A DNA stretch of 34,856 bases. Origin: Chitinophaga pinensis (GTDB lineage Bacteria > Bacteroidota > Bacteroidia > Chitinophagales > UBA10324). The notes below the pieces were generated by a model. The model did no database searches. It was given only the letters and a program-made list of their open reading frames with translations, and was not told where the DNA came from. The translations under genes and the position numbers were made by a program. Where the stretch lies: the NCBI GenBank assembly GCA_945903305.1, contig CAMDOA010000024.1, positions 1-34,856 of the forward strand, read 5' to 3'. Shown one piece after another: positions 1-34,856 of the stretch; positions within the stretch are counted from its first letter, which is position 1; every line of letters begins with the position of its first letter.

Positions 1-459
1 AATTTTCCAAGTGGTGCCATCATAAGTTGCTGCTGCATGATACCACACATTATTGCAAATCGGAGTAACACCATACACCGGGTGATTCAATCCCGGACTT
101 GCCTGTCCTGTTCCTTCTTCAAAATCAGCGCACAATACATTGGTTGATGAGTTAATTCCCAGAAAATAATTCATATCCAAATTACTTCCATCAGCTTCCC
201 CTCTTCCTTTAGCAATTAATGGAATACCACTTGATATTCCGCCGGAACCTGTACTTGCTCCAACACCTGTTCCTGATTTATAAAACCAGCATTCTAATGT
301 GAATGTGGTGGAACCTAATGCGGCAGCTGAACCGAAAGTTGCATACTGATTACTTCCATTAAAATAAAGCCCGTATTGTGCAATTGCATTTTTATTTACA
401 AATATTGTAAAAAGAAAAAATGCAGCAAGTGTTTTTAAAACTGTAGAAATAAAATTCAT
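1..459 (-). CDS. Secreted LamG-like (concanavalin A-like fold) protein, 3' end outside window
   Basis: This reading frame starts at an ATG at 459 on the minus strand and stays open to the window edge (153 codons). The first 28 or so residues form a signal peptide: a Met-Asn start, a hydrophobic core with AAFFLFTIF, and a likely cleavage at AIA before QYGLYF. The mature part begins with a pattern typical of LamG/jellyroll domains: LYFNGSNQYATFGSAAALGS, then FTLECWFY, then a later VWYHAAATYDGTTWKI. Such domains bind sugars or proteins and are common in surface proteins of Bacteroidota, often ending in a T9SS sorting domain; that end is not visible here. Family placement comes from these motifs. 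Ligand and role are unknown. Confidence 0.8.
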   Translation of the reverse strand, partial: MNFISTVLKTLAAFFLFTIFVNKNAIAQYGLYFNGSNQYATFGSAAALGSTTFTLECWFYKSGTGVGASTGSGGISSGIPLIAKGRGEADGSNLDMNYFLGINSSTNVLCADFEEGTGQASPGLNHPVYGVTPICNNVWYHAAATYDGTTWKI

Positions 460-621
460 GATTTAAATTTTTCTGTTTTAGAAATTACGATGAACCAATG
501 TTCATGATAGAATAAAAGTAGATAACTATTAAACCGAATTCATTTAAATATGCTGATTGGGTATAATATAGCGATGAATATGATACACAACATTTGTAAA
601 TGAACCGAAGTTTTATTGCTA
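460..621. other. Intergenic region with a short inverted repeat
   Basis: This 162-base gap lies between two minus-strand genes. It contains one perfect 6-bp inverted repeat with a 4-base loop at 490-505 (ATGAAC caat GTTCAT), in the leader region of the LamG-like gene. No T-run follows it, so it is not a standard terminator. It could be an operator or leader hairpin, or chance in AT-rich DNA. Confidence 0.3.
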
Positions 622-1047
622 TTAATCAGATTTTGTAAAATCTACGGTTAAATCAGTGGTATATGTTTCCAAACCTACTATTTCAGTTGATACATTATGC
701 CACAGTTCATGTTTGCGTTCCATCACTTCCACATCAAATACAATAACATCGTAAGCTGTGCGCTGATAGGTGATTTTTTTAGTGTCAGCTGAATAGGCCC
801 AGGTGAAAGTTACCCCGGTAGCCGATACATCAATGTATGAACCTGTTCCATCCTTTAAAAAAGTGAAGGAAGTAGCAAACACTGATGAGGTATCATAGCC
901 ATTCGTTGATGTTATTCGATAAGTTATTACAGCATCCCATTTGCCATTTTTTTTAGGTAAAATTTTATCGGGTGCTTTGCTGCAGGACGAAAGCACACAC
1001 GAAACAGAAACAACAAGCAGAAATAATTTGAAAATTGATTTTTTCAT
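622..1047 (-). CDS. Small exported lipoprotein of unknown function
   Basis: The encoded protein has 141 residues when started at the ATG at 1047. The frame is open upstream to a TTG at 1116, but those extra 23 residues are hydrophilic and precede a textbook signal peptide, so the internal ATG is preferred. The lipoprotein signal is MKKSIFKLFLLVV... with a lipobox ending in LSSC at Cys22. The mature protein is rich in Thr, Ser and aromatic residues in alternating patterns, suggesting a small all-beta fold (lipocalin-like or barrel-like), and has no catalytic motif I recognise. It lies 72 bases downstream of the TPR glycosyltransferase gene on the same strand and may be co-transcribed. Function is unknown. 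Confidence 0.75.
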   Translation of the reverse strand: MKKSIFKLFLLVVSVSCVLSSCSKAPDKILPKKNGKWDAVITYRITSTNGYDTSSVFATSFTFLKDGTGSYIDVSATGVTFTWAYSADTKKITYQRTAYDVIVFDVEVMERKHELWHNVSTEIVGLETYTTDLTVDFTKSD

Positions 1048-1119
1048 TTGAAAAGATTTATGTGAATCAACAACAAAAAACTGTTGAAGATTTAACCATT
1101 TTTTTAACGGCTGCAAAAC

Positions 1120-3300
1120 TTAAGGCAATTTTATGGTCTGTTCCAATTGCTTCGATTTATCCATGCACTCTTTTGCTTTAGCAGCATTGCCTGAATGCTG
1201 GTACGACACACCGAGATTGTAGTACATTTTCGAATCGTTCGGAAACCTTTTTAATCCTTCGTTCAATATGTTAATTGCAGCCGGCAGGTTTTTTTTTATT
1301 CCATAAGCAGTTCCAAGATTCTGATAGGCCTCCGCAATATCCGGATTTGCTTTTATTGATTTCTCGAGATACATAACCGATGAATCGAGCTGATTGAAAT
1401 ATTTTCCATAAATCATCCCGGTTTGTAACAATGCTTCAGGAAAGCCCGGAACAAGTGTCAATGCTTTTTTATATGCAATCAATGCTGAATCAGGTTTGTT
1501 TAAATTTTCCATCAGTGAACCTAAAAAATAATATGGCACCGGATCGTTCGGTGAAACTTTTAAATAGGCGTTTATTGAATCGCGCTGTGCGTTGTAATCT
1601 TTCCAGTTTCCCATTAAAATTTTCATGTTGTTGTAAGCCAGTGTGTAACCCGGATACATCACCATTCCTTGTTTGTAATAATGAAATGACGATGCATAAT
1701 CTTTTTCACCTTTCAAATAAGCATTTCCTAATAACAAGTAAGCATTGCTGTATTTCGGATAAAGTGTTAATGCTTTTTTCAGATAAATTTTTGCCTGATC
1801 AATTTTCTTTTTCTTTTCAACGGGGTCAGTGTCTTTATCTGATTGAGCAATTAATTCGCCACCGGCGGCATTATTAATTTTTGCACTGTTAGGCGAGTTG
1901 TGAATGTCAGTTAAAAATAAAGTGAAATTATCTTTCCAGGCAGTATTTCGGGCAATGGTTCTTCCTGAATAAGCAAGAATCAAAACAGAAAAAAACACAA
2001 GTACAAACTTCGCCGGGTGAAATGGATTTGTCGCAATAGAATTTTCGCGCATAATTAAAAACGCTGAAAGTTTTAAAAGGCCATAACCAAGTAATAAACA
2101 AAAACCCAATGAAGGCATAAATAAAAACCGTTCGTTCATAAAAGTTCCGATTGGAAAAACCAGATTGCTCACCACCGAAAATGTTAATCCGAAAAATAAA
2201 ATACTGAACGAAATGATTGGCTGTTTTTTCCATTGCCAAACAGCAATGGCAACAGCACCAACTGTAATTAATAAAGTAACAAGTACCCAAACAGAACTGA
2301 ATGATTGGGCTGTAATTTCAAACGGATAATAATCAGATGTAAGTTTTATAGGCACGAGTAACAACCATAAATATTTTCCGAAAGTGAAAACAATGGTGGC
2401 ATCTTTTTCAGCAACACTCATTCCGGCAAATGGATTATTCATAATCTCCGTTACTTCCTTACCAATAGCAGTATCGGTAAATTCTCGACGGAGTATTAAA
2501 AAAATAATTGTGGCCGTAGCCACCGGAATCATCAGCTGAACAAATTTTTTCATTTCATCATTTCTGAATAAATACCACATTAGCGGGATCACCAAAAAAA
2601 ATGTAACCGCATTTTCTTTTGATAACATGCCAAGAAAAAAACAAACGAATGCAAGAATCATTTTTGAAATTGACTTTCCTGTATCCATGTATTGCAGTAA
2701 TAACCACGAACCCATGCAGCATAAAAGCATGCTCATGATTTCGTCGCGGCCCTTAATGTTTGCTACTGCCTCGGTGTGAATGGGGTGAGCAATAAACAGC
2801 AGTGTGGTAATGAGCGGAAGTAATTGAAGTTTCGAAATTTTTTCATTTGCGTTTTTAAAAAGCTGTTTCAACAACAGGTAAATAAATATTCCACACAAGG
2901 CATACAGCAACACATTTATAAAGTGGCTGGTGTGCGGATCATCACCAAAATATTCTTTCTCCATGGCGAAAGTCACTAACGAAAGCGGACGGTAACGACC
3001 ACCTGCAACTAAATTTTTTTCCACTTTAAAAAAACCAAGAAATGTATCGTGTGTCAGAATTTCTTTTATTCCTTTGGCGCCCTGCTGCGTGTACATATTT
3101 TCAGTAATCACAATAGCATCATCCACCGCATAATCAAATTGAATGGTGTTGAAGTATAAAACAAAAGTGACCAATGTGATGAGGAAAAACGCGCCCGAAT
3201 TTTTTGCCCACCACGGTAAATTTCGGGTTTCGGGTTTTTGGTTTCGGGTTTTTGATTCCGGTTTATTGTGCTCGGCTTGTTTACTGGTTTTCTTTGCCAT
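1120..3300 (-). CDS. TMTC-like GT-C membrane glycosyltransferase with C-terminal TPR repeats
   Basis: This 726-residue protein has a short basic cytoplasmic tail (1-32), about ten hydrophobic segments up to roughly residue 450, and a C-terminal half of tetratricopeptide repeats (about 475-720). Motifs match the TMTC/GT-C layout: the acidic pair in YAVDDAIVI (57-64) after the first membrane segment, GRYRPLSLVTFAME (101-114), FINVLLY (127-133) and HPIHTEAVANIKGRDE (172-187). TMTC proteins transfer mannose from a lipid donor to proteins on the outer side of a membrane, and the acidic pair is the usual catalytic site. I infer a periplasm-facing protein O-glycosyltransferase or related enzyme; donor and acceptor are unknown. 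The N-terminal tail is encoded by a 7-nt-period repeat (see repeat entry). Start is the ATG at 3300. Confidence 0.8.
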   Translation of the reverse strand: MAKKTSKQAEHNKPESKTRNQKPETRNLPWWAKNSGAFFLITLVTFVLYFNTIQFDYAVDDAIVITENMYTQQGAKGIKEILTHDTFLGFFKVEKNLVAGGRYRPLSLVTFAMEKEYFGDDPHTSHFINVLLYALCGIFIYLLLKQLFKNANEKISKLQLLPLITTLLFIAHPIHTEAVANIKGRDEIMSMLLCCMGSWLLLQYMDTGKSISKMILAFVCFFLGMLSKENAVTFFLVIPLMWYLFRNDEMKKFVQLMIPVATATIIFLILRREFTDTAIGKEVTEIMNNPFAGMSVAEKDATIVFTFGKYLWLLLVPIKLTSDYYPFEITAQSFSSVWVLVTLLITVGAVAIAVWQWKKQPIISFSILFFGLTFSVVSNLVFPIGTFMNERFLFMPSLGFCLLLGYGLLKLSAFLIMRENSIATNPFHPAKFVLVFFSVLILAYSGRTIARNTAWKDNFTLFLTDIHNSPNSAKINNAAGGELIAQSDKDTDPVEKKKKIDQAKIYLKKALTLYPKYSNAYLLLGNAYLKGEKDYASSFHYYKQGMVMYPGYTLAYNNMKILMGNWKDYNAQRDSINAYLKVSPNDPVPYYFLGSLMENLNKPDSALIAYKKALTLVPGFPEALLQTGMIYGKYFNQLDSSVMYLEKSIKANPDIAEAYQNLGTAYGIKKNLPAAINILNEGLKRFPNDSKMYYNLGVSYQHSGNAAKAKECMDKSKQLEQTIKLP
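3221..3262. repeat. Degenerate 7-nt tandem array inside a coding region
   Basis: Six consecutive 7-base units run without gaps. Three units are exactly TTTCGGG; the others are TTTTTGG, TTTTTGA and TTCCGGT. On the minus (coding) strand the array encodes the KPETRNQ-like heptapeptide repeat in the cytoplasmic tail of the TMTC-like protein, since three units equal seven codons. Period and unit boundaries were read directly from the sequence. Confidence 0.8.
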
Positions 3301-3456
3301 GCCCTAAAAATAAGAGTGACTTAATTCACACCATAAAACGGCTTCAACAATTTTATGTGAGTTTGTATTTGCGCTACCGATAATAATATTTAAATCAATT
3401 AATGATTTTCATATTAATTCGAACTTACTATTGTGAAACAAGAACAGTAAAAAATC

Positions 3457-4533
3457 ATGAGTACAAAAAAATTACTTCCTCTAACAATTTTATTCTTCAG
3501 TTATACAATTGCAACAGCTCAAATTACATTAACCACCAATTCATTTCCGGCCGTTGGTGATATGTATATTAGTCATCACGATTCATTAGGGGCATCATTA
3601 ACTCCCGGAAATTCCGGTGCAAATCAAACCTGGGATTTTTCAGGTTTGAATAATCATTACAACGATACCACAACTGCGGTTACAGTTGCATCAACTCCCA
3701 ATGGCACAGCATTCCCGACCGCTGACTTTGCGGCGAATAACAGTGCCGGATATGCATATTTTAAAAACACAGCCAATGAGAGTCAGATTATCGGTATATC
3801 AGGTTCCCTGCTTGGAAGCGGTGTATTAAATATTCAGTACAACACACCCAACATTGTAGCAAAAAGCGGAGTTACTTATAATTCAAATTACAGTTTTGTA
3901 AATTCATTTTTGTTAATGGCATCGGGCGCCGATGTAAACCAACCCGTTGATTCGGTGGCTGCACACAGTGATACTTATACCACAAAAGTTGTTGATGGCT
4001 GGGGTACAGTAACCTCTCCAATAGGCGCATTCCCATGTTTGCGGATAATGCAAACTGATTCAGTGGTTCAGGTAATTGATGTAAAACTTTTTGGTTCCTG
4101 GACACCCGATTTTATTGAATTTACCAATGTAAATAAAAGTTATTCGTATGTTGATGATGTGGATATAAACCCAATTGTGCAACTCAATATGGATTCAACA
4201 AGTGCAACAGTTAACAGTGCATCGTATCGCGAATCGTGGCCGTTTGGCATTAATGAACCTTTGAAACCAACTTTATTTTCTATGTATCCGAATCCGGCTG
4301 CTGCCGATAATATTCGTTTGTTAATCGGTGGTTTACCTGATGCAAATTATATAGTGCAGATTATTGATATGAAGGGCAACGAAATTAATTCCACTTTGCA
4401 TGCAGTAAATAAAACTTTGGTTACAGAAGTTGATTTCAGTAATTTGCAATTGTGTAGTGGCAATTATATCGTTACTGTATCAACAGTTGATAACAAATTA
4501 TTACAGAGTTTGAAATTTGTGATTGCCAGATAA
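3457..4533 (+). CDS. Secreted protein with T9SS type A C-terminal sorting domain
   Basis: This 358-residue protein starts with a signal peptide (MSTKKLLPLTILFF..., likely cleaved after TATA, before QITL). The middle (about 25-260) is Ser/Thr/Asn-rich, with SLTPGNSGANQTWDFSGL, a pattern common in Bacteroidota exported proteins of unknown role. Residues about 269-358 are a type A sorting domain: YPNPAA near the start, GNYIVTVST in the middle, and the basic end LKFVIAR. Such domains send proteins through the T9SS across the outer membrane, after which they are cleaved and attached to the cell surface or released. The gene is monocistronic: it diverges from the TMTC-like gene and is followed by a strong terminator. 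The cargo's activity cannot be told from sequence. Confidence 0.85.
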   Translation: MSTKKLLPLTILFFSYTIATAQITLTTNSFPAVGDMYISHHDSLGASLTPGNSGANQTWDFSGLNNHYNDTTTAVTVASTPNGTAFPTADFAANNSAGYAYFKNTANESQIIGISGSLLGSGVLNIQYNTPNIVAKSGVTYNSNYSFVNSFLLMASGADVNQPVDSVAAHSDTYTTKVVDGWGTVTSPIGAFPCLRIMQTDSVVQVIDVKLFGSWTPDFIEFTNVNKSYSYVDDVDINPIVQLNMDSTSATVNSASYRESWPFGINEPLKPTLFSMYPNPAAADNIRLLIGGLPDANYIVQIIDMKGNEINSTLHAVNKTLVTEVDFSNLQLCSGNYIVTVSTVDNKLLQSLKFVIAR

Positions 4534-4560
4534 GAAATATAAAAAACTGATTTTAATAAA

Positions 4561-4600
4561 AAAAGGTTGACCGAAATAAATTTCCGATCAACCTTTTTTT
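4561..4600 (+). terminator. Rho-independent terminator after the T9SS cargo gene
   Basis: The arms GGTTGA (4565-4570) and TCAACC (4588-4593) are extended by an A-run before and a seven-T run after. An inner GAAA/TTTC pairing with a TAAA loop strengthens the hairpin. It separates the T9SS cargo gene from paaN. Confidence 0.85.
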
Positions 4601-4601
4601 A

Positions 4602-4637
4602 TTGACAACAACTTCCAATCACCAAATAGTACTTTTG
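4602..4637 (+). promoter_or_regulatory. Candidate Bacteroidota-type promoter for the paaN-like gene
   Basis: TACTTTTG at 4630-4637 matches the -7 consensus TAnnTTTG exactly. The nearest upstream TTG is at 4602-4604, 25 bases away, longer than the usual spacing, so the -33 box is weak. Transcription would start around 4644, which excludes an upstream TTG start at 4602 and supports the ATG at 4659. Confidence 0.5.
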
Positions 4638-4658
4638 TCGCCTTCAAAAAATAAAGCA

Positions 4659-6314
4659 ATGAATCTCTACGAAAAACATAAAGCATTAATTGAGCGTGCG
4701 CAGCAGGCTATAAATGAAAGAACTTTTTATTCAGCCTATCCCGAACATCCGAAAGCGTATGGCGATGATGCACCGAAAGCAGGAGAGGAGGAGTATAAAA
4801 ATTTGCTGAATGCTGATTTTAATTCTTTGTTACAAGGCGATACGAATGAATTTGCCGGAGAAGAAGTTTCACCATACACGATAGCTGCTCTGGGAATAAA
4901 ATATCCGATTTATGATGTAGCCGAAGTAATTGAAAAATCAAAAATTGCTTTTAAGAGCTGGAAAAAAATTACACCTCAGGAAAGAGCCGGCGCATTGGCA
5001 GAAACTTTAGAAGAAATTAAAAAACATTTTTTCGCCATTGCTCATGCCACCATGCACACAAGCGGTCAATCGTACATGATGAGTTTTCAGGCGAGTGGCC
5101 CGCACAGTGCCGATCGTGCATTGGAACCCATTGCCCTTGGTTTGGCCGAACTCACCCGTTTTCCCGAAAATATTATCTGGGAAAAACCAATAGGAAAATT
5201 TTCAGTTAAAATTGAAAAAACTTATTCTCCGGTTGCAAAGGGAATTGGATTGGTAATTGGCTGCTCCACTTTTCCGGTTTGGAATACTTTGCCGGGTGTG
5301 TATGCAAATCTGATTGCGGGAAATTCGGTAATCATAAAACCACATCCGAAAGCAGTATTGCCAATTGCTATTGCAGTTGCTGCCATGCAAAAATGTTTGA
5401 AAGAAAATGGATTTGATCCTTGCGTGGTTCAACTGGCATGTGATACTTCTGATAATCTCACCACAAAAAAATTTACTGAAAACTCAGACATTGCATTAAT
5501 TGATTACACCGGAAGTACTGCCTTCGGCGAGTATGTTGAATCAATACCAAACAAAACAGTGTTTACCGAAAAGGCCGGAGTGAACAGTGTGATACTGGAT
5601 TCGGTAAATGATTTAGATGCAGTAATGCAAAACCTTGCATTCAGTGTTTCATTGTATTCAGGACAAATGTGTACTGCCCCGCAAAACTTTTTTATTCCGG
5701 CAAGTGGCGTGAAAGGAAAAGATAAAAATTATTCGTACGATGAAGTGGTGGCGAAACTGAAAGAATCAATTCTTGGAATCACCACCAACCCGAAAATGGG
5801 AGCCGGAGTTTTCGGTAGTTTGCAAAATGATATGACATTGCATCGCGCACAAAATGCAAATTCACTTGGCGCAACAATGATATTGGAAACTACAGCAGTG
5901 AAGAATGAAGAATTCAACTCGGCTCGTGCATCATCACCAGTGTTATTGGAAGTGCAATCAGATGCGCATCACATTTTCGAACGCGAATTATTTGGCCCCA
6001 TTGCCATTACAATAAAAACAAAGGATACTGCCGAAAGTGTTGCACTTGCAAAGCAAATGGCTCGCAAGCACGGCGCCTTAACCTGTGCCGCTTACACAAC
6101 TGATCATGCAATCGAACAAATGATAGCTGAAGAAATGCAACAGGCATTTACTCCGGTTACATTCAACCTCACCGGACCAATATGGGTAAATCAGCACGCC
6201 GCATTTTCTGATTTTCATGTCACCGGCGGAAACCCTGCGGGCAATGCATCATTCACCAATCCTGAATTTGTAACTCGCCGTTTTGTTTGGGTGGGAAACA
6301 GGAAGATGGTTTAA
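4659..6314 (+). CDS. paaN: PaaN-type aldehyde dehydrogenase (phenylacetate degradation family)
   Basis: The product has 551 residues from the ATG at 4659. It is an NAD(P)-dependent aldehyde dehydrogenase fold of the PaaN subfamily, larger than ordinary ALDHs because of an N-terminal extension. Visible ALDH landmarks are IIKPHPK (Lys about 227, cofactor binding), GSTAFGEY (285-292), the general base Glu in FTEKAG (about 304) and the catalytic Cys in SGQMCTAP (about 338). In phenylacetate catabolism the family oxidises the semialdehyde made by ring cleavage of the epoxidised CoA ester. No other paa genes (paaABCDE, paaG, paaZ, paaK) are in the window, so the substrate in this organism is uncertain. 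A terminator precedes it; it converges with the gene at 6338. Confidence 0.8.
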   Translation: MNLYEKHKALIERAQQAINERTFYSAYPEHPKAYGDDAPKAGEEEYKNLLNADFNSLLQGDTNEFAGEEVSPYTIAALGIKYPIYDVAEVIEKSKIAFKSWKKITPQERAGALAETLEEIKKHFFAIAHATMHTSGQSYMMSFQASGPHSADRALEPIALGLAELTRFPENIIWEKPIGKFSVKIEKTYSPVAKGIGLVIGCSTFPVWNTLPGVYANLIAGNSVIIKPHPKAVLPIAIAVAAMQKCLKENGFDPCVVQLACDTSDNLTTKKFTENSDIALIDYTGSTAFGEYVESIPNKTVFTEKAGVNSVILDSVNDLDAVMQNLAFSVSLYSGQMCTAPQNFFIPASGVKGKDKNYSYDEVVAKLKESILGITTNPKMGAGVFGSLQNDMTLHRAQNANSLGATMILETTAVKNEEFNSARASSPVLLEVQSDAHHIFERELFGPIAITIKTKDTAESVALAKQMARKHGALTCAAYTTDHAIEQMIAEEMQQAFTPVTFNLTGPIWVNQHAAFSDFHVTGGNPAGNASFTNPEFVTRRFVWVGNRKMV

Positions 6315-6337
6315 ACGAAGAATAAAAAAATAAATAT

Positions 6338-7927
6338 TTATTTCCTCGAAAAAATAATTACAGCATCATCTTCATAAAATATTTTGTAAGCACAATTTGT
6401 GTCGAACATGTATTTATAAAATTCTTTTTGGCGGCGAATCACTATCGGGTAGTGGGTATAATTAACTTCCCATTGCATTTGCGATAATATAGTGCCGGGC
6501 TGTTTCCATACTTTTTTTCCCGATCGTTTTCTATTAATTATCACCACATCAGGATTTACTTTCAGTAATGATGATTTATTTATTGCCCAATCAAAATAGA
6601 TGTTTTTAAAATCTTCGGGTATATAAGTGTAAAAATCACAATAGATAACAATATCATTTCTAAAATTATTGATAAGTAACTCCCCTGATTTCAACAGTGG
6701 ATTATTATTTTTTTTCGAAGTAACTGAAAAGTTATTTGCCGCCATCAGTAAAGTGATTACTGAACCGGCAAGTAGCAGTGGTAATAAAAAATTGAATTTG
6801 ATTTTTAAATTTTTAAAACCGGTTTCCAACACAAAAAAACAAACAATAAACAGCATGGGAATAAAATGAAATCCGTAGCGCATTTCACGAAGGCGTATAA
6901 TCAGGAACAAGTATGCAACACAAACAACTGAATACAAAACGATGGTAACCAAATTGAAATATTTGGGCTCAAGTGGTTTTAGTTTTTGACGAATAAAAAA
7001 CGACGCCGGCATCGATAGTGATAAGAGCAACAGAGTAAATAGCGGAATTTCATTGACAAAAATCGGAAACCAAAGAAATGGATTTGCCGAAGCACCCACC
7101 TCGTGTGAACCCTTGCCCACATTGTAAGAATTAATTAAAAAAGTGCCTGAAAAAAGTTTAAAATTGATAATGGAATATGGATTAAACAAAAGCCATCCGA
7201 GCAAAAAACAACCGCCACTTATAAACGAAACAGAAAAAAAATGCATGACCTGTTTTTTTGTTAGCGTAAAAATTCCAGTTGAATAATGTTGTTGTAATAA
7301 ATAAGGAAGAAACAAAAACGGAAATGAAAAAATGGAATTATACTTTGTTCCAAAAGCGAGACCACCAATAAATTGTCCGAGATAAACTGATTTGGAAGTG
7401 TGTTTTTTAAAAACAAAATTGAAACAGACAATAACCAAAGCTATTTGCAACATATCGGGGTGAATCATTTGCCCAAGCAGGTAAAATGATTCAATCGAAA
7501 TCATAGCCATTAAGCATAGCCACGACCATTCTTTTGTCAGAAACAATAAGCAAATTCTGAAGAAAGCAAAAGAAAAAAGCAACAATGAAAAGAATGAAAC
7601 ACATTTTAAAATAAAGGCAATAGTCCAGATAGATAATTCAGATGAGTGTTGAAATAATAAAACTATTTTACCAATACCGAAGCAAATAGTATAATAAAAC
7701 ATACCGTAGTAGTAAAATGCATTCGGATCCAGGTTGTTATTTTCAATACATTGCTTTAATCGGGTTACACCGCGCGCTTCGTCATTATTAAATACACGGA
7801 TAAAATTTAAAGAGTCAATGCCACATGGTAAATCAATAGCAATAATGAAGAAGAAAAAACCAACCGAAGTTAAGCAGATAATTTCAAAATAATTTTTTAA
7901 AAAAAAATTCACAATTGATTTCAGCAA
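6338..7927 (-). CDS. GT-C (PMT/ArnT-like) multi-spanning membrane glycosyltransferase
   Basis: This 529-residue protein has about ten or more hydrophobic segments, then a roughly 110-residue soluble C-terminal region. The layout and motifs fit the GT-39-like family: FNNDEARG after the first membrane segment (about 46-53, the Asp-Glu being the expected catalytic acid/metal site), HPDM (about 156-159) and AFGTKYN (191-197). Such enzymes move sugars from polyprenyl-phosphate donors to lipids or proteins on the periplasmic face. The start is unusual: an in-frame stop lies just upstream and no ATG occurs near the N-terminus, so TTG at 7927 or GTG at 7912 must be used. It lies 40 bases after priA and may be read through from it. 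Acceptor is unknown. Confidence 0.75.
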   Translation of the reverse strand: MLKSIVNFFLKNYFEIICLTSVGFFFFIIAIDLPCGIDSLNFIRVFNNDEARGVTRLKQCIENNNLDPNAFYYYGMFYYTICFGIGKIVLLFQHSSELSIWTIAFILKCVSFFSLLLFSFAFFRICLLFLTKEWSWLCLMAMISIESFYLLGQMIHPDMLQIALVIVCFNFVFKKHTSKSVYLGQFIGGLAFGTKYNSIFSFPFLFLPYLLQQHYSTGIFTLTKKQVMHFFSVSFISGGCFLLGWLLFNPYSIINFKLFSGTFLINSYNVGKGSHEVGASANPFLWFPIFVNEIPLFTLLLLSLSMPASFFIRQKLKPLEPKYFNLVTIVLYSVVCVAYLFLIIRLREMRYGFHFIPMLFIVCFFVLETGFKNLKIKFNFLLPLLLAGSVITLLMAANNFSVTSKKNNNPLLKSGELLINNFRNDIVIYCDFYTYIPEDFKNIYFDWAINKSSLLKVNPDVVIINRKRSGKKVWKQPGTILSQMQWEVNYTHYPIVIRRQKEFYKYMFDTNCAYKIFYEDDAVIIFSRK

Positions 7928-7967
7928 GGTTTATTTCTCCGTTTTTAATTTTTTAAAAAATGTGTAC

Positions 7968-8564
7968 TCAAAAAGTATCCACATCCACTTCAACCTGCAA
8001 AGCATGATTGCCTTCGAGTGCACGAAGGTAATCGCGCTCTTCCATTATGGTTTTTTTCGCTTGTTTTATCAATACTTGATTTTTTTCGATCTTGCATAGT
8101 AGTTCAATGATGTATTGATTTTTTATACGGTTGATGTAAGGTTCAGCTGGTCCTAACAAACGATGTTGCAGTATCGGATGTAATGCTTTTGCCATGGCAA
8201 TGGCTGCTGATTGCGCGCGGTGTTGATCCTTATGTTTGAACGAAAGTTTTATTAATCGGGTGTAAGGTGGATAACCAAAACGCTGCCGTTGTGTTAATTC
8301 ATTTTGGTAAAAACCCAGGTAATCCCGTTGCTGCACAAATTGAATAACATAATGTTCGGGCCGCTCGGTTTGTACTATTACTTTTCCGGCAATGTTTTTT
8401 CTTCCCGCTCTTCCACTCACTTGCGCAATCATCTGGTATGCTCTTTCGGCTGAGCGAAAATCAGGAAACATTAACAATTGGTCAGCATTCATTATTCCTA
8501 CTAATGATACATGATCAAAGTCCAATCCCTTCGCCACCATTTGTGTTCCGACTAATACTTGCAA
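7968..8564 (-). CDS. priA: PriA C-terminal fragment (helicase motifs V-VI and C-terminal domain), separated by frameshift
   Basis: This 198-codon frame continues PriA exactly where the upstream fragment loses frame. It begins QVLVGTQMVAKGLDFDHV (helicase motif V) and carries QVSGRAGR (motif VI), then the family's C-terminal domain with FGYPPYTRLIKLSF and LLGPAEPYINRIKNQYI. The only initiation codon near the junction is a TTG at 8564, right at the shift point, so it is not a plausible independent gene. PriA reloads the replicative helicase at stalled or recombined forks. Joined with the upstream part the protein would be about 815 residues, normal for the family. See the frameshift finding at 8565-8571. 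Confidence 0.85.
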   Translation of the reverse strand: MQVLVGTQMVAKGLDFDHVSLVGIMNADQLLMFPDFRSAERAYQMIAQVSGRAGRKNIAGKVIVQTERPEHYVIQFVQQRDYLGFYQNELTQRQRFGYPPYTRLIKLSFKHKDQHRAQSAAIAMAKALHPILQHRLLGPAEPYINRIKNQYIIELLCKIEKNQVLIKQAKKTIMEERDYLRALEGNHALQVEVDVDTF

Positions 8565-10417
8565 TTTTTTTCTTCGAAGTCGCCAATAATTTTATCGTGA
8601 CCGCTTCGTGTTCTGATATTATCGGCATCCATTCTTCCTACTTTCACTTCCGGAAAAAAGGTTTTCAGTTCATCTTCAATTTTTTCAGTTCCGAATCCTA
8701 CAACTTGCATAGCTGAACTTCCGCATGCTTCACATTTCGCAACCGGATTGCGTTTGAATCCGCAATAGTGACAGCATAATTCATTTTTCAGTTTGTGATA
8801 AGTGAGATGCACATCGCAGTTGGGGCATTGCGGAACCCATTCGCAAGTTCTGCATTCTAAATACGGCGAATAACCACGGCGATTTTGAAACAGAATAATC
8901 TGTTCGTCTTGTTCCAATGCTTTTTTTATTGCAATCATTAACACGCTGCTGAAATGCGATTGCATTTTTCGCTCGCGAGTTTCTTTTTTTATGTTGATCG
9001 GAATAATTTCCGATAATGCCTGCTGACTGAATTGTTCTTTTAATTCAACCAGTGAATATTTTTCTGATTGTGCATTGAAGTAAGATTCAAGTGAAGGTGT
9101 GGCAGAACCCAAAATTGTTTTTGCTCCATGAAGGTGTGAAAGATAAATGGCAGCATCGCGCGCATGATAGCGCGGTGCGGGGTCATATTGTTTGTATGAC
9201 GAATCGTGCTCTTCATCCACTATCACTAATCCTAATTTACTGAACGGAAGAAACAAAGCGGATCGTGCACCAATAATTATATTGTAACGACTCAGCAATA
9301 ATTTATTCCAAATCTCCACCCGTTCCTGCGGATTAAATTTTGAATGATAAACCCCGAGTTTCTCACCAAAAAATTTCCGTAACCGATTTACTAATTGTGA
9401 TGTCAACGCAATTTCGGGCACGAGAAATAAAACTTGTTTTCCGTCTGCAATAATTTCTTCAGCCAGTTTAATGTAGAGCGCGGTTTTTCCGCTGCCGGTT
9501 ATTCCATGCAAAAGCACGACTTCTTTTTCTTTGAAATCTGTTTTTATTTTTTCTAAAGAAACAGTTTGCTGTTCGCTTAAATCAAGGGTGGAATTGTTTT
9601 CATTTTCAACATCATTAATTCTGTCAACCTCCAATTGTTTCTGAACAAAAATTCCTTTTGAGATTAATCCTTTCAATTCCGAATCTTTTGCATCAGCTTT
9701 CTTCAGCAACTCCGCTCGTTTTATTAATTGATGTTTATCGCCGCTGCGAACAAGGTGCAGGTAAGCCAGTAATAATTTTTCCTGTGCCGGAGCGCGCTTC
9801 AGTTCTTCAAACAACCCGCTGAGTTGTGCTTCTTCTTTCAACACATCGTGCAGTTGAATAAAATTTTCAGTTCGCGGTTTATATTTCTGAATCATTTCTT
9901 CTTTCAGCTTAATCACTTTCATCGCTAAAAGGGAATTGATGATTTTGCGGACACTTTTTTTATTCAGTAACTTCTGAATTTCATTTATATCCAATTCGCT
10001 TTTTACAGTGAGTGCTTCTGCAACAATGTACTCATCATCATCTAACGAACTGAAATCGGTTCCGAAAGAATAGTTGAAACATATTTTGCTTTCACTCTCT
10101 AATTTAAAACCGGAAGGAAGCGCCGCATTCATCACTTCACCTTCGTAACAACAGTAGTAATCGGCTATCCATTTCCAGAATTGAAACTGTAATGGCTGAA
10201 TGATTGGTTGCTCATCAATGACCGAAAGCAACTCCTTCACTTTTGAAATTTGCGGAGCTGTGGTGTGAATATTTTTTACGATGCCCGAATAAATACGGCG
10301 ACTACCGAATTGCACTTCCACTCGTTTGCCAATGGAAATTGCTTTTTGTAAAAGTTCAGGAACAGCATAAGTATAAGTGCGCGGAAGCGCGAGCGGCAAT
10401 AATACCTCTGCATACAT
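8552..10417 (-). CDS. priA: PriA primosomal helicase, N-terminal and central part, ends early by frameshift
   Basis: This holds most of the replication restart helicase PriA. From the ATG at 10417 (MYAEVLLPLALPRTYTY, the typical PriA start) it encodes about 621 residues; a GTG 33 bases upstream is less likely. Landmarks: N-terminal DNA-binding domain, winged helix region, Walker A GITGSGKT (about 305-312), DEEH box (about 401-404), GSATPSLES, and two zinc-binding clusters with CRTC, CPNC, CHYC and CEAC (about 522-565). The frame ends DFEEKNCKY and stop, where intact PriA would read DFEEKKLQVLVGTQM. One missing A in a run of seven explains this. Without motifs V-VI the fragment could not be an active helicase. 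It is divergent from rsmA. Confidence 0.9.
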   Translation of the reverse strand: MYAEVLLPLALPRTYTYAVPELLQKAISIGKRVEVQFGSRRIYSGIVKNIHTTAPQISKVKELLSVIDEQPIIQPLQFQFWKWIADYYCCYEGEVMNAALPSGFKLESESKICFNYSFGTDFSSLDDDEYIVAEALTVKSELDINEIQKLLNKKSVRKIINSLLAMKVIKLKEEMIQKYKPRTENFIQLHDVLKEEAQLSGLFEELKRAPAQEKLLLAYLHLVRSGDKHQLIKRAELLKKADAKDSELKGLISKGIFVQKQLEVDRINDVENENNSTLDLSEQQTVSLEKIKTDFKEKEVVLLHGITGSGKTALYIKLAEEIIADGKQVLFLVPEIALTSQLVNRLRKFFGEKLGVYHSKFNPQERVEIWNKLLLSRYNIIIGARSALFLPFSKLGLVIVDEEHDSSYKQYDPAPRYHARDAAIYLSHLHGAKTILGSATPSLESYFNAQSEKYSLVELKEQFSQQALSEIIPINIKKETRERKMQSHFSSVLMIAIKKALEQDEQIILFQNRRGYSPYLECRTCEWVPQCPNCDVHLTYHKLKNELCCHYCGFKRNPVAKCEACGSSAMQVVGFGTEKIEDELKTFFPEVKVGRMDADNIRTRSGHDKIIGDFEEKNCKY

Positions 10418-10545
10418 TTTTTCTTCCTGCAACAATTCAGATTGAATCACCGTGCGAAAATATCTTTTTCAGAAAAGTAAAATGGAAAGATTTCATTTCT
10501 TAATTTTCATTCCCTGCAATTACTATTTTGCGCACGCAATAAAAA

Positions 10546-11340
10546 ATGAATTTGAAATCGCCACTCGCTAAAAAATCTCTCGGTCAGCATTTTCTGCATG
10601 ATGAAAATATTTCAAGCCGGATAGTTGATTCGTTGATGGATAAAATCGGTGAATCAAAAAATGTAATTGAAATTGGTCCTGGTCCCGGTGCGCTGACAAA
10701 AATTTTATTGAAAGAAAAAATAAATCTTCGCTGCATTGAATTGGATCAACGGATGATTGAACACTTGAATAAAACATATCCGGCTTCAAAAGATAAAGTC
10801 ATTCACGGCGATTTTCTCACTGTGAAACTATCTGAAATTTTCTCGGATAAATATTCAGTTGTTGGAAATTTTCCATACAACATTTCTTCTCAAATACTTT
10901 TCAGGATTTTACAGGAGCGAGAATCCATTCCATTAATGGTAGGTATGTTTCAAAAAGAAGTTGGCGACCGCATTGCTTCTATTCATGGAAATAAAACTTA
11001 CGGAATACTGAGCGTGCTGGTGCAGGCCTATTATGATGTCGAGAATCTTTTTATTGTGGAACCATCTTCATTTACTCCGCCACCAAAAGTGAGAAGTGTG
11101 GTGCTTCGGTTAACATTGAAAAAAGAAAGAGCGGAGATTGCCGATGAAAAATATTTTTTCGCATTTGTAAAAAATGCATTTGGTCAACGCCGAAAAACAT
11201 TGCGCAATTCTTTATCGCAAATAATTCAAAAAGATAAATTGACTGATACAATTTTTGATAAACGCGCCGAACAATTGAGTGTGCAGCAATTTATTGAACT
11301 GGCAAATAAGTTTTCAAAAGAAAATGGAAAGCAAGGGTAA
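10546..11340 (+). CDS. rsmA: 16S rRNA dimethyladenosine transferase RsmA (KsgA)
   Basis: The 264-residue protein dimethylates two adjacent adenines in the loop of the 3'-terminal hairpin of 16S rRNA (A1518/A1519 in E. coli) using S-adenosylmethionine, a late step of small-subunit assembly. Visible motifs: KKSLGQHFLHD (10-19), SAM-binding EIGPGPGALT (42-51), the acidic ELD (65-67), HGDF (87-90), catalytic motif NFPYNISS (108-115, with Phe for the common Leu) and FTPPPKVRS (176-184). Length is normal. The gene is divergent from priA, with 128 bases between starts. Its 3' end overlaps the start of the next gene by 17 bases, suggesting translational coupling. Confidence 0.96.
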   Translation: MNLKSPLAKKSLGQHFLHDENISSRIVDSLMDKIGESKNVIEIGPGPGALTKILLKEKINLRCIELDQRMIEHLNKTYPASKDKVIHGDFLTVKLSEIFSDKYSVVGNFPYNISSQILFRILQERESIPLMVGMFQKEVGDRIASIHGNKTYGILSVLVQAYYDVENLFIVEPSSFTPPPKVRSVVLRLTLKKERAEIADEKYFFAFVKNAFGQRRKTLRNSLSQIIQKDKLTDTIFDKRAEQLSVQQFIELANKFSKENGKQG

Positions 11341-12268
11341 AGTTTTAATTACTGATAAAGTGGATGACCTGTTGATTCTGGGATTAGAAAAACTCGGATA
11401 CGAATGTGATTTCAGAGTAGGCATTTCGCAGGAAGAGGTGGATAGAATTATTTATCAGTTTGAAGGAATTGTTATCACTACAAAAACGACTTTGTATAAA
11501 CCCACTCTTGAAAAAGCTTCGCTATTAAAATGGATTGCACGCGCTGGTTCCGGAATGGAAATAGTGGATGTTGAATTTGCGAAATCAAAAAACATCAAGT
11601 GCATTAATTCACCCGAAGGAAACCGGAACAGTGTAGGCGAACATGCGCTCGCATTATTATTAGCACTCACACACAATATTGTTCGCGCATCAAAGCAAAC
11701 CGAGAAATTAATCTGGCAAGTAGAAGAAAACAGAGTCACAGAAATTTTAGGAATGACGATTGGAATTATCGGATACGGAAACACAGGTTCATCCTTCGCC
11801 GAGAAATTAAAAATGTTCGGAGTAAAAATTCTGGCGTACGATAAATACAAAACTGATTTTGGAAATGAGGTTGTCAAAGAATGTGAAATGGAAAAATTGT
11901 ATTCGCAATGTGATGTAGTGAGTTTGCATGTACCGCTCACAAATGAAACTCATCACCTTGCCAATGAGAATTTCTTCAGCAGTTTTAAAAAGAAAATTTA
12001 TTTCATCAATACTTCTCGTGGAAAAGTGGTTGATACTTCAGCATTACTCAATGCAATTATTCAGCATAAAATAGCAGGAGCAGGGTTCGATGTTTTGGAA
12101 AATGAAAATTTTTCATCACACACTTCAACTGAAAAAAGTATGCTGGAGCATTTAATACAAACCGGTAAAATAATCATCACTCCGCATGTTGCAGGAAAGA
12201 GTTTCTCCACCCGAAAAAAGTTTGCTGAAGTGCTTTTAGCAAAGATTATGGCATTGCATGAATTGTAA
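11324..12268 (+). CDS. D-isomer-specific 2-hydroxyacid dehydrogenase (SerA-like, no ACT domain)
   Basis: Started at the ATG at 11324 the protein has 314 residues; the longer GTG start at 11279 would reach further into rsmA and adds no family sequence. It is an NAD-dependent dehydrogenase with the two-domain D-2-hydroxyacid fold. Landmarks: NSVGEHALALLLAL (102-115), the nucleotide-binding GIIGYGNTG (147-155) with Asp173 in AYDKY favouring NAD over NADP, and catalytic Arg232 (NTSRGKVVD), Glu261 (GFDVLENE) and His288 (TPHVAG). The family includes phosphoglycerate dehydrogenase; the short form without a regulatory ACT domain fits several 2-hydroxyacids, so serine synthesis is possible but unproven. 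It overlaps rsmA by 17 bases and is probably co-expressed with it. Confidence 0.85.
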   Translation: MESKGKVLITDKVDDLLILGLEKLGYECDFRVGISQEEVDRIIYQFEGIVITTKTTLYKPTLEKASLLKWIARAGSGMEIVDVEFAKSKNIKCINSPEGNRNSVGEHALALLLALTHNIVRASKQTEKLIWQVEENRVTEILGMTIGIIGYGNTGSSFAEKLKMFGVKILAYDKYKTDFGNEVVKECEMEKLYSQCDVVSLHVPLTNETHHLANENFFSSFKKKIYFINTSRGKVVDTSALLNAIIQHKIAGAGFDVLENENFSSHTSTEKSMLEHLIQTGKIIITPHVAGKSFSTRKKFAEVLLAKIMALHEL

Positions 12269-12323
12269 AAGAATTGTCAGCATTGCATGTAACACTTGCA
12301 CGCTGCTTTAAAATTAATCTACA

Positions 12324-12357
12324 TTAGTTCCATAATTCAAAATCGCGATTAAATTTG
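12324..12357 (+). promoter_or_regulatory. Candidate promoter of the TonB receptor/exported protein/PorV operon
   Basis: TAAATTTG at 12350-12357 is an exact match to the Bacteroidota -7 consensus TAnnTTTG. The only -33 candidate is a poor TTAG at 12324-12327, 22 bases upstream. It lies in the 142-base gap upstream of the receptor gene, leaving a leader of about 45 bases. Confidence 0.5.
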
Positions 12358-12410
12358 TCCGCCTCCAAGATGGAAAAGCTTAACAATAATTTAAACCAAA
12401 ACCACAGGGC

Positions 12411-15400
12411 ATGAAAAAAATTTTCTCCCTCTTCTCTCTCCTGCTTGTTTCTGCAACAACTGCTTTTGCACAAACCGGTGAACTGCAAGGAAAAATAATA
12501 AACGCCGGTTCAGCATCAGGCGAAGGTGTTGAGTTTGCCACGGTAGTTTTACTCCGGAATGGCAGTCAGATAACCGGTGCCATTGCCGATATTGATGGCA
12601 ATTATATTATTAAACCAATTACACCCGGCACTTATGATTTAATGGTATCGTGTGTTAATTTTAAATCCACAACCGTAATCGGAATTTTAATCAGTGCTGA
12701 TAAAATAACTCCCTTAAATGTAAAATTGGGAAGCAGCGCTGTAAATCTGGATGATATTATTGTGTATGAAAAAAAATTAATTGATCCGGATAAAACTTCA
12801 ACAGGCGGAACAGCTTCGCATAACGAAATTCAACAAACTGCCGTAAGCCGTAGTAATCCTAATAATATAGCCGCAAAAACCGCAGGAGTTTATCAGGCAG
12901 ATGCCGGAGCAGGATTAAATGTAAATGGTGGAAGAGGATACGCGCAGAAATATTATGTTGATGGTATTCCAATGAGAGGTTCTATTTCATTGCCTTCATC
13001 ATCCATAGAACAATTGACAATAATTACCGGTGGAATTCCGGCGAGATATGGCGATGCAACCGGTGGTATTATTAATATTACCACGCGAGGTCCATCTAAA
13101 TATTATCATGGAGGATTAGAATTAGGCAACTCTTATATTTTAGATGCTTATGGTTATAAGTTAGCCAGTTTAAATTTGAGCGGACCACTTTTCACAAAGT
13201 ATAAATCATCAAGAGGAACCAAGCAGGATTCATCTGATGCCAAATTAGGATTTTTCCTTTCAGCAGAATACGAAGGTAATGTTGACAGCGACCCATCAGC
13301 AGTTGGAAACTGGAAAGTAAATGACAGTTTGTTAACCTCACTTCAGGAAAACCCGCTTCGCCCATCAGACATCGGATTAGGATTTGTTTCGAACTCGTCG
13401 TTTGTAACAAAAAAGGATTTAGTACCAATTAAAGCAATGCAATATGCGAATGACAATAATTATCGCATGTCGTTAAAGATAGATTACAAGTTAAATGAGT
13501 TTATCAATATTACTGTCGGCGGAAATGCAAATTATGCCCAGTTTTTAAATAACGGATTTACCAATCAGGTATTTACTCCGTCAACAGCAGCAAATTTTCA
13601 AGACTTAACATATCGTGGTTTTGTAAGATTTACTCAACGATTTGGCACTGCAAAAAATACCGAAGGCGAAAAAACGGATAAAGAAAAAACAGCTTCTGTT
13701 TTCCAAAATGCTTATTACAGCATTCAGGTTGATTACAGCAAGTTCTTACGGAAATTTGAAGATAAAGACAAAGGCTTTGATGCGTTTCAATATGGGTACA
13801 TTGGAAAATTCAAAACTTATAGAACACCGGTTTATTTCCCGGGTCAAGACACCGTTTGGGAAAATGGAGTGCCTAAAATTTATAGTGGCTTAACCTTAGT
13901 TGGCTACAGAGATACATTGGTAACTTTTGAACCGGGTGCTCAAAACGGATTAATGTCAAACTACACCAAACAATATTATACATTGGCTGGTAGCAATCCG
14001 ATTGATGGAGTTTATGGGTTACAGGATTTAGATCCGATAAACCAATCGCTTTATTATGGTTCTTTATCAGATATCTCATCAGGAGGAGGATTATTGAATG
14101 GAGATGGACCTTCATCAGTTTACTCCATGTGGGGAAATACTGGTTCGCCTATTGGATCGTTTGGACGAACAAATAATGACCAGTATCGATTAGCTTTTTA
14201 TAGTTCAGTTGATATTGTTCGACCATCAAAAACAAAGGGAGAAAAAAACAGACATGCGATTGAATTCGGTATTGAGTATGAACAGCGATCTGACCGTGCA
14301 TATACTGTAGCTCCTATAGGGTTATGGGGATTAGCCCGCCAGCTTGCAAACAAGCATATATTAAATCTTGATACCAGAAATCCGATTTTGGTATATGACG
14401 AATTTGGAATTTTTCAGGATACAATTAATTACAATCGTTTAGTTGGAAATGATCAGGCTTATTTTGATTTGAGCCTTAGAGATAAATTAGGCTTAGACCC
14501 TCGTGGAACAGATTTTATTAATATTGATGAGGTGGATCCTGCCCTTCTGACTTTAGATATGTTCAGCCCCGATGAACTCTTTAATAATGGAAGCGCGTAT
14601 GTAAGTTATTATGGTTATGATTATTTAGGCAATGTGTTAACCAAGCAACCAAGCTTCGACGATTTCTTTAACAAGAATCCGGAAGATAAATATTACCCGA
14701 GAAAAATTGGAGCTTACCGCCCAACTTATGTTGCCGGTTATATTCAGGATAAATTCAATTTCAAAGACCTGATTTTTAATATCGGATTGCGTGTTGATTA
14801 TTATGATGCAAATCAAAAAGTATTAAAAGATCCATACTTATTGTATCCAGCCAAAACTTCTGCTGAGGTAACTGAAATTGGTGGTATCGATATCACTCAT
14901 CCTGCTTCAATCGGTTCTGATTATGTTGTTTATGTCGATAATCCAACCGATCCAACAAGCATTGTTGGATACAGAAACGGAAATACCTGGTATAATGGAG
15001 AAGGTACTGAAGTATCGAACCCACAGGTTATAGCGCTGGCTACCTCTACCGGAAAAATTGCACCCTATCTCACCAGTTCAAGTACTGATAGTTTAATTGT
15101 AACTCCTGATGCATTTAAAGATTACGATCCGCAATATACTTTAATGCCTCGTATTGCTTTCTCTTTTCCAATCAGTGACGAAGCACTTTTCTTTGCGCAT
15201 TACGATGTGTTGTCGCAACGACCAACTGCTAATCGTGGTAGCCCATTTAACTATTATTATTTACAGTCAATTGCAGTTAATTCTACATTGCAAAATCCGA
15301 ATTTAAAACCTGAAAAAACAATTGATTACCAGGTCGGCTTTGAACAAGTGATTGGAAAAAATTCGGCTTTGTCTATTTCCGGTATCTATCGTGAGTTCAA

Positions 15401-16202
15401 AAATCAGGTGCAGATTAAAAAATATTTTTATGCCTATCCTACTAATTACACCACTTATGGCAACGAAGATTTCGGTACCGCTAAATCATTATTGGTTTCT
15501 TATGAAATGCGTAGAACCAAAAACATCAGAATGGAAGCAAATTATACCTTGCAGTTTGCTGATGGAACAGGGTCTGATCAATCTTCGGCAGGAGGACTAA
15601 TAAGTGAAGTAAACCCGAATTTAAAAACCATTACCCCATTAAATTACGATCAGCGCCATACGATTACCACCACTTTTGATTATCGTTTTGGAGAAGGAAA
15701 GTTTTATAACGGTCCCGTAGCTGGAAAAAATAAAAAACCAATTTTAGCCAATACCGGTTTAAATGTCATTTTCACCGGAGGTTCAGGTACACCCTACACG
15801 CGTCAAAGTAATCCGACACCGGAAGGTCTTTCAGGCGTAGCTACACAATCGTCATTAAAAGGAACTTTGAATGGTGCCCGACTTCCATGGTCATTCCGTT
15901 TTGATGTTAAACTGGATAAAAATTTCAGAATTGGAAAAGCCGGAAATGAAAATAATCCGTTTTACATAAATGGATACATTTTAATTGAGAATGCATTGAA
16001 TACCAAAAATATTTTAAGTGTTTATCCATACACCGGCAATCCAAATGATGATGGTTATTTATCGTCTGCGGTTGGTCAGCAATCATTGGAAACACAACTG
16101 AACGAACAAGCTTACTTAGATCAATACTCCATCAGAATAAATAATCCGGGCAACTACACATTACCACGCAGAATCCGTTGCGGGTTATCATTTGATTTTT
16201 AA
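12411..16202 (+). CDS. TonB-dependent receptor with carboxypeptidase-like regulatory N-terminal domain
   Basis: This 1263-residue outer membrane protein has a signal peptide cleaved after TAFA (residue 20), a carboxypeptidase-D-regulatory-like beta domain (about 24-110, with GSQITGAIADIDGNYII and TPGTYDLMVS), a plug domain (about 135-235, with AAKTAGVYQADAGAGLN, YYVDGIPMRG and ARYGDATGGIINITTRG), and a large barrel ending in the terminal aromatic signature LSFDF. Such receptors import or move large ligands using TonB energy. It is not paired with a SusD-like lipoprotein, so a classic glycan-uptake locus is unlikely. It heads a plus-strand run with the 1248-residue exported protein (19 bases after) and a PorV/PorQ-family protein. 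The ligand is unknown; dedicated handling of the neighbouring exported protein is an inference. Confidence 0.9.
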   Translation: MKKIFSLFSLLLVSATTAFAQTGELQGKIINAGSASGEGVEFATVVLLRNGSQITGAIADIDGNYIIKPITPGTYDLMVSCVNFKSTTVIGILISADKITPLNVKLGSSAVNLDDIIVYEKKLIDPDKTSTGGTASHNEIQQTAVSRSNPNNIAAKTAGVYQADAGAGLNVNGGRGYAQKYYVDGIPMRGSISLPSSSIEQLTIITGGIPARYGDATGGIINITTRGPSKYYHGGLELGNSYILDAYGYKLASLNLSGPLFTKYKSSRGTKQDSSDAKLGFFLSAEYEGNVDSDPSAVGNWKVNDSLLTSLQENPLRPSDIGLGFVSNSSFVTKKDLVPIKAMQYANDNNYRMSLKIDYKLNEFINITVGGNANYAQFLNNGFTNQVFTPSTAANFQDLTYRGFVRFTQRFGTAKNTEGEKTDKEKTASVFQNAYYSIQVDYSKFLRKFEDKDKGFDAFQYGYIGKFKTYRTPVYFPGQDTVWENGVPKIYSGLTLVGYRDTLVTFEPGAQNGLMSNYTKQYYTLAGSNPIDGVYGLQDLDPINQSLYYGSLSDISSGGGLLNGDGPSSVYSMWGNTGSPIGSFGRTNNDQYRLAFYSSVDIVRPSKTKGEKNRHAIEFGIEYEQRSDRAYTVAPIGLWGLARQLANKHILNLDTRNPILVYDEFGIFQDTINYNRLVGNDQAYFDLSLRDKLGLDPRGTDFINIDEVDPALLTLDMFSPDELFNNGSAYVSYYGYDYLGNVLTKQPSFDDFFNKNPEDKYYPRKIGAYRPTYVAGYIQDKFNFKDLIFNIGLRVDYYDANQKVLKDPYLLYPAKTSAEVTEIGGIDITHPASIGSDYVVYVDNPTDPTSIVGYRNGNTWYNGEGTEVSNPQVIALATSTGKIAPYLTSSSTDSLIVTPDAFKDYDPQYTLMPRIAFSFPISDEALFFAHYDVLSQRPTANRGSPFNYYYLQSIAVNSTLQNPNLKPEKTIDYQVGFEQVIGKNSALSISGIYREFKNQVQIKKYFYAYPTNYTTYGNEDFGTAKSLLVSYEMRRTKNIRMEANYTLQFADGTGSDQSSAGGLISEVNPNLKTITPLNYDQRHTITTTFDYRFGEGKFYNGPVAGKNKKPILANTGLNVIFTGGSGTPYTRQSNPTPEGLSGVATQSSLKGTLNGARLPWSFRFDVKLDKNFRIGKAGNENNPFYINGYILIENALNTKNILSVYPYTGNPNDDGYLSSAVGQQSLETQLNEQAYLDQYSIRINNPGNYTLPRRIRCGLSFDF

Positions 16203-16221
16203 AACGAATAAATAAAGCGTT

Positions 16222-19200
16222 ATGAAAAAAAATACTTACTCCTTTGTTTTAGCAACTATTTTAATTGCCTTAACAACTCATTCAAAAGCTTATAAAAATA
16301 TCGGGCAACCCGAAAAAAAGGAATCTACTCATAAAGTGGAAGCTGGTGACTGTAAACCCGCAACTGCTGAAATTGATTTGAACATCAATAACATTCGTGC
16401 CCGACTAATGAATGGGGGTGACATGTGGTGGGACTTAAATACCGCTGCAAAATATGAGGTACCTAAAGTTCCGGTTGGTAGTACTGATCAGCGAAATAGT
16501 TCCTTATTTGCAGGGGCTGTTTGGATTGGTGGTATTGATTTGGGAGGTCAGTTAAAAATTGCCGGCGCCACTTACCGTCAGTCAGGAAACGATTTTTTTC
16601 CTGGACCATTAGATGGAAACGGCGAAGTTGACCAGCAAACCTGTACTGATTTTGATAAACAATGGCAAGTGCTCGGTTCAGAAATTGATGCTTTTAAAGA
16701 ACTTTTTGTTGGGCATGTGCCAGGCGATGGATTTCAAATTGATGCGGCATCTGTTCCAACAAATATTTTAAAATGGCCCGGCAGGAATAATCCCAACGAA
16801 GCATTAGTAGGTCAACGGGACCTTGCCCCATTTTTTGATTATGATGAGAATGGTGAATATGACCCTATTCTTGGTGACTTTCCTGTAATAAATTCTGATT
16901 ATCAAAATTATGCTGATCAAATGATTTGGTGGGTTTATAACGATAAAGGAAATATACACACTGAATCGGGTGGACAAGCGATTGGAATGGAAATTCAAAC
17001 ACTCGCATTTGCTTATAAAACTACTGACGAAGTTGACAACATGACTTTTTATAAATATGTTTTATTAAACAAAGCAACCACCACGCTCGATTCAGTTTAC
17101 ATGGGGCAGTGGGTCGATCCTGATTTAGGTTGTTATACTGATGATTACATTGGATGCGATACTACTCGTGGACTGGGCATAATTTATAATGCCGATGCAT
17201 TGGATGAGCAATGTGGTAATCCGGCATCAGGATATGGCGATCAACCACCCATTTTAGGTATTGATTATTTTAAAGGACCATTAGATGAAGACAGTGTGGA
17301 GTTAGGCATGTCATCATTTTTATATTACAACAATGATTTTACAAAAACCGGAAACCCGGAAAATGCCTCACATTTTTATGGTTACTTATCAGGCTCATGG
17401 AAGGACGGAACTCCGTTTACCGAAGGTGGCAATGCGTATGGAGGATCAGTTCCAACAAAATATGTTTTCCCGGGAGTACCTAACGACCCAACCGGATGGT
17501 CAGAATGTGTTGAGAATAATACACCTGCCGATCGCCGATTTGTACAATCGTCAGGCGCTTTTAAATTAACACCGGGTGCAAGTAATGAAATCATAATTGG
17601 TGTGGTTTGGGTTCGCCCTCCTGTTGGAACCTATCCTTGCCCGAGTTTTAATCTGCTGCAAACTGCTGATGATAAAGCTCAGGCATTATTTGATTCAAAC
17701 TTTAAAATATTAGATGGACCAAAAGCACCCGATCTTGAAATTGTAGAATTAGATAAAACGCTAATACTTAATTTAGTAAATACTTTTACCAAGGATATTG
17801 AAAAATATCGCGATGCCGACCCAATACTTATTGCATTAGGCGATCCTGATTCAGCTTATTATTTTCAAGGATACCAGATATTTCAAATAGCAAGCACAAA
17901 GGTGAGTGCACAGGAATTGAGCGATCCATCGCAAGCTCGCCTGGTAGCACAATGTGATCACAAAGACCTGGTATCAAAAATTGTTAATTTCACTTACGAC
18001 CCATTGTTGGAAGCAGAAGTTCCTGTTTTAAAAGTGAATGGTGGAAACCTTGGTCTTCGTCATTCATTTGAATTTGAAAACGATGCATTTGCCACCGGCG
18101 ATAAACGATTAGTGAACCATAAGAAATATTATTACATGGTGGTTTCTTATGCTTACAATGGTTCTGCATTACAAAAAACAAAGTACTTGCAAGGAAGAAA
18201 GAATACAAAAATTTACACAGCCATTCCGCATATTCCGGCTCCTGAAGTTGGGGGATTAATTATAAATTCTGAATATGGCGATGGTCCGCAGATAATTCGT
18301 GAAGAAGGAAAAGGAAATGGTGGATTAAAATTGGAAATCACAGAAAATTCAATTAAAAATATATTGGACTATGGTTTTGATTCTCGTGTTGAATACAAGG
18401 GTGCTAAAGGGCCTGTGCTTGTAAAAGTTATTGACCCTAAAAATGTTCCTGCTGCTAATTTTGAAATTACATTAATTGATACTGGATCAACTTCGGCCAC
18501 AATGGTGGGAACAAGCAGCTACTGGAAATTAACTAATTTAAATACCGGTGATGTAATTGTCAGCGATACTACTCTTGACTTTGGCAATGAACAGATGATT
18601 CCTGATTGGGGATTGTCAGTTTATATAAAGCAGGTTAGAAATCCGGGCAGCAAAACCATTGATGATAATAATGGATTTATCGATGCCTCTATTACTTATG
18701 ATGAACCACAAATAACCTGGCTCAGCGGAGTACCTGATCAGGAAGGCGATGATGATTTAAACTGGATTCGTTCAGGCACTTATAATAATCCAGACCAAGA
18801 CCCTGATCATCCGGATTATGTTGGTTCCGATGATAATCAGAATTACGAAAATATTTTAGACCGTACCGTAGCTCCTTACCATTTATGCTCCGATAATATT
18901 GATTATGGCCCGATATGGAAAAATACCTCTACTCGAATTCAAAATAAATTGGATAGTTTGACCAGCGTGAAAATTGTATTCACTTCTGATAAAACCAAGT
19001 GGTCACACTGCATAGTTTTAGAAGCACAACCTGAAAAAACATTATCCCAAGGCAATGCACCCAAAATGGGTATCAGAAATCATGGATCCTTAAATCTTGA
19101 TGGTACTTATCAAACAATAAGTACTACCGACCCAATGTCAAAAGGGTACTCCTGGTTTCCTGGATATGCCATTGATTTAGAAACAGGAACACGATTGAAT

Positions 19201-19968
19201 ATTATGTTTTCTGAAGACTCAAGAAATGCAGGCGAAAACGGAGCCGATATGATTTGGAATCCAACACCTAATTATTTTTCATCAACCGGCGAAGTGCTGT
19301 TAGGCGGCAGACATTATATTTATGTTTCCAGAACAAAATATGATGAATGCAATTATTTCCGTAGTAATTTAAACCTTAATTCCGGAGGCGATTTAAACCC
19401 GATTGACGCAGGAAATGTTTATAAAAAAATATCGTGGGTTAGCATGGCCATGTTGAATTTCGGATTTCAGTTAAAATCATTTGCTGATGGTTTAATACCA
19501 ACAGAAACCACTTTGTTTATTTGGGTGAACAAAGCGTACACGCAATTTGGCGCAGGTAATTCTGTTACAAACGGAAATTATCCGAGATATACTTTTAACA
19601 CAAATGATTTGGCAGCCGTAAAAGGTGATGCACTAACTGCCCAAAATGCAATGGATACAATTAACATTGTTCCAAATCCATACTATGCATACAGCGGTTA
19701 CGAAACAAACCAAACTGATAGCCGGGTAAAAATTACCAATCTGCCTCAGAAGTGTACTATCTCTATATTCAGCATTGATGGAATTTTAATTCGCCGTTTT
19801 GAGCGCGATGATGCTTCTATCACCTCGTTAGATTGGGATATTAAAAATAATGTTGGTGTTCCGGTAGCAAGTGGTGTTTATATCATTCATATAAACGCGG
19901 AAGGAATAGGTGAAAAAACTTTAAAATGGTTTGGAATAATGCGTCCGGCCGATTTTGATAGTTTTTAA
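16222..19968 (+). CDS. Large exported protein with a FlgD/T9SS-like C-terminal domain
   Basis: The 1248-residue protein has an N-terminal signal peptide (MKKNTYSFVLATILIAL..., cleavage near SKA). The N-terminal third carries a pattern recurrent in Bacteroidota exported proteins: SSLFAGAVWIGGIDLGGQLK, ATYRQSGNDFFPGPLDGNG, and an Asp-rich, possibly calcium-binding stretch FFDYDENGEYDPILGDFP. Another acidic patch is at DPDQDPDHPDYVGSDDN. The end (about 1145-1248) resembles the FlgD-like Ig fold used as a T9SS target domain: NIVPNPYYAYSGYE, VKITNLPQKCTISIFSIDG, GVPVASGVYIIHI. It does not stop at the usual basic end but continues GEKTLKWFGIMRPADFDSF. It is probably surface-exposed or released and likely works with its two operon neighbours. 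Enzymatic activity is not evident. Confidence 0.8.
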   Translation: MKKNTYSFVLATILIALTTHSKAYKNIGQPEKKESTHKVEAGDCKPATAEIDLNINNIRARLMNGGDMWWDLNTAAKYEVPKVPVGSTDQRNSSLFAGAVWIGGIDLGGQLKIAGATYRQSGNDFFPGPLDGNGEVDQQTCTDFDKQWQVLGSEIDAFKELFVGHVPGDGFQIDAASVPTNILKWPGRNNPNEALVGQRDLAPFFDYDENGEYDPILGDFPVINSDYQNYADQMIWWVYNDKGNIHTESGGQAIGMEIQTLAFAYKTTDEVDNMTFYKYVLLNKATTTLDSVYMGQWVDPDLGCYTDDYIGCDTTRGLGIIYNADALDEQCGNPASGYGDQPPILGIDYFKGPLDEDSVELGMSSFLYYNNDFTKTGNPENASHFYGYLSGSWKDGTPFTEGGNAYGGSVPTKYVFPGVPNDPTGWSECVENNTPADRRFVQSSGAFKLTPGASNEIIIGVVWVRPPVGTYPCPSFNLLQTADDKAQALFDSNFKILDGPKAPDLEIVELDKTLILNLVNTFTKDIEKYRDADPILIALGDPDSAYYFQGYQIFQIASTKVSAQELSDPSQARLVAQCDHKDLVSKIVNFTYDPLLEAEVPVLKVNGGNLGLRHSFEFENDAFATGDKRLVNHKKYYYMVVSYAYNGSALQKTKYLQGRKNTKIYTAIPHIPAPEVGGLIINSEYGDGPQIIREEGKGNGGLKLEITENSIKNILDYGFDSRVEYKGAKGPVLVKVIDPKNVPAANFEITLIDTGSTSATMVGTSSYWKLTNLNTGDVIVSDTTLDFGNEQMIPDWGLSVYIKQVRNPGSKTIDDNNGFIDASITYDEPQITWLSGVPDQEGDDDLNWIRSGTYNNPDQDPDHPDYVGSDDNQNYENILDRTVAPYHLCSDNIDYGPIWKNTSTRIQNKLDSLTSVKIVFTSDKTKWSHCIVLEAQPEKTLSQGNAPKMGIRNHGSLNLDGTYQTISTTDPMSKGYSWFPGYAIDLETGTRLNIMFSEDSRNAGENGADMIWNPTPNYFSSTGEVLLGGRHYIYVSRTKYDECNYFRSNLNLNSGGDLNPIDAGNVYKKISWVSMAMLNFGFQLKSFADGLIPTETTLFIWVNKAYTQFGAGNSVTNGNYPRYTFNTNDLAAVKGDALTAQNAMDTINIVPNPYYAYSGYETNQTDSRVKITNLPQKCTISIFSIDGILIRRFERDDASITSLDWDIKNNVGVPVASGVYIIHINAEGIGEKTLKWFGIMRPADFDSF

Positions 19969-19999
19969 TTTTTAATAATTGATAACACAATAAACTGAA

Positions 20000-21070
20000 A
20001 TGAAAAAAATAGCAATCATCATTTTAATTTTTTCGGCAACTGTGACAACAACAATTGCCGGAAATAAAGATCGTGCAGGTCAGGCGGGTGCATATGAGTT
20101 ACTGATAAATCCATGGGCAAGAAGCAGTGGCTGGCATGGATTAAATACAGGAAGCGTGAGAGGTCTTGAAGCCATGAACCTGAATGTAGCCGGTTTATCG
20201 TTTACTCAAAAAACCGAAGTACTGTTTTCGCATTCTATTTATTTAAAAGGAACCGGAATAAATATTAATGCTTTTGGTTTCAGTCAGGCACTTGGAAAAT
20301 CAGGTGGTGTGCTTGGAGTTAATCTAATGGCCATGAGTTTCGGCGATATTTTAGTTACTACGGTGAATCTTCCCGAAGGTGGAATCGGAACATTTCAACC
20401 ACAATTTATTAATCTCGGAATTGCTTATGCAAAAAGTTTTTCGAACAGTATTTATGGTGGAATAGTTATTCGTGCAATAACTGAAAGCATTGCCGATTCA
20501 AAAGCATCAGGCCTTTCTTTTGATGCCGGAATACAATATAAAACAGGCGATAGAAAGTTTGACGACCGTGTAAAATTCGGTATTGCATTACGCAATATCG
20601 GAACACCCATTAAATTTCAGGGTGATGCACTTACCTTCAAAGGAAATGCAACCGAAGGAGATTATCAATTAACGGTTTCGCAACGGTCGCAGCAATTTGA
20701 ATTACCATCATTGCTTAATATCGGAGCTTCGTATGATTTGCATTTTGGAAAAAGCATTGGTGAAAATAAAACCACCCATAGAATGACCATTGCCGCAAAC
20801 TTCACCTCTCATTCCTTTCAGCGAGATAATGTGGGCGCAGGAATTGAATATTCATTGAAAGATCAGTTTATGGTGAGAGTAGGATTTAACCATGAAGCCG
20901 GATTGTTAAGCGAAAGCACCAGAACAAATGTGTACACCGGTTTGGCAGGTGGATTTACTTTTGAATTACCAACCAAGAAAAACGGCCCATCAGTGGCACT
21001 CGATTATTCCTACCGCGCTTCAAATCCATGGGGCGGAACTCATACTTTGGGGGCTCGCATAAATTTATAA
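20000..21070 (+). CDS. PorV/PorQ-family outer membrane barrel protein
   Basis: This 356-residue protein has a signal peptide (MKKIAIIILIFSATVTTTIAG) followed by the family's start pattern: DRAGQAGAYELLINPWARSS, then GLEAMNLNVAGLSF. The rest is alternating beta strands in the FadL-like layout of PorV/PorQ, ending in LGARINL. In the T9SS, PorV is the shuttle that carries cargo from the translocon SprA to the attachment complex; other paralogues sit beside individual cargo genes. Here it is the last gene of the run after the receptor and the large exported protein, 31 bases downstream, and is followed by a strong terminator. I infer a cargo-specific paralogue rather than the central PorV, because of its company. 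Confidence 0.8.
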   Translation: MKKIAIIILIFSATVTTTIAGNKDRAGQAGAYELLINPWARSSGWHGLNTGSVRGLEAMNLNVAGLSFTQKTEVLFSHSIYLKGTGININAFGFSQALGKSGGVLGVNLMAMSFGDILVTTVNLPEGGIGTFQPQFINLGIAYAKSFSNSIYGGIVIRAITESIADSKASGLSFDAGIQYKTGDRKFDDRVKFGIALRNIGTPIKFQGDALTFKGNATEGDYQLTVSQRSQQFELPSLLNIGASYDLHFGKSIGENKTTHRMTIAANFTSHSFQRDNVGAGIEYSLKDQFMVRVGFNHEAGLLSESTRTNVYTGLAGGFTFELPTKKNGPSVALDYSYRASNPWGGTHTLGARINL

Positions 21071-21091
21071 TTTTACACCCAGATAATAGAC

Positions 21092-21130
21092 AGCAAACGC
21101 TTCAGTTAAAACTGAAGCGTTTGCTTTTTT
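21092..21130 (+). terminator. Strong Rho-independent terminator closing the receptor/PorV operon
   Basis: A perfect 15-bp stem AGCAAACGCTTCAGT (21092-21106) pairs with ACTGAAGCGTTTGCT (21111-21125) around a TAAA loop, followed by a T-run. It separates the surface operon from greA. Confidence 0.93.
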
Positions 21131-21149
21131 TAATCAACAACCATTTGTT

Positions 21150-21623
21150 ATGACCGAAACGCACTACTTTACTCAGGAAGGATTGGACAAACTGAAAAAA
21201 GAAATTTCAGAACTCAGAACCAAGGGAAGAGCCGAAATATCAAAAGCAATTTCTGATGCCCGTGATAAAGGCGACTTGTCAGAAAATGCCGAGTATGATG
21301 CAGCAAAGGATGCTCAGGGAATGTTGGAAATGAAAATTAATCAACTGGAAACAACGCTCGCCAATTCTAAATTGATTGATGTGAGCAAAATGGATAATAG
21401 CCGGGTAATGATTATGTCAAAAGTAAAAGTCAAAAATCTGGGCACTAAATCGAACCACCTGTTTACTTTGGTATCAGAAAAGGAAGCCGACATTAAAACA
21501 GGAAAAATTTCAGTGGGTTCGCCAATCGGGCATGGGTTGCTTGGGAAAATTGTTGGCGATGTGGTGGAAATCGTTGTGCCGAACGGAAAAATGAAAATGG
21601 AAATTATTGAGATAACTTTTTAG
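21150..21623 (+). CDS. greA: Transcription elongation factor GreA
   Basis: The 157-residue protein rescues backtracked RNA polymerase by stimulating cleavage of the transcript's 3' end. It shows the N-terminal coiled coil (about 1-75) with the acidic tip DARDKGDLSENAEYDAAKD, whose Asp42 and Glu45 coordinate the catalytic metal in the polymerase channel, and the C-terminal FKBP-like domain with SPIGHGLLGKIVGDVVEI. Length is normal. It lies directly after a strong terminator, so it needs its own promoter, which I could not identify in the short gap. Its TAG stop lies inside the first unit of a 7-nt tandem array. Confidence 0.96.
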   Translation: MTETHYFTQEGLDKLKKEISELRTKGRAEISKAISDARDKGDLSENAEYDAAKDAQGMLEMKINQLETTLANSKLIDVSKMDNSRVMIMSKVKVKNLGTKSNHLFTLVSEKEADIKTGKISVGSPIGHGLLGKIVGDVVEIVVPNGKMKMEIIEITF

Positions 21624-21661
21624 TTCTTAGTTGTTAGCCGTTAGTCTTTAATCCTTAGTTT
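21620..21661. repeat. Degenerate 7-nt tandem array overlapping the greA stop codon
   Basis: Six consecutive 7-base units run without gaps, consensus TTAGTYN; five begin TTAG and one TTAA. The greA TAG stop (21621-21623) is within the first unit, and the rest lies in the 89-base gap before the HIT gene. The period equals that of the array at 3221-3262, though the unit sequence differs. Confidence 0.8.
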
Positions 21662-21712
21662 TTGTCTTTTGTTTTGACAGATTACTTTCAACAAATAAAC
21701 AAGTGTTAATAC

Positions 21713-22099
21713 ATGCCAACCATTTTTTCTAAAATTATTTCAGGCGAAATTCCTTGTTATAAAATTGCTGAGACCGAAGATTTTCTTGCCTTTCTTGATA
21801 TCATGCCGCTTGCAATTGGCCACACTTTGGTGATTCCGAAAATGGAAGTCGATTACCTTTTTGATCTTGACGATAAAACAATAAGCGGGTTAATGGTATT
21901 TGCAAAAAAAATAGTTCCTGCTTTAGAAAAAGCCATTCCTTGTCAGCGCATTGGTATGGCGGTAATTGGGTTAGAAGTGCCGCATGCCCACATTCATCTG
22001 ATTCCTTTAAATTCAATTGATGATATTAATTTTTCGCGACCCAAATTAAATTTATCGAAAAATCAGTTAGAAGAAATTGCAAAAAAAATAACCGGGTAG
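21713..22099 (+). CDS. HIT family nucleotide hydrolase/transferase-like protein
   Basis: This 128-residue protein belongs to the histidine triad (HIT) family, HinT-like branch. It has the family N-terminus TIFSKIISGEIPCYKI, the middle GHTLVIPKMEVDYLFDL and the triad HAHIHLIP (91-98), in which the central histidine attacks the alpha phosphate of nucleotide substrates. Members commonly hydrolyse nucleoside phosphoramidates or aminoacyl-adenylates. The greA-HIT neighbourhood is common in Bacteroidota by my recollection. Gap from greA is 89 bases, containing the 7-nt array. Confidence 0.92.
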   Translation: MPTIFSKIISGEIPCYKIAETEDFLAFLDIMPLAIGHTLVIPKMEVDYLFDLDDKTISGLMVFAKKIVPALEKAIPCQRIGMAVIGLEVPHAHIHLIPLNSIDDINFSRPKLNLSKNQLEEIAKKITG

Positions 22100-22230
22100 A
22101 TTTTTTTAATGCTGATACAATATTTTTTTTCTTTGAGTGTTTGAATAAAAAAACAAGTATTCTATGAATAGATATTTGCAACAATTTTTTACGAACCGAT
22201 TTTAAAATTATTTTTATTTAAAAATTACTG

Positions 22231-22896
22231 ATGAAAACAAATCAACTAATAGCCGTGCTTGTTCTTTCTGTTTTTTTTTCGTGCAAACAAAAAGCAACCG
22301 AAGTAAAATCGTATTACGACAGTGAAGCAAAAATTTTAAAGGAACAGTATTTTGTCGTTACAGATAGCCCATCAATAAAAAACGGTGGTTACACTTTATA
22401 CAATCAATCCGGAACCGTAATTGAAACCAGGCATTACAACCGAAACCTATTGAGCGATACGCTTCGCCGGTTTTATGATTCGGGTGTTAAAAGTGAAGAA
22501 TGTATTTATCTGAACAATGAAATAACAGGCTACCGGAAATTGTTTTATGAAAACGGAAACCTGATGAACCAGGAAAATTATGTTGGTGGAAAATTCGAAG
22601 GGCCATATCAATCTTACTTTGAAAACGGAAAGTTGAGAGAAGAAGGACAGTTTGCAGCAGAAACCATGAAAGGTTTGTGGAAATATTATTATGAAAGCGG
22701 TGAACTGCAGCAAGAAGTTTTATTTGATAACAATATGGAAAACGGACCCTATAAATATTTTTATAAAAATGGAAAAATAAAGGAAGATGGAAATTATCTG
22801 AATGGAAAAAACGATAGGCAATGGAAATATTTTGATGAAACCGGAAATCAAATTGCCGATACTACCTGGTTTGAAGGTTACGCATTAAAAAAATAA
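22231..22896 (+). CDS. MORN-like repeat lipoprotein
   Basis: This 221-residue protein has a lipoprotein signal ending in VFFSC (Cys18) and then about seven repeats of roughly 23 residues with the pattern Y-x-NG-x-hydrophobic followed by G-x-x-x-G. Examples are KLFYENGNLMNQENYVGG, SYFENGKLREEGQF, KYYYESGELQQE and KYFYKNGKIKEDGNYLNG. This is the MORN_2/YwqK-like repeat, a beta-hairpin array found in many Bacteroidota lipoproteins; automated annotations sometimes call it a toxin-antitoxin protein, which nothing here supports. It is likely attached to a membrane and may bind lipid or protein. It converges with the SDR gene, five bases apart. Confidence 0.85.
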   Translation: MKTNQLIAVLVLSVFFSCKQKATEVKSYYDSEAKILKEQYFVVTDSPSIKNGGYTLYNQSGTVIETRHYNRNLLSDTLRRFYDSGVKSEECIYLNNEITGYRKLFYENGNLMNQENYVGGKFEGPYQSYFENGKLREEGQFAAETMKGLWKYYYESGELQQEVLFDNNMENGPYKYFYKNGKIKEDGNYLNGKNDRQWKYFDETGNQIADTTWFEGYALKK

Positions 22897-22901
22897 AACA
22901 G

Positions 22902-23720
22902 TTATTTGAAAGGCGAATCCGACTCCTTTGCAATGGTATTATAAGCAAGCTTATCGAGCCAGGCAGGAAAAAATTTTCCGAGAATCACTGATATTTTACC
23001 CTGCCTTGTTAAAATAATAGTCCGTTTTCTTTTTGCTACTCCATGAACAATATGCCTGGCTACCAATTCAGCACTCATTAATTTTTTTTCATCTAATGGT
23101 GTATCACCTTGTGCATTCCCCGATTTGTTAAGCGCCGTTTTTCGAATATTTGATTCGGTATATCCCGGGCAACAAATCATTACATGCAAACCGGTTTTTA
23201 AATTTTCAGCTCGCAGGGAACCTAAAAATCCATGCATCGCAAATTTTGATGCCGAATAACCGGTTCTCCCCGGTAAACCTAAATAGCCGGCTATTGATGA
23301 AATACCAATCACACTTCCTTTGTTCTTCAGAATTTCGGGCAGCGCATACTTCGTGCAATAAACAGTTCCCCAGAAATTAGTATCCATCAATTGCTTTATA
23401 ACCGATAGATCGGTATCAATAAATACAGCTCGCATTGAAACGCCGGCATTATTTATCAGAACATCAATTTTTCCAAAATGATATAATGTTTTATCAATTA
23501 TCTGTTTGCAATCTTGTTCCTGACTAACATCGGAAACAATTTCTAAAACCTCGGCATTTGCAACAGATTTAATTTCCAATGCGGCGGTAGTAAGGGTACT
23601 AGCGTGCCTGCCGGTGATGGCAACTTTATAACCTGCTTTGGCAAATTCAATGGCGCATGCCTTGCCTATTCCCGATGAACCGCCGGTAATAATTACCACT
23701 TTATTTTTTAAGTCAATCAT
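22902..23720 (-). CDS. Short-chain dehydrogenase/reductase (SDR) oxidoreductase
   Basis: The 272-residue protein is a classical SDR with a Rossmann fold. It carries the cofactor motif TGGSSGIG (12-19), NNAG (90-93), and the catalytic set Ser142 (GISS), Tyr155 and Lys159 (GYSASK), followed by PGYTESNIRK. Arg38 in ITGRHAS after the second strand suggests NADP(H) preference. The C-terminal region (about 215-272) has a hydrophobic/basic stretch similar to lipid-metabolising DHRS7-like SDRs, which may help membrane association. Substrate is unknown. It is divergent from lumazine synthase with 119 bases between starts. Confidence 0.9.
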   Translation of the reverse strand: MIDLKNKVVIITGGSSGIGKACAIEFAKAGYKVAITGRHASTLTTAALEIKSVANAEVLEIVSDVSQEQDCKQIIDKTLYHFGKIDVLINNAGVSMRAVFIDTDLSVIKQLMDTNFWGTVYCTKYALPEILKNKGSVIGISSIAGYLGLPGRTGYSASKFAMHGFLGSLRAENLKTGLHVMICCPGYTESNIRKTALNKSGNAQGDTPLDEKKLMSAELVARHIVHGVAKRKRTIILTRQGKISVILGKFFPAWLDKLAYNTIAKESDSPFK

Positions 23721-23839
23721 GTGCGAGCGAATATAATTTTTTAAATTTTTATTCTGTTTTCATCCTGCTTTTCATTTTGCGTTTTCATAACTTTTCGAAC
23801 TTTAAATTTACTTTGCATCCATAAATTGAGTTTAGCAGC

Positions 23840-24340
23840 ATGGCAACTGAATTAAAAAATCTTTCCCGTTATAATCCGGATGAAATTATATCAGCAAAAA
23901 ATTATCGGTTTGCCATTGTTTATGCGCAATGGAATATGGAAATTACACAACCGCTTTATGAAGGATGTTTGCATACTTTATTGAAACATGAAGCAATAGA
24001 ATCAAACATAGATTTGTACCAAGTGCCCGGAAGCTTTGAACTGACTTTTGCCTGCAGTGAATTAACTAAAACAAAAAATTATGATGCAGTTATTGCAATC
24101 GGGTGCATTATAGAAGGCGAAACTCGGCATTTTGAATTTATAGCTGATGCAGTAGCAAACGGAATTGCACAACTTAATAGCACGCAATCAATACCGGTAA
24201 TATTTGCCGTGCTCACACCATCGTCGCAGCAGCAAGGCATTGACAGAGCTGGCGGAAAACATGGAAACAAAGGAGTGGAAGCGGCAATAACCGCGTTGAA
24301 AATGATTGCTTTTAAAAACAGCATTCAAAACAAAAAATGA
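23840..24340 (+). CDS. ribH: 6,7-dimethyl-8-ribityllumazine synthase
   Basis: The 166-residue enzyme condenses 5-amino-6-ribitylamino-uracil with 3,4-dihydroxy-2-butanone 4-phosphate, the penultimate step of riboflavin synthesis. Landmarks: WNMEIT (31-36, substrate ring binding), VPGSFEL (62-68), IAIGCIIEGETRHFEF (85-100) containing the catalytic His97, and the end signature AVLTPSSQQQGIDRAGGKHGNKG (124-146 approximately), in which a conserved Arg (136) binds phosphate. The family forms pentamers or 60-mer capsids; which applies here is not visible. A TTACTTTG sequence at 23808-23815 is a one-mismatch -7 box. No FMN riboswitch fits in the short leader. No other rib gene is adjacent. Confidence 0.95.
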   Translation: MATELKNLSRYNPDEIISAKNYRFAIVYAQWNMEITQPLYEGCLHTLLKHEAIESNIDLYQVPGSFELTFACSELTKTKNYDAVIAIGCIIEGETRHFEFIADAVANGIAQLNSTQSIPVIFAVLTPSSQQQGIDRAGGKHGNKGVEAAITALKMIAFKNSIQNKK

Positions 24341-24393
24341 AACAGTTAATGAATAGCAATTTTTAAAAAACTCTTTTCTCATTTTTAATTAGT

Positions 24394-25230
24394 ATGAACC
24401 TTTATACAATTGATACCGGATTTTTTAAACTCGATGGAGGTGCCATGTTCGGTGTTGTTCCAAAAACAATTTGGAATAAAATAAATGCTGCCGACGAAAA
24501 TAATTTATGCGATTGGGCCATGCGCTGCCTGCTTGTGGAAGAAGGAAACCGATTAGCATTAATTGATTGCGGATTAGGAAATAAGCAAAGCGAAAAATTT
24601 TTCAGTTACTACCAACCGTTTGGGCCCGACTCATTAGAAAAATCGCTGCATAAAATTGGATTCAGCCCAGAAGATATAACCGATGTATTTCTTACCCACT
24701 TGCATTTTGACCATTGCGGCGGTGCGGTTAAAACAGATAAAAACGGAAAATATATTACTGCGTTTCCTAATGCAACCTATTATAGTCATGCCAAACACTG
24801 GGATTGGGCAACTAACCCAAACTCAAGGGAAAAGGCAAGTTTTCTGACCGAAAATATGTTGCCTATAAAAGAAAGCGGACAATTAAAATTGCTTGACGAC
24901 GATGACGAAATTTTTCCGGGGTTTAATTATATCACCGTTTATGGCCATACCGCGGCCATGATGCTGCCTAAAATTTCATATAAAGAAAAGACCATTATTT
25001 ATTGCGCCGATTTAATTCCATCGGCCGGGCATTTACCTGTTTCGTATGTGATGGCTTATGATGTGCGGCCGTTACAATCACTATCTGAAAAGGAGAGTTT
25101 TATGAAGGAAGCTGTTGTAAATGATTGGCTTTTATTTTTTGAACATGATAAAAGGATAGAAGCCTGTTCGCTCATTCAAACCGACCGTGGTGTAAGAATG
25201 AAGGAGGAAATAAAAATAGAAGAACTTTAA
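24394..25230 (+). CDS. MBL-fold metallo-hydrolase
   Basis: This 278-residue protein has the metallo-beta-lactamase fold with a complete two-metal site: HLHFDH (His102, His104, Asp106, His107), VYGHT (His185), CADL (Asp206) and FFEHD (His251). It begins NLYTIDTGFFKLDGGAMFGVVPK, like lactonase/MBL hydrolases that process quorum lactones or thioesters, but a conserved motif naming the substrate is not visible. Domain ends fit a single-domain enzyme. The gene is 53 bases after ribH on the same strand and is followed by a hairpin terminator shared with the convergent tRNA gene. The substrate is unknown. Confidence 0.88.
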   Translation: MNLYTIDTGFFKLDGGAMFGVVPKTIWNKINAADENNLCDWAMRCLLVEEGNRLALIDCGLGNKQSEKFFSYYQPFGPDSLEKSLHKIGFSPEDITDVFLTHLHFDHCGGAVKTDKNGKYITAFPNATYYSHAKHWDWATNPNSREKASFLTENMLPIKESGQLKLLDDDDEIFPGFNYITVYGHTAAMMLPKISYKEKTIIYCADLIPSAGHLPVSYVMAYDVRPLQSLSEKESFMKEAVVNDWLLFFEHDKRIEACSLIQTDRGVRMKEEIKIEEL

Positions 25231-25257
25231 AAATTTTTTAAAAATAGTATTCCAAAA

Positions 25258-25290
25258 AAAATCCTGCAAGAAGCAGGATTTTAATTTTTT
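25258..25290. terminator. Bidirectional hairpin terminator between MBL hydrolase and tRNA-Glu
   Basis: AAAATCCTGC (25258-25267) pairs with GCAGGATTTT (25273-25282) around a 5-base loop. There is an A-run on the left and a T-run on the right, so it can end transcripts on either strand. It lies between convergent genes: the hydrolase (plus) and tRNA-Glu (minus). Confidence 0.85.
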
Positions 25291-25349
25291 AAAAGTGAAA
25301 CTGTTGCTAACTAATAACCAATCAACTAATAACATTTCACTTTACTAAG

Positions 25350-25421
25350 TAGAGCGTACGGGAATCGAACCCGTGATTCTTCCGTGAAAGGGAAGCGTCT
25401 TAACCCCTTGACCAACGCTCC
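25350..25421 (-). tRNA. tRNA-Glu, anticodon TTC
   Basis: The minus-strand sequence folds as a tRNA of 72 nt: acceptor GGAGCGT pairing with ACGCTCT, D arm with CAAGGGGTTAAG, anticodon stem CTTCC/GGAAG around loop CTTTCAC (anticodon TTC at 25386-25388), and T arm ACGGG-TTCGATT-CCCGT. The discriminator base is A. CCA is not encoded, so it must be added by tRNA nucleotidyltransferase. The first acceptor pair would be G1-U72, a wobble. Confidence 0.95.
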
Positions 25422-25438
25422 GTTTTATTGGCGGGGCG

Positions 25439-25468
25439 CAAATATATGCACTAAAGTTACCCAAGCAA
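25439..25468 (-). promoter_or_regulatory. Promoter of tRNA-Glu
   Basis: On the minus strand TTG (25468-25466) is followed 19 bases later by TATATTTG (25446-25439), an exact -7 box of the Bacteroidota housekeeping promoter. Start of transcription would be about 10 bases before the tRNA 5' end. Confidence 0.75.
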
Positions 25469-25499
25469 GAGCGTGCTTTGAAAAAAAAGGCATTAATCC

Positions 25500-25529
25500 T
25501 TTGACCCGAAAAGTGAATGAATAAATTTG
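25500..25529 (+). promoter_or_regulatory. Promoter of gap
   Basis: TTTG (25500-25503), 18 bases, then TAAATTTG (25522-25529): both boxes match the Bacteroidota consensus. The upstream in-frame ATG at 25517 lies inside this promoter, so translation must begin at the ATG at 25571, with a leader of about 35 bases. Confidence 0.8.
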
Positions 25530-25570
25530 CGCTCTCAAAAAAAATTTCAAACCAAAATTCAAACAAAATA

Positions 25571-26584
25571 ATGTCAAACATTAAAGTAGCCATTAACGGA
25601 TTCGGTCGCATCGGTCGCTTAGTTTACCGCCAGATTTACGATATGAAAGGAATTGATATTGTAGCCATTAACGATTTAACCAATCCTAAAATGCTGGCTC
25701 ATCTTTTAAAGTATGATTCAGCACAAGGTCGTTTCAATAAGGAAGTGTCTTCAACCGACAACAGCATTATTGTGGAGGGAAATGAAATAAAAATTTATAA
25801 AGAAAAAAGTCCGTCAGCCATTCCCTGGAAAAATCATGATGTGGATGTGGTGTTAGAATGTACCGGATTTTTTGCTGATAAAGAAAAGGCAGAAGGGCAT
25901 ATTACCGCAGGAGCAAAAAGAGTTGTGATTTCGGCACCGGCAACCGGCGATTTAAAAACAATCGTATTCAATGTCAATCATAAAATTTTAGATGGAACTG
26001 AAACCGTTGTCTCTTGTGCTTCCTGCACAACCAATTGTTTGGCACCAATGGCGCAGGTATTGGAAAATCAATTCGGAATAGTTGCCGGATTAATGACTAC
26101 CGTACATGCATACACGAATGACCAAAACACGCAAGACTCCCCGCACCCGAAAGATGATTTGCGTCGTGCGCGTGCTGCCTCACAGAACATTGTACCGAAC
26201 AGTACTGGTGCTGCAAAAGCAATAGGATTGGTGCTTCCATCATTAAAAGGAAAGTTGGATGGAACTGCACAGCGTGTTCCAACACTCACCGGTTCATTAA
26301 CTGAATTGACAACAGTATTAGCGAAGAAAACTTCGGTCGAAGAAGTGAATGCAGCAATGAAGGCGGCAGCAAATGAATCATTCGGATACACGGAAGATGA
26401 AATTGTAAGCAGCGATGTAATTGGAATTTCATTTGGTTCATTGTTCGATGGAACACAAACAAGAGTGCTCACCGTTGGCGATCAGCAAATGGTTAAAACT
26501 GTTTCGTGGTACGATAATGAAATGAGTTATGTATCGCAGTTGGTTCGCACTGTAAAATATTTTGCTGAATTAATTAAGAAATAA
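25571..26584 (+). CDS. gap: Glyceraldehyde-3-phosphate dehydrogenase, type I
   Basis: The 337-residue enzyme oxidises glyceraldehyde 3-phosphate to 1,3-bisphosphoglycerate with NAD. Landmarks: NAD-binding INGFGRIGR (8-16), INDL with Asp35 favouring NAD, active-site [12 protein letters not shown] with catalytic Cys152, [10 protein letters not shown] with His179, and [14 protein letters not shown]. The ORF is open 18 codons further upstream, but the promoter covers that stretch and [12 protein letters not shown] is the family's usual start. It is followed by a terminator and then pgk, the next glycolytic step. Length is normal. Confidence 0.97.
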
Positions 26585-26604
26585 ATTTTCAGAATAAAAT
26601 TTAA

Positions 26605-26633
26605 AATGCCTCTGATTTTTCAGGGGCATTTTT
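26605..26633 (+). terminator. Terminator/attenuator between gap and pgk
   Basis: AATGCCTCTG (26605-26614) pairs with CAGGGGCATT (26621-26630), with one G-T wobble, around a 6-base loop, followed by a short T-run. It may end gap transcripts fully or partly, setting the gap:pgk ratio. The ATG at 26606, in frame with pgk, is inside the hairpin and is not a start. Confidence 0.8.
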
Positions 26634-26659
26634 CTTTAACAAATATTATTTTCGATACA

Positions 26660-27856
26660 ATGACCACAATCGACAACTTCAATTTCTCAAATAAGAAAGC
26701 AATCATCCGTGTTGACTTCAATATTCCGCTGGATAAAAAAACATTTGAGATTACTGATGATACACGAATCCGCTCGTCCTTAAAAACAATTAATAAAATA
26801 TTAAATGATGGCGGATCAGTAATTCTGATATCACATCTCGGAAGGCCTAAAACCGGGCCCGAAGAAAAATATTCGTTGAAACACATTGTTGCACACACCT
26901 CTAAGTTGTTGGGAAGAGAAGTGAAATTTGTGAAAGATTGTATTGGAGAAAAAGCAAAACATGCAGCAGCAAATCTGAAAACCGGAGAAATATTGTTATT
27001 GGAAAATCTTCGTTTTCACCCAGAAGAAGAAAAAGGTGATGAAAACTTTGCAAAGGAATTAGCCTCTCTTGCTGATGTATATGTGAACGATGCATTCGGA
27101 ACGGCACATCGCGCACATGCATCCACCACCATCATTGCCAACTATTTTTCGAAAGAAAATAAACTATTCGGTTACCTTATGGCGAACGAAATTGCCAGTG
27201 CAGAAAAAGTGATGAAGAATACGCAGCATCCATTTACCGCAATAATTGGCGGCGCAAAAGTTTCTGATAAAATTTTGATTCTTGAAAAGTTAGTTGACAT
27301 TGCTGATAACATTATTATTGGGGGTGGAATGTCATACACTTTCTTTAAAGCAATGGGCGGAAATATCGGAAACTCATTGTGCGAAATTGATCGATTGGAT
27401 AATGCAATAAAATTATTGGAGAAAGCAAAACAGAAAAATGTAAAATTTCTTTTGCCTCAGGATTCTATGACTTCTGATGTATTCGGAAATGATGGAATCA
27501 GAAAAATAGCTGATAGTATAAATATCGAAACCGGATTTATGGGTTTGGATATCGGACCAAGAGCAGTTGAAGAATTCACAAGAACAATTATGAATTCAAA
27601 AACCATTTTGTGGAACGGACCAATGGGTGTTTTTGAAATGAGTAATTTCAGAAACGGAACGGTGAAAATTGCAGAAGCCATTGCCATTGCAACACTGCAA
27701 GGCGCGTATTCATTAGTTGGTGGTGGAGATAGTGTTGCTGCGGTTAATCAATTTGGTTTCGCTGATAAGGTAAGTTATGTATCAACAGGCGGTGGTGCGT
27801 TGTTAGAATATTTTGAAGGAAAAGAATTGCCGGGAGTTACTGCTATTTTGAGTTGA
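26660..27856 (+). CDS. pgk: Phosphoglycerate kinase
   Basis: From the ATG at 26660 the product has 398 residues, the normal size. It transfers phosphate from 1,3-bisphosphoglycerate to ADP. Landmarks: the PGK signature in [60 protein letters not shown], the nucleotide-binding [12 protein letters not shown] and [13 protein letters not shown]. An upstream in-frame ATG at 26606 is rejected because it lies within the terminator hairpin after gap. With gap it forms a conserved glycolytic pair. No promoter was recognised in the 26-base spacer after the hairpin, so read-through from gap is likely. Confidence 0.97.
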
Positions 27857-27885
27857 AAAATTTAATTTAAACTATATATTGCGGC

Positions 27886-28806
27886 ATGAAGTATCCTGAA
27901 CAATTAGCCTCCGATGTAAAAAACTTTATCGCCGATTTGCGGGCGGAAGTAGTTGCAGCTGAGTTAATCGATAGAGGAGTTAAACAGGATGAAATTTCTT
28001 TTAATACAAAAGGAATAAAACGCAGACCTTTTAGTAGAGATATTTTTGAAATCAAATTGCCGAATGATGATGATGAGCATTATAAAATTTTATTAAACCG
28101 CGAAGGCATTTATGATTCACTGCCCGAAGCCATTTTTCATCAGCCGTTAAATTCAAAACCATTCAAGTCGAAAGAAGAAATTCTGGATGAAATTAAAATT
28201 CAGCGGCAGGAAGAAATTGAGGCGCGAAAATTTTTTTTCCCGATGGAAAATGAATTTAACCAGTTACGATTACTGCTGGAAATAACTGAGCGCAAATCGA
28301 ACGATAATTTTTCAGGCAGTTCAGTTATACAATTATTTTACAAACTATTTGGTACCGTTTCTTATTTCAACAATGCGCAAATAGCCGTATTGCTTTCGTT
28401 ACTTCCGAATATTTATGAGTTGAAAGGTGAATTGAAAATTTTAAGTAAGTATTATTCGCTTTTGCTCGGCGACGAAATAAAAATTAAAATGAAAAACGAA
28501 ATCAGAAATCATCATTTGGAAAAACAATCGGATGAAATTATATTGGGGGTATCAAGTTTAACAAGTAACCAGTTGACTTATTCAGAACAAATTATTTCCA
28601 TTGAAATTTGGCCGAAAGAAAACAACCGTATTTCATTGTACCTGAACGATGGAATCTGTTTGAAAATTCTGAATTTTCTGAATGATTATTTCCTGCCTTT
28701 TGAATTTGAAAAGAAATTAGATTTATTGCTGCCTGAAAAAAATAGAGCGTCAATTTTGGGTGATTTAAAGTCCCCCTCTTTTTTAGGAGCGAATTCTTAT
28801 ATTTGA
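27886..28806 (+). CDS. tssG: TssG-like T6SS baseplate protein (Bacteroidota type)
   Basis: This 306-residue soluble protein has no signal peptide. It has an N-terminal helical region (DVKNFIADLRAEVVAAELI), then FSRDIFEI (49-56), REGIYDSLPEAIFH (72-85) and RKFFFPMENEF (114-124). The second resembles the GLYG-x-LP-x-Y motif of TssG. Size and place, as the first gene in a packed operon with TssN, TssK and TssO, agree. TssG with TssF and TssK forms the wedge of the T6SS baseplate that recruits tube and sheath. The call rests mainly on context and short motifs; a different baseplate part is possible. It starts 29 bases after pgk; its stop is 8 bases before the next ATG. Confidence 0.6.
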   Translation: MKYPEQLASDVKNFIADLRAEVVAAELIDRGVKQDEISFNTKGIKRRPFSRDIFEIKLPNDDDEHYKILLNREGIYDSLPEAIFHQPLNSKPFKSKEEILDEIKIQRQEEIEARKFFFPMENEFNQLRLLLEITERKSNDNFSGSSVIQLFYKLFGTVSYFNNAQIAVLLSLLPNIYELKGELKILSKYYSLLLGDEIKIKMKNEIRNHHLEKQSDEIILGVSSLTSNQLTYSEQIISIEIWPKENNRISLYLNDGICLKILNFLNDYFLPFEFEKKLDLLLPEKNRASILGDLKSPSFLGANSYI

Positions 28807-28814
28807 GCCCAACT

Positions 28815-29663
28815 ATGATGCACCTTAATCTTCCTTTTATCACTGTAACCGGAATAATTTGCTTAATCAGTTACACCATTTTTACTTATTTAAATAAGCA
28901 GAAGCAGGATTTTAAATCGCTTCGATTAGTAGCAACCTCATTAATTTTTGTACTGGTTCATTTACTCGCCGGTTTCGTTGCTTTAATTGATTCTGTTTTT
29001 CCATTCATAATCTATATTGGCATACAGGTTTTAAGTTTAATAACCGGTGCATTTTTTTATCACACAATTCTGAAGCCGTACTACCCTAAATTTAATTACA
29101 AAGTAGTTTCAACCATCATACTTTTTCTGCTTGTCATCGGATTGTCGGCAGTGTTCTTCACTTTTATATTTGATATTTTTAATGTCAGCGGATTGGGTTG
29201 GTATTATTCCACAGCGTTTTTTGCATTCGTAATTCCGTTTTTTTTCTACAACACTTTTGAAGCAATAATTAAAATTCCGGTTCCGATTTTTAAAGTCTGG
29301 TATTATCCTGAATATGCCTCGGAAATAGATTTGGATGAATTGGATTTGAATAAAGTAAAAGTGATTGAGTTAGAGTTTTTAAAAAATCTGGGCGAAACAA
29401 GCACAACAAATTTCAAAGCAAAAGCGCCTGAAGAATTACGATTCGGCGATTGGTTTTCATTATTCATTCAAAATTACAATCAAAAATATGAAGACAACCC
29501 GATTGTGATAAAAGACAAAACGGATGCGCCGTATGGTTGGGTATTTTACATAAAACCTGGTTTTTTTGGCTCCAAAAAATTTGTTGATTTTGATTTAACC
29601 ATTGTTCAAAATGTGCTGACAGAAAAAATGATAGTTGTTTGTCGCAGAGTGGAAAACAAATAG
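28815..29663 (+). CDS. tssN: TssN, T6SS-iii inner-membrane protein
   Basis: Read from the ATG at 28815, this is a 282-residue membrane protein: about five hydrophobic segments in the first 155 residues, then a soluble domain of about 130 residues, probably cytoplasmic, with FGDWFSLFIQNYNQKYED and PYGWVFYIKPGFFG. An upstream TTG at 28803 overlaps the previous stop and is less likely. TssN is specific to the Bacteroidota T6SS, which lacks the TssJLM complex; it is part of the trans-envelope assembly that docks the baseplate. The assignment uses architecture plus neighbours TssK and TssO. It is followed after 6 bases by tssK. Confidence 0.75.
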   Translation: MMHLNLPFITVTGIICLISYTIFTYLNKQKQDFKSLRLVATSLIFVLVHLLAGFVALIDSVFPFIIYIGIQVLSLITGAFFYHTILKPYYPKFNYKVVSTIILFLLVIGLSAVFFTFIFDIFNVSGLGWYYSTAFFAFVIPFFFYNTFEAIIKIPVPIFKVWYYPEYASEIDLDELDLNKVKVIELEFLKNLGETSTTNFKAKAPEELRFGDWFSLFIQNYNQKYEDNPIVIKDKTDAPYGWVFYIKPGFFGSKKFVDFDLTIVQNVLTEKMIVVCRRVENK

Positions 29664-29669
29664 AAAATT

Positions 29670-30821
29670 ATGTTACCAGAAATTAAGAATCTTTATGTGA
29701 ATTGGATTGACGGTATGAAAATCAATAAAAATCTTTTTATTGAAACCAACCTCGCCAATATTGACGCCATCAGAGATGCAGTATCAATCGGATTGAACGA
29801 TTTCAGTTATGGATTACTGCCATCAGAAAAAGGCAGCGAATCATTGAGTTTAGATCTAATTGACACCCGCGCAAATAGTTTTAAACTGAAAATAAATTTA
29901 TGCAGAGCGGTTACTAATGGCGGATGCCGTATTGAAATTTTAAAATCGAGCAGTGAATTAGCCATTACTCAGGACATTAAAGATATGGATGGTGGCAAGG
30001 GGGCAAAATCACTGGTATTTGATTTAGTGCTGACAGTAAACCCATATGATCGGAAACCGTATGGTCAACCTCATGCCGATGAATCGCCTTTGCGATATCC
30101 GTTCACAACAAACGATTATAAAATTCAAATTGTACCGAGTGATCAGTTAAGTAATTACGATATTGGAAATTTCAGTTTAACGCTCGGACGCATCGTGTTA
30201 AAAGGCGACGAATATATTTTCGATTCAAAATACATTCCGCCCTGCACCAGCATCAATTCACACGCATCATTAATCAGTTACTATCGAAAACTTGGCAGTT
30301 CGTTAAATACCATTGAAGAAAACTGTACAAAAATTATTCAGAAAATAGTTTCCAAAGGGCAAACGACCGCGCTGGCAAACAATGTGAAACTTCTTTGCGA
30401 AAAAATACTGTACTACATCAGCGATATATTTTTTCAGTACAGAATGCTCGCTTTACAAAAACCACCCATATTTTTAATAGATTTTTTTATCCGGATGGCC
30501 AATCAGGTTCGCGTGCTCAACGATTGTTATGCTGAAAAAGAAAAAGAAGAAATGCTCAGCTACTTTACTGAGTGGACAGAACTAACTGCTGGAAATTTTG
30601 ACAACATGCTGAACGATTTAGTGTTCCATGATTACGATCATCGCAACATCAATAACTCGATGCAAAAAGTTGAAAATTTTGTTTTACTCATTGATAACCT
30701 AATGAACAAACTCAGTTCGCTTGATTTAATCGGCAAGCGAAAGGAGCGCGACATATTTGTTCGTGAAAAATCAAATGCAGCAAAACCCGAAACAAAAAAA
30801 GGCTGGTCATTACTTGAATAA
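29670..30821 (+). CDS. tssK: TssK, T6SS baseplate-to-membrane connector
   Basis: This 383-residue cytoplasmic protein begins with a TssK-like pattern VNWIDGMKINKNLFIE (10-25), corresponding to the W-x-x-GM-x-hydrophobic start of the family. It also has FIFDSKYIPPCTSIN-type sequence near 183-195 (YIPPC at 188-192), which TssK proteins carry before the helical middle domain. The C-terminal part (about 320-383) is shorter and more basic than the classical head domain that binds TssL/TssM; Bacteroidota TssK is expected to dock on TssN/TssO instead. TssK joins the baseplate to the envelope complex. It lies between tssN and tssO with gaps of 6 and 26 bases. Confidence 0.7.
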   Translation: MLPEIKNLYVNWIDGMKINKNLFIETNLANIDAIRDAVSIGLNDFSYGLLPSEKGSESLSLDLIDTRANSFKLKINLCRAVTNGGCRIEILKSSSELAITQDIKDMDGGKGAKSLVFDLVLTVNPYDRKPYGQPHADESPLRYPFTTNDYKIQIVPSDQLSNYDIGNFSLTLGRIVLKGDEYIFDSKYIPPCTSINSHASLISYYRKLGSSLNTIEENCTKIIQKIVSKGQTTALANNVKLLCEKILYYISDIFFQYRMLALQKPPIFLIDFFIRMANQVRVLNDCYAEKEKEEMLSYFTEWTELTAGNFDNMLNDLVFHDYDHRNINNSMQKVENFVLLIDNLMNKLSSLDLIGKRKERDIFVREKSNAAKPETKKGWSLLE

Positions 30822-30847
30822 TTATTAAGAAATAAAAAAACACACTG

Positions 30848-31366
30848 ATGAAACCAAAAAACGAAAAAGAAATAAATAATGCTTTTTTTCAATTCTTATT
30901 GTTGTTCTTACTAACAGTTGTAATTGTGGTGGTAGCCGTGTTTTTTGATTATGGATTTCCATGGAAAGATTACAGTAATGTAAAATCACAGTTCAGAGAA
31001 GTAAGTAGTGTGTTGAATAATAAGAATGCATTAATTACAAAATTGGATTCTATTAATGCAGGGTTGTCCCGCTATGATTCACCCGGTTCGGTCCCATCAA
31101 TAATTGAATCTGATATTTCCAGTAAATTAACCGAACTCAAACAAACAACAAGCTCTGACAGTGCTTCGATAAAATTAAACAATTCATTATTCAGAGCTTA
31201 TTCAATGTTGCTGAAAAGCAAAATTGATTTCCGAAAGTTGAATGAAGAGAACGGCAAACTGCAATATGATTTAACTACATTACAAACATCATACGATAAG
31301 TTAAAAGAACAGTATGATGATTTAGATAAGCAGTACGAATCAATAATAAACTCAAGACGCCAATAG
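30848..31366 (+). CDS. tssO: TssO-like T6SS-iii single-span envelope protein
   Basis: The 172-residue protein starts with a short charged tail (MKPKNEKEINNAF), one hydrophobic segment (about 13-34) and the junction FFDYGFPWKDY, followed by a periplasmic region ending in a predicted coiled coil (about 120-170, with regular Leu/Tyr spacing and many Lys/Glu/Asp). This fits TssO, a Bacteroidota-specific bitopic protein of the T6SS trans-envelope complex with TssN, TssP, TssQ and TssR. The match is by architecture, the N-terminal pattern and operon position; sequence is variable in this family. No tssP, tssQ or tssR is recognisable in the window. Confidence 0.65.
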   Translation: MKPKNEKEINNAFFQFLLLFLLTVVIVVVAVFFDYGFPWKDYSNVKSQFREVSSVLNNKNALITKLDSINAGLSRYDSPGSVPSIIESDISSKLTELKQTTSSDSASIKLNNSLFRAYSMLLKSKIDFRKLNEENGKLQYDLTTLQTSYDKLKEQYDDLDKQYESIINSRRQ

Positions 31367-31378
31367 TAGTTTTTATTT

Positions 31379-33112
31379 ATGGTCAGAATTATTCGGTATT
31401 GTTTATTTACAGTAATAATTTTTTTTTCTGCCCAAAATATTTCCGCGCAAAAAAAACTGAAGGGTACCGGTTCATTTAGTAACAAGAACGATTCATCCTT
31501 TCATTTTATTTATAACCGTGATACGGTAAATGACGGTTCCTATACTTCAAACTATAAGATTATAAATTTGGATGGCTTAGCCGAGGCAAGTATTGTTCAT
31601 TTACAATCAGAGCAGCGGATAGAAATAAATTTTGTTTCATCAAAAGGGGCTTCACCTCACAAAAAAGTAATTAGATATCTGTCAAATGGCGGATATATAT
31701 TTCTTGATTTTGCCGATACTTTGCAGGTGGATATAAATAAAAAATATCGGTTGGTTTTATTTTTTGAAAATACACATAAAGAAGGTTTTATTTTTATCAA
31801 TCAACTGACAGCCTTAAATGAGGAAGTACCTAAAATTCATTTAGTCATGGATCCGATTCCTGCCTGGTTGTTGAAAGAGAATCACTCGAAAGTGGAATAC
31901 TATTTATTGAAAGGAACACCGGAAAGAAGAGTGAAATACATGAAGTTTTTAGATAGTCTGAACCGCGAAAAAAGGATAAAGTGGTTATCCGATAGTATAT
32001 CATTGGGTGTAAGAAGTGAATATGCATACAAACAAAAAGCATTTCAGGAAAAAAGAGACTCTACGGTTTTAAATGCCAGTATTCCATTAACCAATGAATA
32101 TTTAGCCATTACCCGACAGGAATTGCGGGGCTTGGTTGATACCATGCTGCATAATTATGAAAGTGCTTACTTTTCTTCTTACACAAAATTTTTAATTGAT
32201 ACATCAGGAAAAATTGAGAATTTTGATGTCGGAAATATCAGATCAGATATATCCAATACAAAATCATTTGTAGGGGAATTAAAAAACAGAATTGCCGGTC
32301 ATCAATTAAAAACGATGATGATGTACGATGATTCAGGAGTGGCATATACTATGGCAACAAAAATTCAATTTGCCATTAACTTTAACAAACAAACCAATAT
32401 TGTTCGCACCAATATTTATAAAAAAGCAGAACCCAAATTATCCGGATTTACTTTAACCGATCAGCATTATAAATCTGTATTGATTGATAGTTTAAAAAAA
32501 ATGAAACCCGGAAAGTATCGGATGACCATTGATTACTTTAATATTATCAACGATACTTCGTACACAATTTCTAAACTGAAAAACATCAGTGATAAAAGTT
32601 ATTTAAAGATCGGATTTAGTTATGGAACTTTTTTTAGTCAAACAGGAAATAATCCGGTTAACTACAAAGGCGATTTAAATTTTCCATATCAAAATATTTA
32701 TGCTGTATTTAAGTTTGGAGGTTTGTTTTTTGGAACGAGTATGATAAAAATTTACGGGTCGCAGTTACCGGATGTTCCATGTAACGAGTTTGTTTTTAGT
32801 TCAACAAGTGATTTGATAAGTAGCACTTACAATAATCAAATGAAATATACTGAGTATGGAATTTATTTAAGCCCATCGCATTTGATTTATTTAAAGGCCG
32901 GCATGGCTTCGCAAAAAAATAACGAAATGATTTATAAGTATTCTGAGAACGAACCAAACAATAGTTGTTATGAGATAAATGAAAATAAAAGCGGATTCAT
33001 TTTAGGGCTTGCTTGCGTTCCGAAATTTTTTACATTAGAGGCGGGATATAATACTCTCGTGCAGAAACCTTTTTTAAACTTAGGATTTAACATTCCAATA
33101 AACACAAAATAA
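31379..33112 (+). CDS. Unrecognised exported protein with a probable outer-membrane barrel, in the T6SS operon
   Basis: I do not recognise the family of this 577-residue protein. It has a signal peptide (cleavage near residue 23, after NISA). Residues about 25-160 are beta-rich. A charged helical stretch follows (about 165-260). Residues about 265-338 (YTKFLIDTSGKIENFDVGN, then FVGELKNRI, then TMATKIQFAINF) have the strand-helix-strand spacing of a TonB-C-like domain. From about 408 to the end, alternating aromatic strands (YLKIGFSYGTFFS, NIYAVFKFGGLFFG, YGIYLSPSHLIYLKAGM, FFTLEAGYN, FLNLGFNIPIN) suggest a small beta barrel. The gene is 12 bases after tssO and 5 before the adhesin, so it is probably co-transcribed. 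It could be an outer-membrane partner of the envelope complex or belong to the adhesin; this is inference. Confidence 0.7.
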   Translation: MVRIIRYCLFTVIIFFSAQNISAQKKLKGTGSFSNKNDSSFHFIYNRDTVNDGSYTSNYKIINLDGLAEASIVHLQSEQRIEINFVSSKGASPHKKVIRYLSNGGYIFLDFADTLQVDINKKYRLVLFFENTHKEGFIFINQLTALNEEVPKIHLVMDPIPAWLLKENHSKVEYYLLKGTPERRVKYMKFLDSLNREKRIKWLSDSISLGVRSEYAYKQKAFQEKRDSTVLNASIPLTNEYLAITRQELRGLVDTMLHNYESAYFSSYTKFLIDTSGKIENFDVGNIRSDISNTKSFVGELKNRIAGHQLKTMMMYDDSGVAYTMATKIQFAINFNKQTNIVRTNIYKKAEPKLSGFTLTDQHYKSVLIDSLKKMKPGKYRMTIDYFNIINDTSYTISKLKNISDKSYLKIGFSYGTFFSQTGNNPVNYKGDLNFPYQNIYAVFKFGGLFFGTSMIKIYGSQLPDVPCNEFVFSSTSDLISSTYNNQMKYTEYGIYLSPSHLIYLKAGMASQKNNEMIYKYSENEPNNSCYEINENKSGFILGLACVPKFFTLEAGYNTLVQKPFLNLGFNIPINTK

Positions 33113-33117
33113 GTTTT

Positions 33118-34856
33118 ATGAAATTATATAATAAATTGACAGTGCTGTTTTTTTTAATGATTGCTTTTAAGACTACAACAGCTCAAACCATTTCTCTCAA
33201 TTCACAATTTGGACAATACTGTCCAAGCGATACAATTGCGGTTAATTTTAATTATGATGGTTATACTGTTGGCAACCTTGTAATTTTTAATGGTGAACTT
33301 TCTTCAACTGCAGGAACTTTTGGATCTCCAACAGCAACAAATACAATTTCTGTAACCATTCCAACCGGTGGATCCGGCGACACTATTGTCATTCTAACAA
33401 TTCCGGCAAGCCCGGGATTTAGCAGCGGCTATAAAGTAAGGGTAAGAACTGTTTCACCTAATACTAATATAGTTAGTAATGCATTCACAATAAATAACCC
33501 GACAGTTGATGCCGGCTCAGCCCAAACCATTTGCTCTAATTCTAATGCATCATTAGATGCAACTCTTGGAGGAGGTGCTATTACTGCAACATGGTCAGGT
33601 GGGGGAACTTTCTCGCCAAATGCAAATACAATTGATCCTACATGGACTCCATCGGCAGCACAAATAACAGCAGGAACTGCAACACTTACAATTACAACCT
33701 CAGGTATATGCCCGTCAGTAAATGATAATGTGATAATAACAATTAATGCCGCCGCAACTGTTGATGCCGGAACTCCTCAAACAATTTGTTCCAATTCACC
33801 TTTGCAATTAAATGGCACTATTGGAGGTGGCGCTGTTTCAGGTACATGGTCCGGTGGTGGAACATTTTCGCCAAATGCAAATACAATTGACCCCACATGG
33901 ACACCCTCAGCGGCACAAATAACAGCTGGAACTGCAACTCTTACATTAACCACTAATGACCCTTCCGGCCCTTGTTTATCTGATAATGACAATGTGGTTA
34001 TTACAATAAATGCAGCAGCCATTGTCAGTGCCGGAGTTGATCAATCAGAGTGTGCCGGAACTGCAATCAGTATGAACGGAAATTTTGGAGGAGGAGCATC
34101 AGCAGCAGTCTGGGCATCGAGTGGAACCGGCTCATTTAATAACACCAGTTTGATGAATGCGGTGTACACACCTAGTCCGGCAGATATCGTAGCCGGAACT
34201 GTTACAATTACTTTAACAACAAATGATCCTTCAGGTCCATGTCTTTCTGTTTCTGACCAGATGATAATTACTATAACCCCGGGTGCAACAGCAAATGCTG
34301 GTGTAAATCAAACTATTTGTGCTGGTTTAACAGCAACAATGAGCGGAAGTTTTGGAGGGAGTGCTGCATCGGCTTCATGGTCAAGTGGTGGTTCAGGTTC
34401 ATTTAATAATGCAAGTTTAATGACCGCAATATATACACCAAGTGCTGCTGATATTTCTGCAGGTTCAGTAACCATTACACTTACTACTAATAATCCAGCG
34501 GGACCTTGCAACGCCGGAACCGATCAAATGGTTTTAACTATTAATCCTGTTGCAACTGCAAATGCCGGTATTGATCAGTCAATTTGTTCAGGCACAACAG
34601 CAACGATGAGTGGAAGCATAGGAGGTGGTGCATCGTCTGGAACATGGACTACAAGTGGTACTGGCACTTTCAATAATGCAAGTTCAATGAGTGCTGTTTA
34701 TACCCCGAGTGCTGCAGATATTGCAGCAGGAACGGTAACAATTACTTTAACTACAAATGACCCGGCAGGGCCATGTGTTGCTGTAAATAATCAAATGATA
34801 CTTACCATTAGTCAGGCAGCAACCGTAAGTGCAGGTGTTGATCAGACTATTTGTTC
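33118..34856 (+). CDS. Adhesin-like protein with tandem Ig/PKD-like repeats, C-terminus outside window
   Basis: The frame opens at the ATG at 33118 and stays open for 579 codons to the window end. It begins with a signal peptide (MKLYNKLTVLFFLMIAF..., cleavage near TTA before QTISL), then a unique domain of about 105 residues with YCPSDTIAVNFNYDGY, a pattern of surface beta domains. After that come tandem repeats of about 85-89 residues, each starting (T/I)(V/A)xAGxxQxxC and ending GPC...ITIN. Such repeats occur in very long Bacteroidota surface proteins, often ending in a gliding-motility-associated or T9SS sorting domain; here the end is missing. Likely role is adhesion or surface coating; ligand is unknown. 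It starts 5 bases after the 577-residue gene. Confidence 0.85.
   Translation, partial: MKLYNKLTVLFFLMIAFKTTTAQTISLNSQFGQYCPSDTIAVNFNYDGYTVGNLVIFNGELSSTAGTFGSPTATNTISVTIPTGGSGDTIVILTIPASPGFSSGYKVRVRTVSPNTNIVSNAFTINNPTVDAGSAQTICSNSNASLDATLGGGAITATWSGGGTFSPNANTIDPTWTPSAAQITAGTATLTITTSGICPSVNDNVIITINAAATVDAGTPQTICSNSPLQLNGTIGGGAVSGTWSGGGTFSPNANTIDPTWTPSAAQITAGTATLTLTTNDPSGPCLSDNDNVVITINAAAIVSAGVDQSECAGTAISMNGNFGGGASAAVWASSGTGSFNNTSLMNAVYTPSPADIVAGTVTITLTTNDPSGPCLSVSDQMIITITPGATANAGVNQTICAGLTATMSGSFGGSAASASWSSGGSGSFNNASLMTAIYTPSAADISAGSVTITLTTNNPAGPCNAGTDQMVLTINPVATANAGIDQSICSGTTATMSGSIGGGASSGTWTTSGTGTFNNASSMSAVYTPSAADIAAGTVTITLTTNDPAGPCVAVNNQMILTISQAATVSAGVDQTIC
33505..34856 (+). repeat. Five complete and one partial in-frame repeats (255-267 bp) of the adhesin
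   Basis: Repeat starts, set at the residue before xAG, are 33505, 33760, 34024, 34291, 34558 and 34825, giving periods of 255, 264, 267, 267 and 267 bases, all in frame. Repeats 1-2 carry TFSPNANTIDPTWTPSAAQI; repeats 3-5 carry SFNN-x-SLM-x-AVYTPSxADI. Every complete repeat has exactly two cysteines, near its start and near its end. Confidence 0.9.

What the first reader, a model, noticed from the sequence alone, without database searches (positions are those of the whole stretch)
31379..33112. Unknown 577-residue exported protein in the T6SS-like operon: possible outer-membrane component
The protein has a signal peptide, a TonB-C-like stretch (about 265-338) and a probable small beta barrel at the C-terminus, an arrangement I cannot place in a described family. 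It is 12 bases from tssO and 5 from the adhesin gene. Subtype iii T6SS lacks TssJLM and uses TssNOPQR to cross the envelope; a barrel protein with a periplasmic domain would be a plausible outer-membrane anchor or peptidoglycan-linked partner. It could also be the secretion or anchoring partner of the adhesin downstream.
Basis: inference. Interest (0 to 1): 0.65.

Follow-up and report, generated by a model that had tools for sequence, protein, structure and literature searches.

The report
Outer-membrane barrel protein in T6SS operon
A bacterium's toxin-injection gene cluster also carries an undescribed outer-membrane protein beside a secreted surface protein, which hints that these bacteria may add a custom outer-surface part to their injection machine.

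Summary
The 577-aa ORF (here X) is real: exported, under purifying selection, matched full length at 73% identity in two congeners. Its C-terminus (about 406-577) is very probably an eight-stranded outer-membrane barrel, judged from profile homology to stand-alone exported proteins and a low-confidence model whose top matches are small barrels such as Ail, OmpA, OmpX and OprF. Two predicted outer loops are hypervariable. The TonB-C-like stretch was not confirmed, and X is not detectably related to TssP, TssR, TssO or TssQ.

X lies between tssO and tssP of a T6SSiii locus, followed by Y (PKD-like repeats, T9SS sorting tail) and Z (probably a second barrel protein). Full-length X was found only in the three tssN-positive genomes of the genus. 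A Y-Z-TssP-222aa-TssR block recurs, without X, in another family. Barrel-only relatives lie outside T6SS loci, and four of five sit directly before another exported-protein gene.

Most likely X is an outer-membrane partner of Y; coupling of its conserved core to the T6SS envelope complex is inferred. An outer-membrane anchor role is a serious rival, because TssR here has no lipobox. New variant of a known kind.

The parts
27886..28806 (+). 306-aa protein, TssG by position and homology
   Evidence: No Pfam family; phmmer finds relatives in other T6SSiii loci, in most of those inspected just upstream of tssN. tssN lies between tssK and tssG according to PMC10781749 (section read).
28803..29663 (+). 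tssN
   Evidence: PF17555 E 5.1e-66.
29670..30821 (+). tssK
   Evidence: TIGR03353 E 2.5e-5 and PF05936 E 5.8e-4, both below their curated cut-offs; position between tssN and tssO.
30848..31366 (+). tssO
   Evidence: PF17561 E 8.9e-18.
31379..33112 (+). X, the 577-aa protein of the finding
   Evidence: full-length homologues L002 and L003.
31379..31450 (+). X residues 1-24, type I signal peptide
   Evidence: Read by eye; no lipobox.
31451..31873 (+). X residues 25-165, N-terminal domain, beta-rich in a very low-confidence model, 67-69% identity
   Evidence: Weak similarity to the N-terminus of an M16-peptidase protein of a congener without tssN (30%, E 1e-5; hhalign 67.6% local).
31874..32593 (+). 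X residues 166-405, conserved presumed periplasmic core
   Evidence: 92-93% identity at 166-262, 78-82% at 263-340, 88-89% at 341-405, window against the two congeners.
32171..32392 (+).
   Evidence: No Pfam or PDB support.
32594..33109 (+). X residues 406-577, predicted eight-stranded outer-membrane barrel
32747..32839 (+). Predicted outer loop L2 (457-487), hypervariable, holds C468
   Evidence: 10/31 and 9/31 identical.
32915..32986 (+). Predicted outer loop L3 (513-536), hypervariable, holds C530
   Evidence: 7/24 and 7/24 identical; C468 and C530 both Cys in two homologues and both Ser in the third.
33118..34854 (+). Y, N-terminal part of the repeat surface protein, cut by the contig end
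   Evidence: The full-length Y of L002 carries PKD_5 (PKD_6 below cut-off) and a Por_Secre_tail T9SS sorting domain.

Best explanation
X is a Sec-exported outer-membrane protein with an N-terminal domain, a conserved, presumably periplasmic core (166-405) and a C-terminal eight-stranded OmpX/OmpA-size barrel with two long variable outer loops. It is encoded in the T6SSiii operon together with Y, a PKD-repeat protein with a T9SS sorting tail, and Z, probably a second outer-membrane barrel protein. I think X holds or positions surface protein Y at the outer membrane, while its conserved core reaches towards the T6SS envelope complex (TssO/TssP/TssR), so that Y is displayed where the T6SS fires, for example as a contact adhesin or an outer cap. 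Shown: gene, gene order, selection, distribution in the genomes searched. Well supported: export signal (by reading) and barrel. Inferred: one transcript, the X-Y contact, the X-T6SS contact, the adhesin role.
For: Order tssO-X-Y-Z-(start of tssP) lies on one contig in L002, with gaps of 11, 6, 3 and 16 bases; contigs C24 and C57 of the window's genome hold the same genes with gaps of 12, 5, 3 and 16. Full-length X occurs in exactly the tssN-positive genomes among 16 of the family (3 of 3). Barrel homology; barrel model. The barrel genes in G692, G237, G191 and G377 are each directly followed, same strand, by a gene for an exported protein: 2928 aa; 196 aa with similarity to a T9SS tail; lipoproteins (by reading) of 1065 and 1064 aa. 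The exception is G020. X's variability is concentrated in predicted outer loops L2 and L3, its conservation in the core. Y and Z have T6SSiii-linked counterparts in another family.
Against: None of the five other barrel genes lies in a T6SS locus in the stretches read: G237 has no tssN, G191, G377 and G020 gave no TssO match, and G692 has tssN only on another contig. X is absent from the f17 loci that have Y- and Z-type genes, so Y can be displayed without X there. No usable model of the core and no interaction data. Predicted loop L1 is conserved (18/20, 17/20), and the amphipathicity test was negative. In L003 the tssO-X gap is larger (26 or 32 bases, by start codon).
Confidence: 0.42

Rival explanations
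1. X is the outer-membrane anchor of this lineage's T6SSiii membrane complex, taking over the anchoring that a lipidated TssR gives in B. fragilis; Y is incidental.
For: TssR of G000 and G015 has a type I signal peptide by reading, with no Cys in residues 1-60, while TssR of G216 and G316 has a lipobox. PMC10781749 describes TssR as the possible outer-membrane lipoprotein (passages and discussion read). Full-length X co-occurs with tssN. The core before the barrel is the most conserved part of X.
Against: G104 and G330 also have TssR without a clear lipobox, and no X- or Z-type gene was found in the fetched stretch. G341 lacks the lipobox and has a Z-type gene but no X. Barrel relatives mostly occur without a T6SS. 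X was found in one genus only.
Confidence: 0.25
2. X, Y and Z are a self-contained surface-protein module that only shares the operon, with no part in T6SS function.
For: The same kinds of parts occur elsewhere without T6SS: X-type barrels before other exported proteins, and Z-type barrels next to T9SS-tail proteins in G196 and G234, which lack tssN.
Against: The module sits inside the tssO-tssP interval with short gaps (3-16 bases in L002 and the window's genome), and Y- and Z-type genes sit beside tssP-type genes in another family too. Full-length X is absent from the three congeners without tssN; one of them has only an N-terminal similarity.
Confidence: 0.23
3. X is a receptor-like or self-recognition outer-membrane protein whose variable loops distinguish kin from prey for this T6SS.
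For: Loops L2 and L3 are the most variable long stretches of the predicted barrel, and X is the least conserved of the genes compared between the window's genome and its two congeners.
Against: Between the two congeners themselves X is not the least conserved gene (86.8% against 77.8% for the TssG-type gene). Such loop variation is usual in surface barrels (recalled); only three sequences; no partner known.
Confidence: 0.06

Closest known systems
T6SSiii membrane complex TssNQOPR of Bacteroidota (PMC10781749; passages and three sections read, discussion in part)
   Same: X is encoded among tssG-N-K-O and tssP-(222 aa)-tssR and bears an export signal.
   Different: No detectable sequence relation of X to TssP, TssR, TssO or TssQ. 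In the text that I read none of the five is described as an outer-membrane beta-barrel (Pfam calls a TssR N-terminal domain 'barrel'). X was found in one genus only.
PorP/SprF-type anchors of T9SS type B proteins (PMC9143113, passages read; PMC12618676, abstract and outline read)
   Same: Works-like resemblance: an outer-membrane barrel gene adjacent to the gene of the T9SS surface protein that it would hold.
   Different: X is not matched by the PorP/SprF model at E 1 and is predicted to have 8 strands, against 14 for PorP-like proteins (PMC9143113). Y's tail is matched by Por_Secre_tail, which I take as type A (recalled).
OmpA/OmpX-type eight-stranded barrels
   Same: Strand number, size and short turns on one side; VIA Z 11.7, 11.6 and 11.5 to OprF, OmpA and OmpX.
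   Different: No Pfam barrel family hit for X. The 400 residues before the barrel match no family over cut-off. The model is low confidence.
Small barrel family of G191, G377, G020, G237 and G692
   Same: Homologous C-terminal region.
   Different: Different or no long N-terminal regions; not inside a T6SSiii operon in the stretches read.

Membership tests
T6SSiii accessory component | Encoded within the T6SSiii operon | tested here: met
   tssO-X-Y-Z-tssP on one contig in L002; rest of the T6SS on C57 of the window's genome. TssP is named by reading (one N-terminal helix, PKD domains) and position, and the L002 match rests on a profile that includes its close homologues.
T6SSiii accessory component | Co-occurs with tss genes across genomes | tested here: met
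   Full-length X in 3 of 16 family genomes, the same 3 with tssN. But restricted: of 29 of 396 order genomes with TssO over cut-off, only these 3 are hit by the barrel profile, so it is no general T6SSiii part.
T6SSiii accessory component | Needed for, or bound to, the T6SS | not testable with these tools
   Needs genetics and pull-downs.
TssP / TssR / TssO / TssQ | Profile homology | tested here: not met
   hhalign probability 0.0-0.2 and 0.1-0.7 in local mode. Separate TssP, TssR and TssO genes are present. A TssQ profile (my own, set by position) found no TssQ beside TssO in the window or in L067.
Eight-stranded outer-membrane barrel (C-terminus) | Eight-stranded barrel fold | tested here: inconclusive
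   Eight strands, top matches mostly small outer-membrane or designed barrels, but pLDDT 42.8 and Foldseek TM at most 0.45; supported by homology to stand-alone exported proteins; amphipathicity count negative.
TonB C-terminal domain | Match to TonB_C profile or structure | tested here: inconclusive
   No hit in Pfam scans of the whole protein and of the segment in three homologues or in PDB sequences; no usable model of this part, so a distant fold is not excluded.
PorP/SprF T9SS anchor | Match to the PorP/SprF family model (TIGR03519) | tested here: not met
   Not listed for X at E up to 1; that model did appear, weakly, for another window protein in the same call.
T9SS substrate (Y, the neighbour) | Signal peptide plus Por_Secre_tail sorting domain | tested here: met
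   PF18962 E 3.6e-12 on the Y of L002; the window genome's own Y C-terminus is 76% identical over its last 387 residues. Signal peptide by reading.

The most novel reading that the evidence does not exclude
A T6SSiii variant with a built-in outer-surface apparatus: one secretion system (T9SS) delivers a repeat adhesin that dedicated outer-membrane barrel proteins X and Z fix above the T6SS envelope complex, replacing the lipid anchor of TssR and docking the weapon onto prey or the outer membrane.
Probability: 0.25. Interest if true: 0.8.

Novelty: new variant of a known kind. Interest (0 to 1): 0.55.

Why it matters
How the Bacteroidota T6SS crosses the cell wall and meets the outer membrane is open; PMC10781749 (first part of the discussion read) says that crossing of the peptidoglycan is unknown in B. 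fragilis and that loosely bound accessory parts may have been missed. A locus that adds outer-membrane barrel genes and a T9SS-type surface protein between tssO and tssP names concrete candidates for such accessory parts and suggests a physical tie between two secretion systems.

Tried and rejected
Full-length AF2 of X with three sequences failed (pLDDT 30.6, pTM 0.19); I did no fold search on it. Pfam, NCBIfam, PHROGs and PADLOC scans of X gave no family over cut-off; the LIC_11502 match (E 0.0014, 19 bits against a cut-off of 75), CopC and, on segments or homologues, PIN_6 and similar weak hits were set aside as chance. PDB sequence searches gave only weak unrelated hits or none. The idea that X is a divergent TssP or TssR was dropped after both were found on C57 and hhalign was negative. 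One search was run with a flag that seems to have forced end-to-end alignment; one search repeats it in local mode, with the same outcome. A motif hunt for TonB-C proteins in fetched loci found none and told nothing. The amphipathicity count separated neither X's barrel from shuffles nor any of five related sequences at p 0.05 (lowest G191, 0.061), so it is no test. The promoter and terminator scan was near chance level. The G139 match (query 6-114, two stops) was fetched and not followed further. Of the loci fetched, L049 (3.2 kb) and L065 (8.9 kb) are short contigs, so absence of X there is weak. The window genome's own Z gave no outer-membrane Pfam match; its L002 homologue gave a sub-cut-off one.

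Print check: the paper searches listed (capped lists) no paper that by title or shown abstract describes barrel proteins or T9SS adhesins in a T6SSiii operon. Beyond listings I saw PMC10781749 (passages; sections 11 and 33; first part of section 12), PMC9143113 and PMC4714493 (passages) and PMC12618676 (abstract and outline).

Full report
Observation. The ORF 31379-33112 encodes 577 residues and lies 12 bases after tssO and 5 bases before a repeat-protein gene. TssN and TssO are confirmed by Pfam; TssK is weak (below cut-offs) but in its expected place. The 306-aa gene before tssN has relatives in many of the other T6SSiii loci that I fetched, mostly just before tssN, so I read it as TssG. The window is a whole contig, G000:C24, which explains why the repeat gene is cut.

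The gene is real. Pairwise dN/dS is 0.137, 0.138 and 0.086; synonymous differences are high, so these are rough. Of the genes compared between the window's genome and the congeners, X has the lowest identity (73%; Z 95% and 90%, TssR 92%, TssH 98.5%). Between the two congeners themselves it has not (X 86.8%, TssG-type gene 77.8%, TssN 83.6%). Of Y only the last 301 codons were compared.

Wider locus. In L002 one contig runs tssG-tssN-tssK-tssO-X-Y-Z and into tssP, with gaps of 11, 6, 3 and 16 bases from tssO on. In L003 the tssO-X gap is 26 or 32 bases, depending on the start codon. Y (1058 aa) has a PKD-like domain over cut-off and a T9SS sorting tail; Z (554 aa) has an OMP_b-brl_2 match below cut-off. 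In the window's own genome Z lies on contig C57 at 95% identity, preceded by the end of Y and followed by TssP (PKD domains), a 222-aa protein with a signal-like start, TssR (four TssR Pfam domains, three of them over cut-off), an ABC transporter, TssH, TssB, TssC, TssD, VgrG, TssE, TssF and a PAAR protein (TssP, TssH, TssB, VgrG and PAAR named by position and reading). So X sits in what looks like a complete T6SSiii locus, except that no TssQ was recognised in the window or L067.

Distribution. Of 16 genomes of the family, 4 match X at E 1e-3: three full length, and one (G011) only in the N-terminal part. The three are exactly those with tssN. Of 298 order genomes 6 match, three of them partial (G011, G139, G237). 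The X profile hits 2 of 395 class genomes, the own genome and G692. TssO is over cut-off in 29 of 396 order genomes (39 at E 1e-3); the barrel profile over 396 order genomes hits 7, of which only the three congeners are among the TssO matches. A profile of X against 364 ORFs of 20 other loci with a TssO match plus L002 and L003 found only the X of L002 and L003. X is thus a genus-restricted addition as far as these samples go.

Barrel. The C-terminal part is homologous to the C-termini of a 905-aa protein in G692 and a 795-aa protein in G237, and to stand-alone proteins of 233, 244 and 272 aa in G191, G377 and G020 (hhalign local 97.4% over 471-574). An AF2 model of residues 400-577 is of low confidence (pLDDT 42.8, pTM 0.42). 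It has eight strands. Foldseek's first hits are Ail, OmpA and OmpX (only two hits under E 0.001, TM to the query at most 0.45). VIA gives OprF Z 11.7, OmpA 11.6 and OmpX 11.5, with a designed transmembrane barrel first at 12.6. On that model's topology, strands are 60/83 and 61/83 identical to the two homologues, long loops 36/79 and 34/79, with L2 (10/31, 9/31) and L3 (7/24, 7/24) extreme; loop L1 is conserved (18/20, 17/20). C468 in L2 and C530 in L3 are both Cys in two homologues and both Ser in the third, as a disulfide would predict. A crude amphipathicity test gave no signal.

Rest of X. Residues 166-262 are 92-93% identical and 341-405 88-89%, against 61% in the barrel (window against each congener). 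The TonB-C-like reading of 265-338 found no support. The N-terminal domain resembles the start of an M16-peptidase protein in G011 (hhalign local 67.6%). X shows no relation to TssR, TssP, TssO, TssQ, Z or the 222-aa protein by hhalign (local probabilities 0.1-0.9%).

Context of barrel relatives. In four of five other genomes the barrel gene is directly followed by a gene for an exported protein on the same strand: 2928 aa in G692, 196 aa with similarity to a T9SS tail in G237, and lipoproteins (by reading) of 1065 and 1064 aa in G191 and G377. G020 is the exception. G692 has tssN on another contig and G237 has none; G191, G377 and G020 gave no TssO match. This favours a surface-protein partner role for the barrel and argues against a barrel that is T6SS-specific.

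Y and Z. Relatives of Z lie beside a T9SS-tail protein and TssP-type genes in G341 and G357, of another family, followed by a relative of the 222-aa protein, TssR and an ABC transporter. There the Z-type proteins do match OMP_b-brl_2 over cut-off. In G341 this lies on the same contig as tssN; in G357 tssN is on another contig. The 222-aa family was found only in loci with Y and Z, among the loci fetched. X is absent there. This independent conservation is the best sign that surface proteins are part of a T6SSiii subtype.

Outer-membrane anchor question. B. fragilis TssR is described as a lipoprotein (PMC10781749, passages read). TssR of G000, G015 and G341 has no Cys in residues 1-60; G357 is ambiguous; G216 and G316 have a lipobox; G104 and G330 have no clear lipobox, and no X or Z was found in the fetched stretch. 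So the tie between missing lipobox and extra barrel genes is suggestive and not strict.

Conclusion. X is most likely an outer-membrane barrel protein that partners surface protein Y and may tie it to the T6SS envelope complex. It resembles PorP/SprF anchors in how it would work (PMC9143113, passages read) but is not a member of that family by the test run. I file it as a new variant of a known kind.

Noticed in passing
L083 (G341) 955-11203 and L084 (G357) 1871-12629, minus strand: A T9SS-tail repeat protein, a Z-type protein (Ig-like Big_9 plus OMP_b-brl_2), two TssP-type genes, a 222-aa-type gene and TssR lie together: a possible T6SSiii subtype with surface proteins in a second family.
   Followed up: partly
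L067 4573-5241: 222-aa protein with a signal-like start between tssP and tssR, no Pfam family; among the fetched loci, relatives found only in loci that also have Y and Z.
   Followed up: partly
L067 7687-10167: ABC transporter with an FtsX-like domain between tssR and tssH; an ABC-type gene is also next to tssR in L083, L084 and L085.
   Followed up: no
L063 (G228) 13329-16400 and L089 (G692) 6550-10118: A 281-aa plus 726-aa gene pair directly before tssG in the G228 T6SS locus is related to the 284-aa gene and the N-terminus of the barrel protein in G692 (E 2e-22 and 1e-8).
   Followed up: partly
L086 (G234) 8519-9541 and L087 (G196) 8262-9266: Z-type barrel genes (OMP_b-brl_2 over cut-off) directly downstream of large T9SS-tail proteins in genomes without tssN, resembling adhesin-anchor pairs.
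   Followed up: partly
T6SS loci L051, L052, L055, L057: TssQ (assigned by position) and TssO look homologous to each other (hhalign 98.6%, 97.9% local), so they may be an old duplication.
   Followed up: partly
window 20000-21070: PorV/PorQ-family protein (NF033709, E 1.7e-37), a T9SS-type gene on the same contig.
   Followed up: no
X C468 and C530 (window 32780-32782 and 32966-32968): Two loop cysteines are kept together or lost together among three homologues, as expected of a disulfide between outer loops.
   Followed up: partly
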